DNA of 64,000 bases from Prolixibacteraceae bacterium. GTDB taxonomy: Bacteria; Bacteroidota; Bacteroidia; Bacteroidales; Prolixibacteraceae. The notes beneath the pieces are model-generated. The model saw nothing but the letters and a program-made list of their open reading frames with translations. It had not been told where the DNA came from and did no database searches. The stretch covers positions 1 through 64,000 of the forward strand of contig JAFLKN010000015.1 of the NCBI GenBank assembly GCA_019163175.1. Reading direction: 5' to 3'. The position numbers and the translations under genes were made by a program. Shown here one piece after another: positions 1 to 64,000 of the stretch (positions are counted from its first letter, which is position 1; each line of letters opens with the position of its first letter).

Positions 1-275
1 AAAAAATCAAGTTCCCGATGATCTTTTAACGAACGCCATCCTTTTTTCAAAATCCAGATAAAACCTGGTCAAAAATCAAGCGTTGTGCAACGGCTACTGA
101 TGTTATGGGACGATTTTAATTGATTAAGTTAACAATATTTATTTAGATCATGTTTTGTTTATGATGACAAATGTTACCAACAGTCAACAAATTTTGTAGC
201 AATTTGCGAAAACTCATTCATCGGAACCTCTGGACAAAAAAAATCCGAAATCTTTGCCATACAAAAATAATCAAC

Positions 276-2447
276 CTAATCCTTTACACAACGCACAGAA
301 ACACCTCTGGCCTCTCCAACTATGTAACGGATACAAGAATTGTCAGAAAAGGTTAGAAAACGTTCCCAAGCACCACCATATTGACCATTTGTACAACTCC
401 AAAATTCAGCAATGTTGAATTTGTTAGTATATAAGCCATCTCCATGGTAGCGTGAACCACCTGGTAGAGCGGAAAAACCACTAGAATTAGTTGCATATGT
501 ATCGCCTGCCCAATGCACAGTACCGGTCTCTTTCATTTTGCCACCAGCAATTTCTTCGTTGCCCAGATAAGTGATTAAAGTAGCCCATTCTCCATCTGTT
601 GGTACATGCCAGCCAGATGGTGCAAGTCTACCGGTGTTTACTGAGTACCAATTATATAATGCGCCGTATGTGTTTTTTTGAGAAGTATCGTTATTGTACC
701 AACAATAAGCACCGGTAGTTAAAACACTCCATGCAGTATTATCTGTAACATTTGGTATGTTTGTGCCATCATTGTACTTGGTGGTTTTCAAATTTTCGAC
801 CATCCAAACTTGTGTTCCAATAGTAACAGTGTGGTAAATATTACCATCAATATCTGTCACTGTACCAGATTCTGCAACAGAGGTTTTAAAGCTTAACTTA
901 TTTCCATAGGCTGTACCTGCACTGTTTATCGCATACGCCCACACATAATAAGTAGTATTTGCTACTAATCCAGATATAGTGCAGGTAAAACTACCGATTC
1001 CGCTTCCCGTCGCAGGTATTTTGGTTGCTGTGGTTGGATCTTGTGAAGTACTCCAACAAACACCACGAGCAGTAATTGTAGTGCCACTATCGGAGGTAAT
1101 ATTGCCCCCACTCTTTGCAGAATTAGTTAATATATTTGTTAACGAAATTGTGGAGATATTAGCTAGTGATGCTTGTGAAATACAAGGGAAAGGATCTATT
1201 CTGAAATTTGATCCAATAATATTCCCACTTGGTACATATTCAAAATGTAAATGTGGTCCAGTAGAACCACCAGCATTAGGATAATCGTTAGGAGAACCGC
1301 CAGATTTAGCGATAATATCGCCCTTTTTAACTTTTCCACTTGAGATAAGAACTTGAGAAAGATGGGCATACAAAGTTGATGAACCATCTGTATGCCTAAG
1401 TATTAAGTATAGGCCATAACCCCGAAATCCCGTTTTTGATTTTGAGTCAGGTTTTGTATTTAGTCCCTTATATATAATTTCTCCATCAGAAACCGCAAAA
1501 ACATTAGTACCAGAAGGAACTTTGAAATCAGTAGCTAAATGAGTTGTTGTATTTCCGCTCCCTAATGGATCTAATCTACCTAATTCAAAAGGACTTGAAA
1601 CAATATTATTACTACATAGATCCAACGGACAAATGATTGAAGATGATTTACACTCACCTAAAAGAATATAAGTACCAGCTACACTTTTTAAATTTAAGTT
1701 TTCAGGAGTGCCAGCTATTGTTAAAACAGTTTCAAAAACACCGTTGCGTGAATTGGTAAATACCCAACGAGGTAATTTTGCAGTTAAAGTATGGTTTGTT
1801 GAAATGTAATTAGAGGCGATCATTTCAAAATTATCCAATATTTCATCACCCCCATTTTGATAAATTAATGCAAATAAATTAATGGTATAATTTGACGGTA
1901 ATTGACTCAAATATTCAATTGGAACGCTAATTACAACTTCAATATCATCATTATTTGGAGGTAGAATATCTATGCTAATCTTTATTTGATAGGAAATATT
2001 ATTTGTTGCTTTAAATAAATCCTGTGTTTCATCAAATATATCCTGAATATCAACTTCGGATAATTTTTCAACTTTTGGATTATTCGTTGAAATTGAACTA
2101 ACAGGAAATTTTGCAGTTACAACATTATTAATATTTACTTGTATTGTATCTAGTCGGATTTTTGCCGTATCAGAATAAATGGGCAAGCATGCACCTTCAG
2201 TAATCTTTATTCGGTACATAGCCTCAATATCTGATTTTACTTTTAGTGAGTCAGCAGTTTTTCCTACCAAATTGAGCCAACTTTTATTATCTAGTGATTT
2301 CTGCCATTGGATTTTTCCTCGATGTGGTCCTGATTTAATAGTCACTGAATCCTGAGTAATTGGAATTGAATCATTGAGCGTATATATCTTTTGAGCAAAA
2401 ACAGAACTTGTGGTAAATAGAATTAGTAAGCCAATTATATATTTCAT
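276..2447 (-). CDS. Secreted M23-family metallopeptidase-like protein with C-terminal FISUMP domain
   Basis: The 723-residue protein opens with a signal peptide (residues 1-18, ending FAQ). Around residue 302 it has HLATD and around residue 399 GPHLHFE, the zinc-ligand motifs of M23/LytM peptidases, so a peptidoglycan-cleaving or structural LytM domain spans roughly 280-420. A fibronectin-III-like stretch (about 445-525, with ARGVCWST) follows. The last 190 residues carry FISUMP hallmarks (QVWMVENLKTTKYNDGT, LYNWYSV, GWHVPTDGEW, FSALPGGSRY). FISUMP modules are common on Bacteroidota surface proteins and have no settled function. It is probably a cell-surface or outer-membrane exposed protein. 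It stands alone with a 73-bp gap to the next minus-strand gene. Domain calls are firm; cleavage of peptidoglycan is inferred from the conserved HxxxD and HxH ligands. Confidence 0.85.
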   Translation of the reverse strand: MKYIIGLLILFTTSSVFAQKIYTLNDSIPITQDSVTIKSGPHRGKIQWQKSLDNKSWLNLVGKTADSLKVKSDIEAMYRIKITEGACLPIYSDTAKIRLDTIQVNINNVVTAKFPVSSISTNNPKVEKLSEVDIQDIFDETQDLFKATNNISYQIKISIDILPPNNDDIEVVISVPIEYLSQLPSNYTINLFALIYQNGGDEILDNFEMIASNYISTNHTLTAKLPRWVFTNSRNGVFETVLTIAGTPENLNLKSVAGTYILLGECKSSSIICPLDLCSNNIVSSPFELGRLDPLGSGNTTTHLATDFKVPSGTNVFAVSDGEIIYKGLNTKPDSKSKTGFRGYGLYLILRHTDGSSTLYAHLSQVLISSGKVKKGDIIAKSGGSPNDYPNAGGSTGPHLHFEYVPSGNIIGSNFRIDPFPCISQASLANISTISLTNILTNSAKSGGNITSDSGTTITARGVCWSTSQDPTTATKIPATGSGIGSFTCTISGLVANTTYYVWAYAINSAGTAYGNKLSFKTSVAESGTVTDIDGNIYHTVTIGTQVWMVENLKTTKYNDGTNIPNVTDNTAWSVLTTGAYCWYNNDTSQKNTYGALYNWYSVNTGRLAPSGWHVPTDGEWATLITYLGNEEIAGGKMKETGTVHWAGDTYATNSSGFSALPGGSRYHGDGLYTNKFNIAEFWSCTNGQYGGAWERFLTFSDNSCIRYIVGEARGVSVRCVKD

Positions 2448-2520
2448 GAGGATTGGATTTGAATGAAATTGGATTTGAAATAGAGCAGGTTATTTTCTGG
2501 ATGTTCTTGTTTGAAGTTTG

Positions 2521-3720
2521 TCAATTCACAATGATCTGACGGCTTAGTACCTTTAAACCGTATTTAATCTGAAGGTAGTAGATTCCATCGGCCAGCGATG
2601 TTTTGCCAAATGGGAGGCTCTGTTTTCCGGAAAGGTGTTCAACCGTTTGTTTAATGATTGATTTTCCTTCAGAAGTTAATAGTTCCAAATCAAAAACCTT
2701 GGTTTGACTGGATTCTATTTCAATTGTGAATATTCCTTTATTAGGATTTGGAAAGACTTTGCAAGTGAAATCATCTGCCTGAATGACGGGTACATCTGTT
2801 TTAAGTACATTGATAACTGAAGACTCTTTAGCACAACCAGAAGTGTTAGTAACTGATACTTTGTAATTGCCGGATGTGGAAATTAAAAGTGTCTGTTTGT
2901 TTTCACCTTTTACTTCAAGCCCATCTTTGAACCATTGGTTACCTTCAACTGAGGAGGATTGAAGAATATCACCATTCTGAGTAATTCTAGGTATTTCAGG
3001 AATAGAATTTACGGTGAGGTAAACGGTCACAATACTATCGCAGCCTGCATTTGTCATGAAGGTATTTTTGAATACACCAGTAGTTTTAAGATCGGTACCT
3101 GCAAACTTATAGGAATTGCCTTCGCAAATAAAAATATCCAGTACGTTTTTGATTTGTGGGTTTTCCTTGATTGTTAAAGTCTTTATTTGTTTCTGGTTCA
3201 TCTTGTCTGTAACAGTAGCAGTATAGTTTCCCGGAAGCAGGTTGGTAATTACATCAGTTGTTTTTCCATTCGACCATGCAATCTGGTATGGGCCTTCACC
3301 TCCATTAATCTGAAGTCTTGCAAAGCCATTGCTTTTACCAAAACATGATGGGATTGTTGTAAAATTTACCTGAAGGATAGAAATTACATTGACATGAAAT
3401 TGTTGTTGTTCAAAGCATCCATTTTTGTCAACAACTTTAAGTGAGTAGGTTGTTGTTTCTGAAGGATGCACTGTAATCGTTTTTCGGATTGAATCTACCT
3501 GCCAATCCTGACACGACCATATGGTTTCATATTGCCCAGAACCACCAGTTGCGATAATATCGCTACCAAGCGTGATCATGCTTCCTTCAAGGATTTTATA
3601 CTCTGTGATTGGGGCTTTTATCTGAAGAGATTCCGCTTGATGTATTCCTAATGTAACTGTTTGAGAATGGACTAATGTAGATACAAAGATCAAAAATAGT
3701 AATAATGCTTGCTTCTTCAT
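2521..3720 (-). CDS. Type IX secretion substrate with PKD/SprB-like repeats and C-terminal sorting domain
   Basis: The 399-residue protein has a signal peptide (MKKQALLLFLIFVSTLVHSQ). Its middle contains Ig/PKD-like segments, a SprB-like repeat (GGEGPYQIAWSNGKTT) and ICEGNSYKFAGT-type segments typical of Bacteroidota adhesin-like proteins. The last 75 residues (starting near VFPNPNKGIFTIE and ending LSRQIIVN) are a type A type IX sorting domain, which directs export across the outer membrane and surface attachment or release. The function of the passenger is unknown. It lies upstream of the M23/FISUMP gene on the same strand, so the two could be co-transcribed. The sorting domain is clear; any binding role is not visible. 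Confidence 0.85.
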   Translation of the reverse strand: MKKQALLLFLIFVSTLVHSQTVTLGIHQAESLQIKAPITEYKILEGSMITLGSDIIATGGSGQYETIWSCQDWQVDSIRKTITVHPSETTTYSLKVVDKNGCFEQQQFHVNVISILQVNFTTIPSCFGKSNGFARLQINGGEGPYQIAWSNGKTTDVITNLLPGNYTATVTDKMNQKQIKTLTIKENPQIKNVLDIFICEGNSYKFAGTDLKTTGVFKNTFMTNAGCDSIVTVYLTVNSIPEIPRITQNGDILQSSSVEGNQWFKDGLEVKGENKQTLLISTSGNYKVSVTNTSGCAKESSVINVLKTDVPVIQADDFTCKVFPNPNKGIFTIEIESSQTKVFDLELLTSEGKSIIKQTVEHLSGKQSLPFGKTSLADGIYYLQIKYGLKVLSRQIIVN

Positions 3721-4081
3721 TTCAATGATTTAGTGAGTAGGGTGATTTAGTAATTGGTCGAGTTTTTCTAAATATAATCAATGTTTTGCTACAAGTCAAA
3801 TAATAGTTAAATCAATTCAACTTAAACTCTGATCATTAATAGATAATGGGATTTCTTACCACAACTGCAAGTTGGACGTGTACACAAAACCAATAAACAT
3901 GAAAACATAGAAGGTAGCATCTTTTTGAAATATTAAGACAAAATGGGTACTCCAGCATTTGCTCCAGATTTCGTAATGTTGACAATTTTGAAGAAAAAGC
4001 AACAGCTAAAATTTTTTTATTTGAGTTTTGATCTTTTTTACCGAAAGTATTGACTTCTATAATATAAAGTGTTAAATTAGA

Positions 4082-4170
4082 CTAACTTTTATACTGACAT
4101 ACAAAAGTTAGATTTCACATTTTGTTACAGAGTGAAAATGAAACCCCGGTTTAGGCTGGGGTTTTCCTTT
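4082..4170 (+). ncRNA. Candidate structured small RNA ending in an intrinsic terminator
   Basis: CTAACTTTT (4082-4090) pairs perfectly with AAAAGTTAG (4103-4111). TTTCAC (4113-4118) pairs with GTGAAA (4132-4137). AAACCCC (4141-4147) pairs with GGGGTTT (4158-4164) and is followed by a pyrimidine/T-rich tail. Three successive stems ending in a terminator without an upstream plus-strand ORF suggest the end of a non-coding transcript. No promoter is clear, and the family is not recognised. Confidence 0.3.
4141..4170 (+). terminator. Orphan intrinsic terminator
   Basis: Seven-bp stem AAACCCC/GGGGTTT with a 10-nt loop, then TTCCTTTTC. It does not follow any plus-strand ORF. It could also act on minus-strand transcripts, because the left flank reads as T-rich on that strand. 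Confidence 0.45.
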
Positions 4171-4208
4171 TCATAGCAACAGAAAGTTTGGTGAATTATC
4201 AAATAGAA

Positions 4209-4216
4209 TAAATTTG
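4209..4216 (+). promoter_or_regulatory. Putative -7 box (TAnnTTTG) of the small gene at 4306
   Basis: TAAATTTG matches the Bacteroidota sigma-A -7 consensus and lies about 90 bp before the start codon. No good -33 TTTG is seen at the right distance. Confidence 0.3.
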
Positions 4217-4305
4217 GTTATTACCGTAACCAATGAAGCAGACACCCATTGAACTAATAACAATATCCAACTGTTTAAATACTACACAATAAACAAAAGA
4301 GACAA

Positions 4306-4515
4306 ATGGAAAATGATACCTATAACCTCGTGAATCATTTCAGAATTGACTTTATGGAGTTTGATCTTTTTAAGAATAATACTTCAGGACAATATAAAAC
4401 GCTTTGTACCTTCACAGATAGCGGAGCTATTGAGGAAACTATTTATACGGACTTCGAAAAACTATGTGAAGTTTTTGGAGATGAGCTATCTGCAAAAGAG
4501 CTTATTGAAAGGTAA
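4306..4515 (+). CDS. Small hypothetical protein
   Basis: A 69-residue acidic protein (begins MENDTYNLVNHFRIDFMEF). A purine-rich AAAAGAGACAA stretch just before the ATG can serve as the ribosome binding site. No membrane segment, signal peptide or known motif is visible. A 60-residue ORF overlaps it in another frame and is less likely because it has no such leader. It stands alone between two intergenic regions. The product is not recognised. Confidence 0.45.
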   Translation: MENDTYNLVNHFRIDFMEFDLFKNNTSGQYKTLCTFTDSGAIEETIYTDFEKLCEVFGDELSAKELIER

Positions 4516-4660
4516 TATTTATGAGTAATATATACAATCATTACTTTGGCCACTGCACAAACATGAATTGTAGATTGGTGTCCAAAAGCGTTTAAGGACA
4601 GATCTATTATCAATGAAAACACCTGAAATGGACAATTTTTAGGTAATAATTCAGGTTGAC

Positions 4661-4906
4661 CTAATTTAACAAAGTACGCTTATATCCATTTCCAAGAGCC
4701 TGTACGTTGATTTCAGAAACAGCAGAATTAAATCCTTCTGGCTCATAAAAGCTAATTGCCACGTCATTATTTTCATCAATACCTTTACCTCTCCAGCCTT
4801 GACCTGATTCTGAAGCTCTGTCTGTATTTACATCAAATTTTTCAACTCCAAATGGTTCTAACCCATATGATTGGATCAGAAATTCAAGATTTTCCTTTTC
4901 AGCCAT
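4661..4906 (-). CDS. Small hypothetical protein
   Basis: An 81-residue protein, MAEKENLEFLIQSYGLEPFG at the start and GNGYKRTLLN at the end. It is soluble and acidic, with no cysteines, signal peptide or helix-turn-helix visible. The composition looks like a real gene rather than a shadow, since no other frame is open here. Its position upstream of and divergent to the DnaE-type polymerase gives no clear clue to its function. Not recognised. Confidence 0.5.
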   Translation of the reverse strand: MAEKENLEFLIQSYGLEPFGVEKFDVNTDRASESGQGWRGKGIDENNDVAISFYEPEGFNSAVSEINVQALGNGYKRTLLN

Positions 4907-5133
4907 AATTATTGTATTAGAGAACTAATATAACTGACATAAAATGCAGGGACTTTTTCTGTTTTTATGCTTTAAAACAAACTTATTTGCCTTTAAAATA
5001 AATAACATGTTACCCTTGGGTTTTGTTTATAATTCAATCGGCAGCAGAGTTTGAATTGTAACACCAAAATAATACTTCCCATTTTTTTTTGAAATTTTCC
5101 CTTTCCAGAATTGACCGTATTTAAAAAATAACT

Positions 5134-5171
5134 AAAATACAATCAGAAATAATGATTAAAATATAATCATT
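5134..5171 (+). promoter_or_regulatory. Possible operator before the DnaE-type polymerase gene
   Basis: AAAATACAATCA (5134-5145) is repeated with one change as AAAATATAATCA (5158-5169), 24 bp apart, and AATGATTA (5151-5158) is inverted as TAATCATT (5164-5171). The cluster sits 16-53 bp before the start codon, where a repressor would act. No known Bacteroidota SOS box is claimed. Confidence 0.3.
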
Positions 5172-5186
5172 TAACCAATTATTCTG

Positions 5187-8126
5187 ATGTATTTAAATTG
5201 TCATTCCTATTATAGCCTAAGATATGGTACACTCAGCATTGATCAACTTCTGGATCAAGCTGAAAAACTGGGTATTTCTGCCCTTGCCCTAACTGATATA
5301 AATACGTCAATGGGTATCCCTGAATTTGTCAAAAAGGCAAAGGAGAGAAATATTAAACCTATTGCAGGAATTGAATTTAGAAATGATGATGAATTACAAT
5401 TTATTGGCCTAGCAAAAAACAGGGAAGGCTTTAAAGAATTAAATGAGTACTTAACTTTCCACAACCTGAATAAGAAGAAATTTGAATTGAATGATTTAAA
5501 TTTCAAACACGTAGTTGTTATTTTTCCCTTTGGTACTGTGAATGGGTCTGACTTGAAAAAATCCGAATTCATTGGTGTCAGGCCACAGCAAATCAACAAA
5601 CTTATAAATTCAGAATACCGTGACTTTCAAGAGTACCTAGTAGTCTGGCAGCCTGTTACTTTTCTCAATGAAAAATCTTGGTTAACTCACAAATGCTTAA
5701 GGGCAATAGACCACAATACTCTAATTAGCAAGTTAAAGCCTAATCAATTTGCTAATCAGAACGAGGTTATGCTCCCGGTAAAAAAACTTAAAGATGTATT
5801 CACTCAGTATCCCCAAATAGCTTACAATTCTGAAGGAATACTGGAATATTGCTCCATTGATATTGAGTTTCGGATAAGTAAGAATAAAAAGACTTTCAGC
5901 AATACCAAGGAAGATGATAGGCTTCTGCTACAAAAGTTAGCCAATGATGGAATGATTTACCGTTATGGTAAAAACAACCAGATTGCAAAAGACAGGATCA
6001 AACATGAACTGGAAATCATAGATAATCTAGGGTTTTCATCCTATTTTCTTATTGCATGGGATATTATCCATTACAGTATGTCCAGAGGTTTTTACCATGT
6101 AGGCAGGGGAAGTGGAGCTAACAGCATTGTTGCCTACTGTTTAAGGATTACAGATGTTGATCCAATTAAATTAGACCTCTATTTTGAACGGTTTCTGAAT
6201 CCCAAAAGGACTAGCCCACCCGATTTTGACATTGATTTTTCATGGAAGGACAGGGATCAGGTTCAGGATTATATTTTTAAAAGGTATGGAAAATACCATG
6301 CTGCCTTTTTAGGTGCAACATCAACATTTAAGGACAGGTCAATTTACAGGGAATTGGGAAAAGTATTTGGATTGCCTAGTGAAGAAATAGATCTGTTGGT
6401 GAATGATCCACAAAACAGCTACAATAAAAATGATGTGGTCATGCTGATTACAACAATAGGTAAAGAGATCATTGACTATCCAAACATGAGAACTATTCAT
6501 GCTGGGGGTATTCTAGTAACTGAAGAACCAATAACCTATTATACAGCCTTAGATTTGCCACCCAAAGGTTTCCTGACAACCCAATGGGATATGTACATTG
6601 CTGAAGAAATGGGTTTTGAAAAACTGGATATTCTAAGTCAGAGAGGAATTGGTCATATCAAGGAAGCAGTAGATATTATTATTGAAAATGGTGGCAAGGA
6701 AATAGATATTCATCAGGTAGATAAATTCTATGAAGATGAAAAAGTAAAGCAGCAACTGAAAAATGGTGAAACAATTGGTTGTTTCTATATTGAGAGTCCA
6801 GCAATGAGAGGTTTATTAAAAAAGCTCAAATGTGACAATTACATCAGTTTGGTTGCTGCAAGTTCCATTATCAGACCCGGAGTTTCCAAATCAGGAATGA
6901 TGCGGGAATACATTAAACGGTTTCATCATCCTGAATCAATAAGCTATTTGCATCCAGTTATGAAAGAACAGCTTTCTGAAACATACGGAGTAATGGTTTA
7001 TCAGGAAGATGTGATCAAGGTGGCTCATCATTTTGCAGGATTAGACCTTGCTGAAGCTGATGTTCTCAGACGTGCAATGTCTGGCAAATACCGTTCACTG
7101 AAAGAGTTTAAACAGATTGAAGAAAAATACTTTTCCAACTGTAAAAATCTGGGGCATACTGATGAAATCGCCAGGGAAGTTTGGAGACAAATTGAATCAT
7201 TTGCAGGCTATTCATTTTCAAAAGCACATTCTGCATCCTATGCCGTTGAAAGTTTCCAGAGCCTTTATTTAAAAGCACATTATCCTCTGGAATTCATGGT
7301 AGCAGTAATAAATAACTTTGGTGGTTTTTACCATCACTGGCTGTATTTTAATGAAGCAAAAAGGCAAGGTGCAACCATTGAATTACCCTGTATAAATAAG
7401 AGCATTAAACAAACCCGAATTATAGAAAAGACTATATATATTGGTTTTGATCATGTCCTGAATCTTGAAAATACTACCATTGATTTGATTGTTGCAGAAC
7501 GTAATTGTCATGGTGAATACATGTCTTTGTTGGATTTCATTGACCGTGTTCCTGTTACCAAAGAGCAGTTAATCATCCTGATTAAATTGGGAGCATTTAG
7601 GGAATTCGGCAATAATAAAGCTGCTATGCTTTGGGAAGCACATTTGTATATTAACAAAACACCAGTTCATGTAAATACATTAAGCATGTTTCCTGTACAA
7701 CGTAAAAAGTTTGAGTTACCTGTTCTGGAGTATTCTCTTATCTCTGATGCTTATGATGAAATTGAACTTCTTGGTTTTCCTGTCAGCATTAATTTGTTTG
7801 ACATGCTTGAAACCAATTTCAGAGGTGAAATACAGGCTATAGATCTGATGCAAAACCTGAGAAGAAAAGTCAAAATGGTTGGCAGGTTGGTAACCATCAA
7901 GTATGTCAGAACCAGCAAAAAGGAAATTATGCACTTTGGAACATTCATTGACTCAACTGGTAATTTCTTTGATACCGTTCACTTTCCAGATTCACTAAAA
8001 ACCTATCCATTTAAAGGATCAGGAATATATCTGATACTGGGTAAAGTGGTTGAAGAATTTGGGTTTCCTTCCATAGAAGTTGAAAAGTTGGCAAAGTTGC
8101 CAATCAAGCCCAATCCCAAAGCTTAA
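5187..8126 (+). CDS. dnaE: DNA polymerase III alpha subunit, short error-prone-type DnaE
   Basis: At 979 residues it is shorter than typical replicative DnaE proteins (about 1150 or more). The N-terminal PHP domain (1-60 and on) begins LNCHSYYSLRYG; the second histidine of the usual HxH is a tyrosine, so the PHP site is probably inactive. The family C core is intact: GRGSGANSIVAYCL (about 306-320), FERFLNP, and PPDFDIDFSW (about 344-353), which carries the catalytic aspartates, followed by SFAGYSFSKAHSASYA. An OB-like fold (about 890-975) closes the protein. Such short DnaE proteins act in translesion synthesis in other phyla (DnaE2/ImuC); here no imuA/imuB neighbour is present. The TAA is directly followed by the stop of the converging SRAP gene, which also handles DNA damage. 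Polymerase identity is firm; the mutagenic role is inferred. Confidence 0.88.
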   Translation: MYLNCHSYYSLRYGTLSIDQLLDQAEKLGISALALTDINTSMGIPEFVKKAKERNIKPIAGIEFRNDDELQFIGLAKNREGFKELNEYLTFHNLNKKKFELNDLNFKHVVVIFPFGTVNGSDLKKSEFIGVRPQQINKLINSEYRDFQEYLVVWQPVTFLNEKSWLTHKCLRAIDHNTLISKLKPNQFANQNEVMLPVKKLKDVFTQYPQIAYNSEGILEYCSIDIEFRISKNKKTFSNTKEDDRLLLQKLANDGMIYRYGKNNQIAKDRIKHELEIIDNLGFSSYFLIAWDIIHYSMSRGFYHVGRGSGANSIVAYCLRITDVDPIKLDLYFERFLNPKRTSPPDFDIDFSWKDRDQVQDYIFKRYGKYHAAFLGATSTFKDRSIYRELGKVFGLPSEEIDLLVNDPQNSYNKNDVVMLITTIGKEIIDYPNMRTIHAGGILVTEEPITYYTALDLPPKGFLTTQWDMYIAEEMGFEKLDILSQRGIGHIKEAVDIIIENGGKEIDIHQVDKFYEDEKVKQQLKNGETIGCFYIESPAMRGLLKKLKCDNYISLVAASSIIRPGVSKSGMMREYIKRFHHPESISYLHPVMKEQLSETYGVMVYQEDVIKVAHHFAGLDLAEADVLRRAMSGKYRSLKEFKQIEEKYFSNCKNLGHTDEIAREVWRQIESFAGYSFSKAHSASYAVESFQSLYLKAHYPLEFMVAVINNFGGFYHHWLYFNEAKRQGATIELPCINKSIKQTRIIEKTIYIGFDHVLNLENTTIDLIVAERNCHGEYMSLLDFIDRVPVTKEQLIILIKLGAFREFGNNKAAMLWEAHLYINKTPVHVNTLSMFPVQRKKFELPVLEYSLISDAYDEIELLGFPVSINLFDMLETNFRGEIQAIDLMQNLRRKVKMVGRLVTIKYVRTSKKEIMHFGTFIDSTGNFFDTVHFPDSLKTYPFKGSGIYLILGKVVEEFGFPSIEVEKLAKLPIKPNPKA

Positions 8127-8945
8127 TTAGAATAATGATCCCTGTGCAGGTGGTGGATTATTCTTACGTTTATTCTGGCCCATTCCCTGAAGCTTTAAAT
8201 CTTTCTTTACTGAAATATCATATTCAGTGGTGCTGTTTGGGTCTATTGGAATTATTACATCAGGACCTTTATTTGTTTTGGTTTTTATTCTTATTGAAAT
8301 TGGTTCAAATTCATAATCTTCTACAGAATGAGGTTTTAAGAGTTTCAAAACTTCTTCTATTGGAAGTTTATCATCCAACCATTTTTTTTCATCCTTTTTA
8401 TCAAGAATGACTGGGGAACGGTGATGTTCAATTTCCTGTGTAATTGGATTTGCAACGGTGGTAATAATTGAAAAGGTATTGGTTATTACACCAGTTGTGT
8501 TGTCTGCCCATGTATCCCATATTCCAGCAAAGCAAAACACTTCACCATTCTTTTTATGGATGTGAAAAGGTTTGTCAAGCTTTTCTTTTTCAGGCCCTTC
8601 AATATAACCATTGGCAATAACCAAACATCTTTTTGACTTGATTGAAGTTCTGAAATAAGGTTTGTTTACTATGCCCATTTCTCCTGAATAATTGACATCA
8701 TTTGCCTTATTGAGATCTCCTTCAGCTCTGGCATTGAATACATACTTTTTTTCTTTTTCCCAAGAAGGAGTAAATCCAAATTGAAAAGCTTGGATTTCTG
8801 TTGATTTGTCATTGGAGATCACATATGCAAAATCACCGGGAGCAACATTGTAATTAGAATCAAGAATAAGTCCTTGCGGATGTTTTACCCCAAACCGTTT
8901 TACAAACAGTTCAATGTCTATTATTTGGACAAATCTGCCACACAT
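8127..8945 (-). CDS. SRAP-domain (YedK/HMCES-type) abasic-site DNA-protein crosslink protein
   Basis: The 272-residue protein starts MCGRF. Cys2, exposed after removal of Met1, is the residue that forms the thiazolidine crosslink with abasic sites in this family. Other SRAP hallmarks are FNARAEG (near 72), KRCLVIANGYIEG (near 108), FAGIWDTW and HHRSPVILD with the conserved active-site histidine. The usual GFYEW loop reads GYIEG, so that region is divergent. The C-terminal tail (QGMGQNKRKNNPP) is basic. It protects abasic sites in single-stranded DNA at forks. Its neighbour converges tail to tail and is a lesion-type polymerase, which fits a shared role in damage tolerance. A -7 box lies 50 bp upstream. 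Confidence 0.9.
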   Translation of the reverse strand: MCGRFVQIIDIELFVKRFGVKHPQGLILDSNYNVAPGDFAYVISNDKSTEIQAFQFGFTPSWEKEKKYVFNARAEGDLNKANDVNYSGEMGIVNKPYFRTSIKSKRCLVIANGYIEGPEKEKLDKPFHIHKKNGEVFCFAGIWDTWADNTTGVITNTFSIITTVANPITQEIEHHRSPVILDKKDEKKWLDDKLPIEEVLKLLKPHSVEDYEFEPISIRIKTKTNKGPDVIIPIDPNSTTEYDISVKKDLKLQGMGQNKRKNNPPPAQGSLF

Positions 8946-8994
8946 AGTTCAGAAATTAATAGGTGTAACTTATTAAGAACATTGAAATATATAA

Positions 8995-9002
8995 CAAAAA
9001 TA
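8995..9002 (-). promoter_or_regulatory. -7 box (TAnnTTTG) of the SRAP gene
   Basis: Read on the minus strand the sequence is TATTTTTG, about 50 bp before the start codon. Confidence 0.4.
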
Positions 9003-9229
9003 ACAGACAAAAGTTAGCAATTCTAAGGTGAATGCTAATTCAATCCTCTATCTCAATTGTATATCTTACCCCTTGGTTAAGTCTAAGAAAAGACACAGTT
9101 TACAATATAAATATTGTGGGTATTCCCAATTACATTCGGGATAAAAATTTTTTAACCTTTGACTTTGTATTCCTTAAATATTTGATATTCAAAATAATAT
9201 GTAATGTTAAATTTTGAAAAGTGTCAGGA

Positions 9230-10363
9230 TTATTGAAGACCCCAATTTGTTGGTGTACTTGTTGCTTCAGCAGCATCCTGTAGCGATTTCTGCAAACTTG
9301 CAAAGAAATTAAAGCCTGTAAGCTGCTCAATCTGATCTACTGATTTTGTCATTGAAGAGTTTGGCTGTACACTACCATATGACCTGTGTTCTATCCAAAA
9401 ACCTATAGAATCATAATTACCACCTTTTAGCCTGAGCAAAACCTTATAATAGTAGTTTGGAACAGCAACTTTAACTCCCTTGCTGTCTGTAGCATAGTTT
9501 ACTGTTTCACTTCCCCCTACCGTCTTTAGGATAGCACCTGTAACCACGTACAAGGTGTCTGATGCAGTCATCCAACCTCTTACCTTTTCTTCAAGGTTTG
9601 CCCACATTTGTTGGTTAAGCACACCCAACTGAGGAGTCATGTTGGTAAAGTAAAACGTTTGGCTATTTGCAGTTGAATTAACAGTTCTGTCAGCTGATGG
9701 AATCTGGTGTCCTCTATCATAACCAGAAATAGTTGAAAAATAATTAGGTTGGCTTGCTGAAGGAACACTTGGATCAAGTTGCCAGTTGTCAGTTCTGCCT
9801 GAGCTTCCGATATAGCTTGGATGATGTGGATATGCTACCCAATAGGCAATCTTTTCTTTCTTATCGTACATGAATGAGTAGCTCCTTACCGTTTTTGCAT
9901 TAATGGTAATGTCATGGGTTAATGTGGTGCAGTCCGAATTTCCTCCACCTGTAGGAACTTCAATCCAGACTGGATTTGGGTATCTGCCTCCTACTATCGG
10001 AGCAGCCTGCTGTGTTAGTACAAGGCTTACTACTTTTTCACCAGAGGTTACGGACAATTCAGCAACCCTTGGTTCATATGCTACATTAGGAGTAAACTGC
10101 AAGACAACATTTGTATCATCTATTCCAGTAGCCGGATTAATTGTAATCCAATTTGTACCACCAGATTTATAAGTAACATCTATCTTCCACGAACCATTGG
10201 AATGAATATTTAAGAACTGGCTTGTTGTTGAAGCTGTAATGGTCAGATTGGTCTCTGCCGTTAGTTCAGTTGTTTTGGTATCCTCCTTTGAGCAAGAGGT
10301 AAATAAAATTACAAGTAACACCAGAGTTAATACCTTCAACTTTTTGAAATAAAATGTCATCAT
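9230..10363 (-). CDS. BACON-domain lipoprotein with DNA/RNA non-specific endonuclease (NUC1) domain
   Basis: The 377-residue protein has a lipoprotein signal (LLVILFTSC, lipid on Cys24), a BACON Ig-like domain (about 40-120) and a NUC1 domain (about 150-360). The catalytic motif DRGHQIPSADR lies near residue 215 (the histidine is the general base) and the metal-binding asparagine sits in FTNMTPQ, followed by NLEEKVRGW. These enzymes cut single- and double-stranded DNA and RNA with Mg2+. Anchored in the outer membrane, it probably degrades extracellular DNA for nutrients. The DUF5689 lipoprotein gene lies 64 bp upstream on the same strand and is likely in the same operon. Two methionines open the ORF and either could start it. 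Confidence 0.88.
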   Translation of the reverse strand: MMTFYFKKLKVLTLVLLVILFTSCSKEDTKTTELTAETNLTITASTTSQFLNIHSNGSWKIDVTYKSGGTNWITINPATGIDDTNVVLQFTPNVAYEPRVAELSVTSGEKVVSLVLTQQAAPIVGGRYPNPVWIEVPTGGGNSDCTTLTHDITINAKTVRSYSFMYDKKEKIAYWVAYPHHPSYIGSSGRTDNWQLDPSVPSASQPNYFSTISGYDRGHQIPSADRTVNSTANSQTFYFTNMTPQLGVLNQQMWANLEEKVRGWMTASDTLYVVTGAILKTVGGSETVNYATDSKGVKVAVPNYYYKVLLRLKGGNYDSIGFWIEHRSYGSVQPNSSMTKSVDQIEQLTGFNFFASLQKSLQDAAEATSTPTNWGLQ

Positions 10364-10427
10364 AATGGTTCTGTATAAAGCAATAATAGCCCGGAATAAT
10401 CCGAGCTATCTTGTATTCCTAATTTTA

Positions 10428-12263
10428 TTAATTGACTGAAATTACTACATCTGCAAGACGGGAGTTTCCTCCTGCTGCTATTGTACCTCCTCCAATAGAT
10501 GCAGTACTGCTTACTTTAACACGAATCTGAACCTGTCCACTAACTGATTCTGAAAGTACCAAAGTCCGTGTAAATGGTACAATATTAGCAAGATAGAGAA
10601 TTGCATCACCCATCTGTGTCCATGTTGTACCATCTTTGGAATATTCAACAACAAAGTCTCTCGGGGCTGTGCTGCTGCCATAACCTTTGAAGGTCATTGT
10701 AAGGGTTTTGCCTGAAGCGATTGGTTGTTTAGGTGTGAAACTAAATAGCCATGCTTTGCCTTGATCCCATGTACTCAGGTATATGGTTTTGGATGATGCA
10801 GTATAGGCAATTGTAGGTAGTGGTGCTGCAAAGCCAGACAATGTAAGTGATGCATTTGTTGACTCATCAGTTGCAGAAGTGGATGAGACTATTGGGAAAC
10901 TGGCTGGAAGGGCTTCAAATGTCCAGGTTGCCATTGTTTTTGAACTGGCAGGATCAGTAACCACTCCGTTTACCACGATTGGTGTGGAAATGCCGGTTCC
11001 GGTTATCGTGAAGGATACAGCACCTGATGCTGTAGGTGTTCCTGCTAGTGGGATTGTAATATTACCGGCAGCAGTTGTAAAATTGCCATTTGCTGTTACT
11101 GGGGTTGTGATTCCTGTTGCACCTGTTCCTGATACTGCAACTGATAAGCTGTATGCCTGACCAATTGTTGCTAAGGTGTATGGAATAGTGATAACATTTG
11201 CTGCACCTAGTCCTACTGCTTTTGTCATTGCACCTCCTAGAGTTGCAGTTCCATATGTAAGTTGTGGAGCAACACCAAAACGAGTCCCGGTTAGTTCAGC
11301 AAAGTCAGTACGATTTTGTGGGAGAATCTGGAAGATGGCATTATTAACACTGGCAATACCTTTAAGTGTACCACTTCCCTGAGGAACCTGAAGGGCTTTA
11401 AATTCAGAATAAGAGGCATTAAACATGATATAACTCTCATTCGTGGAAGTTTCCATGTTTATAGAGGTATGCGCAGTTCCCACCACCATCGTTTTAGAAA
11501 GATCAGCGTTTGCAACCTGTGTATTTGCAATTGAAACATACATTGATTCAAATGCTCCGGATTTTAGCTGTGCTACAGTAATCGGTTTTGCAGGAATTAC
11601 AGTGGTCTTACCAGTTGTACTCATATCTGCATTAGTGAAGTTGTTTAGCTGAAGTAATCCATTGAATTTTGAAAGAACAGCACCCTGGAGTTTAAATTCA
11701 AGCTCTGTACCAACGGCCATCGGTGTAGCATCAGCAACCAACCTGACACAAATCCCTGCATTTAGGTCAGAAACATACAGGTTTTTAAGTGATGTAGTAT
11801 TGCCTCCAACCTGATCACAAATCAGGCTTGCCTTTAAATATAAATCCTGTGTTATTGTAGTTTCACCCTTGGCGCGAAGTTCTGCAACGGTTACATACGT
11901 TTTCACATTACCTGACTGTTGTATTTTTACAGTCTTTGAAATTGTAGGTGTATTGATCTTTACATTAGCCTCCCTTGGAAGTCCGGTATTTGGTAAAAAT
12001 GTGAAGCTAATCGCGATGGAGCTTTTAGTTCCTGAAAGCGGAGTTGCAGCAATCCAGGTTGCATCGGTTGGAATTTCAACACTCCATGCAGCATTTGAAC
12101 TAATAACAAGCAATGATTTACCACCTTCTTTTGCAACAGTTATTGACTCACTGGCTACATCTAAAAATGGATCTTCATTCTTTTCGTCTTTGCTACAGCT
12201 CGTTATTGCCAGGGATGCAATAACCAATGCAATACCTATCAGTTTAAATGCTATTGATTTCAT
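10428..12263 (-). CDS. Lipoprotein with BACON, DUF5689 and Ig-like/discoidin-like regions
   Basis: A 611-residue protein with a lipoprotein signal (LAITSC, Cys23). In order: a BACON-like domain (35-115), a DUF5689-type OB-like domain (about 118-330; TYVTVAELRAKG, LYVSDLNAGICVRL), an alanine/threonine-rich Ig-like segment (about 350-440) and a C-terminal beta-sandwich (about 445-611; WTQMGDAILYL). DUF5689 proteins in Bacteroidota are usually surface lipoproteins encoded with secreted nucleases or phosphatases. The next gene is exactly such a nuclease, so a role in binding or presenting nucleic acid at the surface is inferred. Catalytic residues are not apparent. Confidence 0.8.
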   Translation of the reverse strand: MKSIAFKLIGIALVIASLAITSCSKDEKNEDPFLDVASESITVAKEGGKSLLVISSNAAWSVEIPTDATWIAATPLSGTKSSIAISFTFLPNTGLPREANVKINTPTISKTVKIQQSGNVKTYVTVAELRAKGETTITQDLYLKASLICDQVGGNTTSLKNLYVSDLNAGICVRLVADATPMAVGTELEFKLQGAVLSKFNGLLQLNNFTNADMSTTGKTTVIPAKPITVAQLKSGAFESMYVSIANTQVANADLSKTMVVGTAHTSINMETSTNESYIMFNASYSEFKALQVPQGSGTLKGIASVNNAIFQILPQNRTDFAELTGTRFGVAPQLTYGTATLGGAMTKAVGLGAANVITIPYTLATIGQAYSLSVAVSGTGATGITTPVTANGNFTTAAGNITIPLAGTPTASGAVSFTITGTGISTPIVVNGVVTDPASSKTMATWTFEALPASFPIVSSTSATDESTNASLTLSGFAAPLPTIAYTASSKTIYLSTWDQGKAWLFSFTPKQPIASGKTLTMTFKGYGSSTAPRDFVVEYSKDGTTWTQMGDAILYLANIVPFTRTLVLSESVSGQVQIRVKVSSTASIGGGTIAAGGNSRLADVVISVN

Positions 12264-12309
12264 AGAGGGTTGATTATTTGTTTAAAAAATGAGAATAAAA
12301 ACAGAACTC

Positions 12310-12317
12310 CAAATTTA
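12310..12317 (-). promoter_or_regulatory. -7 box (TAnnTTTG) of the DUF5689/nuclease operon
   Basis: TAAATTTG on the minus strand, 47 bp before the start of the DUF5689 gene; it would drive both lipoprotein genes. Confidence 0.4.
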
Positions 12318-12560
12318 CAATATATTATCCAACTGGACATGAATTAAATCAGGGGCAGTTACAAAATTTATCAATGCTGTGATGAAATTCTTGCTTAAAA
12401 CCATTTTTACATTTAACCAACAGGCCATTGCAGATGCATCAATTTTTGATGTTCGAGTAACAGCTGATTTGTTTAAATTTGATTATATTTCTATTCTGAT
12501 CCAATAACATCTTCGAATTCGTGTTTCTTGGTTATTTTTGACTTTCCAAACAAATAAATA

Positions 12561-12868
12561 AATGATATCTAACCAAAAATTTAATGATTATATTAAATCT
12601 GTTGGTAAAAAAGCTGAATTCTTTGGGAAAGTGTCAAAAGGCAGAACCGAGGGGTAGACTCAGAAAAACTGAAGTCAAAGCAAAATGGAAAATTGTAACT
12701 AGCCACACTGCAAGAAGATCTTTTGGCGCCAACTTATATAAATGAGGGTTCCAATCAAAAAGCATAATGGCAATTACCGGCCATAAAATAGAAAAAGCTT
12801 TTTACAGTTATACTAAGGTGAATGAAGAAGAACATGCTGAATTGCTAGCAAAACATTGGACAACAGTA
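12561..12868 (+). pseudogene. Tyrosine recombinase C-terminal remnant
   Basis: Translation gives ISNQKFNDYIKSVGKKAE, then after a frame change VTSHTARRSFGANLYK, a TGA stop, and IMAITGHKIEKAFYSYTKV. This reproduces the end of Bacteroidota phage-type integrases: the HTARR box, the GHK box and the catalytic tyrosine in FYSYTKV. The N-terminal two thirds are missing, and there is at least one frameshift (near 12620-12660) and one in-frame stop (TGA about 12741). It marks a dead mobile element to the left of the defence island. Confidence 0.85.
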
Positions 12869-12877
12869 AAATTACAA

Positions 12878-13534
12878 ATGCCAAAATCTGATTTTATGAA
12901 AATTATTACTAATGGCTTTTTAAAAAGAATAACATTAAACCCATTAAAAGAAATTTATGAAAATAATGAAGAAGATCCAGAACTTAAGCTAATTGATGAG
13001 AAATTGGATTGTGAATCAAAGCAAAAATTCATGCAATTACTTTCAAAAATTGAAGTCCAAAAATTATTAGGAGATTCGAAATCAGACGATTTGAAATACT
13101 TATTTATTAAGATAATTTCTTTTCAATATTATTACAATAAGAAAAAGGATATACGAAATAGAATGAAAGCTCAATTGAGATTATGTGATGATTTTATTAA
13201 TTCTGATATCTGCAAAAGAAATCTAAAATTGAAAACATTAGCTGAACTCGAAGCTGGAAAACTGGAAATGGCAATTGATACTGATTTGATCTATTTATCT
13301 ATAAATGAGCTGAACAGCTTTTATAAAATCAAATTTCCTTCTTGGGAAGCAAAGGACAGGTATGTACAAATTAGTGAAATAATGCATTATCTTTCATTTC
13401 ATCCCAAGGAGAGGTTTTACACTCTTGATGAAGCTAGAGATGAGGTAGAAAGGAAAAAAAAAGCTAAAAAACCATACTATCAAGGTCCTGAGGATATAAT
13501 CGAAGACCGAATAAAAAAGTTTATTTGGAAATAA
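12878..13534 (+). CDS. Hypothetical protein following, and in frame with, an integrase remnant
   Basis: The open frame starts at ATG 12767 inside the integrase remnant, whose last 31 codons are read in frame (GHK box and catalytic-tyrosine segment). The part of its own probably begins at ATG 12878 or 12896, giving about 213-219 residues. The protein is charged and helical (many Lys, Glu and Asp) with a basic tail (ERKKKAKKPYYQGPEDI). No signal peptide or membrane segment is visible and no family is recognised. Either a deletion joined the integrase end to this gene, or the fused 255-residue product is made. Codon use is AT-rich like the flanks. Confidence 0.55.
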   Translation: MPKSDFMKIITNGFLKRITLNPLKEIYENNEEDPELKLIDEKLDCESKQKFMQLLSKIEVQKLLGDSKSDDLKYLFIKIISFQYYYNKKKDIRNRMKAQLRLCDDFINSDICKRNLKLKTLAELEAGKLEMAIDTDLIYLSINELNSFYKIKFPSWEAKDRYVQISEIMHYLSFHPKERFYTLDEARDEVERKKKAKKPYYQGPEDIIEDRIKKFIWK

Positions 13535-13640
13535 TGCTAACATATTAAAAATCAATAGGGGACAATATTTCTCAGTTTTAATTCCCCTCACATTTTCGTA
13601 TAGTATGCTTTAATTTGCACTATTAATTAAATCAAATTAT

Positions 13641-14039
13641 ATGAATATTGATCAATTTACCTTCATTAGTTATGGTGCATATGTACCTCTAGAGATTACT
13701 GTCGATGATCTTCTGGAAGTAATGAACGATTTTGCTACCGAGAAAGAAAGCTACCTTCTGGCAAATATGGATGAAGAACCATCTCCTGTTTATATTTCCC
13801 AGAAAAATGCGATGAATATTCTTAATGTGACGAATGTTAGGTCCATGATAGAATTAGAAGTGCGTAAATACTTGACTCAGTGCACATATCGTGGAGGGAT
13901 TTTTTACCTTCAAGATGAAGTTTTGCTTTTGAAAAATTTTGCCGAATTGCTGAATGTTAAACCTTTAAACATGAAAATCGATTACCCTGAAGGCCATTTT
14001 GAAAAGTTTAGCAATATTTGTGCTATAAAAGAGTATTAA
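13641..14039 (+). CDS. Hypothetical protein, possible excisionase-like winged HTH
   Basis: A 132-residue acidic protein. Residues 55-100 (PVYISQKNAMNILNVTNVRS, then YRGGIFYLQDEVLLLK) have the spacing of an excisionase/MerR-type helix-turn-helix with a following wing: the target-sequence helix, a glycine-rich turn, and a final helix with DEV. This reading is an inference, not a firm family match. The N-terminal 50 residues are not recognised. It lies between an integrase remnant and a HTH replication-type protein, which fits an old integrative element. A purine-poor leader precedes the ATG. Confidence 0.5.
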   Translation: MNIDQFTFISYGAYVPLEITVDDLLEVMNDFATEKESYLLANMDEEPSPVYISQKNAMNILNVTNVRSMIELEVRKYLTQCTYRGGIFYLQDEVLLLKNFAELLNVKPLNMKIDYPEGHFEKFSNICAIKEY

Positions 14040-14333
14040 AAATAAGCCCAATTAATGCTTTAGCTATAAAGAGCCAAGGTTAAAATTTACTGAATAGGAT
14101 CCAATACTATTACTGATAATAGAAGAAAACTCAGGAAGAGAGGATATAAAGTCCTGATTAACAAGTTTAATTTGGATCCTATTATTTTATTAAACCTGCG
14201 CGCGCGGTTTTTGGGTGAGCCAATGTGATTAAGGATCCTCCAGAAGTTCTAATTTGGATGTTTTACAGGAAAAGGATTTTGCTGTAGAGAGATTTTCCAG
14301 AGAAAATCATAAAATTTATTTGAAATTGGCGTT
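14040..14333. repeat. Intergenic region with a 12-bp inverted repeat and an alternating GC tract
   Basis: AATAGGATCCAA (14093-14104) recurs inverted as TTGGATCCTATT (14172-14183). Just to the right, AAACC-(TGCGCGCGC)-GGTTT (14192-14210) contains ten alternating purine-pyrimidine bases, unusual in such AT-rich DNA, and could form a weak terminator. No gene is visible. Confidence 0.4.
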
Positions 14334-15569
14334 ATGAAATGCCATATTATCTTGAACAAAGTTAAGTTCATGATTATAATTAGTGCTTTTGAAGTGAAAA
14401 ATACTGAAAGTATCTTGGAAAAGCCAGAACAAAAAAAAAGAAATCTAGATAGAATTAAAATTAAAAATATGAAAAATATAATTTACTCTTTAGACTTAAA
14501 TGAATTAGTTCAGCCTAAAGAAAAAAAACTAATAGAGGAAGGACAATATTATCCTAAAAATATATCCACAATTGCTATGATATCAAGATTGAAACTAAGT
14601 GCTACTCAAATTGCAGTTTATGATATGCTATGTTGTTTATATAATGAAAAAAAAGGATATGCCCATCCAAGCTATGATTATATGGCAAAGAAATTAGGAA
14701 TAGAGCCTAAAACGGTAAAAATAGCCGTCAAGAAATTGGAAGCATTAAAACTAGTTAATAAGGAAGTGAGAAAAACAAGGAATAACCAGAATAGCACTAA
14801 TTTGTATAAACCCTATTGTATAAGAATTAGTAGTAAATATTATTGTGAAATTACTAAAAGTGAAAATGACACAATACCGGAAGGGGGTCTAAATGAACAC
14901 CAGGACAATAATAGAATGTGTCTAAATGATCACCCTGAGCTGGGTTCAATTGAACACAATCACGGTGTTGAAACAGACACTCAAATAGAAGATATAAGAA
15001 AAAAGGATAATAAGTTTACTAACCTAAATTCTCAGCAATTCCATAATCAAGTCGCAAATCTTAATCCACCATTTTCATTTGGAGTTGATCCGCTACCAAT
15101 TAATCTTCGTAAGCAGTTTAATATTGGTCAGCCAATAAATCAAAATATTAATTCTATACTAATTTCCGGAAGTTCCAACTTTACCGAATCACACATAGAA
15201 ACAGTGAATCTAGATGATCGATCTCTAGAGGAGATTTATCCCCAAGAATCTATAGTTGAAAATCGAAAAAAAAATAAGAAGGATCCAGTCTACTTTTATG
15301 CTCCTGGCTATGTACAACACATTTATAATATGGTTAAGAAAATAAATGAGGAATTTGGTCACACTACGTATTCATGGAAAATGAGTGAAATGGATTTAAA
15401 TAATATTATTGCTGTGTGTAAAGAAGAAACAGTAGAAGGTTTTATTAAATCAATTAATCGTCAAATATCGGGAATAGTAAATCACCCTAATAGACCATTA
15501 GGTTTGTCATATTTTACTAAGAGATATAAGGATGATATTATTGAACCTAATTCTGGAAGATTAGTATAA
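14334..15569 (+). CDS. Helix-turn-helix (HTH_36-type) protein, probable replication-associated protein of a mobile element
   Basis: The 411-residue protein carries near residues 80-150 a HTH resembling HTH_36 (ATQIAVYDMLCCLYNE, YAHPSYDYMAKKLGIEPKTV, AVKKLEALKLV), a fold found in replication initiators of plasmids, phages and integrative elements. The middle is low-complexity and polar (Asn/Gln-rich), and the C-terminal 90 residues (FYAPGYVQHIYNMVKKINEE and on) form a second conserved-looking block. The first 45 residues are Lys-rich and of doubtful coding value; ATG 14469 (MKNIIYSLDL) is a reasonable later start. With the integrase remnant and the possible excisionase-like gene it probably represents a decayed element. 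Confidence 0.6.
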   Translation: MKCHIILNKVKFMIIISAFEVKNTESILEKPEQKKRNLDRIKIKNMKNIIYSLDLNELVQPKEKKLIEEGQYYPKNISTIAMISRLKLSATQIAVYDMLCCLYNEKKGYAHPSYDYMAKKLGIEPKTVKIAVKKLEALKLVNKEVRKTRNNQNSTNLYKPYCIRISSKYYCEITKSENDTIPEGGLNEHQDNNRMCLNDHPELGSIEHNHGVETDTQIEDIRKKDNKFTNLNSQQFHNQVANLNPPFSFGVDPLPINLRKQFNIGQPINQNINSILISGSSNFTESHIETVNLDDRSLEEIYPQESIVENRKKNKKDPVYFYAPGYVQHIYNMVKKINEEFGHTTYSWKMSEMDLNNIIAVCKEETVEGFIKSINRQISGIVNHPNRPLGLSYFTKRYKDDIIEPNSGRLV

Positions 15570-15794
15570 GTGTGCTATTTCTATTAGATATTCGACTAAC
15601 TTAAGTTTGAGGTTACACTCGTTAACAAGAAATAGAATTTCAACAAACTAGTGTCATGTCAATATAAGATTGTCGGATAAAGACGTTTTATTTGATTCTT
15701 GCTTCGTTGTTTGTGAACTGCCTATTTATAGTGGTTTTTTTTATTCCGATGGTGCTGCCATGCACATGCTTCTTTCTTCAATGTCTTGATGTTA

Positions 15795-17060
15795 TCAATT
15801 CTTCTTTTGAGGCCTTGCCCTATCTAATGCGTTATAAAAAGATAAAAGTTCCGCTAAACTTACAATTATTTGACGGTGTTCAAGAGCCTCCTGCCTCGAT
15901 TGGAAAAATGATTCAATTATCTTAATTTTTTCCTCCATTATTGCTTGATGAATGGCTGCATGACAATTGGGACACAAGCATATTATATTCTCCGGAACAT
16001 CTAAACTGGCTGGGAATATATTTTGGGTATCCATAGGCACCAAATGGTGACCTTGCATGATTGGCATCCGGTGGGTAGCTGAAGTCAATGTTGTATGAAG
16101 AACATCAAATTCGCAGGTAAATGAAGCATTATCTAAGGCAGTATAGGTAATGTTTGGATCACGCGCCCATTGTGTTTGTCCATTTATCACCCGACGTTTA
16201 TGCTTAGGCTGTGGCCCAGAAGGAAGATCTTTTCTCTTGCCTCTTTGAGCCCTTGCCTGAAAATCATCAGGTTCGTCCTGATCTTGAAAAAATAATTGGA
16301 GAGATATAATATTCTCAATATGATTATCTTCAACTATTTTAAAGAAATTTGGTTTTATTTTTTTAAAGAGGATAGCCTTAATCCGAAATAATAATTCAAA
16401 AGTCTTATCCGGCACTTTATCAATTTTTTTATTTAATGGCTTCAAACGACTTAATTTCAGATTAAGTTCTCGCTCTTTATCAAAAGAAGAGAATAGTCCT
16501 GATCTAAATATTTTTAAATGATCACTTTCCCTCGTGTAAATATCAAGCGATAAATCAATTGATTTGATTAAACTTACCAACTGGTCTATAAAACTAAAAT
16601 CATAAATTGTCTGTGATATGTAAGTTGTATAAAAAGTCCTGTGATAATTGGGGAATCTTCTAACATCTAATTCTTTATTGAAGCAATCAAAACTAAAAAA
16701 TAGATTTTCCGCGAAACAAAACGAATAGCCCAATTTCAAATTAAATGCTTCAATTGAAGGAAAGATTTGAAAATTCCAATTTGGACTAATGATACTTGCC
16801 GACTGAGTTGATTCATATTGATCTGGATAAATGAAAATAGAATCATGGCAATTTAATTTCAATTCAATACGTTTACACAAACTCGTGAAGCGCTGATATG
16901 TTTTATCGATCGAATTGATCTGTTTTTTATCCAGTTCACCAAAATTGTGCCCTAATTGTTTTCTAGACAGAAGCAGTGGTTCAATTTCAAATAGTCTCAT
17001 CTCTTTTGCATATTTCCATAAATACTCTGGATTATTTCGATCAAATCGATTGACCTTCAA
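15795..17060 (-). CDS. HNH endonuclease family protein
   Basis: The 421-residue protein ends in an HNH/ICEA-type nuclease domain: GHHLVP (near 338), NIICLCPNCHAAIH (near 361-374), with HH as catalytic base region and the CxxC-H pair for structural zinc. The N-terminal 280 residues (YPDQYESTQSASIISPNWNF and on) do not match a family I can name; they may sense modified or invading DNA. A basic linker (ARAQRGKRKDLPSG, HKRRVINGQTQW) connects them. The frame starts at a TTG; there is no upstream in-frame ATG, and the first ATG is at 17000 (MRLFEIEPL). It is divergent from the large helicase operon and probably part of the same defence island. Confidence 0.75.
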   Translation of the reverse strand: MKVNRFDRNNPEYLWKYAKEMRLFEIEPLLLSRKQLGHNFGELDKKQINSIDKTYQRFTSLCKRIELKLNCHDSIFIYPDQYESTQSASIISPNWNFQIFPSIEAFNLKLGYSFCFAENLFFSFDCFNKELDVRRFPNYHRTFYTTYISQTIYDFSFIDQLVSLIKSIDLSLDIYTRESDHLKIFRSGLFSSFDKERELNLKLSRLKPLNKKIDKVPDKTFELLFRIKAILFKKIKPNFFKIVEDNHIENIISLQLFFQDQDEPDDFQARAQRGKRKDLPSGPQPKHKRRVINGQTQWARDPNITYTALDNASFTCEFDVLHTTLTSATHRMPIMQGHHLVPMDTQNIFPASLDVPENIICLCPNCHAAIHQAIMEEKIKIIESFFQSRQEALEHRQIIVSLAELLSFYNALDRARPQKKN

Positions 17061-17543
17061 TAATCCGATTTTAAATTCAGGATAGATAATATGATTTAGT
17101 CATAATCGCATGTTCTTGTTTTTGACAAAGATATTCAATATGAAATGTATTTATGTTTAGTATAGTATGCTTTTATAAGCAAAAACTATTGATATTTTTA
17201 ACTTGTCAATTATTTAACTCTCATATTCAATGCGTTCTATAATAATATTGAATGCTAAAGAACATTTTAGTTTCATCAATTTATGGGAAATACTCAACTA
17301 AACATTTTAAGTTCATCGAAAGAATAATAGAAACAGAATCCTTTTGATCCTTTTTTCAATCTAAATGTATAAAGGGAACCCCTTTAAACTTTGGTCAGGC
17401 ATAATCAGAGCATTGTGGATAAACAAAAAACACTATTCATTCTTAATAAAACATAAGTTAAATCTTCTTTTCTTGTCTTAATTTTTTATATTTGATTTTT
17501 TCATTTTTAAACCGACTTTGACTAATTCAACCCCAATAAGCTC
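17061..17543. other. Divergent intergenic region before the defence operon
   Basis: AT-rich, no ORF. It holds a small hairpin AAAGGG-AAC-CCCTTT (17371-17385) and a -7-like box at 17488-17495. It must carry the promoters for both the HNH gene (left) and the large operon (right). Confidence 0.5.
17488..17495 (+). promoter_or_regulatory. Possible -7 box of the DISARM-like operon
   Basis: TATATTTG fits TAnnTTTG, 49 bp before the start codon of the helicase gene. The -33 element is not convincing. Confidence 0.3.
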
Positions 17544-20500
17544 ATGAATATTTTTAAGATACACTCAAATATCATTAGCGATTACAAATCCTACATCAAA
17601 AGCTTTTTATCGATAAAAGATCCTCGGATTAAGGAAGTAGTTGAAAAAGCGTTTGAGGAATCAGGGTTTATGCCAGAACCATTGATTCAGTTTAATCCTT
17701 CATTCGATAAAGGACAGACATTAGAGGAATTGGTTGGAGAAGGTAAAATACACGAAGAGTTACCTGCCATCTTTGGGACATACAATCTATACAAACATCA
17801 GGTTGAAGCTTTAAAAATAGGAATTCAGGGGAAAGGGTTTGTTGTTACAAGCGGTACCGGTTCTGGAAAGAGTTTAACCTATTTGGCTACTATCTTCAAC
17901 AAACTGCTTCAGGATAACAGCACAAAGACTAAGGGAGTCAAAGCGATCCTGGTCTATCCAATGAACGCCCTGATCAATTCGCAGGAAGAAGAAATCAAGA
18001 AATACGAGCTGAACTATTTGATCAGCAAAACCCTGTCTGGCACTGTGGTACCAGCCGATAGGCTTACATTGGATGAGAAAATTGATTACCTAAAAAGTAT
18101 TACAACAAGCAGATTTCCCATTACTTATTCAAAATATTCCGGACAGGAAAGCCAGGAAGCCAGGGAGAGAATGAAAAAGGAAGTTCCGGATATCATTCTT
18201 ACCAACTACATGATGCTGGAATTGATTATGACCCGGCAAGCTGAACAATGGATGCGGGATTCGCTAAACAAACATCTCCAATTTCTTGTATTTGATGAGT
18301 TACATACTTATCGGGGAAGACAAGGATCCGACGTTTCTCTTTTGATCCGAAGAATTAAAAATCTGGCTCAAAATAAGATTACCTCCATTGGAACATCGGC
18401 AACAATGGCTTCAGGTGGGACAAAAGAAGAAAAGCAGCAGGCAGTAGCTGATGTTGCAAAAACCATATTTGACGATCAGTTTGATTTGTCGCAGATTATA
18501 GGTGAGTATCTGGTTACCTGCACAAATCCGGATAAAAAAAATCCAAACGAATGGGATCTCCAGGAGGCAATTGAAAAAGGTATAAATATCGAAGATGATG
18601 AAGATATCTTCTTTAATCACCCCATAGCCATATGGCTTGAAAATAGGATTGCATTAAAATATCTGGACGATGGCCACATTGAAAGAGGTACTCCCAAAAA
18701 GTTTTCGGCCATAGTTAAAGAACTTCAAAAGGAATCTGGCTCTGCAAAGACTAAGGTAGAAGCAACATTGAGAAACGTTCTTTTATGGGCTGAGAAACTG
18801 AATAACAAAGCCGCCACAAAATCAAATCGAAAATCGTTCCTGCCCTTCAGGTTTCACCAGTTTATTTCGCAGACCAATACTGTTTATCTTACCTTGGACC
18901 CCAATGACAAGCGTGAGATTACTGTAAAAAGCGGAAGGTATATCAAGGATAAAGGGGCTCAGGATAGTGACAAGTTTATTTACCCGGTTCTATTTAGCAG
19001 ATATTCGGGGCATGAGTTTATTTGTGTGACCAAGAATTTTGCGAATAATACGCTTATTCCGCGCAATCCGGACGAATCACCGGAAACGCTATCCTTTACA
19101 GAGGGGAAGAAAATGGATTTAACTGAATTGAATTTTGCGGATGGATACCTGCTCATTCCACAGGATGTCAATGATGAAATCTGGTCAGATGAAAATGAAG
19201 ACGATTTGCCTGATAGCTGGTATAAGGAAAATAAATCAGGCCGGGAGTTGTTGCCTTTTTATCGGTTCCAAATACCTCAAAAGATCTACTTTAACAATTA
19301 CGGCAAATTCTCGAATGAGCCTGTGTTTGAACAGTGGGGTTGGTATATTTCTGCCAAATTACGACTTGATCCGACTGCAGGTCTGATCTACGAAGACTCA
19401 AAGACGAATGAAAATACCAAGTTGATGCGCCTTGGAAATGAAGGTCGAAGTTCAGCCACAACGATCATGTCGTTTTCTGTGATTAAGTCGTTAAACGAGG
19501 AAGGCGAAGACATCCGGAATCAAAAACTTTTGAGCTTTACCGATAACCGGCAAGACGCATCACTGCAGGCCGGTCACTTTAATGATTTCCTGACAACTGC
19601 CAGATTAAGGTCAGCCGTTGGCTTTGCGCTTAAAGACGCTCCATCGGGATTGAAAGTGTATGATATTTCACAACGGACCTGCGAAAAACTGAAACTGAAA
19701 GAAAGTGAATATGCCCGAGTGTCGAATGATGAATGGCCGGATGAAGAGAACGAACGCGCGCTGAAAGATTTCCTGGTGATTCGCATTTTATACGATCTGA
19801 AAAGAGGTTGGCGCTATGTTTTACCCAATTTGGAGCAATGCGCCATGCTCAAAGTTGAATATGAAAAATTGGGGTTATACTGTCAGCAAGATAGTTTTTT
19901 CAAAGACCTACTACTTTTTAATCAAATTACTCCTTACAAGCGGGAAGAGATATTGATTCAGGTACTGAATTTCTTTCGGACTTCGTTTTCTATTAATCAC
20001 CCCATATTATCCGAAAAGCGAAGGGAAACAGAAGATTTTCTGAATCTGAAGCTGGATAATGATAAACTCTGGTCACTTGAAAGGGACGAGAAAATTGAGG
20101 CTGCAAGTTATATGGTCAGTCAAAACCCGGGTAAGACATTCCGCATTTATACAAACAGTATCGGTTCTCAATCAAATCTGGCAAAATATTTTAAACGTTT
20201 GCTTCGTGAGAATGGTCTGGATCCTTTAAAAAGAGATGCCTATATCGACTTTATCAATGGAGTTTGCCAGGTACTGAAAAAAGGAAATTTCCTGAAGGAT
20301 GAACCGATCAAAGGAGATAAAGGAACAGTTACCGGTTACCAGTTGCGGGCTGACAAGATTGTCTGGAAACTTGGTGATTGTGAAACCATCGAGTTGGACA
20401 ACGTGAGAATGTCATCATATAAAGCTCTGGATATAAAACCCAACACTTTTTTCCAGAAGCTGTATTCGATTGATTTTAATGGCTACAAAAAACAAATCAT

Positions 20501-22802
20501 AGGCCGCGAGCATACAGGGCAATTGGGTACGGATATTCGCATTGAGCGGGAAGCTGATTTTAGAAGCGGAAATATTTCTGCGTTGTTCTGCTCACCGACC
20601 ATGGAATTAGGGATTGACATAGCAGACCTGAATATCGTTCACATGCGCAACGTGCCACCAAGTCCGGCAAACTATGCCCAACGAAGTGGACGTGCAGGCC
20701 GCAGCGGACAAACTGCTTTGGTATTGACGTATTGTTCATCCGGATCACCCCATGACCGTAACTACTTTGAAGCGGCTGAAAAGATGGTTTCCGGCGTTGT
20801 TGTACCACCGCGAATTGATCTCAAAAATGAGGAATTGATTCGGACCCATTTCAACGCATACGTGTTGATGGAACTTGGTCTGCAAAAACTAAATATATCA
20901 GTAAGCGATATTCTTGATATTACCAAGACATTTGACTTACCGCTATTACCTGATTTGTCAGCCTACATTCAGGATCAGCAAACTAAATACAAGGATAAAT
21001 GGGTAGAAGGATTCAGGGGAATCATTCAGGGTATTGAGCCGCGATTAAGCGAAACTCACTGGTACAATCCAACATGGATAGAACGTCAGGCAGCAACTTT
21101 TTATACCCGTTTTGATTCGGCCATTGATCGATGGAGAATTTTATACCGGAATGCCAAAAAGATGGTTGACTTTGCAAATGCGATATTGGAAGACCCAACC
21201 ATCAAATACGACAGCGATCAGGCCCGAGAAGCACGGCGTCAGCGTGGCGTTGGTGAAAAGCAACAGTCGCTGTTGAAGAATGAACAGGATCAGCGGTTCG
21301 GGAACAATTCAGAATTCTATATTTTCAGGTATCTGGCATCTGAAGGATTCTTGCCGGGGTATAACTTTACCCGTCTGCCTGTTCGCGTATTTGTTGGATA
21401 TAAACATTCTGATCAGGGCGAATATATTTCAAGGTCGCGTTTTGTAGCTCTGAAAGAGTTTGGTCCGCAGAACCTGATTTACCACAACGGAAGCAAATAT
21501 GTGATTAACCGGATGATGCTGATGGATGCCGAGGCTAAAACACGACCGATTAAAATATCGAAGCAGACCGGATATGCATTTTTGGATGATGATGCTAAAT
21601 TAGCCAATAACGACCCCATCAACCATATTGAGCTGAAAGGTGAAAAGAATGTGGAAGTGATCCATCGGTTACTGGAAATCAGCGAATCGGAAGGAAAACC
21701 ACAGGAACGTATATCCTGTGAGGAGGAAGAACGAACGTCACAAGGTTTTATCATTGATCAGTATTTCAGGTATCCGGAAGGAATGGAAGCGACCATTCAA
21801 TCTGTCATCAAGTCAGGAGATTCGCCGCTGTTACGGGTTATTTACGGACCATCAACCGAGCTCATTCAACTCAACCGTAAGTGGAAAAGATCGAAGGAAT
21901 CCAACGGGTTTAATATCGATAACCGAAGCGGACGCTGGTTAAGGCAAGCTGAATTGGAAAAACAGGATATTAAGGATAATGCCAAAGAGGTGATGCTGTT
22001 TGCCCGGAATAATGCGGATAGTTTATACCTGCAGCCGGTGAAAGAATTAGGCATCGGTTCTGAACAGATTATTACTTTGAGTTATGCCCTGAAACGGGCC
22101 ATTGAAAAGCTTTTCCAGACCGAAGAGAGTGAAATAGGTGTTTGGATCATGGGGAACAACGAAGCCCCGAATATCATGATTTATGAAGCTTCCGAAGGTA
22201 GTTTGGGTATTTTATCGCAGTTGATTGAAGACCCGATTAAATTCAAACAGATCTTCGTTGAAGCCTATCAGTTGCTTCATTTTGATCCGGTGACCCGTCA
22301 AGACACACGGCCTGATTTACCCAAAGCGAACTATGAGGATATTTTATCTTACTACAACCAAAAGCATCACGATGTTTTGGACCGGTTTGGGGTAAAAGAA
22401 GCACTTGAAAAACTGATGGATTGCACCATCGAGAAGAGCGGAGATCACGGCGACCGTCAGGAACAATACAAATACCTGCTCGAAAACTACGATCAGAATT
22501 CATCGACTGAACTTCCTTTGATCAAATACCTCTATCATGGTGGATACGCATTACCGGATAAGGCTCAGGTCAACATGCCCGATTTTTATATCAGCATCGA
22601 CTTTGTGTACAATTCCGCCAACGGACCGGTTTTGATTTTATGCGATGGAAGTGTTCACGATGAAGTGGAGCAGAAAAAACAGGATGAACACAAACGTCAG
22701 CTAATGCGCGATGCCGGATATGACGTTGTTGAATGGCATTACACCGAAAAGCTGGAGGACTTGGTCCAGCGCAGAAAAGATGTATTCAGAAAAATCAGCT
22801 AA
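17544..22802 (+). CDS. Giant DEAD/DEAH helicase with DUF1998-like region and C-terminal nuclease-like domain (DrmA-DrmB/DruE-like)
   Basis: At 1752 residues this is a superfamily 2 helicase: Walker A TSGTGSGKS (102-110), LVYPMNALINSQEEE, DELHTYRGRQGSD (DEAH variant near 251), TSIGTSATMASGG, ALFCSPTMELGIDI and the arginine-finger motif QRSGRAGRSGQ (near 1046). A DUF1998-like block follows (near 1535; NIMIYEASEGSLGIL). The last 60 residues (ILCDGSVHDEVEQKKQDEHK, then GYDVVEWHY) resemble the Vsr/MTES_1575 nuclease ends of many defence helicases. The family includes DISARM DrmA+DrmB and Druantia DruE; one chain here would cover DrmA plus DrmB. It is followed after 3 bp by a SNF2-type helicase and then a methyltransferase, the partners seen in class 1 DISARM. 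Helicase identity is firm; system assignment is inferred. Confidence 0.85.
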   Translation: MNIFKIHSNIISDYKSYIKSFLSIKDPRIKEVVEKAFEESGFMPEPLIQFNPSFDKGQTLEELVGEGKIHEELPAIFGTYNLYKHQVEALKIGIQGKGFVVTSGTGSGKSLTYLATIFNKLLQDNSTKTKGVKAILVYPMNALINSQEEEIKKYELNYLISKTLSGTVVPADRLTLDEKIDYLKSITTSRFPITYSKYSGQESQEARERMKKEVPDIILTNYMMLELIMTRQAEQWMRDSLNKHLQFLVFDELHTYRGRQGSDVSLLIRRIKNLAQNKITSIGTSATMASGGTKEEKQQAVADVAKTIFDDQFDLSQIIGEYLVTCTNPDKKNPNEWDLQEAIEKGINIEDDEDIFFNHPIAIWLENRIALKYLDDGHIERGTPKKFSAIVKELQKESGSAKTKVEATLRNVLLWAEKLNNKAATKSNRKSFLPFRFHQFISQTNTVYLTLDPNDKREITVKSGRYIKDKGAQDSDKFIYPVLFSRYSGHEFICVTKNFANNTLIPRNPDESPETLSFTEGKKMDLTELNFADGYLLIPQDVNDEIWSDENEDDLPDSWYKENKSGRELLPFYRFQIPQKIYFNNYGKFSNEPVFEQWGWYISAKLRLDPTAGLIYEDSKTNENTKLMRLGNEGRSSATTIMSFSVIKSLNEEGEDIRNQKLLSFTDNRQDASLQAGHFNDFLTTARLRSAVGFALKDAPSGLKVYDISQRTCEKLKLKESEYARVSNDEWPDEENERALKDFLVIRILYDLKRGWRYVLPNLEQCAMLKVEYEKLGLYCQQDSFFKDLLLFNQITPYKREEILIQVLNFFRTSFSINHPILSEKRRETEDFLNLKLDNDKLWSLERDEKIEAASYMVSQNPGKTFRIYTNSIGSQSNLAKYFKRLLRENGLDPLKRDAYIDFINGVCQVLKKGNFLKDEPIKGDKGTVTGYQLRADKIVWKLGDCETIELDNVRMSSYKALDIKPNTFFQKLYSIDFNGYKKQIIGREHTGQLGTDIRIEREADFRSGNISALFCSPTMELGIDIADLNIVHMRNVPPSPANYAQRSGRAGRSGQTALVLTYCSSGSPHDRNYFEAAEKMVSGVVVPPRIDLKNEELIRTHFNAYVLMELGLQKLNISVSDILDITKTFDLPLLPDLSAYIQDQQTKYKDKWVEGFRGIIQGIEPRLSETHWYNPTWIERQAATFYTRFDSAIDRWRILYRNAKKMVDFANAILEDPTIKYDSDQAREARRQRGVGEKQQSLLKNEQDQRFGNNSEFYIFRYLASEGFLPGYNFTRLPVRVFVGYKHSDQGEYISRSRFVALKEFGPQNLIYHNGSKYVINRMMLMDAEAKTRPIKISKQTGYAFLDDDAKLANNDPINHIELKGEKNVEVIHRLLEISESEGKPQERISCEEEERTSQGFIIDQYFRYPEGMEATIQSVIKSGDSPLLRVIYGPSTELIQLNRKWKRSKESNGFNIDNRSGRWLRQAELEKQDIKDNAKEVMLFARNNADSLYLQPVKELGIGSEQIITLSYALKRAIEKLFQTEESEIGVWIMGNNEAPNIMIYEASEGSLGILSQLIEDPIKFKQIFVEAYQLLHFDPVTRQDTRPDLPKANYEDILSYYNQKHHDVLDRFGVKEALEKLMDCTIEKSGDHGDRQEQYKYLLENYDQNSSTELPLIKYLYHGGYALPDKAQVNMPDFYISIDFVYNSANGPVLILCDGSVHDEVEQKKQDEHKRQLMRDAGYDVVEWHYTEKLEDLVQRRKDVFRKIS

Positions 22803-22805
22803 ACT

Positions 22806-25631
22806 ATGAGCTCAACCACGATAAATAAACCCGGCAGCATGGTCAAATACCGGGAACGCGAATGGATTGTTTTGCCTTCCGAAGATGAAGACCTGATGGT
22901 ACTTAAACCATTGGGTGGCTCTGACGAAGAAATAACAGCCATCTACCTGCCCCTTCAATCGATGCCGGGAGAAAAAGCTGAACCAGCCTCATTTGCATTG
23001 CCCAGCACGAATGATATTGGAGCCTTTGAAACCGCGAAGGTTCTGTTTGATGCTTCTCGCCTGTCGTTTCGAAATGCCAGCGGACCGTTTCGCTGTATGG
23101 GTAAACTCTCCTTCAGGCCACGGTCGTACCAATTGGTGCCTTTGGTTATGGCGCTCAAACATCAGGATGCCGTGCGAATGTTGATTGGTGATGATGTGGG
23201 TATCGGTAAAACGGTTGAAGCGTTGATTATTCTGAAAGAATTGATGGAACGCGGTGAAGTGAAGAAATTTGCCGTAATCTGTCCACCACATTTGTGCGAA
23301 CAGTGGCAAAAAGAGTTGAAAGACAAGCTGGATATGGATGCCGAGATTATTCGCTCCAGTACTGCTGCTTCGCTGGACCGCAAACTTCCGGATGACCGGA
23401 GTGTGTTTTTTCATTTTCCGTATCAGGTGATTTCAATCGACTACATCAAAGCAGATAAACGCCGTGGAATCTTCCTGAACGACTGTCCGGATTTTATCAT
23501 TGTGGATGAAGCACATACCTGTGCGCTGCCTGCCGGAGCATCGTCGAAGAACCAACAGCAGCGATATGCTTTGTTGCATGACATCGCGCTGAAAACCGAC
23601 AAGCACATTTTGTTGCTCACCGCCACGCCACACAGCGGAAAGGATGATGAATTTAAATCGTTGCTGGGGCTGGTTAATCCGGAGTTCAGGACTTATAATT
23701 TCGAAAGTCTGGACCAAACTAATAGGAGAAAAATTGCCCGTCATTTTGTACAGCGGAAACGCGAAAACATCAAGCGATGGCTGAAAGAAGAAACGCCGTT
23801 TCCTGATCGGGATTCGAAGGAAATTGGATTTTTCCTGGCACCCGAATACAAAGATTTTTACCAGGTGATGCTCGATTTTGCCCGTGGATTAAGCAAGGAA
23901 GGCGAAAAGAAAAATACTGCTCGAATCCGCTATTGGGCGGCACTGGCTTTGCTTCGCGGAGTGATGTCGAGCCCCGCAGCAGGATACGAAATGTTGCTGA
24001 ACCGGCAGTCGAAAAAATTGAGTGCAGATGAACTCATCGACATTCAGGAACAGGAAAATCCGCACATCGAAAAGTTGTTTTTTGATACCGATAGCAGTCA
24101 GGCTGAATTGATTGATATTGCCGATCTGGAAGAATCGGAACTGGAAGAAATCACAGTTCTTTGCGAGCAGATTCAAACACTGGCCTGTCTGGGAAAAGAC
24201 AACAAAGCCAAAGCTGCCCTGAAGATCATTACTGGTTGGGTAAATGAGAAAGAGGTATGTAATCCGATCATCTTCTGTAAGTACATCGCTACAGCCAAAT
24301 ATCTGGGGAAAATCTTAAAGGAAAATCTTCCGGCGAAAATTGATGTACAGACCATTACTTCTGAATATGCCGATGAGCAACGAAAAGAAGCCATCGACCT
24401 GATGGGAAAAAGTGAAAAGCGCGTTTTGGTAGCTACCGATTGTTTGTCGGAAGGGATCAATTTGCAGGAGCAATTTACCGCCGTGCTGCATTACGATTTG
24501 CCATGGAACCCTAACCGCATAGAACAGCGGGATGGACGTGTTGACCGTTACGGTCAGGATGCTCCGGTTGTTAAATCGTATTTGCTTTGGGGCGAGGACA
24601 ATCCCATCGACCAGATTGTTTTGAAGGTTATTATCCGTAAAATCCGCGATATACAAAAGGCAACCGGTGTCTCCATTTCCATTGGCGAAGATAACCAGTC
24701 GATTATGGATGCCGTGTTGAATGAAATTCTGGTAGCCGATAAAAAAGCGGTTGACCAGGGCGTACAGATGAGACTCTTCGATGATAAGATTACCAACGAA
24801 CTGGAAGCTGCCCGTCAAAAAGCCGAAAACCTCCGGAGTATTTTTGCACACGAAGCCATCAAGCCTGAAACCATTGAGGCCGATTTGAAAAGTGTGGATG
24901 AAGCCATTGGAGACATGGATTCGGTGGAACATTTCGTGATCAATGCGGTAACGCATCTTCAGGCTACTATCCGGAGAGATTCGGAAGGTTATTTGCTTTT
25001 CCCTCAAAATTTACCCCATCACCTGAAAGCTCATTTCGGAAATGAAACCGAAGTGAAGGTGAGTTTCGATTCGCCCACGCCAAAAGGTTACCGGTACATC
25101 GGACGAAACCATCAGTTTGTGGAACAACTGTGTCAGTTTCTGCTGGCCCTGGCTTTCAACGGACATCAGGAATACGAACCGGTTGCCCGGGTGGCCGAAA
25201 TCCAAACCGATAGTGTCAGCCTGAAAACCACGCTGGTGATGTTCAGGGTTCGGAATGTGATTAAGGAGGTTTTGGGAAACCGCGAAGTGATTGCCGAAGA
25301 AATGTATTTGTGGGGCTACGAAGGTTCGGGTGACAGCGCGCGTTCCATTCAATTTCAGGAGGCCAAACAGTTACTTCTGAATGCCCGGAGTTTGAGTAAC
25401 CTGCCCATTGAACGGCAGAAAGAAGATCTGGAAAGGGAGTTGGTACATTTCGACGAACTGAAAGGACGGTTTATGGATTTAGCCATCGAACGGGCCGAAA
25501 ATCTGATTGAAGCTCATGGACGTTTCAAGGAACTGGTGGGAGGACGCCGCTACGAAAAGGCTACTCCGGTGCTGCCTCCCGATGTGATGGGAGTTTATAT
25601 CCTGATGCCAAAACCTAAAATGAACATCTAG
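22806..25631 (+). CDS. SNF2/RapA-type helicase, DrmD-like
   Basis: A 941-residue SF2 ATPase of the SNF2 class: DDVGIGKTVEALIIL (Walker A, near 128-142), CPPHLCEQWQKEL (Ia), FIIVDEAHTCA (DEAH near 233), LLTATPHSGKDDEF (III), then ATDCLSEGINLQEQF (V) and IEQRDGRVDRYGQ (VI, near 571). The arrangement with RVDRYGQ is that of RapA-like enzymes and of DISARM DrmD. The C-terminal third is without a recognisable domain. It starts 3 bp after the giant helicase and ends 2 bp before the methyltransferase, so all three are translationally coupled. It probably translocates on duplex DNA in the restriction complex; that role is inferred from DISARM and BREX parallels. Confidence 0.88.
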   Translation: MSSTTINKPGSMVKYREREWIVLPSEDEDLMVLKPLGGSDEEITAIYLPLQSMPGEKAEPASFALPSTNDIGAFETAKVLFDASRLSFRNASGPFRCMGKLSFRPRSYQLVPLVMALKHQDAVRMLIGDDVGIGKTVEALIILKELMERGEVKKFAVICPPHLCEQWQKELKDKLDMDAEIIRSSTAASLDRKLPDDRSVFFHFPYQVISIDYIKADKRRGIFLNDCPDFIIVDEAHTCALPAGASSKNQQQRYALLHDIALKTDKHILLLTATPHSGKDDEFKSLLGLVNPEFRTYNFESLDQTNRRKIARHFVQRKRENIKRWLKEETPFPDRDSKEIGFFLAPEYKDFYQVMLDFARGLSKEGEKKNTARIRYWAALALLRGVMSSPAAGYEMLLNRQSKKLSADELIDIQEQENPHIEKLFFDTDSSQAELIDIADLEESELEEITVLCEQIQTLACLGKDNKAKAALKIITGWVNEKEVCNPIIFCKYIATAKYLGKILKENLPAKIDVQTITSEYADEQRKEAIDLMGKSEKRVLVATDCLSEGINLQEQFTAVLHYDLPWNPNRIEQRDGRVDRYGQDAPVVKSYLLWGEDNPIDQIVLKVIIRKIRDIQKATGVSISIGEDNQSIMDAVLNEILVADKKAVDQGVQMRLFDDKITNELEAARQKAENLRSIFAHEAIKPETIEADLKSVDEAIGDMDSVEHFVINAVTHLQATIRRDSEGYLLFPQNLPHHLKAHFGNETEVKVSFDSPTPKGYRYIGRNHQFVEQLCQFLLALAFNGHQEYEPVARVAEIQTDSVSLKTTLVMFRVRNVIKEVLGNREVIAEEMYLWGYEGSGDSARSIQFQEAKQLLLNARSLSNLPIERQKEDLERELVHFDELKGRFMDLAIERAENLIEAHGRFKELVGGRRYEKATPVLPPDVMGVYILMPKPKMNI

Positions 25632-25633
25632 CC

Positions 25634-28600
25634 ATGCAATACACTGCCATCAACATACAGGGAAACATTGTTTCGGGCGAAATTCTGGAAAAGATCCGGA
25701 CCGAAGACACCAAACACCAGTCGCAGGCCGATTTTGGTCTCGACCGAAATACCAGCATCCGCGACGAGATTGGGATTGCCTGGTCGGCTGCAAGGGCGCA
25801 CTGGTCGGCTTTCCAGATGCGGCGCGAACGACTGAAAGACAACGACAGCGGAACCTCCGAAACACGTCAGGGCTGGATGATTCCGTTTCTGCGCGAATTG
25901 GGCTACGACCTCGAAAAATCGACCTCCGAATTCATCAACGGAAAATCGTATGCCGTCAGTCACAGGGCTGCCAACCGCGACGGATTTCCAGTTCATCTGG
26001 TGGGAATTAACCAATCGCTCGACAAACGGCCCGAAGTGGGCGGAACCCGTTTAAGTCCTCATGCCTTGTTGCAGGAATACCTGAACAACAACGAGCACTT
26101 GTATGCCCTCATTTCGAATGGTCGTTTTGTTCGTTTGCTGCGCGATGCTACCCGTCTTTCGAGGTTGAGTTACCTCGAATTCGATCTGGAACGCATCATG
26201 GAGGAAGACCTGTTTGCTGAATTTGCGCTGCTTTTCCGTGTGATTCATGCAAGCAGGATGCCTGTAACCCGCGACTCCGGAGAAGAAGCGTTTATTGAAT
26301 ATTACCACCAGGAAGCCTTGAGTTCCGGTTCGCGTATCCGTGAAAAATTGAGCGAAGCGGTGGAGAAATCGCTGAAACTGCTGGCCAATGGTTTGCTGAA
26401 ACACCCTTCGAATACCGATCTCCGGAATTTGGCTTTGCAGGGAAACCTGAAGCCTGATGCTTATTATTTGCACCTGCTGCGACTGGTTTACCGCGTTTTG
26501 TTCCTGATGGTGATTGAAGAACGGCAACTGATTTATCCCGATAAGCGTGACGAAGCCACCAACAAACTGAAAGACTTTTATTACCGGTTTTACAGCATCA
26601 ACCGGCTCACGAGACTGGCCGAAAAGCTGATTTATGTCGATCCGCGAAAAACCGACCTTTGGAAATCGTTGCTGGCCACCTTTCAGTTGTTCGAGAACGG
26701 AACATACAGCCAGCGACTGGGCATCCAGCCGTTAGGCTCGGGCTTGTTTGATTCGGATGCGCTGGGAAATTTGTCGGTGCAGAACCTCGATAACGGAACT
26801 TTGCTGAATGTGCTTCAACTGTTGGTGACCTTCGAAAATGAGAACCACCAGCGGGTGCGTGTGAATTATGCCGACCTTGATGTGGAAGAATTTGGTTCGG
26901 TGTACGAAGGTTTGCTCGAATACGATGCCAGCCTGAAAGAAATTAACGGACAACCCACTTTTTCGTTCATTACCGGCGATGCCCGTTCCAGAAGTGGTTC
27001 GCATTACACTCCCGAAGAACTGGTAAAACCACTCATCAAACACTCCCTCGATTACATCATCGAAGATCGCCTGAAAGTCCTCCCAACCGTCATTGCGATT
27101 CCGAGTGCTCGGGAGAAGCAATCTCAAATTGAACAACAATTGCTTTCCATCCGCGTTTGCGACGTTGCCTGCGGCTCCGGCCACATCCTTTTGAGTGCAG
27201 CCCGACGCATTGCCGTTGAACTGGCCTGTGTACGCGAAGGTGCCGAACAACCTTCACCAACCTATTTCAGGGCTGCCATGCGCGATGTAGTAAAAAATTG
27301 TATCTACGGGGTGGATAAAAACCCGCTGGCTGTAGAGCTCTGTAAAGTGGCCTTCTGGCTCGAAAGCCACAACCCAGGCGAACCGTTGGGATTCCTCGAT
27401 CACCACATTAAATGCGGAGACTCCATTGTGGGGCTGGCTCACCGAGAAGAGTTGGAAAACGGCATTGCCGATGATGCTTTTAATACCTTGCCGAAGGATG
27501 AAAAAGAAATTGCTGCCGCCTTTCTAAAAAGGAACAAACAGGAACGTCGGAAACGCGAAGATAAGCAAGCCGGCACTCAGTTTAAATTAACCGATACCAT
27601 TGACAATACGGTACAGGAAAGTGTAACCGAATACCGCTCGTTTAATCAATTGCCCGAACATACTCCTGATGAAATTGCAGTAAAAGCCCGAGCATATCGG
27701 AAATTCACTAATGGTAAAGGCTATAACTTTCTAAAAGCAATGGCCGATACACAGGTCGCACAGTTTTTTATCCCGAAAACCATTGCAAACAAAGATCGAC
27801 TGATTACCGATAGCGATTATCTGACCATTCTTCAGGGTTTTGGAGGATGGCAAAACCAACAAACCGCATATGCAGCAGTGGTTGCCCAAGAAAAAAGATT
27901 TTTTCATTGGTTTTTAGAGTTTCCTGAAGTATTTCAGAATGGTGGTTTTGATTGTGTGTTGGGAAATCCACCTTTTCTTGGTTTTAGTAAATTGACTGGT
28001 AGTTTTGGTCATGATTTTTTAAATTGGGTGAAATATTCATTCTCTCCTGCGAAAGCTGTTGATATAGTAACGTATTTTTTTAGAAGGATTTTTGATACAT
28101 TATCATCAAATGGATTTCAAGCTTTAATATCAACAAACACAATTGCTCAGGGAACTGCAAGAGAAGGAGGACTTGAATTTATTTTAAATAATGGTGGTGA
28201 AATAACATTTGCAATTAAGTCAATAAAATGGCCTGGGAAAGCTGCCGTTGAAGTTTCCTTAATTTCGATTCACAAAGGGAAATGGAGTAAAGGTTGTTAT
28301 TTAGGGTTAAAGAAAATATCAAAGATATCATCCTATTTAGAAGAAGATCAAGGCTTAAGCTCACCGTTTACTCTAATACAGAATGGTAATAAAAGTTTTG
28401 AAGGAAGTAAGCCTTATGGTTTAGGATTTCTATTGGAATCGACAGAAGCATTTTCCTTAATATCGAAAGACAAAAAAAATTCTGAAGTGATTTTCCCATA
28501 TTTAAATGGACAGGATTTGAATAATGACTTTGCTCAAAGACCTTCAAGATGGGCAATTAGCTTTTTCGATAGGTCAGAAAATGAATCTAAGGAGTATTAT

Positions 28601-29611
28601 GAATGCTATTCAATCATAGAGGAAAAGGTTAAGCCTGAAAGGCAAAGGTTGAAAGCCGATGGCAGTTTTGAATTGAGAGAACCAATGCCTACTCGTTGGT
28701 GGCAATATGGTGAAAAAAGACCGGCATTATATAGAACAATTAAAAACATGGACAGGGTAATTGTTATTGCCAAGACTAGTAAAACGGTTGCTTTCTCATT
28801 CACTTCTACAAATCAGATTTTGAATTCCAATCTAGCAATTATTGCATTTCAAGAATCAAGATATTTTGCAATTCTTCAATCATCTTTTCATTTTTATTGG
28901 TCAATGAAATATTGTACCACAATGAAAACCGATTTGATATACATAATTTCCAACACTTTTGAACCCTATCCTTTTCCTGTAAATCCGACTTTTGGAATAA
29001 AACAGAACTTAGATAAAATAGGCGAAACCTACCATGAACACCGTCGCCAGTTGATGCTAAAAATACAGTTAGGTCTGACCAAAACCTACAATGCCTTCCA
29101 TGCCAAAGAGATCAGACCGGGTATTACCACTTTGGCTTTAGAGAACCTCGATAAAAAAGCGATTGAAAAACAATACGGCAAAGAAGTCTGGAACCTCTGG
29201 AACCACCTGCAAAAAAGCCAAGATACCTGCACTATCGAAGAAGCCATTGCCGGTATCATCCGGCTCCGCGAGTTGCATGTGCAAATGGATAGCGCCGTGC
29301 GGGAGGCGTATGGGTGGGCCCCTTCGACAAGCTCAGGGAGCGGTGCAGCAATACAGCTGCGTCATGATTTTTACGAAGTCGATTATTTGCCCGAAAACGA
29401 TCGCATCCGCTACACCATCCACCCCGATGCCCGCAAGGAAATCCTCAAACGGCTGCTGGAGCTGAACCACCAAATCCACGAGGAAGAAGTAAAAGCCGGC
29501 TTGTGGGATAAGAAAAAGGCAGGGAAGAAAGAATATCCGACAAAGGGTTTTGAGTTGGGGGATGTGGTGAAGGAGGATGAAAGGGGATATGGGCAGGGGA
29601 GGTTGTTTTAA
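25634..29611 (+). CDS. Adenine-specific DNA methyltransferase, PglX/DrmMI-like (Eco57I class)
   Basis: The 1325-residue protein has the gamma-class N6-adenine methyltransferase motifs: SAM-binding motif I DVACGSGHILLSAARR (near 508) and catalytic motif IV VLGNPPFLGF (near 775). The C-terminal end (AYGW near 1230, RYTIHPDARKEILKRLLELN, final GYGQGRLF) is shared by PglX/DrmMI-type enzymes. No PD-(D/E)XK nuclease is evident at the N-terminus, so it is a modification subunit, not a type IIG enzyme. It should mark self DNA so that the two upstream helicases spare it. An in-frame repeat near 29319-29340 adds a PSTSSGSG loop. Codon bias shifts within the gene: the middle-to-C-terminal target-recognition region (about 27900-29000) is clearly more AT-rich than the flanks, as expected for a swapped specificity domain. 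Confidence 0.88.
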   Translation: MQYTAINIQGNIVSGEILEKIRTEDTKHQSQADFGLDRNTSIRDEIGIAWSAARAHWSAFQMRRERLKDNDSGTSETRQGWMIPFLRELGYDLEKSTSEFINGKSYAVSHRAANRDGFPVHLVGINQSLDKRPEVGGTRLSPHALLQEYLNNNEHLYALISNGRFVRLLRDATRLSRLSYLEFDLERIMEEDLFAEFALLFRVIHASRMPVTRDSGEEAFIEYYHQEALSSGSRIREKLSEAVEKSLKLLANGLLKHPSNTDLRNLALQGNLKPDAYYLHLLRLVYRVLFLMVIEERQLIYPDKRDEATNKLKDFYYRFYSINRLTRLAEKLIYVDPRKTDLWKSLLATFQLFENGTYSQRLGIQPLGSGLFDSDALGNLSVQNLDNGTLLNVLQLLVTFENENHQRVRVNYADLDVEEFGSVYEGLLEYDASLKEINGQPTFSFITGDARSRSGSHYTPEELVKPLIKHSLDYIIEDRLKVLPTVIAIPSAREKQSQIEQQLLSIRVCDVACGSGHILLSAARRIAVELACVREGAEQPSPTYFRAAMRDVVKNCIYGVDKNPLAVELCKVAFWLESHNPGEPLGFLDHHIKCGDSIVGLAHREELENGIADDAFNTLPKDEKEIAAAFLKRNKQERRKREDKQAGTQFKLTDTIDNTVQESVTEYRSFNQLPEHTPDEIAVKARAYRKFTNGKGYNFLKAMADTQVAQFFIPKTIANKDRLITDSDYLTILQGFGGWQNQQTAYAAVVAQEKRFFHWFLEFPEVFQNGGFDCVLGNPPFLGFSKLTGSFGHDFLNWVKYSFSPAKAVDIVTYFFRRIFDTLSSNGFQALISTNTIAQGTAREGGLEFILNNGGEITFAIKSIKWPGKAAVEVSLISIHKGKWSKGCYLGLKKISKISSYLEEDQGLSSPFTLIQNGNKSFEGSKPYGLGFLLESTEAFSLISKDKKNSEVIFPYLNGQDLNNDFAQRPSRWAISFFDRSENESKEYYECYSIIEEKVKPERQRLKADGSFELREPMPTRWWQYGEKRPALYRTIKNMDRVIVIAKTSKTVAFSFTSTNQILNSNLAIIAFQESRYFAILQSSFHFYWSMKYCTTMKTDLIYIISNTFEPYPFPVNPTFGIKQNLDKIGETYHEHRRQLMLKIQLGLTKTYNAFHAKEIRPGITTLALENLDKKAIEKQYGKEVWNLWNHLQKSQDTCTIEEAIAGIIRLRELHVQMDSAVREAYGWAPSTSSGSGAAIQLRHDFYEVDYLPENDRIRYTIHPDARKEILKRLLELNHQIHEEEVKAGLWDKKKAGKKEYPTKGFELGDVVKEDERGYGQGRLF
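29319..29340. repeat. Bacteroidota REP-like repeat inserted in the methyltransferase gene
   Basis: The stretch contains CCCTTCGACAAGCTCAGGG, a dispersed imperfect-palindrome repeat seen widely in Bacteroidota genomes (my recollection, not searched). It reads as PSTSSGSG in the protein, between AYGW and the following HDFYE segment that are normally close together. Confidence 0.6.
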
Positions 29612-29629
29612 AAAAAAAACCTAAAATAT

Positions 29630-30109
29630 ATGGCCAGTTATTTCTCTTTTATTGGAAAAAATATAGAACCACTATCTCAAAATAAAAGACATAGTAGATT
29701 AATGATGCCTTATCAAGGTCAATTAGCGAGGGCATTTTTCACTAAATACAAAATTAAATTACCATTGGCTAAAGGCGTACTTCTCGATGAAACAAAAATT
29801 TTACATGGTAAAGTTTTTTACATCCATAAAGTAAAAGATAAGAAGGATGCTGATAATATTAGCAAACCTCTTTGGGATGCCTTACAAGAAATCGGATTTT
29901 ACAAAAATGATAATCAGATATTACATATTCAAGCTGTTAAGATCGATGCAAAAAAGCTTGAAAATGAAATTTTGTCGTTTGATTTAACAGATGTGAAAGA
30001 TCCTGATTTTTCAGAATTAGTTTATTTTATCCTAGATCCTGCGAATTCAAACAAACGGCTATTATACATTCGAATTAGTGATTTTGAAAGTGAAAATGTA
30101 AAATTTTGA
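29630..30109 (+). CDS. RusA-family Holliday-junction resolvase-like endonuclease
   Basis: A 159-residue protein. The core KKDADNISKPLWDALQEIG, followed by FYKNDNQILHIQAVKIDAK, matches the RusA signature (K-D-x-D-N, K-x-x-x-D-A-L, D-D/N-x-Q). The aspartates near 71 and 74 and the one near 90 are the metal-binding acids of RusA, which cuts four-way junctions as a homodimer. It starts 18 bp after the methyltransferase and ends 3 bp before the next gene, so it is in the operon. In phages RusA resolves replication intermediates; in a defence operon it may cut branched phage DNA. Family call good, role inferred. Confidence 0.78.
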   Translation: MASYFSFIGKNIEPLSQNKRHSRLMMPYQGQLARAFFTKYKIKLPLAKGVLLDETKILHGKVFYIHKVKDKKDADNISKPLWDALQEIGFYKNDNQILHIQAVKIDAKKLENEILSFDLTDVKDPDFSELVYFILDPANSNKRLLYIRISDFESENVKF

Positions 30110-30112
30110 AGT

Positions 30113-30775
30113 ATGAAAAGAGAAGTGTTATCAATTGAAGAAAGTTTGGTCGAAATGGAGTTGTCCAAGATAGTAGATAAATACAAAAAAGAAGGTTTTA
30201 CCTTTATAAGAGAGAAGCTCTCAAAAAATTATGTCTTTGATTTATTTGCAGAAAATAAGAAAACTGGGGAGAAGATCGTTTTCGAAGTTAAATCAGAGAA
30301 ACATATCTCAAAGAGGATAATTCAAGAAATGTATAAAAGAAAAGAATTTTTAAAATTAGAATTTCCTGGGGTAAAGTTCATTCTTGTGGTAGCCAGAAAA
30401 TCTGAGCCGTCATTTATTAAGCCATCTGCTTTAAATAAGTTGCTACTTTCATATATTATTCAGAATAAAAAAATAATAGCTCAAATAAAGAGGATCATTC
30501 CAGAATTTTTAGAAAAGGCGAATTGTGTTGTTTCTGATGTTGAATTATCAAAAATAGATTTCAACGATTTCAAAGATATTAATATGATAGGTTATGGGAC
30601 TTTTATGTTTTGGAGCTATTTATCTAATGAAGAGTTTGAAGGAAAATCCTTTAGTGACGGGTTACCCTTCCGATTTAATATTAATCTTACATATACTGGT
30701 CAATTTCCATTTGGATATCAAATCACCAATAATAGCAAGATTGAATTTGATTTTTCTGAATTTCAACGTGACTAA
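30113..30775 (+). CDS. PD-(D/E)XK nuclease-like protein
   Basis: A 220-residue protein. Residues 45-65 (VFDLFAENKKTGEKIVFEVK) have the D-(x)n-E-x-K arrangement of the PD-(D/E)XK nuclease fold, preceded by a helix (IVDKYKKEGFTFIREKLSKN) and followed by a helix and a strand (KFILVVARKS), as in Mrr- and REase-like proteins. The C-terminal 100 residues (starting around NMIGYGTFMFWSY) are not recognised. It starts 3 bp after the RusA gene, with a GAAGTATG junction. The catalytic residues are Asp, Glu, Lys by pattern; activity is inferred. Its place next to a methyltransferase suggests a restriction role. Confidence 0.65.
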   Translation: MKREVLSIEESLVEMELSKIVDKYKKEGFTFIREKLSKNYVFDLFAENKKTGEKIVFEVKSEKHISKRIIQEMYKRKEFLKLEFPGVKFILVVARKSEPSFIKPSALNKLLLSYIIQNKKIIAQIKRIIPEFLEKANCVVSDVELSKIDFNDFKDINMIGYGTFMFWSYLSNEEFEGKSFSDGLPFRFNINLTYTGQFPFGYQITNNSKIEFDFSEFQRD

Positions 30776-30911
30776 ATTAATGTATAATATGAATATTTAT
30801 AACTGAATGACGATCAATCAAAAGTTATTTAGAACCAAATCACCAAAAGATGGTAATATGAAATCGAAAATCGGGCATGGAAATAAATTATTATCTAAAT
30901 TAATATAGACT

Positions 30912-32876
30912 ATGTCTAATGCTAGGATAATTATACGATCTCCGGAAGAGTCTCATAAGGCATTTATCTCTCAGTTTCTAAATGCAAAAGTCTCAATTGA
31001 GGATAGGGATATCGAAAATGATATATATTTTAAACAAGATAATTACAAAGTTGATAAGCTCTTTTTTAAAGATATTCATTTTAATGGACAGCTCTTTTTC
31101 GATGGGTGTGATATAAGAGATGGGATCAAATTTATTAACTGTACTTTTGAAAAAGCATTGGTTTTCCATCGCTGCAAAACTAAAAAAAGTGATTACGATT
31201 TTTTACCAGGAGATAAGTCAATAGAATTCATTGATTGCAAAATCAATTTACAGATAGATGTTCGATTTTGTAAGTTTGAAGGAGGAATTATTTTTAACAA
31301 TTGTACGATAGAAGATGCTTATTTCGAACAATTTATTGTTTCTATTGGAGGTGGTATTGAGTTCAGGAATTCAACTGAAGTAAACAAATCAATTCGTATA
31401 ATTAACTGCAATTTATCAAACGGTGGAATTCGTCTTAATGGTAGCACTTTTAAAGGGGCTCTTAGATTCGAAAATAATACCCTTGGATCTTATGACTTCA
31501 CCTTTTCAAATTTTATAAAAAATATCTTTATCTGGGCAGGATATTGTACTTCTATTACCTTTTATAAAAGTCAGTTTGAAGAAGATTTCACCATCCAAAT
31601 TGTCAAAGTAAAAGATTCAGTGTCTATTATTGAATGTGAGTTTAAGAAAATATTCAAAATAGAATTGGATGAAAAGAATGGAAATAAGAGAGGATTAATA
31701 AATTCCATCTATCTAAGTCAGACGGATTTTCTTAATGTTTTCTCTTTAAAAAAATTCAAAACTGATAAGTCATCGATAAAGAAAATAGATTTGATATTTC
31801 AAAACTTAAATGGATCATTTCATTTTGATGATATTTCTATTGAGGAACTACATATTTCAGGTTATAATATTAGTTCTCGTGTTGTCCTTGAAAATGTAGT
31901 TCTTAAAAAATTTGACCTCGAAAAATTTAGAAATTCTGGCAGTATAGATTTTATTAATGTCAGACCAGATGGAGCTAATAGTATGATAAGTTTTAAAAGT
32001 TCCATCTTGGGGTCTTTTGCTTTTGTCAATTGTCAATTAGATACATATCAGCAATATGAAATTCATGATTCCATTTTCGATCAAGTAATTTCATCTGGTA
32101 CTAAGTGGTTTGATTTTAATCAAATTGCTAGGAATTTAAAACCTCTCAACCGAAATTGGTTAAAACTTTTGCAGCGATATATCAAGATTAAGGTTTTTTT
32201 CTTCAATGTTTTTAAAACGAGAATCGATATAGAGAAAACACCTAAAGTATTAAAAATTGAAAGACAAATTTTAGTTTCAATTTTCAAAACTATAAATTGG
32301 ATTAGTTGTCTATTTTTCAACATCAAAATGCTTTTCTTTAATCTTCTCCCTGACAATGGAGATATCCAGAAATTATATCAAATTCGGGAAATATTCAGAC
32401 AATTAAAAGTCTCGATGGACAAACAAGGTAATCGTATTCAAAGCCTTTTCTTTCAAAGCCAAGAATTCAATGCCTACGAAAAGGAACTAAGGCTATCTCA
32501 CCGAATCTGGAAACCAGAACGTCTTATTTTATGGTCAAACAGATCAAACTCACACGGACAGGACTGGCTAAAACCGATATTCTTGGGCATATTATTTACA
32601 GGCTTATGGTTCATTTTTATGGTTATTTCTATGAATCCAAACTTAGGGATACACTGGCCATGGAACTGTAACTTTTTAACTACCTATAAAATTTATGTAG
32701 AGTACTTTAAAGGCGTTCCTGATTTATTCAATCCTACCTTCCGGTTAGATCTTGTTTTCGCTACACAGACTAATGAATTTACATTCTCGACATACTTTTG
32801 GGCTCTAATTCAACGAATTAGCATTTCATATTTCATTTTCCAAACTATCTCAGCATTTAGAAAATATATGAAATAG
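30912..32876 (+). CDS. Membrane protein with pentapeptide-like beta-helix and C-terminal membrane segments
   Basis: The 654-residue protein consists mainly of irregular repeats with a F-x-N/D-C/S/G-x-F/I rhythm (IKFINCTFEKALVF, IEFIDCKI, IIFNNCTIED, IRIINCNLSNGGIRL), typical of a right-handed beta-helix related to pentapeptide repeats. After residue 500 comes a helical block (NAYEKELRLSHRIWKPERL) and two membrane segments: FLGILFTGLWFIFMVIS (about 557-575) and the very end, ISYFIFQTISAFRKYMK. This layout is shared by Bacteroidota pentapeptide/ion-channel-like proteins. A role as membrane effector, opened after infection, is inference. Preceded by a 136-bp gap, but same strand as the nuclease genes. 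Confidence 0.65.
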   Translation: MSNARIIIRSPEESHKAFISQFLNAKVSIEDRDIENDIYFKQDNYKVDKLFFKDIHFNGQLFFDGCDIRDGIKFINCTFEKALVFHRCKTKKSDYDFLPGDKSIEFIDCKINLQIDVRFCKFEGGIIFNNCTIEDAYFEQFIVSIGGGIEFRNSTEVNKSIRIINCNLSNGGIRLNGSTFKGALRFENNTLGSYDFTFSNFIKNIFIWAGYCTSITFYKSQFEEDFTIQIVKVKDSVSIIECEFKKIFKIELDEKNGNKRGLINSIYLSQTDFLNVFSLKKFKTDKSSIKKIDLIFQNLNGSFHFDDISIEELHISGYNISSRVVLENVVLKKFDLEKFRNSGSIDFINVRPDGANSMISFKSSILGSFAFVNCQLDTYQQYEIHDSIFDQVISSGTKWFDFNQIARNLKPLNRNWLKLLQRYIKIKVFFFNVFKTRIDIEKTPKVLKIERQILVSIFKTINWISCLFFNIKMLFFNLLPDNGDIQKLYQIREIFRQLKVSMDKQGNRIQSLFFQSQEFNAYEKELRLSHRIWKPERLILWSNRSNSHGQDWLKPIFLGILFTGLWFIFMVISMNPNLGIHWPWNCNFLTTYKIYVEYFKGVPDLFNPTFRLDLVFATQTNEFTFSTYFWALIQRISISYFIFQTISAFRKYMK

Positions 32877-32918
32877 ATGGCATTCAACTAAACTAAACTT
32901 AAGAAATTACGATCAATA

Positions 32919-33593
32919 ATGGGAAAAGTAAAACAAAAATCAGATGGCAAGGGTAGTCTTAAGGACATGCAATTGCTCATCAATGAGCATCCGGATTTGC
33001 TGAATAGCAATATAAGACAAAACATCCCATCACTTAAAAATATTCAAATTGGATGGTTGTCGCCTCTTAAAAATGATAATTATTCCGAATATAAAGATGA
33101 CGATTTCATCAACCTACTTGGACTTAATTTAACAAAACCATTATCAAACTTTTGGCCTCAAAAAGGGCCACAGTGGGATGCACTAGGAAAATCCAAAAAT
33201 GGTAATGTATTCCTAATAGAAGCAAAGGCAAATATTCCTGAAATTGTATCTGGTCCAACTGGAGCTAGGATAAAATCAAAAATGCTAATTAATAAGTCTC
33301 TAATAGAGACTAAAATATTCTTAAATATCAATAATGATATGGATTGGAGTCACAAATTCTATCAATATACGAACCGTCTAGCACATTTGTATTTTCTAAG
33401 AGAACAGAATAATGTGCCTGCTTGGTTAGTCAACATCTACTTCATCAATGATAAAACTGTCAATGGTCCAAAAACAGAGGAAGAATGGCTCGGAGCAATA
33501 AGAGTAATGAAATGCTATCTTGGAGTTGGGCACCATAAACTTTCGAAATACATGATTGATATTTTTATAGATATAGAGGCGTTTAAAGACTAA
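32919..33593 (+). CDS. Putative PD-(D/E)XK nuclease-like protein
   Basis: The 224-residue protein contains QKGPQWDALGKSKNGNVFLI followed by EAKANIPE (near 85-112): an acidic residue, a beta hairpin and an E-A-K, the usual active-site layout of PD-(D/E)XK folds. Later, WSHKFYQYTNRLAHLYFLRE and VPAWLVNIYFIND complete a helix and strand as expected. Upstream of the motif, HPDLLNSNIRQN and IQIGWLSPL are conserved-looking. Not a family I can name. It sits between the beta-helix membrane protein (42-bp gap) and the GmrSD-type gene (51-bp gap) in the island. Confidence 0.55.
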   Translation: MGKVKQKSDGKGSLKDMQLLINEHPDLLNSNIRQNIPSLKNIQIGWLSPLKNDNYSEYKDDDFINLLGLNLTKPLSNFWPQKGPQWDALGKSKNGNVFLIEAKANIPEIVSGPTGARIKSKMLINKSLIETKIFLNINNDMDWSHKFYQYTNRLAHLYFLREQNNVPAWLVNIYFINDKTVNGPKTEEEWLGAIRVMKCYLGVGHHKLSKYMIDIFIDIEAFKD

Positions 33594-33644
33594 GAGACTG
33601 ACGATATATCACTTGCTTTTCCATTAAATTATACAAAACATGAT

Positions 33645-35486
33645 ATGACTACATTAACCAATAAAATTGAAGCCCACGACCGAAGTATCGACGAAGTTTT
33701 AAATAACAAAAAGTACACGGTAGATTACTTTCAACGCGAATTTAAATGGGAAGAGCGCCATATTGAACAATTGATTTCTGACCTTACTTCCACGTTTATG
33801 GAATATTTCAGACCGACACATTCGCCCAAAGAAGTTGCCAATTACAATTCGTATTATTTGGGCCCTTTTGTTGTAAGTGTAAAAGATGGTCATCGCAGCA
33901 TTATTGATGGTCAGCAAAGATTGACTTCATTAACTCTATTCCTCATATATCTTAATCATCTGCAAAAGGGTATTGGTTTATCAAAAATCCTTGAGCCATT
34001 AGTCTTCTCGGAGATGTTTGAAGAAAAAACGTTTAACATCCAGGTCCCTGAGAGAGAAAAATGCCTGAATGAATTATATAAGAAAGGCGAATACAAACTG
34101 TGTGATGATGATGATGAATCTACCCAGAATATGGTAAATCGTTATCAGGATATTACTCAATCTTTCCCTGAGGAACTGAAGAATGGAGCATTATCGTTCT
34201 TTATTGATTGGCTGAAATACAGGGTAATATTGGTCGAGATAATTGCCTATTCAGATGAAAACGCGTATACCATCTTTGAAACAATGAACGATCGTGGGTT
34301 AAATTTAACTCCAGCAGAAATGCTTAAAGGATTCATTCTCTCAAAATTTACCGATAAGGACAATAAGAAACGCCAAAAGGCAAATGAACTTTGGAAGGAG
34401 TCGATGCAAAAACTTCATATTTACGATAAGGATGAAGATCAGCGATTCTTCCAGTCCTGGCTTAGGGCACAATACGCAGTAACTATCAGACCAGGGAAAG
34501 CAGAATCGAAAAATGAAGATTTCGAAAAGATTGGAACCCGTTTTCATAGCTGGTTTCGGGAGAACCTCGATAAAATTGGCCTTGGAAATGAAAAGCCAGA
34601 AAGTTTTGAACTATTCATTGAAAAAGATTTCAAATTCTTTTTAAAGCAATACTTGACTATAAAGAAGTCCGAACAAACATTTAATGCTTCGCTGGAATAC
34701 ATATATTACATTAATCGGTGGGGTATTGCAGATTCTTTACGGTATCCGTTATTGCTGGCACCTTTAAACAAGGAAGATGATGATGAACTCATTATCAAAA
34801 AAATGAACCTTGTGGCTAGATACATTGAAACATTTGTTGTTCGAAGGTCGCTTAATTTTAGACTTTTTGCAGCCAGTTCGATCCGATATACGATGTACTC
34901 GCTGGTTAAAGAAATCAGAAATAAAAATTTGCTTGAACTTACCACAATTTTAAAAGGTAAGCTGGACTCAATGGAGGAAACCATTGATGGAATGACGAGA
35001 TTTAGATTACACGGACAAAATGCGTGGTTTATAAAGTTCCTACTCTCACGTATGACTTCATTTGTTGAAAGACAAGCAGGTGATGGATCAACATTTGAAA
35101 AATATTATTACAATCCGGGTGGAAAACCATTTGAAATTGAGCACATATGGGCAGATTCTTTTGAGGATCACAAAGATGAATTTGATCAGGAAACAGAATT
35201 CATCGAAATTAGAAATCGTATCGGAGCTTTACTTTTATTACCTCGTGGCACAAATCAATCATATGGTAAAAAACCATATTCCGAAAAAATAGCCCATTAC
35301 ATTAAAGAAAATCTATTAGCAAAAACACTTTGTGAAGGAACATACCTATCAAACCCCAATTTTCTGAATATGAAGGAAGCACTTACCCTACCTTTTAAGC
35401 CGCATACTCAGTTTAAAAAACAAGATATTGCTGAAAGACAAAATCTATATAAAGAAATTTGCAAAAGGATATGGTCATGGGAATAA
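33645..35486 (+). CDS. GmrSD-type restriction protein (DUF262-DUF1524)
   Basis: The 613-residue fusion has an N-terminal DUF262 domain with YFQREFKWEE (about 29-38) and the nucleotide-hydrolysis motif IIDGQQRLTSL (about 86-96), and a C-terminal DUF1524 HNH-type nuclease with FEIEHIWADSF (near 497), the pattern E-x-x-H-I, and RNRIGALLLLPRGTNQSYG (the N-x-x-N-x-x-Y half). GmrSD, SspE and BrxU enzymes of this build use NTPs and cut glucosylated or otherwise modified phage DNA, and BrxU complements a host restriction system. Here it would complement the upstream methyltransferase system. Its stop codon overlaps the ATG of the HNH gene that follows. Confidence 0.82.
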   Translation: MTTLTNKIEAHDRSIDEVLNNKKYTVDYFQREFKWEERHIEQLISDLTSTFMEYFRPTHSPKEVANYNSYYLGPFVVSVKDGHRSIIDGQQRLTSLTLFLIYLNHLQKGIGLSKILEPLVFSEMFEEKTFNIQVPEREKCLNELYKKGEYKLCDDDDESTQNMVNRYQDITQSFPEELKNGALSFFIDWLKYRVILVEIIAYSDENAYTIFETMNDRGLNLTPAEMLKGFILSKFTDKDNKKRQKANELWKESMQKLHIYDKDEDQRFFQSWLRAQYAVTIRPGKAESKNEDFEKIGTRFHSWFRENLDKIGLGNEKPESFELFIEKDFKFFLKQYLTIKKSEQTFNASLEYIYYINRWGIADSLRYPLLLAPLNKEDDDELIIKKMNLVARYIETFVVRRSLNFRLFAASSIRYTMYSLVKEIRNKNLLELTTILKGKLDSMEETIDGMTRFRLHGQNAWFIKFLLSRMTSFVERQAGDGSTFEKYYYNPGGKPFEIEHIWADSFEDHKDEFDQETEFIEIRNRIGALLLLPRGTNQSYGKKPYSEKIAHYIKENLLAKTLCEGTYLSNPNFLNMKEALTLPFKPHTQFKKQDIAERQNLYKEICKRIWSWE

Positions 35487-36385
35487 TGAATAAAAAAGCA
35501 GATCAAGCTTTCTTTGAAAATGGAGTTTTTGAATCCGTTTTAGAAGAAATTATTGCTTCCCAGAAAATAGATCCGACAAGAACATTCTATTTGCAGCCTA
35601 ATGCTGAAAAGATTATTCGTGGTCTTAACGATTATACTCCGGGAGGAGATAATAAATGTGTTTTCTATGCTTCTACAACAAAAGACCTAGCTCATGCAAG
35701 GTACACGGCTGAGCTTATTGGTTGGGAAAACAAGCAAGAGCTTACCTCCCAAAGAATGGCAGAACTTGAGGAGCATATTTCTCAATTTCAACCCAAGGAG
35801 GAAGGAATCTATCTTGAAAGTAGCGGCAAGAAATGTGTTAATTTGATTTCTATAAAAAATCTCAGAAAATTAGCTCATCCAATTCCTGTAAATCGATTAT
35901 TCAAAATAAGTGATGGTACAGCGTTAAAACCTCGAACTCAAGCTGGAGGTTGGAGTTATGTTTATCCATTACCCAGCGGAGATTCAGGGGACTATATTTT
36001 AAAAAGTGTTTTGGAAAATGAGTTAGCCGTCGATGTTAAAACATCACTATCAAGTAGTAATGAAGCCAGAAACTCCCGGTTAGAATCAGCCCCACGATAT
36101 CCTGAAAAAATAATAGTTGTATCAACTGGTTTTAGAAGGAATAGTGATGTAATTGCCGAAGTTTTAACAAGAGCTAATGGCAAATGTGAGTTATGCCATG
36201 GGGATGCACCTTTCCTCAAAGCTTCGGATGAAACTCCGTATCTGGAAGTCCATCATTGGACTCCACTTGCTGAAAATGGAGAAGATACCGTTGCAAATGC
36301 TGCTGCTTTATGCCCCAACTGTCATAAACAAGCACATTTCGGGCAGAATAAGGAGTACATAAAAGATAGCAGAAGGCTTACTTAG
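35486..36385 (+). CDS. HNH endonuclease (McrA-like)
   Basis: Start chosen at ATG 35486, which overlaps the upstream TAA by one base (TAATG), giving 299 residues; a longer frame would begin with a TTG at 35459. The C-terminal HNH domain has zinc-binding CELCHG, LEVHHWTPLAENGEDTVAN (catalytic HH), and LCPNCHKQAHFG, close to McrA-type nucleases. The N-terminal 190 residues contain FYASTTKDLAHARYTAELIG, which could be a PUA/EVE-like modified-base reader; that is a guess. Coupling to the GmrSD-type gene suggests two modification-dependent nucleases acting together. Confidence 0.75.
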   Translation: MNKKADQAFFENGVFESVLEEIIASQKIDPTRTFYLQPNAEKIIRGLNDYTPGGDNKCVFYASTTKDLAHARYTAELIGWENKQELTSQRMAELEEHISQFQPKEEGIYLESSGKKCVNLISIKNLRKLAHPIPVNRLFKISDGTALKPRTQAGGWSYVYPLPSGDSGDYILKSVLENELAVDVKTSLSSSNEARNSRLESAPRYPEKIIVVSTGFRRNSDVIAEVLTRANGKCELCHGDAPFLKASDETPYLEVHHWTPLAENGEDTVANAAALCPNCHKQAHFGQNKEYIKDSRRLT

Positions 36386-36391
36386 ATTGTA

Positions 36392-36883
36392 ATGTTTGAC
36401 GACGAAAACGAAGAAGTAGATCCTAAAGAACTACCTATCTATAAGAAGGGAATGGAAATTTTTGAGGTTGTAAATCGAATCTGCGAACTTATTCCGGATG
36501 AAGATGAAATGCTTGGTCATGTTAAAGGTATCATATTAGAAGATGCTATGCTTTTAACAGTAAAAATTGCCGGAGCAACTGGAGGTCAGTTGTACGACAT
36601 TAAAATGGAGTGCGCTGCCATTATCCGAAAGGCAGCACGTGAACTGATGATCCAAAATCACTCCCTCGAAATGTTTGGTTTCGAACATCTGGAATATTTT
36701 CAGATTGTCAGAGATTTGATTGAAGAATACCGTTTACTCTTCATCGATTGGGTGGCCGGATTTGACAAATGGGATTACATCATCGATCGCTGGGGTTTAT
36801 TTAATCCTCCGGGGGTTGGGCCGTTTGACAAAGATCCAGAGGATGATATTTCGTTCAATGGGTTTGATGATATTCATTCTTAA
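36392..36883 (+). CDS. Hypothetical helical protein
   Basis: A 163-residue acidic protein. Residues 15-135 are predicted by eye to be long helices (YKKGMEIFEVVNRICELIPD, LYDIKMECAAIIRKAAREL, YFQIVRDLIEEYRLLFIDWV), giving a four-helix-bundle look. The end (WGLFNPPGVGPFDKDPEDD) is proline- and aspartate-rich. It starts 6 bp after the HNH gene, so it may be the last gene of the operon, though similar proteins may also be ordinary chromosomal genes. Not recognised. Confidence 0.55.
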   Translation: MFDDENEEVDPKELPIYKKGMEIFEVVNRICELIPDEDEMLGHVKGIILEDAMLLTVKIAGATGGQLYDIKMECAAIIRKAARELMIQNHSLEMFGFEHLEYFQIVRDLIEEYRLLFIDWVAGFDKWDYIIDRWGLFNPPGVGPFDKDPEDDISFNGFDDIHS

Positions 36884-37185
36884 ATTCAGCCGTTAGGATT
36901 TAGTGCTATATGAGCTAACTGTTGTTCAAATTACCCCTTTTCATTATTCAGAATATCGTAAGAGCTTTTCTACTAATACTGTCACTTTTGGGGGACGGAT
37001 AACAACTGGAATTTGCTTAGTCGAAAAGTAAGCTGTACTCCAATAATTAGGTGTGTTGTGCAAATTCGATGACACTATACCCCTTTGAGAAATTTTTCAA
37101 AATGGGGAAATACCCCCCGGGGGTCTCCTGAACAATATTGGTTTAATCCTTCCTTTAAGAAAATAATTAGTACTCCTTGTCCAAC
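36884..37185. terminator. Convergent intergenic region with strong GC hairpins
   Basis: CCCC-TTTGA (37080-37088) pairs with TCAAA-(AT)-GGGG (37097-37107), and ACCCCCCGGGGGT follows about 37112-37124. The region separates the plus-strand operon end from the minus-strand ychJ-like gene and can end transcription from both sides, although T-tracts are weak. Confidence 0.4.
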
Positions 37186-37590
37186 TTAAAAATGCTCACC
37201 TGAGACATAAACCCATTTCTGGTTTTCTCGCTTGAATAGCGATTTCTCATGTCTTTCCTGCATTTTCCCAGCTTCCATGTACAAAGCCCGGAATTCAACA
37301 AAGCCGATATCATCACTTGCTTCTCCTGATTGAGTATTCAAAATCACGAGGCCCATCCAGTGAACTGATTCTGCCCATTTTTGGATGGATTTTCGCTCTT
37401 TTGCGGGACGTGTCTCCGAATGATGGCTTAGCATCAAATAATCGACATTTGTCAGGGTAAATGCCACATAACGCGATCGCATTAACTCCAGACAAGTTGT
37501 TGCATCTTTTTTCGCGCTAATGATCAATTCACAGCACTGATCGTAGGACTGACGAGATCCGCAAGGACATGACTTATTCATAATTCGCAT
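37186..37590 (-). CDS. ychJ: YchJ-family (UPF0225) protein with SEC-C zinc motif
   Basis: A 134-residue protein with the N-terminal SEC-C-like zinc motif SCPCGSRQSYDQCCE (C-x-C-(8)-C-C), the YchJ signature LELMRSRYVAFTLTNVDYL, and a C-terminal NTF2-like fold with FKRENQKWVYVSGEH. YchJ function is unknown; SEC-C motifs bind zinc and other proteins. Full family length is 130-160 residues. Two starts are possible, MRIMNKS or MNKS (37581). It is followed downstream by the defence operon in convergent orientation, so it marks the return to chromosomal housekeeping genes. Confidence 0.85.
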   Translation of the reverse strand: MRIMNKSCPCGSRQSYDQCCELIISAKKDATTCLELMRSRYVAFTLTNVDYLMLSHHSETRPAKERKSIQKWAESVHWMGLVILNTQSGEASDDIGFVEFRALYMEAGKMQERHEKSLFKRENQKWVYVSGEHF

Positions 37591-37621
37591 TTCTTATATT
37601 CAACAATCGGCATATTTCAAC

Positions 37622-38305
37622 TTACAATTTACTTAGCGCTTGATACAAGGGACAATCATTTACACTCATTTTCCCTTCTCTGTAATTAGCCAATAGGAGA
37701 ATTGACTGTTGAGAGAAGGATCTTCTTACAGCCCTGCGCTCCCCTTTAATACGGGCAATTTTCAGACTGTCGTATGCCGTAGTTTGATGTCGCATCCAAG
37801 CTATTACTGCCAAAGAAGCCCTTTCTTCAATGGGGATCATTTGGGTACGTGCCACTGTTCCACTGCCTACTGGTATTGCATGAGTAGTTACAGCTCTGGC
37901 GAGTTTCTTCCCCGTCTCCTTATAATCATCGTGAAAATTCAGGAAGGCTTCAATGGCTATACAAAATTCTTCTTCATATTGGCCTTGCTTCTTCTCCCTT
38001 CTGTCAAGTTCCGATATTCGCTTCTTCTTATAGTCCTCAGTTAAACGAACCGACCTAACTTCTTCCTGTGCACGGGTAATTGTATTTGCAGGTGCCCATA
38101 TTCCAAGCGAGATCGTTCGTTTTCCCTTCTTAACTTCAACCCTCCAAAACAGACCTTCTGAAGTAACTTTCCGGGTTAATCCTGTATCACCGGCTGGAAG
38201 AAAAGTCCAGCTCGCTGGAGAAACCAGAGATTCTCCCTTTTCTCCAATTAAACATCCATTGTTCCCTGGTCTTACGGTACGCTTACCTATCTCCATAATC
38301 TCCAT
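37622..38305 (-). CDS. DUF2293 domain protein
   Basis: Shows the DUF2293 pattern: LPAGDTGLTRKV (start), SLGIWAPANTI, FLNFHDDYKETGKKLARAVT, PVGSGTVARTQMIPIEERA and AVIAWMRHQTTAYDSLKI. The family is conserved and of unknown function. The longest frame begins with a GTG at 38332, but a TACTTTTG -7 box overlaps that region (38316-38323), so the ATG at 38305 (MEIMEIGKR) or 38296 is preferred; the protein is then about 227 residues. It lies 31 bp upstream of the ychJ-like gene on the same strand and is probably co-transcribed with it. Confidence 0.75.
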   Translation of the reverse strand: MEIMEIGKRTVRPGNNGCLIGEKGESLVSPASWTFLPAGDTGLTRKVTSEGLFWRVEVKKGKRTISLGIWAPANTITRAQEEVRSVRLTEDYKKKRISELDRREKKQGQYEEEFCIAIEAFLNFHDDYKETGKKLARAVTTHAIPVGSGTVARTQMIPIEERASLAVIAWMRHQTTAYDSLKIARIKGERRAVRRSFSQQSILLLANYREGKMSVNDCPLYQALSKL

Positions 38306-38315
38306 TTTCAGCTTA

Positions 38316-38323
38316 CAAAAGTA
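38316..38323 (-). promoter_or_regulatory. -7 box (TAnnTTTG) of the DUF2293 gene
   Basis: TACTTTTG on the minus strand, very close to the start codon, giving a short or nearly absent leader. Confidence 0.45.
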
Positions 38324-38332
38324 ACGTTTCAC

Positions 38333-39266
38333 TATAATCAGGAAAGGGCAGTCGGGGTAATAATCATCTGAACATGTCTTAAACCAGTTTCCAAGAAAGC
38401 TAAATTCTTCAAGCAGCCGCTAGGTATTTTGAAGTATTAGACTCACAAAGGGTTTTCTACGGGATTTTTCGAAGTTTTGTCTTTTGTATCGCAAGGGAAC
38501 AAACACACAAAAACTGGAACAGAAAGTAGCCGAAGTTTGGTTTGTTTAACATTAAATCTGATCAGGATTTTTTAGTCAAAAAAAGTCATTTTTTTTGAGT
38601 GGGTGCATGTATAATGCAACAACGATTTTAGTTTATGATTAGTGGTGATTTATTGCGCAATTCCAACTTAATTTTGGTGCCTTTTTTCATCTTTTCTTGA
38701 GAAAATTCTATTGTCACTTTGAACTAAAGATGAAATTTTTCTGGTTGATCAGGACCAGACAAAAGAAATGGCGTATTTCCACTAAAACCCACTAAAAAAT
38801 TGAGATTTTTCCCATTTGTGTATTCTGCACTTCGCGGCTATCAAAAAAGGTCACTTTTTGCCCAAAATAGTATTCTGAGGAATAGGAGTCCCTTACAATA
38901 ATGCAACAACGATTTTCATAGGTTTTGGGCTACCCAAAAATCACACACTTTCAAGCTTTTTTTACACAGTAAGGGCACAATTTCTTCACTTTTTTACTTT
39001 TTTTCGACTTTTCCAACACACCCTATAACCGCGATTGTTATATAAATTAAGAGACTAGGATTCTAAAATCGTATTCATTTTTTTTATAATCAACTTTATT
39101 ATAACAAAAGGGAATGCGGCTGAGTAGGGTCGGTGTTATATAATCGCGTTTGTTATAGCCTGTAATCCAAGGTATTTAACTAGCGAATTAGTCTGTACAA
39201 TTTGAAAATACTGTTGTTAAAAGGCGCAAGCTCTATTTTACTGCGGGCAAGTGTGAAATTAAATAT
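38333..39266. repeat. Gene-free repeat-rich region
   Basis: No convincing ORF. It contains a 19-bp exact direct repeat (ATAATGCAACAACGATTTT at 38611-38629 and 38898-38916), each preceded by a similar TCAAAAAAaGTCAtttt-like stretch (38575-38592 and 38841-38858), so a larger degenerate duplication is likely. It also contains an imperfect inverted repeat at 39023-39159. It sits between chromosomal genes and an integrase locus. Confidence 0.6.
39023..39159. repeat. MITE-like imperfect terminal inverted repeat
   Basis: CTATAAC-CGCGATT-GTTATATAA (39023-39045) matches, inverted with two small indels, TGTTATATAATCGCG-TTTGTTATAG (39134-39159). The 137-bp unit encloses no ORF. It may be a small non-autonomous element or an att-like structure. 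Confidence 0.4.
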
Positions 39267-39483
39267 TTAATTAGCCCACTTTAATAATCGTATACTATCA
39301 CCTACCTGAAAATCGTATAACCTACTACAAACAAAAGCCGCACCATTTTTAATCGAATATTCAAACCCTTCCAGAAATGGTATGGCTCCAGCAGCATTTG
39401 TTTTAAAAGCAATTCAGGGGATGTTTACATTTTTAATCAATTCAGCAAATTCTTCTTGCTTTCGGCACCAAAGGTTCTAATGA
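39267..39483 (-). pseudogene. Fragment of an unidentified gene
   Basis: On the minus strand a frame reads NLWCRKQEEFAELIKNVNIP, a stop (TGA), then IAFKTNAAGAIPFLEGFE and on to SIRLLKWAN and TAA. The composition and lack of stops after the TGA look like a decayed coding sequence. Another in-frame TAG lies upstream. Not recognised. Confidence 0.4.
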
Positions 39484-39634
39484 AATTTCATGTATTTTCA
39501 ATTTCAATTAGATGTACAGACCAGTAGATATCATTATGAAAGGACTTAAAGTAAAAGTCCGGATCCAACTTCCAGGATTATGTCGTAACCCGGTTTTTCG
39601 TTACATTAGATGAGGTTTCAATCGGATTCCACTC

Positions 39635-39919
39635 CTACACCCCTTTCAATCCAACTTTAACTAAATTAGATTTAATAAACAATTCTCTTTCTTCCTTAGG
39701 ATACCAGATCTTATTGCCAATTTGCACATACCCTATTTTCCCTTCAGCTCTCCATTCAGCTAGTGTTCGTAGTGAAACTTTCCAATTCCGAGTTAAGTCT
39801 GAATTATCCCACATTTCATCACTATCTCTGCTTTTTTTGATGTCTGTCAACTCATTTCTTATGAATTGAATTTGATCAAATAACTCTTTATGCAAATTTT
39901 CAAGTTCCTTATTCCACAT
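39635..39919 (-). CDS. HTH_17-type DNA-binding protein (excisionase family)
   Basis: A 94-residue protein. The N-terminal third is a helix (LHKELFDQIQFIRNELTDIK), and residues 45-90 (WKVSLRTLAEWRAEGKIGYV, then WYPKEERELFI) form the winged helix-turn-helix typical of excisionase-like proteins next to Bacteroidota integrases. It lies 1 bp from the other HTH gene and downstream of the integrase, as in CTnDOT-like and other conjugative or mobilisable elements. A role as regulator or recombination directionality factor is inferred. Confidence 0.75.
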   Translation of the reverse strand: MWNKELENLHKELFDQIQFIRNELTDIKKSRDSDEMWDNSDLTRNWKVSLRTLAEWRAEGKIGYVQIGNKIWYPKEERELFIKSNLVKVGLKGV

Positions 39920-39920
39920 A

Positions 39921-40139
39921 TTAGGCCTGATTTATCTTTATATTTCTACCAGCCAACAATGATTCAAAAATTTCACCTTCTTGATAAAACCAGGTAGAAC
40001 CTAATTTATAGGCGGGGAGTGTCTTGTTAATTCTCATTGTTTGTAAAGTACTATCCGAGATTCCTAACATTTCCCTTACATCACTGCTTCTAAGCCACTT
40101 TATTGGCTTTTCATCACTTCTCATCTGTTTATTATCCAT
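39921..40139 (-). CDS. HTH_17-type DNA-binding protein (excisionase family)
   Basis: A 72-residue protein with a compact winged helix-turn-helix: WLRSSDVREMLGISDSTLQT, then LPAYKLGSTWFYQEGEIFE. This is the classical excisionase-like fold used by Bacteroidota elements for excision control. Its TAG/ATG junction with the next HTH gene suggests translational coupling. The integrase gene lies upstream on the same strand with a 147-bp gap. Confidence 0.78.
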   Translation of the reverse strand: MDNKQMRSDEKPIKWLRSSDVREMLGISDSTLQTMRINKTLPAYKLGSTWFYQEGEIFESLLAGRNIKINQA

Positions 40140-40286
40140 TACTTATTTTTTTGTTGTTACATTAACAATATAATAACAAAAAATAACGAATCAAACAAGA
40201 CATCTGGGTAAAATTTTAATGAATTAACACATTTCATTGAAGAAGTTTTGTGCTTCTGAATTGAATAACTTAGTGGCCATGGCTTT

Positions 40287-41543
40287 TTACGATATTCTCG
40301 TGCCCCTTATTTGTTCAGTGCCCAGATTTTTTCCATTTAGGGCTTTCTCAAGCTGTTCCATATCCTTTGAAATTTTCGTATCAACCACTTTACTGTAGAT
40401 CTGAGTTGTTTTTAGGGAAGTGTGTCCAAGCATTTTTGACACTGTTTCAATTGGAACTCCATTTGTCAATGTTACTGTAGTTGCAAAGGTATGGCGTCCC
40501 AAATGCATAGTTATATGTTTGTTTATTTCACACAATTCAGCAATCTCAGATAAATATGAGTTAAGTTTCTGATTACTTCTTATTGGTAACAATTTATTTT
40601 CTGAAACGCATTCAGGATCGTCACTATACTTTTCAATGGTTGCCAAAGCCTGAGATAACAAAGGAATACTGGCACGGGTGCCTGTTTTTTCGCGATAATA
40701 GATTATCCAACTTTTCCCATTTATACCTTTTGAAATACTCTCACGAGTTAACAACTTTAAATCTGAATAAGCTAAACCTGTATAACAGACAAAAATAAAA
40801 ACATCACGCACTTGCTCTAAGCGTTTGATCCTGAATACATGGTTTTCAATTCTGTTAAGCTCATCCGAAGAAAGATAACCACGGCTTACTTCTTTACTTG
40901 CTGTTTTATGTTGTGAAAAAGGATCTCTTTCCATATAACCCATAAGCATCGCAAAGTGGATCACTTTCTTAAGCTGTTTGAGATGCTTCATTACAGTGTT
41001 GTGGACAATATTAAAATTGGTTTTTAAATAAATTTCGAAACGGCGAATGAAAAGGAGATCTAATTTTGATAGCGCAATGTCGTTACAAACGTAATCCTGA
41101 TTTAGGAATAACTTAAGTCTTATCAAAGTGTTTGTATATTGATCAATTGTGCTACGCTTATATTTTTGGCCTTCCTCCTGCTTAATCAAAACATTATTCA
41201 TTTCAAAAACCTGCACGAGGTAATATTTCTTCACGTCTTTCCCCATCAGGGAATCCTTCAATCTTGAGGCGGTAATTTCTTCGCCCTTTTCCGTGAAAGA
41301 ATTAAAATCCCGGTTTATTCGATTCTCCAATCCATCCAAATAATCATTCAGAATTCTAGCTGATTCTGATCGGCCTTTCACGCGCTGTGTACCTGAATCC
41401 CATTTAGAAAGTTCAACTTTCTTGTTTGTCGAGATTTCGGCCCGCTTTCCATTCACCGTTATTCTAAGATAAATTGGGGCTTCGCCTGCACTATCTTTTT
41501 TGTTCCTTCTCACGATGAATAAAATACTGAGTTCGTAATTCAT
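40287..41543 (-). CDS. Tyrosine recombinase, IntDOT-like (mobile element integrase)
   Basis: A 418-residue integrase: an arm-binding N-terminal domain (begins MNYELSILFIVRR), SAM-like core-binding domain (about 105-205) and catalytic domain (about 215-400). The first catalytic box reads CYTGLAYSDLKLLT without the usual arginine, a known feature of IntDOT-type enzymes. The rest is intact: HLGRHTFATT (H-x-x-R), MLGHTSLKTTQIYSKV (GHT and the tyrosine). It lies 255 bp from tRNA-Asn, whose 3' end faces it. No matching att repeat was found, so the element boundaries stay open. No transfer or cargo gene remains nearby, so the element is probably a remnant. Confidence 0.88.
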   Translation of the reverse strand: MNYELSILFIVRRNKKDSAGEAPIYLRITVNGKRAEISTNKKVELSKWDSGTQRVKGRSESARILNDYLDGLENRINRDFNSFTEKGEEITASRLKDSLMGKDVKKYYLVQVFEMNNVLIKQEEGQKYKRSTIDQYTNTLIRLKLFLNQDYVCNDIALSKLDLLFIRRFEIYLKTNFNIVHNTVMKHLKQLKKVIHFAMLMGYMERDPFSQHKTASKEVSRGYLSSDELNRIENHVFRIKRLEQVRDVFIFVCYTGLAYSDLKLLTRESISKGINGKSWIIYYREKTGTRASIPLLSQALATIEKYSDDPECVSENKLLPIRSNQKLNSYLSEIAELCEINKHITMHLGRHTFATTVTLTNGVPIETVSKMLGHTSLKTTQIYSKVVDTKISKDMEQLEKALNGKNLGTEQIRGTRIS

Positions 41544-41735
41544 TTTATTTGCATTAAGTCAATACATTAATTTACTCAAAATCGATGAAAATTTGAAGTG
41601 CAAAATGATGCAATAGAATGCAAATAATGAAGTAGTTACAGCGGCATTCGGGACCTATTTCTGATTTTAAAAAATAGGTCCCGAATTGTACACCTTTATT
41701 TCGAGGAAAATCGTGAATTTCACTGGTTGGTAAAA

Positions 41736-41771
41736 ACAAAAAACGCCTGAAATTCATTGATTTCAAGCGTT
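41736..41771 (-). terminator. Intrinsic terminator of tRNA-Asn
   Basis: AACGCCTGAAAT (41742-41753) pairs with ATTTCAAGCGTT (41760-41771) with one G-U wobble, and the minus-strand reading continues into a T-rich run. It lies 27 bp after the tRNA 3' end. Confidence 0.6.
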
Positions 41772-41797
41772 ATTGTGAATTTTACTTATCAAATAGG

Positions 41798-41871
41798 CTC
41801 TCCAGGTAGGACTTGAACCTACGACCTACGGATTAACAGTCCGCCGCTCTAACCAACTGAGCTACTAGAGA
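41798..41871 (-). tRNA. tRNA-Asn (GTT)
   Basis: Reverse complement folds as a cloverleaf: acceptor stem TCTCTAG/CTGGAGA, D arm AGCTCAGTTGG, anticodon loop CTGTTAA with GTT, T arm GGTTCAAGTCC. The 74-nt count includes the discriminator G. No CCA is encoded. It lies beside the IntDOT-like integrase and two genes from asnS, which charges it. Confidence 0.95.
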
Positions 41872-41958
41872 ATTTGATTTTGGCTTCTCAGCCGTACTTT
41901 GTGAGTGGTTTTACTTTTAAAGCGTTGCAAAAATAGTAGCTTTTCCGAAAAGAAAAAA

Positions 41959-41966
41959 TATTTTTG
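41959..41966 (+). promoter_or_regulatory. -7 box (TAnnTTTG) of the PfkB-family kinase gene
   Basis: TATTTTTG ends 15 bp before ATG 41982, so the leader is very short. Confidence 0.45.
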
Positions 41967-41981
41967 CAAAAAAATATTTTC

Positions 41982-42995
41982 ATGAAACCATTTACTGGCG
42001 CACAAATCAAGAAAAAATCGGTTCTCGGAATCGGGAATGCCCTTATTGACGTTTTGATTACTATTACAGATGATGCTGTATTACAAAAATTTGGACTTCC
42101 CAAAGGAAGCATGACACTAGTGGATGCAATTCTTTCGGCTGAGATAAAAAAAGAAACAAAAAATAGTACACGAAGTATTCAAACCGGAGGTTCTGCTGCC
42201 AATACAGTGCATGGAATCGCAAAATTGGGGGGTCGATGTGGTTACATCGGTAAGATTTCGGAAGATGAATTTGGAAATTTTTATCTTGAAGACTTCAGGA
42301 ATAACAATATCAATACCCACTTTTGCTACAGCGAAACCGGAACTGGTCATGCTACCGGATTAATCAGTCCAGATTCCGAGCGAACCTTTGGTACATATTT
42401 GGGTGCTGCTATGGAATTGACTGCAGAAGAGATGACTCACGAAATCTTTTGCGAATATGGTATTCTGCATATCGAAGGTTACCTGGTCCAAAACCATGCA
42501 TTGATTGAAGCTGCGATGAGTATAGCCAAACAAAACGGGTTGCTGGTTTCGATTGACATGGCAAGTTTTAATATTGTGGAAGCAAACATCAATTTTCTTC
42601 ACCGTATTATTCATGAATATGTGGACATCGTTTTTGCCAACGAAGAGGAAGCAACATCGCTGACAGGCAAAAATCCGGAAGAAGCATTACTTGAAATTGC
42701 TGAAATGTGCGCTATCGCAGTTGTAAAACTTGGAGCTCACGGTTCTCTGATTAAGTCGGGCGATCGCATCATCCGCATTGATGCTATTTCTGCAAAAAGT
42801 ATCGACACTACAGGCGCCGGCGATATTTATGCCGCTGGATTTCTTTATGCCCTGACAGAAAATCTCGATCTCGAAGTAGCAGGAAAAATAGGTTCATTAC
42901 TTGCCGGGAATGTGGTTGAAATAATAGGTGCCAAAATCCCGGAGGAAACATGGAACAAGCTTCTCCCTCAAATAGGATTGCTTAAAAAGAGTTGA
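41982..42995 (+). CDS. PfkB-family sugar/nucleoside kinase (adenosine-kinase-like)
   Basis: Start moved to ATG 41982 (MKPFTGAQIKKK), because the longer frame begins at a TTG overlapping the -7 box; the protein is 337 residues. PfkB features: GIGNALIDVL (N-terminal strand), TGGSAANTVHGIAKLGG (substrate-binding region), and DTTGAGDIYAAGFLYAL (ATP/anion-hole and catalytic Asp). This pattern, including the DV-type start, is closest to adenosine-kinase-like Bacteroidota enzymes that phosphorylate a nucleoside or sugar with ATP. The exact substrate is not visible. It is cytosolic and lies between tRNA-Asn and asnS. Confidence 0.85.
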   Translation: MKPFTGAQIKKKSVLGIGNALIDVLITITDDAVLQKFGLPKGSMTLVDAILSAEIKKETKNSTRSIQTGGSAANTVHGIAKLGGRCGYIGKISEDEFGNFYLEDFRNNNINTHFCYSETGTGHATGLISPDSERTFGTYLGAAMELTAEEMTHEIFCEYGILHIEGYLVQNHALIEAAMSIAKQNGLLVSIDMASFNIVEANINFLHRIIHEYVDIVFANEEEATSLTGKNPEEALLEIAEMCAIAVVKLGAHGSLIKSGDRIIRIDAISAKSIDTTGAGDIYAAGFLYALTENLDLEVAGKIGSLLAGNVVEIIGAKIPEETWNKLLPQIGLLKKS

Positions 42996-43074
42996 TCCAT
43001 CAATCAGAATCTTAAATTATTCTAACCTGACCCTAGTTTTATAGGGGGCGTCAGTAATATCAGCGATAAAAACA

Positions 43075-43082
43075 TATTTTTG
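43075..43082 (+). promoter_or_regulatory. -7 box (TAnnTTTG) of asnS
   Basis: TATTTTTG followed by TACACA, 31 bp before the start codon. Confidence 0.45.
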
Positions 43083-43113
43083 TACACATTAAAATTAGCA
43101 AACAACATACAGC

Positions 43114-44550
43114 ATGAAACGACTGAAAATCAAAGAAATCCTGAAGGGAGAATTAATTGGACAACAGGTAGTTGTAAAAGGTTGGGTACGAACCAAAAGA
43201 GGTAGCAAAAACGTCAATTTTATAGCGTTAAATGACGGTTCGACAATTCACAACCTTCAGGTTGTTGCTGATGTTGAAAAATTAGGTGAAGAATTACTGA
43301 AAGATATCAATACAAGTGCTGCTTTAGGTATCACCGGAGAATTGGTTGCTTCTCAGGGAAGCGGTCAGGCTGTTGAACTGAATGCCACTGAAATCATAAT
43401 TTACGGCAAATCCGATCCGGACAAATACCCGATTCAGCCCAAAAAACATAGCCTCGAATTTTTACGTGAAAACGCTCATTTGCGATTCCGCACGGCAACT
43501 TTCAGCGCCATATTCCGCATTCGTCATGCTATGGCTTTTGCTATTCACAGCTATTTCAACAGCAAAGGTTTTGTGTATCTGCACACGCCAATTGTTACCG
43601 GATCTGATGCCGAAGGTGCCGGACAAATGTTCCGCGTTACCACGCTCGACGCTAAAAATCCACCACTTTTGGAAGATGGATCGATCGACTACTCTCAGGA
43701 TTTTTTTGGAAAACCAACCAATTTAACGGTTTCTGGTCAGTTAGAAGGCGAGCTCGGTGCAACTGCTTTGGGCGAAATCTATACGTTCGGACCAACATTC
43801 CGTGCCGAGAATTCAAATACCGCCCGTCACCTGGCTGAGTTCTGGATGATTGAGCCTGAAATGGCATTCTACGAACTTCAGGACAACATGGATTTAGCTG
43901 AAGATTTCCTGAAAAGCCTGATTAAATACGCGCTGGAAAATTGTATGGACGATTTAGAATTCCTGAGCAAACGTCTTCAGGAAGAAGAAAAAAATAAACC
44001 TATGGATGAACGTTCGATGGAACTGGTTGAAAAACTTCGGTTTGTTTTGGAGAACGATTTCATTCGTTTGCCTTATACCGAAGCCATCGAAATACTGAGA
44101 AACTCGAATCATTACAAAAAGAATAAATTTCAGTATCCGGTTGATTGGGGAACCGATTTGCAAAGCGAACACGAACGCTACCTGGTTGAAAAACACTTTA
44201 AAAAACCTGTTATCCTGATCAATTATCCGAAGGAAATTAAGGCTTTCTACATGAAACAAAACGCCGATGGCAAAACGGTTGCTGCGATGGATGTGTTATT
44301 CCCCGGAATTGGTGAAATCATTGGTGGTTCGCAGCGCGAAGAAGACCTCGACAAATTGGTTACACGAATGGATGAAATGGGAATTCCTACCCACGAAATG
44401 GACTGGTATCTGGATACCCGCCGTTTCGGAACTGTGCCTCATGCCGGCTTCGGTCTTGGCTTCGAACGTTTGCTCCTATTTGTAACAGGAATGGGAAATA
44501 TTCGCGACGTAATTGCATTCCCACGTACACCAAAGAATGCAGAATTCTAA
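43114..44550 (+). CDS. asnS: Asparaginyl-tRNA synthetase
   Basis: A 478-residue class IIb synthetase of normal length. The N-terminal OB-fold ([19 protein letters not shown]) binds the anticodon; the catalytic core has motif 2 ([20 protein letters not shown], with the Arg for ATP) and motif 3 ([20 protein letters not shown]). It joins asparagine to tRNA-Asn in the cytosol. It ends with a perfect 18-bp terminator. AsnRS rather than AspRS is supported by the overall AsnRS layout (motif spacing and the short C-terminus); the tRNA-Asn gene lies 1.2 kb upstream. Confidence 0.95.
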
Positions 44551-44571
44551 AACGAGAATTCTGTAAGCAAA

Positions 44572-44612
44572 AAAAGAGGCCTGAAATCATTAACTGATTT
44601 CAGGCCTCTTTT
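44572..44612. terminator. Bidirectional intrinsic terminator between asnS and the short-peptide gene
   Basis: Perfect 18-bp stem AAAAGAGGCCTGAAATCA (44572-44589) with TGATTTCAGGCCTCTTTT (44595-44612), loop TTAAC. A/T runs on both sides allow action on both convergent genes. Confidence 0.85.
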
Positions 44613-44629
44613 GTCGAACTTAAGTAATA

Positions 44630-44899
44630 CTATTTCCAAATTCCGTTATCTTTCGATCCGTTTTGTTTGTTCGTATTAACTTGCTGATGATTACTGTGGT
44701 TACTGTGTCTGTGGCTATGTACAGGACTTGTAGTTGGAGAATTACGCCCTGCCTGTGCAGGATTATTCAGTAAAAGCATCATTGTTGCCGCTGAAACAGC
44801 CATATACCCAGTCTTTTTAATCGCTTCCTTGCGAGATATTGGTTTACTTGCAATATCTGCAACGGTCTTCTTTGCCAAATTTTCGATTTCTTTTTTCAT
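44630..44899 (-). CDS. Short exported or precursor-like peptide with His/Asn/Ser-rich tail
   Basis: An 89-residue protein. A charged N-terminus (MKKEIENLAKKTVADIASKP) is followed by ISRKEAIKKTG and a hydrophobic stretch YMAVSAATMMLLLNN, ending PAQA (a likely cleavage site near 50), which resembles a Tat-like or Sec signal. The rest is low complexity: SPVHSHRHSNHSNHQQVNTN, with a final GIWK. It is divergent from a HprK-like kinase and nucleotidyltransferase, genes known from peptide-tailoring loci, so it may be a peptide precursor; this is inference. A purine-rich AAAGAG ribosome binding site precedes the ATG. Confidence 0.55.
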   Translation of the reverse strand: MKKEIENLAKKTVADIASKPISRKEAIKKTGYMAVSAATMMLLLNNPAQAGRNSPTTSPVHSHRHSNHSNHQQVNTNKQNGSKDNGIWK

Positions 44900-45490
44900 C
44901 TCTTTTGATTTTTTTGTTTATTTATATTAAAGTCTATTTGTATGTTTTGAAAAACCAATATATGTAGTTTAAAAATTCGCTTGCGAGGACAACATATTAG
45001 ATTAATATGATTGGGGATAGTTAATCGGAAGCATATTTGCCTATACGGTGTGTGAAATTTATTAAAGTGTGTTGAATTAAATTCTACTTACCAGGCAAGT
45101 TTTACAGAAAAACTAGATTAATCTATAGGTTCTTAAAGCGAAGCTACTGTTAGTCACGTTTTACTAATGTGACAACAGCTTAAATTATATTTAATTACGT
45201 CTGAATTTTTAAAGAGTAAATCCTTATCTATAATTTTGTGATAAATGTAATCAATTTTCTAAATAAAACAAGATACAATTAGAATTTTTCTAATTTATTT
45301 AATGTTGAATTTTTGAAAAATATTATTGCAGGATGTTAATTTTACGACGAATTGAATATATGTATTTGATATTCAAAGCACAACAAACTCAAACTGACAA
45401 TAAAACTAGATCACAAAAATTTTCGCTAAAATGTTTATATATTTATAAAAATATTATTCACAGTCTGTCGGTTTTTAAAAATACATAATA
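44900..45490. other. Divergent AT-rich intergenic region
   Basis: No ORF and no obvious repeats. It must carry the promoters of the short peptide gene and of the HprK-like kinase gene. A TAATTTTG -7-like box occurs near 45232. Confidence 0.4.
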
Positions 45491-46636
45491 ATGCCGGATA
45501 TTAAATACATTAAAAAACGCATTGGACAATCTTATTTGGTTTGGTTTCAAAATAGCAATTTATATACTCAACTCGAAGAACCTGCATGGTTCGTTTTTAA
45601 GAAAACAGTTAAAAGATATAAGGCTGAAACAATCGCTGCTGATTGCAGTACCCGTTATGGACTTAAGTTTGAAGAGTGTTTGAAATTTGTGAATGACATT
45701 CGATTAAATATCAAGCAAATGAATCAGCTAGCCCCTGTTTCTGACCGTATAGTAGACTTTCCTTTCGAACTAAAAACTCACGAATTTGAACACTATTCAA
45801 CCCGACGATACCAGTTTACAAATAACCTGATCGAATTCACCGTCGAAAACCAAAGACTGGAATCCTATCTACACCCGCTTATAAGCTATCTTGAAACAAA
45901 AGTCCTAGACGGGAAAATATCTTTATTTGAACTGTTTGACTATCAGGAAAAGGTAGCACTTCGCTTAAACGGTGAGGTAAAAGGCTTGTGGTCGCATGAG
46001 GACACCCATCGACTTATTGGATTTATTTATATGTGCATGATTAATGAGATATTTGATAAAACAAATGATTTCTGGCTAATGACCGTTCATGCAGCAGCCC
46101 TAACAAATGGAAAAAAAACGATCCTAATTCCTGCTGAATCCGGAAGTGGCAAAACTACCATTGCGGCTTTGCTCCAGAGTCGCGGATATCAGTTAGTTTC
46201 TGATGACTTTGTCCCAATCGACAGGCATTTATTCCGGGCTTGGCCCTTCCCGACTGCTATGTCAGTTAAACTTGGTGCTATGGAAGTGCTGTCCTCACTT
46301 TATCCAGATTTGGAGAAAGAACCTACAAAGAAAGTTTCCTCTAACAAAACGATAAGATATTTGAAGCCAGAGCTTGATCCGGAATTTTTCAACATGGCAT
46401 TCCCTGTACATGAAGTAATTTCCATCAAATATGATCCGTCGATCGAATTTGAGTTCCAAAAAGCTGATCGGTTGAAAGCTATTAAATTGATGCTTGACCA
46501 ATCGTGGATTTTACCAAATACAGGCAATGCAGGCATTTTCTTAGACCAGATAGCTAACTGGTCATTTTATCAGTTGACATATTCAAACAATCAAAAAGCC
46601 TTGGATGCTATATCCTATCTCTTTGACCATGACTAA
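45491..46636 (+). CDS. HPr-kinase-like protein with PqqD-like N-terminus
   Basis: A 381-residue protein. Residues 1-85 resemble a PqqD/RRE fold (EPAWFVFKKTVKRYKAETIAA), which in peptide-modifying enzymes binds leader peptides. The C-terminal part is an HprK/PEPCK-like P-loop kinase: ILIPAESGSGKTTIAALL (Walker A near 213-230) and LVSDDFVPIDRHLFRAWPFP (near 236-255, the HprK-like acidic motif and Arg). Such kinases modify small peptides in lasso peptide clusters. The next gene, a nucleotidyltransferase, overlaps by 8 bp, so they form one unit. Substrate not visible; the peptide at 44630 is the candidate. Confidence 0.72.
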   Translation: MPDIKYIKKRIGQSYLVWFQNSNLYTQLEEPAWFVFKKTVKRYKAETIAADCSTRYGLKFEECLKFVNDIRLNIKQMNQLAPVSDRIVDFPFELKTHEFEHYSTRRYQFTNNLIEFTVENQRLESYLHPLISYLETKVLDGKISLFELFDYQEKVALRLNGEVKGLWSHEDTHRLIGFIYMCMINEIFDKTNDFWLMTVHAAALTNGKKTILIPAESGSGKTTIAALLQSRGYQLVSDDFVPIDRHLFRAWPFPTAMSVKLGAMEVLSSLYPDLEKEPTKKVSSNKTIRYLKPELDPEFFNMAFPVHEVISIKYDPSIEFEFQKADRLKAIKLMLDQSWILPNTGNAGIFLDQIANWSFYQLTYSNNQKALDAISYLFDHD

Positions 46637-47744
46637 TAAGGAATTATTCTACTTTGCAGGTAAATGCCTGAGCTTGGATGATCATCCGGAATTCAGAGAT
46701 GAAATTATACAACATATTTCTGACGATTCAGTTAATTGGCAGGAATTTGTTCAACTTTGCAGCAATCATCTCGTCCTGCCGGTTATTTATCTAAAATTCC
46801 AATCACACAATATACTGACAATTTTACCTGTAGGGCTTCCGGAATTTCTTTCTGAAATATTTCATTTAAATCTCAATCGTAATGAAAAGATTCTTGAACA
46901 GCTTCAGAAAATTACATTTTTGCTAAACAAAAAAGAAATTTATCCTATATTGCTCAAAGGTGCTGGAAATATTATTGATGGATTGTATACCAATATAGGT
47001 GAACGAATGTTGGGGGATATTGACTTTCTGGTTTCAGAAGAAGATTATTTAAAAGCCGCTAAGTTATTGGAAGACGATGGATACTTTCATGATAACCCAA
47101 GTTATTTTGACGTGAAAGATATGACACATTATCCCAGGTTGTACAAAACAGGGGTACTTGCTGACGTTGAAATTCATCGACTTCCAGTCAAATCTAAGTA
47201 TACAGGTAAATTCAATACAAATATTATTGATCAGGAGAAAAAATCAATTTCCAAAGATTATTCTTGTTTTGTACTCTCCGACAAACACAAAATAATCAAC
47301 AATTTTATTCATACTCAACTCTCCAACAAAGGACATCATTATGGAATTATTCCTCTTCGGGATCTTTATGATGTTTATTTGTTATCAAAACGAACCGATA
47401 TTTCGCAAACAATAAACGACACAGAATACAAAGGAAAAGCCATAGCCTATTTTTTATTTGCTTCCAAAGCATTAAATTTTCCTGATTTATTTCACCACAG
47501 CAAAACCTTAAGATTCCAACTTTTATTAATCAGGCATGATTTAGCGCTTAAATCATACGCTTTTTATCGTACCAATAAAAACCTGATGTACTTAATGGAA
47601 AGAATATCAGCGTACGTTTCACAATCATTTAAATCAATATATTCTAAAGGTATGAGAAAATCGCTTGCTATGCGAATAACAAATCGGCAATGGTATGAAA
47701 ATCACTTAAAAACCTATATTAAATTTTTCTCACGTAAAAAGTAA
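46629..47744 (+). CDS. Nucleotidyltransferase-family protein (PF14907-like)
   Basis: Start at ATG 46629 (MTNKELFYFAG), overlapping the kinase stop by 8 bp; the 379-residue frame would begin upstream at a TTG. The core is PILLKGAGNIIDGLYTNIGE, then RMLGDIDFLVSEEDYLKAA: the GxG-(x)n-D-x-D pattern of the DNA polymerase beta-like nucleotidyltransferase fold as in the uncharacterised family PF14907. VEIHRLPVKSKY supplies a third acidic residue. These genes occur beside HprK-like kinases in peptide-modification loci, where they are thought to transfer nucleotides or sugars. Function inferred. Confidence 0.72.
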   Translation: MTNKELFYFAGKCLSLDDHPEFRDEIIQHISDDSVNWQEFVQLCSNHLVLPVIYLKFQSHNILTILPVGLPEFLSEIFHLNLNRNEKILEQLQKITFLLNKKEIYPILLKGAGNIIDGLYTNIGERMLGDIDFLVSEEDYLKAAKLLEDDGYFHDNPSYFDVKDMTHYPRLYKTGVLADVEIHRLPVKSKYTGKFNTNIIDQEKKSISKDYSCFVLSDKHKIINNFIHTQLSNKGHHYGIIPLRDLYDVYLLSKRTDISQTINDTEYKGKAIAYFLFASKALNFPDLFHHSKTLRFQLLLIRHDLALKSYAFYRTNKNLMYLMERISAYVSQSFKSIYSKGMRKSLAMRITNRQWYENHLKTYIKFFSRKK

Positions 47745-47846
47745 AATGATCATCGGATTATTTCAAATTTCATAAACAGGTAAATTCCTTGAAATTGTAT
47801 ACTCCATTGTTCAAAAACAAAAAGTTTAAAGCCTAATTTATATAAC

Positions 47847-47881
47847 AAAAAAGGGTGTTCAATTTCTTGAACACCCTTTTT
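47847..47881 (+). terminator. Intrinsic terminator of the kinase-nucleotidyltransferase unit
   Basis: AAAAAAGGGTGTTCAA and TTGAACACCCTTTTT form a strong stem with loop TTTC, followed by TAATAG. It lies just outside the integrated element. Confidence 0.8.
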
Positions 47882-47888
47882 AATAGAT

Positions 47889-47902
47889 TGAGGTCAGTGG
47901 CG
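47889..47902. repeat. attL
   Basis: TGAGGTCAGTGGCG, identical to the sequence at the tRNA-Cys 3' end, with divergent flanks. It marks the distal junction of the element. Confidence 0.8.
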
Positions 47903-47952
47903 TATCTCAACTATATTCTGAATATCAGTTAATTAATAGTTTTAAATATTTT

Positions 47953-47975
47953 AGGGGTCGCGTGGGGGGTCGTTT
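47953..47975. repeat. Left copy of the 23-bp internal direct repeat
   Basis: AGGGGTCGCGTGGGGGGTCG-TTT holds two GGGGTCG units 12 bp apart. The same 23 bases occur at 53414-53436 in the same orientation. Candidate recombinase arm sites or replication-initiator iterons. Confidence 0.7.
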
Positions 47976-48125
47976 CTATATATGTAGTTAGTTTTTAGTA
48001 TTAAAAAATTTCATTTTTTATTGAAATTTACCTCACCCTGAATGTATGGTATTGTTAAGTTTTTCCTTTTAGTTGCTAACTAGGATTTTAAGGAATGTAA
48101 GGTTTTGTAAAGTTCAGTTTATAAA

Positions 48126-48665
48126 CTACCATTCAGTAGATTTTGAATTTTTGTTCATTTTCGATATTAAATCGGCAATCACTAGTTTTGCTTTTACTTC
48201 AGTTCCATTCTTAATGGACAAATACATCTCATTAATTTTTTTTGCACTTAACCCGGGGTAGGTTACTTGTGTTTCATCAGAAGTAGTTATTAATCCAAAA
48301 CCAATACTTCCTTTGCTACTGCTACCTGAAACAAAAAAATTAGTCATCTCATATTTGAATTTTCCATCTTTTACCCAAACATTCAATTGAAAATTTACAT
48401 CAGTTGATGCCTCTCGTTCTCCCATAAGTTTATAAGTATAAATTACTTCCATTATACCCTTTCCTAATAATTCACCACTTTCTTTATCTGCTACCTGTAA
48501 AACGTCCTTTGAACTTTTAAAATGTCCATTGAACCATTCTCTCCCACGAATAAAAAGTTCATCCTTATTAACATTTGAAACTTCAACTACCTCTGAAAAA
48601 GTCACTGGTTCTTGCGAAAAAACAATAAACGGAAACACTACAAGTAAAATGATTAACAGTTTCAT
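48126..48665 (-). CDS. DUF4468-domain secreted protein (cargo)
   Basis: A 179-residue protein with signal peptide MKLLIILLVVFPFIVFSQ and the DUF4468 pattern (a TBP-like fold): NKDELFIRGREWFNGHF, VLQVADKESGELLGKGIMEV, and VWVKDGKFKYEMTNFFV. These periplasmic or surface proteins are common in Bacteroidota and have no known function. It is the only cargo-like gene of the tRNA-Cys element and lies just inside attL, where extra genes often sit. A 149-bp gap separates it from the next gene. Confidence 0.75.
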   Translation of the reverse strand: MKLLIILLVVFPFIVFSQEPVTFSEVVEVSNVNKDELFIRGREWFNGHFKSSKDVLQVADKESGELLGKGIMEVIYTYKLMGEREASTDVNFQLNVWVKDGKFKYEMTNFFVSGSSSKGSIGFGLITTSDETQVTYPGLSAKKINEMYLSIKNGTEVKAKLVIADLISKMNKNSKSTEW

Positions 48666-48814
48666 AAATTGAGATTTATTAATAAAATGAAAATTGTTAT
48701 CAAATATAAAAATTAATGCAATATGATTCTGATAAATTGAATTGAGATTATTATAAGTAAGTGGTTTTGATTAAAACTTAGTTTTTTTTGAAAATATCCG
48801 GTTCTATGTACGTT

Positions 48815-49093
48815 TTATAATTCATCAGGAAACTGTTTGCTACAATTTACATACTCAATTTTGTGAGGTGTATTTAAGTTTGCATCTAATTGGGTTGCTT
48901 GCATCCGGGGCAATGTATAATTCAGTAACTTTTCAAACATTACAATTTTCTTTTCAGGCTCTAAAGATTGAAAGTCTTTTTCTACCTGTTCCCAATTGTC
49001 AGTTAAAAAACCATTGATTCGTTCCCTTAAATCAGAGGTCAATTTATTTGGTGTTCCTTGTTCCCGGCCACCTGTTTTTAATCCTTTTGCCAT
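48815..49093 (-). CDS. Small protein with GGRxxGTPNK motif
   Basis: A 92-residue protein. Residues 6-20, KTGGREQGTPNKLTS, match the basic motif seen at the start of phage terminase small subunits and DUF5681 proteins, which bind DNA. The rest is helical (LRERINGFLTDNW, KIVMFEKLLNYTLPR). No HNH or packaging motor partner is near. It probably binds DNA of the element; packaging by a helper is a possibility only. Confidence 0.55.
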   Translation of the reverse strand: MAKGLKTGGREQGTPNKLTSDLRERINGFLTDNWEQVEKDFQSLEPEKKIVMFEKLLNYTLPRMQATQLDANLNTPHKIEYVNCSKQFPDEL

Positions 49094-49132
49094 AATGATA
49101 TAATTAGAGATTAATATCTATATATGTCTATT

Positions 49133-50467
49133 TTAGACAAATACTATTTTCGTTTGTAATTCATTTTTTATCAGTTTTAATTTTTCCGGTGGCAATAGTT
49201 CAACTGTTGAAAATAGTTTCAATCCTTTGCGCTCTAAAATCTGATAACTTTTGAACGTGTTGTTTTTTGGATTCATTTTTTTGTTCCTGATCATGTGATA
49301 TATTTCACTAAAATAGTTTTCCATCGGTTCGCCTTTATGCCTGATCAACCATTTTTCAGTTAGTAAAGATTTAAGTTTCTTTTTGTACGTTTCCGGTTCA
49401 TTCTCATAATACCACTTAACACCCCTTGCAGTTAAATTGGTTGTTTCCGGTCTTTGGTCGTAAATGGTTAATCCGGTTACTTTACACGAAGTATGAATAG
49501 GTGCATTTTCCATCCTTATATACTTTGGAATATGCACCTTTAACCCTTTTGTTGAGGCCGTGGAAATTGCACCTGTTTTTAGTTCAGTTGTAAATGAATC
49601 TAACTTCGATTTGATTAACTGTTTTAATTCAGAATGTATGTTTTCAGGATAACTATTTACTAATTTGAAATAGGTTTGTTTTTGTTTTGCAAACATATTC
49701 CGGTGACCATTTATACAATCTTCCCAAAAATCCTGATTAAGGAATTTATCAAGTTTTTTGTCTTTCCCTTGCAATTGTTTATCCAGAATTAAAACGTTCT
49801 CAAATTCTTTTATCAGTTCATTTGATAGTGTTAAATAAATATCCGGTTTTATCAAGTCTGCGAGGGTGTAAATACCTAACTTATTAAAATACTTTGCCTG
49901 TTTGCTGCGTACTTCAAAACGGCCTGTATTTGGATCGGTATAAGTTCTGCCATTGAATTTTTGTTGTCCTTTGGCGTATGCCTTTATAACCTTGTAATTA
50001 TTTGGTTTGCCATCTGGATTATACTTTTGACTTCGTTTTGAATATTGTAATTCAGGATCTTTATTAAACTCATTTCTTTCATGGTATTTCAACCAATTTA
50101 TAATGTCCTTTATGGCTATTTTTGGCAATATATTCAATCCAAATTCAAGATTTTGAATAATGCACTTAGATAAATCTAAATTCAAATTTTCGGTCACAAA
50201 GTGTATTATTTTAATCGAATTAACGAAACTTAAATCATTCGCATTGTGAATCCCTTCATTGAAAAATTTATGAATACTTCCAGTGATTATCAAACAATTT
50301 GGGTGTTTCTCAAAAATCAAGTTCCTGTATGATTTTTTCTTTGTTTGGGTAATCTCATCCGTTGTAATCCTTTTCTTCATTTCGCTGAAATATTCGAGAA
50401 GTGGATTATTCCAGACTTTATCAATCAAGTCAGGATCAAAGATTGCTATCTTCAAATAATCAATCAT
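49133..50467 (-). CDS. Gene II/X-type replication initiator-like protein
   Basis: A 444-residue protein. The N-terminal half has the layout of the phage/plasmid replication protein gene II/X family of Bacteroidota elements: LIITGSIHKFFNEGIHNAND, then a strand LEFGLNILPKIAIKDI, then an EVRSKQAKYFNKLGIYTL segment. These proteins nick DNA and start rolling-circle replication by an active-site tyrosine; the exact tyrosine cannot be assigned by eye. Overlaps the next gene upstream (50464) by 4 bp. An initiator in a small integrated element suggests a replicating or satellite stage. Confidence 0.6.
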   Translation of the reverse strand: MIDYLKIAIFDPDLIDKVWNNPLLEYFSEMKKRITTDEITQTKKKSYRNLIFEKHPNCLIITGSIHKFFNEGIHNANDLSFVNSIKIIHFVTENLNLDLSKCIIQNLEFGLNILPKIAIKDIINWLKYHERNEFNKDPELQYSKRSQKYNPDGKPNNYKVIKAYAKGQQKFNGRTYTDPNTGRFEVRSKQAKYFNKLGIYTLADLIKPDIYLTLSNELIKEFENVLILDKQLQGKDKKLDKFLNQDFWEDCINGHRNMFAKQKQTYFKLVNSYPENIHSELKQLIKSKLDSFTTELKTGAISTASTKGLKVHIPKYIRMENAPIHTSCKVTGLTIYDQRPETTNLTARGVKWYYENEPETYKKKLKSLLTEKWLIRHKGEPMENYFSEIYHMIRNKKMNPKNNTFKSYQILERKGLKLFSTVELLPPEKLKLIKNELQTKIVFV

Positions 50468-50880
50468 TTATTTTGTTTTAACGACTGTCTGAAAGTGTCT
50501 ATAAATTTTTCCCTCAATGTTGCCGGGGGTGTGTATTCGTTGAAGAAATAACAGATTAATACGGATTGATCTGTTAAGAAGTGAAATAGTATAAAACTTT
50601 TCTTTTTCGGTTGATTATAACCGTCATCACCAAAATAAAGGTTTTGAAAGTGGGTTGTACTTAATCCGGTGAAAAACGTTTTTCGTTTGTTCACGGTGTG
50701 TCCTTCAATCAGATTTTCGGCCTGTTTTTTCATTCTGGGACACATTACAGGCCGTATCTTTAACTCATCAGGTAGTTTATTAAAACGGTCTGGTTTCGAT
50801 TGTAATTGATGCCAATTATTTGAAGTATTCAGGGTGTACCTGATTGTTTTATAGTCGGGCAATTTCCAATTATTTTCCAT
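50464..50880 (-). CDS. Hypothetical element protein
   Basis: A 138-residue protein, basic N-terminus (PDYKTIRYTLNTSNNW) and a middle with KRKTFFTGLSTTHFQN. The hydrophobic stretch FILFHFLTDQSVLICYFF may be a buried helix rather than a membrane anchor. It overlaps the HTH gene upstream (by 11 bp) and the initiator downstream (4 bp), so all three are translationally coupled. Not recognised. Confidence 0.6.
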   Translation of the reverse strand: MENNWKLPDYKTIRYTLNTSNNWHQLQSKPDRFNKLPDELKIRPVMCPRMKKQAENLIEGHTVNKRKTFFTGLSTTHFQNLYFGDDGYNQPKKKSFILFHFLTDQSVLICYFFNEYTPPATLREKFIDTFRQSLKQNK

Positions 50881-51196
50881 TTCTGCGATATTTAATTGGG
50901 TGCTCTGGGTTTAATGCCTTTTCGATACTTTCAAGGGTGTAAAGTACCCGGCCACCAATTTTATGAGCGGTCAGTATTCCTTCTTTGTCGAAACGGTTAA
51001 GGGTCGGAAAAGAAACGTGTAGTTTTTCTTTGACTTGTTGCCGGGTTAAATATTCCGGTCTGATAGGTTCTTTACTTTCGGGTTTAGTGTCCCGGATTGT
51101 TTCAGCTACGATTTTACGAATATCGTTCTGAAAATCTGATACGGTGTAATGAATTAAGAATTGTTCCATCTGTATAAATTTTAAAAGTTTACACAA
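50870..51196 (-). CDS. Excisionase-like HTH protein
   Basis: A 108-residue protein. Residues 48-95, YLTRQQVKEKLHVSFPTLNR, then GILTAHKIGGRVLYTLESIE, form the HTH_17 fold of excisionases and small regulators of Bacteroidota elements. It lies between the integrase-side gene and the initiator module. It probably controls excision of the tRNA-Cys element or transcription of the replication module. The first 35 residues are Asp/Ile-rich and unremarkable. Confidence 0.75.
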   Translation of the reverse strand: MCKLLKFIQMEQFLIHYTVSDFQNDIRKIVAETIRDTKPESKEPIRPEYLTRQQVKEKLHVSFPTLNRFDKEGILTAHKIGGRVLYTLESIEKALNPEHPIKYRRNGK

Positions 51197-51237
51197 ATGT
51201 TGCCTTTTGATATATTGGTGTAGGGTTGAGGGTAACC

Positions 51238-51957
51238 CTAAACTTTACCTGATTTTATTTCAAGTTCATTTATTCTGGTTTCAATTACTTTCGATATTTC
51301 TTTTAGTTCGGAACTGTCAAAAAATGATTTTACCGTTTTGAGGGTCGTTATTAAATTCCGTGCCTTACTATCTGAATCAATGTTTTCGGTGGTGTATTCC
51401 AATACTTTCAATACTGGTTTTTTGATTGAGTCGGGGTTTAAATCCAATAATCTTGAAAGAAAAAATATACCGGGTTTTAAATGGTATTGATAACGTTTTA
51501 GTGATTCGATTTTCAAGTAATGAACAATCAATATTTTTTCAATAGCTCCTAATTTCTCAAACTTTTGGGGTGTTTCCTGAATTTCAGGTTCAGGGTTTAA
51601 TAATCTATTTAAGTGTTCAATAATCTGTTTTAAACAATTTGATAAAGGATTAAATACAAAATCAGAAATTTCGGTAATTGGTTTAGTGTGTTCATTTAAC
51701 TTTGATCTATCTGAATCAATCAATAACGATTCTGAAGATTCGTAAAGAGCTAAAAATCTATTTAGATATCTTACAGAATCGTTTCCGTATTCTTTTTTTA
51801 ACTGATCAAATTCAATTATATATTCCAATGGGTCAAATACAGTTTGATATTTCTTATGAATATCAATTGTTTTTATCTCAATGGTCGTATATTCAGATAA
51901 TATGTTGTTAATAGTTAATAAACGTCTTTTTGCCTTATCGTAAATTGATTCACTCAT
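51238..51957 (-). CDS. Hypothetical element protein, helical
   Basis: A 239-residue, mostly helical, charged protein (MSESIYDKAKRRLLTINNIL; SLKRYQYHLKPGIFFLSRLL). The start overlaps the integrase stop at 51957, so the two are translated together. No recognised motif. Proteins of this size beside such integrases are common in Bacteroidota elements and have no named role. Confidence 0.6.
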   Translation of the reverse strand: MSESIYDKAKRRLLTINNILSEYTTIEIKTIDIHKKYQTVFDPLEYIIEFDQLKKEYGNDSVRYLNRFLALYESSESLLIDSDRSKLNEHTKPITEISDFVFNPLSNCLKQIIEHLNRLLNPEPEIQETPQKFEKLGAIEKILIVHYLKIESLKRYQYHLKPGIFFLSRLLDLNPDSIKKPVLKVLEYTTENIDSDSKARNLITTLKTVKSFFDSSELKEISKVIETRINELEIKSGKV

Positions 51958-53369
51958 TATTTTACAAGTTTTAAAGGTGTTCCTAAAAAGTAGGGGTGAT
52001 TCATTAATAAAGTGGCGTTTTCTTCTTTGGTGATACGGATATACTTTAAAAATTCACGTTCTGTTTTATGTCCTGTTATCTTCATAATACTGATAGAAGG
52101 TATTCCCGCCAAAAACATCAGCGTTGCGCCTGTTCTCCGGGCGGTATGGGTCTTTATTAGTTCGTGTTTTGACTTCCGTTGTGTGACTTTTAAACCGCCT
52201 CTTATTTCCTCAATCTCAATCAGTTCTTTTATTCCGGCCTTTTCACAAACTAACTTTATCCGTTCGTTTGCCTTTTGTTCGTGGGTGTGGGGTGGGTTGT
52301 AATCGTATTTTTTTAGAATGGTTTCCAGTTCCGGTCTAACTGGAATAGTAACCCTTTCGCCTGTTTTTTTCTGAATGAGTTCTATAAATTTCCCGCCTTT
52401 TACTTCTTTGATGTGTTGGCTGTTAATTCGGCTGTAATCGCTGAAACGTTGGGCGGTATAGCAACCAATTAAAAAAATATCCCTTGCAATATCAAGTGTT
52501 TTATTGTCCGATAAATCCAGATTATAAACGTTTTCAAGTTCTTTTGCAGTTAAATATACCGGATGTACTTCTGTTGTGATAACCTTAAAATTTTTACGCT
52601 CTATTTCTTTATTTTCGTGCAATCCATCTTCAGCGGCTGCCCTCATTATCACTTTCAATGCCTTAATGTGTCGGCCTGTGGTATTGGGTGAATAGTTTTT
52701 CTGATTGAAAAACGCAACATACTGATCGTAAAAAATATTCGTAATATCTTTAAAGTCAATATTTTTAATTCTGTATTTTGGTTCTTTTGTTTTGTCAGTG
52801 TCTTTCCTTTTCTTCCGTTCTGTGGCAGTTGGTCTATCTCTGGGGTCTAATTGAAATTCGTTAAACTGTGATTGAAAACCTAAATAGTTTTTAATCGTTC
52901 CGGCTGTGTAGCGTGTTTTGTCCTCTGTCGTTCGTATTCCGGTCTGAATATCGGATATGAATTTTTGAATGTATTGATTTAGATTAATTTTCTCCGGCTC
53001 TTTCGGTTTCTTCTCTGGAGGGTTTGGCCTGAATTCTTTGTCATATTCAGTCTGTATAAGTTCTTTGGTAGGTTGGATACCCTGATAAGTGAAATAGTTA
53101 AAAATTCCGGCGGTTTTGGTCTTATATTTGGTTAGTTTGTTGTCAATTATTGCAGCCTGTTGAATTTCCTCTTCGGTCATTGCGACCCCTTCAGTGGCGT
53201 TATTTTTCAAATAGGGGCTATTTCCTTCTTTATCCCATAATTCAGGCCGAATAAATAACCCGGTTGAATACTTAAATCTCATTTTGTTGTAGCGAACAAT
53301 CAAATAAATTAAAGTTGGCCTTTTTGACTTTGGTTCTTTTAGGTTGAAAAGTGGTGTAACTGTTGCCAT
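51957..53369 (-). CDS. Tyrosine recombinase of the tRNA-Cys element
   Basis: A 470-residue integrase. The N-terminal arm-binding part (LFNLKEPKSKRPTLIYLIVR) is followed by a core-binding domain (about 115-250). The catalytic domain has all residues: R in CYTAQRFSDYSRI, K in ELIQKKTGERVTIPV, HTARRTGATLMF (H-x-x-R), ITGHKTEREFLKYIRITKEE (GHK and the tyrosine). The first Arg is present, unlike the IntDOT-like enzyme at 40287. It is the gene closest to tRNA-Cys, with the att repeat 175 bp away. It should integrate the element into the tRNA-Cys 3' end. Confidence 0.92.
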   Translation of the reverse strand: MATVTPLFNLKEPKSKRPTLIYLIVRYNKMRFKYSTGLFIRPELWDKEGNSPYLKNNATEGVAMTEEEIQQAAIIDNKLTKYKTKTAGIFNYFTYQGIQPTKELIQTEYDKEFRPNPPEKKPKEPEKINLNQYIQKFISDIQTGIRTTEDKTRYTAGTIKNYLGFQSQFNEFQLDPRDRPTATERKKRKDTDKTKEPKYRIKNIDFKDITNIFYDQYVAFFNQKNYSPNTTGRHIKALKVIMRAAAEDGLHENKEIERKNFKVITTEVHPVYLTAKELENVYNLDLSDNKTLDIARDIFLIGCYTAQRFSDYSRINSQHIKEVKGGKFIELIQKKTGERVTIPVRPELETILKKYDYNPPHTHEQKANERIKLVCEKAGIKELIEIEEIRGGLKVTQRKSKHELIKTHTARRTGATLMFLAGIPSISIMKITGHKTEREFLKYIRITKEENATLLMNHPYFLGTPLKLVK

Positions 53370-53413
53370 ATCATTAAGTATTAAGACATGACAATTTACA
53401 ACAAATATTTGAT

Positions 53414-53436
53414 AGGGGTCGCGTGGGGGGTCGTTT
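53414..53436. repeat. Right copy of the 23-bp internal direct repeat
   Basis: Same 23 bases as 47953-47975, 44 bp before the integrase start and 108 bp inside the right att repeat. Confidence 0.7.
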
Positions 53437-53487
53437 TTCTTTATCTTTTTGAAACTTTTTTTTATTTCCTGATACTACAAAAACAAA

Positions 53488-53510
53488 AAACCCTTGATTT
53501 TCAAGGGTTT
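53488..53510 (-). terminator. Intrinsic terminator of tRNA-Cys carried by the element
   Basis: AAACCCTTGA/TCAAGGGTTT with loop TTT and a T-rich run on the minus strand. It lies within the element, so it is a substitute terminator for the tRNA after integration. Confidence 0.7.
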
Positions 53511-53543
53511 TAAGTTCTAAAAAATTCCATCAAAATAATAATA

Positions 53544-53557
53544 TGAGGTCAGTGGCG
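53544..53557. repeat. attR in the 3' end of tRNA-Cys
   Basis: TGAGGTCAGTGGCG spans the tRNA-Cys acceptor 3' strand and the base beyond; it restores the tRNA after insertion. Confidence 0.8.
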
Positions 53558-53616
53558 GATTCGAACCGCCGTACACGGTTTTGCAGACCGCTGCCTAACC
53601 ACTCGGCCAACCGACC
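53546..53616 (-). tRNA. tRNA-Cys (GCA)
   Basis: Reverse complement folds as a cloverleaf: acceptor GGTCGGT/ACTGACC, D arm GGCCGAGTGGTTAGGCA, anticodon loop CTGCAAA with GCA, T arm GCGGTTCGAATCCGC. 71 nt including the discriminator T. It is the insertion target of the element to the left. Confidence 0.95.
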
Positions 53617-54012
53617 AATGTTTGGCTTTTTCCCGTTTTGGGTTGGCAAAGAAACAAAAAAATCTTCCAACCTGCAAGAAAAAATTACTTGTCGGGAATT
53701 TATTTCCTATTAGACTTTTGCCTACTTCTCTTAATTCAGCAGAAAAAACAACACCAAAATTTAGCCAAAATTTGTTAATCACTGTAACGAATTGCCGATT
53801 CAGACGTCCTATTTTATTGTATAGAAATTTCAGAAACAGAAAATAAAAGGTTCAATAAGTCTCGTTTGCCGGTGATTTGAGTTTGTTTTAATCCTATAAA
53901 ACTCAAATTATAACCGTTTAACGGTTTAAAACCGGTCATTCATCGAAAAAAATAGGATTGAGCATACTTTATTTACGAATTTTGACATTGAAAACTAGCA
54001 GAAAACAAAGCC
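53617..54012. other. Intergenic region between tRNA-Cys and the efflux operon
   Basis: No convincing ORF (short shadow frames only). An inverted repeat AACCG-TTTAA-CGGTT lies at 53912-53926, followed by overlapping AACCGGT; it may be an operator of the efflux operon. Confidence 0.4.
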
Positions 54013-54738
54013 ATGATTAGATTAAACAACATTCACAAATCCTATGAAATGGGAAGCAATAGTCTCCATGTTCTGAAAGGTATTGACCTTAATATTGAAC
54101 AAGGAGACTTTGTTTCTATCATGGGATCCTCAGGTTCCGGAAAGTCAACACTTTTGAACATTTTGGGGATGCTCGATAATTATGACAAAGGTACTTACCA
54201 TTTGTCAGGCAATCTGATTGCCAATATGAGTGAAAAGAAAGCAGCCAAATATCGAAACGATATGGTTGGATTTGTATTTCAGTCATTCAACCTGATTTCA
54301 TTTAAAAATGCCATGGAAAATGTGGCGCTTCCACTTTATTATAAAGGAGTTCCGCGTAAGAAACGAAATCAGATTGCCATGGAATATCTCGAAAAACTAG
54401 GCTTGAAAGAATGGGCTAACCATATGCCAAGCGAAATGTCGGGAGGACAGAAACAACGTGTGGCTATTGCACGGGCCTTAATTTCTCAGCCAAAAATTAT
54501 TTTAGCCGACGAACCAACAGGTGCACTCGACACGGCAACATCATACGAAGTCATGGAAATTCTGAAGGAAATTAATGCTTCAGGGATTACAGTGATTATC
54601 GTTACCCACGAACATGACATTGCCGCCATGACACGCCAGATCATCCGATTGAAAGATGGACTAATTCACGAAATTATCCGCAATGGTGAACTGAAACAGT
54701 TCCAGAAAAATTATATGAAAGAACTGGAAACCGCTTAA
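54013..54738 (+). CDS. ABC transporter ATP-binding protein (MacB/LolD-like)
   Basis: A 241-residue ATPase: Walker A GSSGSGKST (near 38), the Q-loop FVFQSFNLISF, signature MSGGQKQRVAIARAL (near 142), Walker B IILADEPTGALD and switch His in IIVTHEHD. Close to the MacB/LolD/FtsE group, which hydrolyses ATP to drive export of macrolides, lipoproteins or peptides. It opens a five-gene operon with two permeases, an adaptor and a TolC-like channel; it ends 10 bp before the first permease. Confidence 0.9.
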   Translation: MIRLNNIHKSYEMGSNSLHVLKGIDLNIEQGDFVSIMGSSGSGKSTLLNILGMLDNYDKGTYHLSGNLIANMSEKKAAKYRNDMVGFVFQSFNLISFKNAMENVALPLYYKGVPRKKRNQIAMEYLEKLGLKEWANHMPSEMSGGQKQRVAIARALISQPKIILADEPTGALDTATSYEVMEILKEINASGITVIIVTHEHDIAAMTRQIIRLKDGLIHEIIRNGELKQFQKNYMKELETA

Positions 54739-54748
54739 TCCCTAACCC

Positions 54749-56011
54749 ATGTTTGATATCGATATTTGGCAGGAAATTCTTGCCACCATCAAAAAAAATA
54801 AGATGCGGACTTTCCTCACCGGATTTTCTGTGGCTTGGGGAATTTTCATGCTGATGATTTTGCTGGGTTCAGGAAATGGGTTGAGTAATGGTGTAGCCGC
54901 CAATTTTATGAACGATGCCGTAAATGCCATGTGGATATGGACTGGTGAAACCACTATTCCATACCAGGGCATGAAAACTGGAAGACCAATCCAGTTTCAC
55001 AACGAAGACCAGGAGATCATTAAAAAGGTATCGGGTGTTGGAGTAACTTCAGGGCGTTTCTTTATGGGAAATACACGCTATTCTTACAACAAGGAATCAG
55101 GTGAATACACAACCATAACCTGTCAGCCCGAATTAAAGGATGTAGAAAATCTGATTCTGGACGAAGGACGATTTATCAATCAGATTGACATTTTACAAAA
55201 ACGCAAAGTGGTAGTTTTAGGAGCTGATATCAAAACAGCTTTGTTCAAAGACTCAACGGCTTTGGGCGAATACGTAAATATTAATAAGGTTCCATTTAAG
55301 GTAATTGGAATTTCCAGAGAGCCAGGTTCAACCAAAAACCGAAATGCCTACATGCCTTTATCTACGGCTCAAATGATTTTCAGTGGATCGAACCGATTGC
55401 ACAACCTGGCTCTGACGATTAATGCTGAAACGCTGGAAGAAAGTCAGGCCATTGAGGAACAGGTCCGAAATGCTCTGGGCCGTCAGCATAAATTTGATCC
55501 CAAAGATGAAGGGGCTATTGGACTGTTTAACAAGTTGGAACGATACATTCAGACGATGAAAATATTTCAGGCTATCAAAATTTTCATCTGGATTATTGGT
55601 ATCGGGACCTTAATCGCTGGAATTGTAGGCGTTAGTAATATCATGCTGATCGTGGTGAAAGAACGCACTAAAGAAATTGGTATACGAAAAGCAATTGGTG
55701 CAAGTCCTGCTTCTGTTATCGGGTTAATTCTGCTTGAATCAATCCTGATTACAACAATTGCCGGTTATATCGGACTTGTTTTAGGAACTGGGCTAATGGA
55801 GTTGATTAATTATTTTATGGTTCAATCTGCCGGGGCGGGAGCTGCTCAAGCTAGTGAACAAGGAAATACGATGTTCCTGAATCCAACAGTTGACATTAAC
55901 ATTGCCATTTATGCCACCTTGCTGCTCATTGTTGCAGGAGCCATTGCCGGATATATTCCGGCCAAAAGAGCTGCCAGTATTAAACCCATTGTTGCCCTGC
56001 GCGACGAGTAA
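54749..56011 (+). CDS. MacB-like ABC transporter permease
   Basis: A 420-residue permease with the MacB layout: N-terminal membrane helix (RTFLTGFSVAWGIFMLMILL), a long periplasmic domain (about 45-285), and three C-terminal FtsX helices (FIWIIGIGTLIAGIVGVSNI; IGLILLESILITTIAGYIGL; YATLLLIVAGAIAGYIPAKR). KERTKEIGIRKAIGAS is the FtsX coupling motif contacting the ATPase. Together with the next permease (same layout) it likely forms a heterodimer that receives substrate in the periplasm and hands it to the adaptor and channel. Confidence 0.88.
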   Translation: MFDIDIWQEILATIKKNKMRTFLTGFSVAWGIFMLMILLGSGNGLSNGVAANFMNDAVNAMWIWTGETTIPYQGMKTGRPIQFHNEDQEIIKKVSGVGVTSGRFFMGNTRYSYNKESGEYTTITCQPELKDVENLILDEGRFINQIDILQKRKVVVLGADIKTALFKDSTALGEYVNINKVPFKVIGISREPGSTKNRNAYMPLSTAQMIFSGSNRLHNLALTINAETLEESQAIEEQVRNALGRQHKFDPKDEGAIGLFNKLERYIQTMKIFQAIKIFIWIIGIGTLIAGIVGVSNIMLIVVKERTKEIGIRKAIGASPASVIGLILLESILITTIAGYIGLVLGTGLMELINYFMVQSAGAGAAQASEQGNTMFLNPTVDINIAIYATLLLIVAGAIAGYIPAKRAASIKPIVALRDE

Positions 56012-56023
56012 AACGCAAAAGCC

Positions 56024-57292
56024 ATGTTTGATTTAGACCTTTGGAACGAAATAATAAGCGCCCTGAAAAAAAATCGCCTTCGTAGTTTTATGACTGCCTT
56101 CGGTGTCTTCTGGGGAATCTTCATGCTAATCATTATGTCGGGAGCTGGGAAAGCTCTTGAAAACGGGGTACTTGATGGAGTAAAGGCATTTGCTACAAAC
56201 TCTGCATTCTTCTGGACCGAACGTACCAGCATCCCTTATGAAGGGTTTCAACGTGGGCGCCGATGGAATTATGAAAACACAGATATTCAATACATTTTGG
56301 AGAATGTAAAGGAAGTGGAATATTTATCGCCGCGTTTATTTGGAAATCAACAAGCAGGCAACAATACCATTAGGGGTGAACGTACAGGAGCATTTAATGT
56401 GTACGGCGATTATCCTGATTATTTTAAGATCGATCGCTGGACACCGGTAAAAGGAAGATTAATCAACGAAATTGATATACTTCAGGAACGTAAAGTTTGT
56501 AACATTGGCGAACGTGTTGTTGAAGTTATGTTTGCAAAAGATGAAGATCCTATTGGCCAGTACCTGAAAGTCAGCGGAGTTTATTTTCAGGTGGTAGGTA
56601 TAATTCATGCCGAGACCGAGATCAATATTGGTGGAGGGAAAAAGGAAGAAACAATCATAATTCCTTTTTCCACCATGCAAACAACCTACAATTACGGCAA
56701 TGTAGTTCACTTTTTCTCTGTAACATCAAAACCAGGGACTAAAGTAAGTGACCTAGAAGACAAGCTAAAAACGATATTGAAAAATCGCCACAAAGTTGCT
56801 CCTGATGATCTTCAGGCTATTGGATCCTTCAACATAGAGAAGGAATTTCTCAAATTTTCAGCCTTATTCTTAGGTATTCAGGTTCTGACCTGGATTGTTG
56901 GAATAGGAACACTATTGGCCGGAGTTATCGGGGTTAGCAACATCATGTTGGTGATTATCAAAGAGCGAACTCAGGAAATTGGGATTCAGCGCGCCATTGG
57001 TGCCACTCCTGCAGTAGTCATTAAACACATTGTTGCCGAAAGCGTATTCCTTACGGTAATGGCAGGTTACATAGGTCTGTCGTTGGGAGTTGGAGTTCTC
57101 GAATTACTCAATCAGATTCTGCTTAATGCTAATTCTTCAGGCGACGGAATGTTCTTCCGAAATCCTGAAGTGAATTTAACAATGGCACTATCAGCTCTTG
57201 GCGTACTCGTTGTTTCAGGAATTATTGCCGGACTGATACCCGCAAAACGCGCTGTAAGTATTAAGCCCATCGATGCCATCAGAGACGAATAA
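56024..57292 (+). CDS. MacB-like ABC transporter permease (second)
   Basis: 422 residues with the same layout as its neighbour: N-terminal helix (SFMTAFGVFWGIFMLIIM), periplasmic domain, three C-terminal helices, and the coupling motif IKERTQEIGIQRAIGAT. It is a paralogue, not an identical copy. It starts 12 bp after the first permease. Two MacB-like permeases per ATPase with one adaptor is a common Bacteroidota arrangement. Confidence 0.88.
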   Translation: MFDLDLWNEIISALKKNRLRSFMTAFGVFWGIFMLIIMSGAGKALENGVLDGVKAFATNSAFFWTERTSIPYEGFQRGRRWNYENTDIQYILENVKEVEYLSPRLFGNQQAGNNTIRGERTGAFNVYGDYPDYFKIDRWTPVKGRLINEIDILQERKVCNIGERVVEVMFAKDEDPIGQYLKVSGVYFQVVGIIHAETEINIGGGKKEETIIIPFSTMQTTYNYGNVVHFFSVTSKPGTKVSDLEDKLKTILKNRHKVAPDDLQAIGSFNIEKEFLKFSALFLGIQVLTWIVGIGTLLAGVIGVSNIMLVIIKERTQEIGIQRAIGATPAVVIKHIVAESVFLTVMAGYIGLSLGVGVLELLNQILLNANSSGDGMFFRNPEVNLTMALSALGVLVVSGIIAGLIPAKRAVSIKPIDAIRDE

Positions 57293-57356
57293 TAGCAAAT
57301 ATACAGACGATTAAACTTTTGAAAACAAAAAAACAGAAACATATAAAAACCAAGTC

Positions 57357-58481
57357 ATGAGAAAATTTTTTAAAATCTTAGGAATTGTTATCCTTGTTGG
57401 GATCTTCGGAGGAACAATCTATTTCCTCTATACCAAATCAAAAAAAGTACCTGAAGTATATGAAACAAAGAATCCGTTTGTAACCAATGTGATTCGCAAA
57501 ACAGTAGCTACTGGTTCGGTTGTTCCACGTAAAGAAATCGAAATTGTACCACAGGTTTCAGGAATTATCGACGAGTTGTACATTGTTGCTGGCGACTTTG
57601 TTAAGAAAGACCAGGTTATCGCCAAAATCAAGATCATTCCAGATATGGTTAACCTTAACAATGCCGAGAACCGCTTGAACCGCGCAAAACTGAGTTTCGA
57701 CGATGCAAAAATTGATTACGACCGTCAACAAAAACTGTATGATCAGAAAGTTATTTCGTACGAAGAATACAAAAATGCCAAGGTTGGATACGATTCGGCC
57801 AAAGAAGAATTGTCTGCTGCCGAAAATAATCTGGATTTAATTAAAAATGGTGTAACAAAAAAGGCACAAACAGCTACTAATACACTTGTTCGTGCAACGG
57901 TAAACGGAATGGTACTCGATGTGCCCATTAAAGAAGGCAATTCGGTCATACAATCAAATACGTTCAACAACGGAACTACCATTTGCACTGTGGCCGATAT
58001 GCAGGATATGATCTTTAAAGGCAAGGTTGACGAAACCGAAGTAGGCAAGATCAAAGAAGGCATGAATATTGAACTGGAAATTGGAGCTATTGAAAAAGAT
58101 AAATTTGGTGCGATTCTCGAATACATTGCGCCAAAAGGAAAAGAAGAGAATGGTGCTATTCAGTTCGAGATTAAAGCCAATGTTGTACTGAAAGAAAATC
58201 AGTTCATCAGGGCTGGGTATAGTGCGAATGCAAATATTGTTTTGGAAAAGAAAGATAGTGTATTGGTCATTCCTGAAGGATTGCTGAAGTTTGAAAAAGA
58301 CTCGTCGTATGTTGAAATTGAAACAGCAACACCTCAGACTTTTGAAAAACGCATGGTAAAAACCGGAATCTCAGATGGCATAAACATCGAAGTGACTGAA
58401 GGATTGGTCAAAACCGATAAAGTAAAGGGTGCAAAGATCGACCCTAAAAAAGCAAAAGAAGAAGAAAAGAAGAAAGCGTAA
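57357..58481 (+). CDS. Periplasmic adaptor (HlyD/MacA-like)
   Basis: A 374-residue protein with one N-terminal membrane anchor (ILGIVILVGIFGGTIYFLY), a barrel-sandwich part (GSVVPRKEIEIVPQVSGIID), a coiled-coil hairpin (about 95-165, RAKLSFDDAKIDYDRQQKLY), and beta-barrel and membrane-proximal parts. Ends in a basic-acidic tail AKEEEKKKA. It connects the MacB-like permeases to the outer-membrane channel. A 64-bp gap follows the permease gene. Confidence 0.88.
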   Translation: MRKFFKILGIVILVGIFGGTIYFLYTKSKKVPEVYETKNPFVTNVIRKTVATGSVVPRKEIEIVPQVSGIIDELYIVAGDFVKKDQVIAKIKIIPDMVNLNNAENRLNRAKLSFDDAKIDYDRQQKLYDQKVISYEEYKNAKVGYDSAKEELSAAENNLDLIKNGVTKKAQTATNTLVRATVNGMVLDVPIKEGNSVIQSNTFNNGTTICTVADMQDMIFKGKVDETEVGKIKEGMNIELEIGAIEKDKFGAILEYIAPKGKEENGAIQFEIKANVVLKENQFIRAGYSANANIVLEKKDSVLVIPEGLLKFEKDSSYVEIETATPQTFEKRMVKTGISDGINIEVTEGLVKTDKVKGAKIDPKKAKEEEKKKA

Positions 58482-58580
58482 AAAAACAGTAATTTCGAGT
58501 CACAAATCATGAATAATTATTAGGGTCACTAGGCTCTAAAACGGATACTTGATACTGAAAACAAATTTAAAAATATACGA

Positions 58581-59936
58581 ATGAAACGAATGTACAGCCT
58601 AATTGCCGCAGCTTTCATGTTGGTTGTTTTTACAAGTGCTCAAGGGCAGTCACTCTGGTCTTTACAAAAATGTATTGATTACGCACTTCAGAACAATATT
58701 CAGATCAAGCAGCAGGCACTGAATTCGGAATATTACAACAACCAGCTCGGGCAGGCCAAATTCAACCGCTTACCCAATCTGAATGCAGGATTACAGAATA
58801 ACATGAGTTTTGGTCGAACTTCTGGATATGATAATACATATTCGAATTTCAATTCAAACACAACTTCGGGGAATATTAGTTCTAATGTAGTCCTTTGGGA
58901 TGGATTTACCCTAACTAACTCCATTAAGATGGCCGAAATGGACCTACGTGCAAGCCTTGAAGATATGCAAAAGGCAAAAGACGACATCATGCTGAATATT
59001 GCGGCATCGTACCTCGAAATCCTTTTTGCCGATGAATTGGTCTTAGTTTCGGAAGACCTGCTGAAAATAACTCAACTACAGCTTGACCGTACTGGAAAAC
59101 TTGTTGAAGCAGGAAGCCTGGCGAAAGGCAGCCTATTGGAAATTGAAGCTCAGTATGCTCGCGAGGAGGTGAATTTAGTGAATGCTCAGAACAGGCTTCA
59201 ACTGGCTTATCTGGCACTATATCAACTTCTCGAAGTACCTTCAACTGAAAGTTTCAAAATTGAGAAACCTGTATTGCCCGAAATTGGAGCAAACCTGAGT
59301 TTATTGAATTCGATGGATGTCTTTAAAAATGCAGTTCAATTGAAACCTGCAGTAAAAAGCGCCGAGTTTAAATTGGAAAGTGCTCGTAAACAATTGCAAA
59401 TTGCAAAAGGAAATTTATATCCTACACTATCATTTGGTGGAAACTATAATAACCGCTATAACAATAAATATGCTTACCCTGATCCGCCTTACGGCACTGG
59501 GGGAAAGATCCCATTTGAGTCACAATTCAAAAATAATGGGTCTTACGGATTTGGAGTTTCCCTTAACATTCCGATCTTCAATCGTTACATGGCTAAAACA
59601 GGAGTGAGCAATGCTCAGATTCAGGTTGAAAACAATGAACTTCAGTTGCAGAATACTAAAAATTTACTCCGGAAAGACATTGAACAATCGTATACAAACG
59701 CCTTGGCAGCATTCAAAAGGTACGTGGCGAATCAGAAGACTGTAGTTTCATCCAAAGAAGCTTTCCGTTATACTGAAGAAAAATTTAACGTGGGTATGAT
59801 TAATTCTGTTGAGTATAACCAGAGCAAAAACAATCTGTCTAAAGCACAGAGCGATTTACTTCAGGCCAAATACGAATATATTTTCAGAACTAAGATTCTG
59901 GATTTCTATAACGGACAAGCCATTGATCTGAAATAA
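58581..59936 (+). CDS. TolC-family outer-membrane efflux protein
   Basis: 451 residues with a signal peptide (LIAAAFMLVVFTSAQGQ) and the TolC build: repeated helical hairpins (ALQNNIQIKQQALNSEYYNN; ESARKQLQIAKGNLYPTLSF) and beta strands for the barrel (LRKDIEQSYTNALAAFKRY). It forms the outer-membrane exit duct of the efflux operon, after a 99-bp gap. The transported substrate cannot be told from the sequence; drugs, siderophores and lipids are all possible. Confidence 0.9.
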   Translation: MKRMYSLIAAAFMLVVFTSAQGQSLWSLQKCIDYALQNNIQIKQQALNSEYYNNQLGQAKFNRLPNLNAGLQNNMSFGRTSGYDNTYSNFNSNTTSGNISSNVVLWDGFTLTNSIKMAEMDLRASLEDMQKAKDDIMLNIAASYLEILFADELVLVSEDLLKITQLQLDRTGKLVEAGSLAKGSLLEIEAQYAREEVNLVNAQNRLQLAYLALYQLLEVPSTESFKIEKPVLPEIGANLSLLNSMDVFKNAVQLKPAVKSAEFKLESARKQLQIAKGNLYPTLSFGGNYNNRYNNKYAYPDPPYGTGGKIPFESQFKNNGSYGFGVSLNIPIFNRYMAKTGVSNAQIQVENNELQLQNTKNLLRKDIEQSYTNALAAFKRYVANQKTVVSSKEAFRYTEEKFNVGMINSVEYNQSKNNLSKAQSDLLQAKYEYIFRTKILDFYNGQAIDLK

Positions 59937-59978
59937 GCAACATTCAATACCAGCCTTAACGCAGGCTAAAATAGTTTT

Positions 59979-60007
59979 ACCACCGGTTCAGGCCGGTGGT
60001 TTTTTTT
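59979..60007 (+). terminator. Intrinsic terminator of the efflux operon
   Basis: ACCACCGG-(TTCAGG)-CCGGTGGT followed by seven T. Confidence 0.9.
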
Positions 60008-60086
60008 GCCCTTTTAGCAAGAAATTTTATATATAAATAAAACAGATTTTTTTTGCCCCTTCGTGATATTCTAAACTCAATTAACT

Positions 60087-60094
60087 TACCTTTG
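60087..60094 (+). promoter_or_regulatory. -7 box (TAnnTTTG) of corA
   Basis: TACCTTTG followed by CACCG, a very typical form, about 118 bp before the start codon; it implies a 5' leader of about 110 nt. Confidence 0.5.
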
Positions 60095-60175
60095 CACCGA
60101 AATCATTATAAATCCAAAATGGACGATTATCATTCGACACAGTTATTTAAGTTATTAATCCGGTAAACAGAGCCC

Positions 60176-60216
60176 ATCATAGTCTCTGCTTGTCGAAAAA
60201 ACGGAGAAACTATGAT
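60176..60216 (+). promoter_or_regulatory. Hairpin covering the corA ribosome binding site and start codon
   Basis: ATCATAGTCTCT (60176-60187) pairs with AGAAACTATGAT (60205-60216) in 11 of 12 positions. The right arm includes part of the GGAG ribosome binding site and the ATG (60212-60214). The 17-nt loop is TGTCGAAAA-rich. The structure should hinder translation until opened. Confidence 0.55.
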
Positions 60217-61141
60217 TACTTATTGGGAAACCGGTACTTCCTTTACACGTCTGAATGAATACCAGCCAAACTGCTGGATCAACTCACAGGAACTTACCAA
60301 CGAAGAAGTAGAAGTTTTAATCAGCGATTACAATGTTCCCCGTGATTTTATCATGGACGCATTAGATACTGATGAACGTTCGCGTATTGAAGTGGATGAA
60401 GATATGGTTATGATCATTCTTCGCGTTCCGCTTAACAATCAAAATAATGGTATACCTTTTATCACTGTTCCATTGGGCATTGTCATTTCAGGCAACCAAA
60501 TAATCACGATTTGTTCCCGGCGGACCGAAATAATCCCTTCCTTAATCAAAGCTATAAACGAGAATAAAATTACCATAGTCAACCAGTTCGATTATGTGCT
60601 TCGTATATTCCTGATTTCGGCAGTATGGTTTCTTCAATTCCTGAAAGAAATAAATGTACAGACAGCCCTGATCGAAAAGGATTTGGAGAATGCCACAAAA
60701 AATAAGGAACTGCATCGTTTACTCCGGATGGAGAAATGCCTCGTTTTCTTCATTACATCACTAAAGTCGAATGAAATGGTTTTAGCGAAAATGCGCAACC
60801 ACCGCAATATGCAAGGCATTGAACACGATGAAGACTTAATGGAAGACGTAATTATTGAAACCAAGCAGGCGCTCGAAATGGCAAATGTATACAGCGACAT
60901 CCAGAGTGGAATGATGGATGCCTTTGCTTCGGTAATTTCGAACAACCTGAATGTAATCATGAAGCAGCTTACTTCAGTAACCATTATCCTGATGATTCCA
61001 ACCTTGGTTGCCAGCTTGTATGGAATGAATGTACCGAACAGTTTTGAGAATTCGCCTTTCGCTTTTGGCTATGTGATAGCGATCTCGATTACCTTATCGT
61101 TGGTTGGGATTCTGCTCTTCAAATGGAAAAACTGGTTCTAA
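60212..61141 (+). CDS. corA: CorA-family magnesium/divalent cation transporter
   Basis: A 309-residue CorA: a long cytosolic alpha/beta domain (residues 1-245) and two C-terminal membrane helices, TSVTIILMIPTLVASLYGMN and FAFGYVIAISITLSLVGILL. The YGMN motif after the first helix is the selectivity loop of the pentameric channel; the C-terminus ends KWKNWF. It imports Mg2+ (or Co2+/Ni2+) along the membrane potential. Start at ATG 60212 after GGAGAAACT. The leader hairpin suggests translational control. Confidence 0.92.
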   Translation: MITYWETGTSFTRLNEYQPNCWINSQELTNEEVEVLISDYNVPRDFIMDALDTDERSRIEVDEDMVMIILRVPLNNQNNGIPFITVPLGIVISGNQIITICSRRTEIIPSLIKAINENKITIVNQFDYVLRIFLISAVWFLQFLKEINVQTALIEKDLENATKNKELHRLLRMEKCLVFFITSLKSNEMVLAKMRNHRNMQGIEHDEDLMEDVIIETKQALEMANVYSDIQSGMMDAFASVISNNLNVIMKQLTSVTIILMIPTLVASLYGMNVPNSFENSPFAFGYVIAISITLSLVGILLFKWKNWF

Positions 61142-61190
61142 ATTCAGAATAATAAGCCTGCAATATTGATGAATCTATTGGTAAAAAAAG

Positions 61191-62195
61191 CTACCAAAAT
61201 TTGGGTAATTGTTTGGCAAATTGCAAGACAATTACTCCGGCGGCCAGCAGGTAAAGAAAGACTTCTCCCCATATTTGCCGTTTCATAAAAATCAGGTAAT
61301 TGGAAATCAAATATGTTAATGGGATAGCCAAAATGATAATGATCTCTTCGGATACAGCAGGATTCGCAAAAATTAGAACCACCGAAATCAAGAATATCCA
61401 AAAAAACGTTTTGAAGTACCTGCGGGAACTTATCTTTTTGCCGTCGTACTGAGAAAGTAGAAAGATGCTTCCTAAAAATGTAAGAATTATTAAATATCCC
61501 ACATAAATCTGAATGGGCAAATTATCTCTTAGAAAAAACTGGTGCAAAATAAAATTCGATTTTATTGTTTGAACAAACTCTTCAGTGCTATTGGTTATCA
61601 AGTAATAGGCGAAAGCCGCCAACCATGGGAGAATAAACCCAAGAGTAGTTAAAATGTATTCTCTCCAATTTACATTTGGCCTTAAAATGATAAACCCAAT
61701 CCAAAGCAGTGGAAAGAAAAACACCAGATTAAAATAAAAAAGTGAGCCGATTGCCAGAAAAATACCCGAATCAAATGCATTCGAATGAATACTTTCTTTG
61801 TCGTATGTATTAAAGATCCGGTCAACAGCCAAAATCAGAAACAAGGCTGCCGGATAAACCGGATGCATGGAACGCAAGTCGGGCATCCCGCTGGTAATTA
61901 ATACAAATAAACTTGGAGGCAAGAAAGACCTTGACCGAATAAAAGCATACTGGACATTGAGTTTCAGAATCAAAAAGGCCAGTAAAATAATAAAAATCAG
62001 TGCTGTAAGATGACTGGCAAATGGACTATTACCGAGCAGATAATTTATCGGTTGGTATAAAATCATCATGTTCTCACCCGGATAGAAAGAGAACAATGCC
62101 GGCTCCATAAATGATCGAAACCATATTGCAATTGCAATTAATGGAATCAGAAAATAATGGTAGGCATGATTTGATTTTAAAGCTTTTAGTAACAT
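61191..62195 (-). CDS. DUF6427 membrane protein
   Basis: 334 residues with about nine hydrophobic segments (for example FLIPLIAIAIWFRSFMEPAL; LTALIFIILLAFLILKLNV; YILTTLGFILPWLAAFAYYL). The pattern, with FSFYPGEN, NSPFASH and LPPSLFVLITSGMPDL, is that of DUF6427 proteins of Bacteroidota, which lie beside purD in many genomes. Function unknown; the membrane helices resemble glycosyltransferase-associated proteins. It is transcribed after purD with a 32-bp gap, so they probably form one unit. Confidence 0.8.
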   Translation of the reverse strand: MLLKALKSNHAYHYFLIPLIAIAIWFRSFMEPALFSFYPGENMMILYQPINYLLGNSPFASHLTALIFIILLAFLILKLNVQYAFIRSRSFLPPSLFVLITSGMPDLRSMHPVYPAALFLILAVDRIFNTYDKESIHSNAFDSGIFLAIGSLFYFNLVFFFPLLWIGFIILRPNVNWREYILTTLGFILPWLAAFAYYLITNSTEEFVQTIKSNFILHQFFLRDNLPIQIYVGYLIILTFLGSIFLLSQYDGKKISSRRYFKTFFWIFLISVVLIFANPAVSEEIIIILAIPLTYLISNYLIFMKRQIWGEVFLYLLAAGVIVLQFAKQLPKFW

Positions 62196-62227
62196 GCAGA
62201 AAAAATTACATCAATAATTAACTTGTG

Positions 62228-63502
62228 CTAAAGGTCAAAGCCCAGATCCTTCCGAAAATACATGCCTTCGTAATTAATGAAACGGGCATTTTCATAAGAA
62301 AGATTAAGCGCTTCATGCATGTTTTCACCGTACGAACTGATAGCCAAAACACGTCCTCCGTCGGTACAAACTGCTTCGCCCTTTTGTGCTGTTCCGGCAT
62401 GAAAGACCATACTGCTCCCAATGCTATCTAGACCTGAAATAACTTTCCCTTTAATATAATCTCCCGGGTATCCCCCCGAAACTAGCATAACTGCAGCTGC
62501 AGTGCGTTCATCAATTTCAATACTTGTCTCAGCCAAAGTTCCATCGGCAGCACCAATAAGCAAATCAACAAAATCTGATTTGATGCGCAACATTACCGTC
62601 TCCGTCTCTGGATCACCCATTCTGACATTGTATTCAATTACCATAGGTTCTCCCCCACAGCTAATCAATCCAAAGAAAATAAATCCGTTATACGGAATCT
62701 GATCTTTCTTCAAACCCTCAACTGTTGGTTTTATAATTCGTTCTTCCACTTTTTGCATGAAAACTTCATCAGCAAACGGAACCGGCGAAATGGAACCCAT
62801 ACCTCCAGTATTTAATCCGGTATCACCTTCACCAATTCGCTTGTAATCTTTGGCAACAGGCAAAACCCGATAATCCTTTCCATCAGTTATAGCAAAAACA
62901 GAACATTCAATACCACTCAGAAATTCTTCGATCACAACTTTACTGCTTGCCGAACCAAACTGTCCATCCAGCATTTCTCTCAGTGAATCCTGAGCCTTCT
63001 GGAGATCAGAAATAATTAAAACACCCTTGCCAGCAGCCAAGCCATCGGCTTTCAACACATATGGCGAATTCATTGTCTTCAGAAAGGACAGGCCTTCAGA
63101 TAAATTTTCAGAAGTTACTGCCAGATATTTTGCGGTAGGAATCTGGTGCCGCATCATGAATTCCTTGGCAAAATCTTTACTTCCTTCGAGTTGTGCTCCC
63201 AATTTGTACGGGCCAATAAAACGGATATTCTTTAATTGCTCATCAGAGCTGAAATAATCGTGCAGGCCTTCGCACAAAGGCACTTCAGGCCCAACCAAAA
63301 CCAAATCGATCTGATTTTCAAGAACCGCATTCCTGAGTCCTTCAAAGTCGGAAACTTTGACAGGAATATTGGTCCCCAAAAGCGAAGTTCCGGCATTACC
63401 CGGCGCAATAAACAATTGATTGAGTTTGGGCGATTGTTTGATTTTCCATGCCATAGCATGCTCTCTTCCTCCTGACCCAACAATTAAAATATTTATCATC
63501 AT
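62228..63502 (-). CDS. purD: Phosphoribosylamine-glycine ligase
   Basis: A 424-residue ATP-grasp enzyme of normal length. Visible motifs: VGSGGREHAMAWKI (N-terminal phosphate site), FIAPGNAGT, LVGPEVPLCEGL, KADGLAAGKGVLI (ATP-grasp), GLNTGGMGSISPVPF, and VIEYNVRMGDPETETVMLRI (metal-binding Glu/Asn). It joins glycine to phosphoribosylamine, the second step of purine synthesis. Start at ATG 63502; alternative MI at the second codon. Lies 24 bp downstream of a polysaccharide deacetylase gene on the same strand. Confidence 0.95.
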   Translation of the reverse strand: MMINILIVGSGGREHAMAWKIKQSPKLNQLFIAPGNAGTSLLGTNIPVKVSDFEGLRNAVLENQIDLVLVGPEVPLCEGLHDYFSSDEQLKNIRFIGPYKLGAQLEGSKDFAKEFMMRHQIPTAKYLAVTSENLSEGLSFLKTMNSPYVLKADGLAAGKGVLIISDLQKAQDSLREMLDGQFGSASSKVVIEEFLSGIECSVFAITDGKDYRVLPVAKDYKRIGEGDTGLNTGGMGSISPVPFADEVFMQKVEERIIKPTVEGLKKDQIPYNGFIFFGLISCGGEPMVIEYNVRMGDPETETVMLRIKSDFVDLLIGAADGTLAETSIEIDERTAAAVMLVSGGYPGDYIKGKVISGLDSIGSSMVFHAGTAQKGEAVCTDGGRVLAISSYGENMHEALNLSYENARFINYEGMYFRKDLGFDL

Positions 63503-63526
63503 CTTAAAATTTTGACAGGCAGTAAG

Positions 63527-64000
63527 TTACTTACTGCCTGCTATTATTCGTTTGTTGTATGGTATTGCCTCAAAACGGTAACCTTGATCCTTTATCCAAC
63601 CAATTGATTTGGGTAAAGCTTCGGTCAGGTTACGCTGTGCCTTAATTGAATCATGAAACGTTATAACAGATCCCGGTCTGACAAAGTCAGTAATATTTTT
63701 AAATACGCTTTCCGGGTTTAGGCCGGAATCATAATCGCACGAAATTAAATCCCACATAATTATCCTGAATTTGCTTTTCAGGAAATGGTATTGGGATGGT
63801 TTTAACCATCCATGTGGTGGTCTGAAAAGATCAGAATCAATATATTCCCCAGCCTTTTCAATATTGCTGAAATACTCCTGATTCCCTTTCTTTAATCCTT
63901 GCCAATGGTTGTAGGTGTGATTCCCAACCGAATGACCATCATTCAGGATTTGCCTGTATATTTCCGGATATTTCATCACATTTTCACCCACACAAAAGAA
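63527..64000 (-). CDS. Polysaccharide deacetylase (NodB homology), cut by the window end
   Basis: The last 158 codons of a gene whose start lies beyond the right edge; the frame continues to the edge with FFCVGENV. CE4/NodB motifs: HSVGNHTYNH (metal-binding H-x-x-x-H), LFRPPHGW (R-P-P-H/Y-G), ITFHDSIK (the final His-Asp). It hydrolyses N-acetyl groups from peptidoglycan or other polysaccharides, with a bound metal. The N-terminal catalytic Asp motif is not in view. An internal GTG at 63991 is not the true start. Confidence 0.9.
   Translation of the reverse strand, partial: FFCVGENVMKYPEIYRQILNDGHSVGNHTYNHWQGLKKGNQEYFSNIEKAGEYIDSDLFRPPHGWLKPSQYHFLKSKFRIIMWDLISCDYDSGLNPESVFKNITDFVRPGSVITFHDSIKAQRNLTEALPKSIGWIKDQGYRFEAIPYNKRIIAGSK

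Follow-up and report, generated by a model that had tools for sequence, protein, structure and literature searches.

A three-gene locus in a Prolixibacteraceae genome as a probable anti-phage system of ARMADA type I, from a sub-branch whose helicase lacks zinc sites

Three adjacent genes of a Prolixibacteraceae bacterium probably constitute an anti-phage system of ARMADA type I, operating by the mechanism proposed below, and they belong to a sub-branch of ARMADA I, spread over many phyla, in which the zinc sites of the helicase, including the DUF1998 cysteines, are gone. The window (the whole stretch of 64,000 nucleotides that was analysed) carries them on the plus strand, to which all coordinates given here refer, as uninterrupted reading frames: gene 1 at 17544–22802 (1752 aa), gene 2 at 22806–25631 (941 aa), and gene 3 at 25634–29611 (1325 aa). 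They encode a DruE/YprA-type helicase, a SNF2 helicase, and an MmeI/PglX-like methyltransferase, and the gaps of 3 bp (genes 1 and 2) and 2 bp (genes 2 and 3) named in a preliminary description of this DNA agree with the ORF coordinates. A leader at 17443–17543 precedes gene 1; nucleotide similarity to the copy of the locus in a relative of the same genus (G008) begins at 17443. A scan for consensus promoters performed no better than shuffled sequences (28 found, 29.2 expected).

Profile matches and structure models indicate that gene 1 encodes an ArmC-like helicase-nuclease of the YprA family. It comprises RecA1 (residues 84–289), inserted domains, RecA2 (985–1055), a canopy of OB, CON, and DUF1998-like parts, and a predicted C-terminal nuclease of the Vsr/DUF559 type. 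Pfam recognizes DEAD and Helicase_C and, weakly, MZB/DUF1998 (23.2 bits; cut-off 24.2). The structures of the two halves were predicted confidently (pLDDT 90.4 and 81.3), and MrfA was the best PDB match of each, with low whole-model TM-scores of 0.17–0.33; the C-terminal half also resembles the DrmAB chain 7s9v_B, less strongly than MrfA. The C-terminal domain looks like a PD-(D/E)xK (DUF559/Vsr-type) nuclease, with a predicted motif of E1656, D1686, D1701, and H1705 (22509–22658) that is drawn from conservation and from weak DUF559/MTES_1575 matches. In the window, these matches reach 14–15 bits, under both cut-offs; among 62 members, DUF559 was matched in 30, MTES_1575 in 17, and Vsr in one. 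The four residues are kept in 55–57 of 57 aligned zinc-less helicases (E1656 together with D1686 in all 57), and the Walker A lysine is present in 55 of them, the other two having gaps at this position. No second YprA helicase was found in the genome, where the other seven matches are short and score at most 31 bits.

Gene 2, by its profile matches, encodes an ArmA-like helicase of the SNF2/RapA type (BrxHII/DrmD/DpdE-like), with the Pfam families SNF2-rel_dom and Helicase_C. The preliminary description had called it a DrmD-like SNF2 helicase; the SNF2 part of that name holds, but DrmD is not the top match, since the PADLOC model DpdE scores best, followed by DrmD and BrxHI-II. Gene 3, on the basis of profile matches and conservation, encodes an ArmB-like (PglX/DrmMI/MmeI-like) adenine methyltransferase with DrmMI as its best match, an Eco57I/MmeI methyltransferase region, an MmeI target-recognition domain, a SAM motif near residues 510–519, and NPPF at 778–781.

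The ARMADA systems were described in September 2025 (Bell et al. 2025, preprint PMC12458937). Type I, as presented there, has the same gene order, with a YprA helicase followed by a BrxHII/RapA-like helicase and a PglX-like methyltransferase. Its YprA protein ends in a PD-(D/E)xK/Vsr-like nuclease, such as is predicted for the window, and a BrxA-like insert and a MarR-like domain are further features of the type. Type II, known from E. coli NCTC 12900, consists of the same three protein kinds but in the order SNF2, methyltransferase, and YprA, with ArmD in addition (PMC12458937). We use the type I name because of the genes present, their order, and their domains, and because the helicase stands apart from its ARMADA II-like and Druantia counterparts in a tree built without a published type I sequence. 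In that tree, the ARMADA I group (89 rows) stands apart from the Druantia rows and from the ARMADA II-like rows (L027–L029 and L123, named by gene order and tree position), which form a separate clade and keep the zinc cysteines.

The preliminary description had instead proposed a DISARM-like core with fused DrmA and DrmB and without drmC. Class 1 DISARM does resemble the window in having DrmD-like and DrmMI-like proteins and a YprA-family motor, and the products of genes 2 and 3 match the DrmD and DrmMI models; nevertheless, a variant of that class with fused drmA and drmB and a lost drmC is very improbable here. The single YprA gene is nearest to DruE models and fused as in Druantia and ARMADA: it scores 286.5 bits with DruE3, its best PADLOC match, against 47.3 for the top DrmA model. 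Moreover, the DrmD match of gene 2 reaches 296.8 bits against an NCBIfam cut-off of 610, the YprA protein ends in a nuclease-like domain, and it clusters with homologues from the same three-gene set in the tree, which holds no DISARM (DrmA) row. Class 1 DISARM itself has separate drmA and drmB genes, typically with drmC; in the window, the two separate genes are absent and drmC does not lie beside the cluster.

The window was scanned with Pfam for 30 proteins, out of 48 ORFs of at least 120 aa, and with PADLOC for ten, of which the best 25 matches were listed per protein. Neither PglZ nor PLD families occurred among the 30 proteins, nor DrmC, PglZ, or BrxC models among the matches listed for the ten, so that the lack of drmC and the exclusion of BREX, both asserted earlier, hold for the proteins scanned. 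The two PLD proteins of the genome lie far off, one on another contig and one about 65 kb beyond the window. The one PglZ-domain protein detected in the genome, of 518 aa, is presumably a PorX-type response regulator, with the receiver part recognized by eye. Druantia type III (DruH-DruE) was rejected as well: despite the DruE3 match, no DruH model was found among the neighbours, whose matches are to HTH_36, HNH, RusA, and AHJR-like families. In addition, rows L126 and L127, of the DruE3 type, lie at the opposite end of the tree and have zinc cysteines. Dpd was set aside because no 7-deazaguanine synthesis family was detected by Pfam in the 30 proteins.

The three-gene set also recurs in other genomes, as the preliminary description had asked. 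Among loci of the window's branch with all three genes, the same order on one strand is found in 48 of 48, the window counted, which argues against a chance assembly. Neither outcome named beforehand as fatal to the earlier reading, a place within known DISARM subfamilies with drmC elsewhere in the genome or rare co-occurrence of the three genes, was obtained. In 15 of these 48, cargo genes sit at the SNF2–methyltransferase junction. A RusA-like gene (29630–30109) and an AHJR-like gene (30113–30775), which follow in turn after gaps of 18 and 3 bp, were suspected members of the operon; they were left out of the system because the proteins compared from other loci included no homologue of them. 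The earlier idea of a separate branch, conserved in synteny and placed between DISARM and Druantia, was right; this branch was not undescribed, having been published as ARMADA (PMC12458937).

What sets the window apart is the loss of zinc ligands in three places of the helicase. In the beta-barrel insert (residues 485–612; 18996–19379), other ARMADA I helicases have four cysteines where the window has S485, S488, D609, and A612; in the OB-fold insert (residues 1339–1360; 21558–21623), S, T, D, and N replace the cysteines of others; and in the MZB/DUF1998-like region (Pfam residues 1512–1578; 22077–22340), L1592, N1596, and D1599 stand at cysteine columns. All eleven columns are cysteine in 32 of 32 other ARMADA I rows. 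CxxC zinc motifs in these three places are described features of the ARMADA helicase, absent in the window; what defines ARMADA as a system is its clade and its set of genes (PMC12458937). According to the same source, the beta-barrel of the type I lineage carries two or more conserved CxxC motifs, which the window's branch lacks; the zinc cluster of DUF1998 characterizes the YprA family, and Dpd is the group named as having lost the DUF1998 cysteines, which are missing from the window's branch, too.

The helicase comparison started from 110 matched loci and retained 99 rows, after removal of two duplicates (L022 and L072) and nine ORFs shorter than 1450 aa (L025, L026, L043, L073, L074, L094, L118, L119, and L128). 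Zinc-less rows, defined here as keeping no more than one of the ten ligand cysteines, number 57, while 41 rows keep all ten and one keeps nine; as the genome loci are the best 80 of 514 confirmed, the ratio of 57 to 42 is not a frequency. A single change explains the loss on the helicase tree, where the zinc-less clade has a support of 98/99 in a careful analysis of 96 rows (the 99 minus three long outgroup rows) and 99 in a quick tree of all 99. In the SNF2 tree, these loci likewise separate from the others (support 100), and in the methyltransferase tree the same split, again with one change, is weak (branch support 45). Decay or misalignment in degenerating helicases would be another source of missing cysteines, and the Pfam MZB match of the full-length window protein does lie slightly under its cut-off; still, we find this scarcely credible. 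Helicase motifs are retained in the zinc-less rows, the substitute residues are almost fixed across phyla (D609 in 57/57, S485 in 56/57, and D1599 in 54/57), and no intermediates occur in the 99 rows (only 0, 1, 9, or 10 of the ten). This all-or-none pattern returned in a separate draw of 25 full-length proteins, 15 of them zinc-less (four repeating earlier loci) and 10 with 8–11 of eleven cysteines.

The second peculiarity concerns the methyltransferase, whose target-recognition domain (PF20466, residues 922–1115; 28397–28978) lies within a stretch replaced in G008, while both helicases are 96–98% identical between the two genomes. The domain is exchangeable; the exchange is not confined to it, as the C-terminus beyond also differs (70, 78, and 32% over the final bins). 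Where the segment in common with G008 ends, neither inverted repeats nor shared direct repeats were found, save for two chance-like matches of 12–13 bp in the window. A repeat marking an att site was looked for at tRNA-Asn for the integrase and not found.

Inverted second recognition domains are present in four of 64 loci, seven duplicate loci being excluded; the window has none. In these four relatives, the cassettes may possibly act as a specificity switch. The repeats begin within four codons of one homologous position (codons 881–886) in all four loci, the exact runs there measure 57, 18, 57, and 227 nt amid sequence that is 61–67% alike, and none of 2000 shuffles of the columns, a simple null model that takes no account of conserved blocks, gave a run as long as the longest of each locus; in addition, a gene for a tyrosine recombinase, 61–79% identical, follows the cassette in 4/4. 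These features speak against stable or dead duplicates that switch nothing, a reading that we nonetheless regard as a serious, if lesser, possibility. The inverted copies are rare, each locus was seen in a single orientation, and the silent cassettes of the four species best resemble one another (4/4), as if staying put, which disfavours frequent flipping and makes a switch less probable. Cross-species flips were sought and none was found, silent copies matching silent copies, and a search for the recombinase (E 1e-70; 395 genomes of the phylum and 397 of the family) returned just the locus already known. Inverted pglX genes in BREX, reportedly described by Goldfarb in 2015, likewise have the recognition part duplicated in inverted order. 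An inverted duplicate recognition part is also found in the inverting hsdS of type I restriction-modification systems, where recombination can switch specificity (PMC7394358). The present cassettes differ from both in lying within ARMADA and in being known as sequence, with no flip observed.

The main text of PMC12458937 yielded no mention of a zinc-less sub-branch, recognition-domain inversion, or a cargo slot (the word "phase" had no hits), and a literature search returned no report of recognition-domain inversion in ARMADA; relative to these sources, the zinc-less sub-branch, the recognition-domain exchange, and the cargo slot appear to be new. None of the three, the zinc loss included, was mentioned in the preliminary description.

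In the proposed mechanism, the methyltransferase would mark host DNA as self, its recognition domain choosing the site. Phage DNA, lacking the mark, would be sensed as such and unwound by the two motors loading onto it, the SNF2 translocase and the YprA helicase-nuclease, and the C-terminal Vsr-type nuclease would cut it without cell death. The methyltransferase would then be the specificity setter of the whole complex, perhaps switched by inversion in some relatives, and such a role would account for a replaced recognition domain beside unchanged helicases. For the E. coli type II system only, PMC12458937 reports protection that requires every gene and is non-abortive, with ATPase and NPPW motifs required and two further motif changes causing partial loss. 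Specificity could instead lie in DNA ends and single-stranded structure that the helicases detect, a model put forward for DrmAB, with the methyltransferase just shielding the host. DrmAB binds 5' overhangs and is dampened by methylation without reliance on a given sequence (PMC9142583), and the likeness of the YprA C-terminal half to MrfA and DrmAB fits such sensing; we consider it unlikely all the same, as protection as such depends on the NPPW motif of the methyltransferase in E. coli type II (PMC12458937) and the recognition-domain exchange suggests that the sequence read matters.

A methyltransferase that sets specificity is also part of a broader reading, to which we assign nearly even standing: a zinc-free ARMADA I subtype of many phyla, in which three separate zinc modules were jointly replaced by an almost fixed set of polar residues and the methyltransferase is a plug-in specificity subunit, with a recognition domain that strains exchange and that a dedicated recombinase switches in some Bacteroidota. 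If true, this would be a two-motor restriction system subject to phase variation. The PADLOC-DB of 2023 splits the system over three, with best matches to DruE, DpdE, and DrmMI. For DUF1998, a function as allosteric relay has been proposed (PMC9142583), and a natural branch without the DUF1998 zinc and two further zinc modules, with motor and nuclease residues kept, makes the role of zinc testable by comparison. The recognition-domain exchange, in turn, suggests that the target of ARMADA is chosen by the methyltransferase.

The three genes of the cluster lie on one strand as open reading frames of 1752 (17544-22802), 941 (22806-25631) and 1325 codons (25634-29611), separated by gaps of 3 and 2 bp, in agreement with the preliminary description. 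The best matches of their products are DruE models for the first, DpdE/DrmD/BrxHI-II for the second and DrmMI/MmeI for the third. A combination of a YprA helicase, a BrxHII-like helicase and a PglX-like methyltransferase has been named ARMADA (Bell et al., preprint September 2025, PMC12458937), and according to its main text, type I usually has the order YprA, SNF2, methyltransferase, with a Vsr-type nuclease at the YprA C-terminus. Judged from sequence, the cluster is ARMADA type I by its gene kinds and their order, and the nuclease predicted at the C-terminus would be of the matching type. Therefore, the branch between DISARM and Druantia that had been suggested as possibly undescribed is real, and it is already known as ARMADA (PMC12458937). 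In the type II system of E. coli, protection is non-abortive and requires all four genes, the ATPase motifs and the NPPW motif of the methyltransferase, while two further motif changes lead to its partial loss (PMC12458937). A 2026 review lists ARMADA with systems restricting unmodified DNA by unknown mechanisms (PMC12904381).

The first protein was modelled as two halves, residues 1-1120 (pLDDT 90.4) and 962-1752 (81.3), from alignments of 61-62 sequences. For both, the best solved structure was MrfA/YprA (6znp), and the DrmAB chain 7s9v_B was also among the matches of the C-terminal half; whole-chain TM-scores were low (0.17-0.33 for 6znp). Pfam places MZB/DUF1998 in 61 of the 62 members of the C-terminal alignment and gives weak matches to the nuclease families DUF559 (30/62), MTES_1575 (17/62) and Vsr (1/62). 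The predicted nuclease residues are conserved in the window's branch: E1656 and D1686 in 57/57 rows, H1705 in 56/57 and D1701 in 55/57.

G+C content is 41-48% across 18-28 kb of the window and 28-33% at 12-18 kb and 30-34 kb. To the right, an integrase gene (40287-41543) adjoins a tRNA-Asn gene (41796-41871), where an attachment repeat was sought and not found. The same island holds a GmrSD-type restriction gene with an HNH gene behind it (33645-36385), likely another defence unit, and the gene of a 654-aa pentapeptide-repeat protein (30912-32876) whose C-terminal part appears hydrophobic by eye. The host appears to belong to the Bacteroidota; its nearest relative is G008, a genome of the same genus with a 96% identical helicase. 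Some kb downstream of ARMADA, the window and G008 both encode a 163-aa protein (36392-36883 in the window, without a match in a Pfam scan, and L021:10642-11130; 90% identical); the genes that separate it from ARMADA are not the same in the two, and the other flanking proteins gave no match.

A set of 110 loci was collected from GTDB genomes (the best 80 of 514 confirmed), viral contigs, plasmids and relatives, and 99 helicases of at least 1450 aa were kept. At ten zinc-ligand columns, 57 of these, the window's included, have at most one cysteine (none in 41, one in 16); of the remainder, 41 carry the full ten and L125 carries nine. These counts do not represent frequencies, given the selection of genome loci. 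The other ARMADA I helicases bear cysteine at all eleven counted columns (32/32); at the eleventh (1357), a lone cysteine is retained in 31 of the 57. Replacement residues in the zinc-less rows are D609 (57/57), S485 (56/57), D1599 (54/57) and S1596 (44/57), and by this alignment most of these positions do not drift.

In a helicase tree of 96 rows, built from core columns without the zinc columns and without three long outgroup rows, the 57 form one clade (bootstrap 98, SH-aLRT 99), and zinc state changes once, compared with 30.5 times in shuffles. The corresponding loci are split off from the rest by one branch of the SNF2 tree (support 100); the methyltransferase tree shows this split too, but weakly (45). 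Because ARMADA II-like and Druantia-type rows carry the cysteines, their loss in this branch is likelier than a gain elsewhere. The clade spans Bacteroidota, Chlorobiota, Pseudomonadota, Planctomycetota, Acidobacteriota, Spirochaetota and further phyla. When 395 genomes were drawn from the phylum, 34 had a match; among 25 proteins of at least 1400 aa read from this draw, 15 were zinc-less (four repeating known loci: L162=L035, L163=L052, L165=L045, L171=L065), eight had all eleven cysteines and two distant ones had eight.

ARMADA type II-like clusters, ordered SNF2-methyltransferase-YprA, occur at L028, L029 and L123, two of these belonging to genomes from the same family as the window; that of L123 (Thermus) contains an NYN-domain gene. 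Deinococcus radiodurans plasmid MP1 (L032) carries an ARMADA I of the zinc type, in which the annotation divides the methyltransferase into two ORFs. Truncated helicase copies of 477 aa with the same end point are present at L184, L185 and L186 (genomes G458, G450 and G473), with a second copy of 525 aa at L185; by eye, the adjoining genes resemble BREX pglZ/brxL, giving the impression that the remainder of ARMADA gave way to a BREX end.

Compared with G008, the helicases of the window show 96-98% identity, and the first 600 methyltransferase residues show 96-100%, apart from one bin of 84%. Identity is 68-88% over residues 601-850, drops to 24-56% over 851-1150, a stretch enclosing the MmeI-type recognition domain (922-1115), and returns to 94% at 1151-1200, the remaining bins being 70, 78 and 32%. 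By this comparison, the specificity part of the methyltransferase is exchangeable while the helicases stay unchanged. Extra pieces of the methyltransferase C-terminal region, close to the gene and in direct orientation (L024:1374-1805, L053:22922-23182), are possibly remains of such exchange.

Behind the methyltransferase gene, four of 64 surveyed loci (methyltransferase of at least 1000 aa, at least 1.2 kb downstream) carry a second, inverted copy of the recognition domain together with the C-terminus, in tail-to-tail arrangement with the gene: L036 (Niabella), L039 (a Chryseobacterium bin), L062 (Pedobacter) and L166 (genome G514); the window has no such cassette. The second copy is 47-55% identical to the expressed protein. 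In all four, exact repeats start no more than four codons from one shared homologous position (codons 881-886), with runs of 57, 18, 57 and 227 nt there, whereas overall similarity is 61-67%. For none of the four loci was the longest run reached in 2000 column shuffles. The next gene always encodes a tyrosine recombinase of 383-388 aa, with Phage_integrase, arm and SAM-like domains in the two examined with Pfam. These recombinases are 61-79% mutually identical, the next relative among collected loci reaching 36%, and the ten plasmid relatives listed, out of 16, are all below 32%. At E 1e-70, one of 395 phylum genomes and one of 397 genomes of G514's family had the recombinase, in both cases G514 itself. 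By analogy with inverting type I restriction-modification systems (PMC7394358), cassette and recombinase probably constitute a specificity switch. Against such a switch, inversion was not observed at the four loci, and the silent copy of each of the four species is closer to those of the others than to expressed copies; flipping would therefore be either rare or biased.

Gene content and recognition-domain exchange are direct observations; from BREX and type I restriction-modification we infer marking, sensing and cutting. The methyltransferase would read a site and mark host DNA, unmarked DNA would engage both motors (SNF2 and YprA), and the YprA nuclease would then cut it. The main rival is sensing of DNA structure, as proposed for DrmAB (PMC9142583).

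The zinc-less branch, the exchangeable recognition domain and a cargo slot were not found in the main text of the ARMADA preprint or in the literature searched. All 48 zinc-less loci holding the three genes have the order YprA-SNF2-methyltransferase on one strand, and in nine others, lying at contig ends, one or two genes are missing; the other ARMADA I rows comprise nine with this order, seven SNF2-methyltransferase-YprA, one methyltransferase-YprA-SNF2 and 15 partial. Extra genes lie between SNF2 and methyltransferase in 15 of the 48, read by eye from the locus list as gaps above 400 bp containing an ORF other than part of a split methyltransferase gene; the YprA-SNF2 gap never exceeds 400 bp. 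By Pfam, this cargo is AbiEii with a DUF6088 partner (L020), Schlafen AlbA_2 (L051, L083, L101), PD-(D/E)xK_13 (L049, L050), a PLD nuclease (L038), GmrSD (L056), DUF1016 (L024) or SMC/AAA (L034); the likeness of L059 and L085 to L051 was judged by eye, and the Pfam scan gave no family for L066, L098 and L069. The slot is empty in the window and holds an AbiEii pair in its 96% relative G008, the two forming a natural pair without and with cargo.
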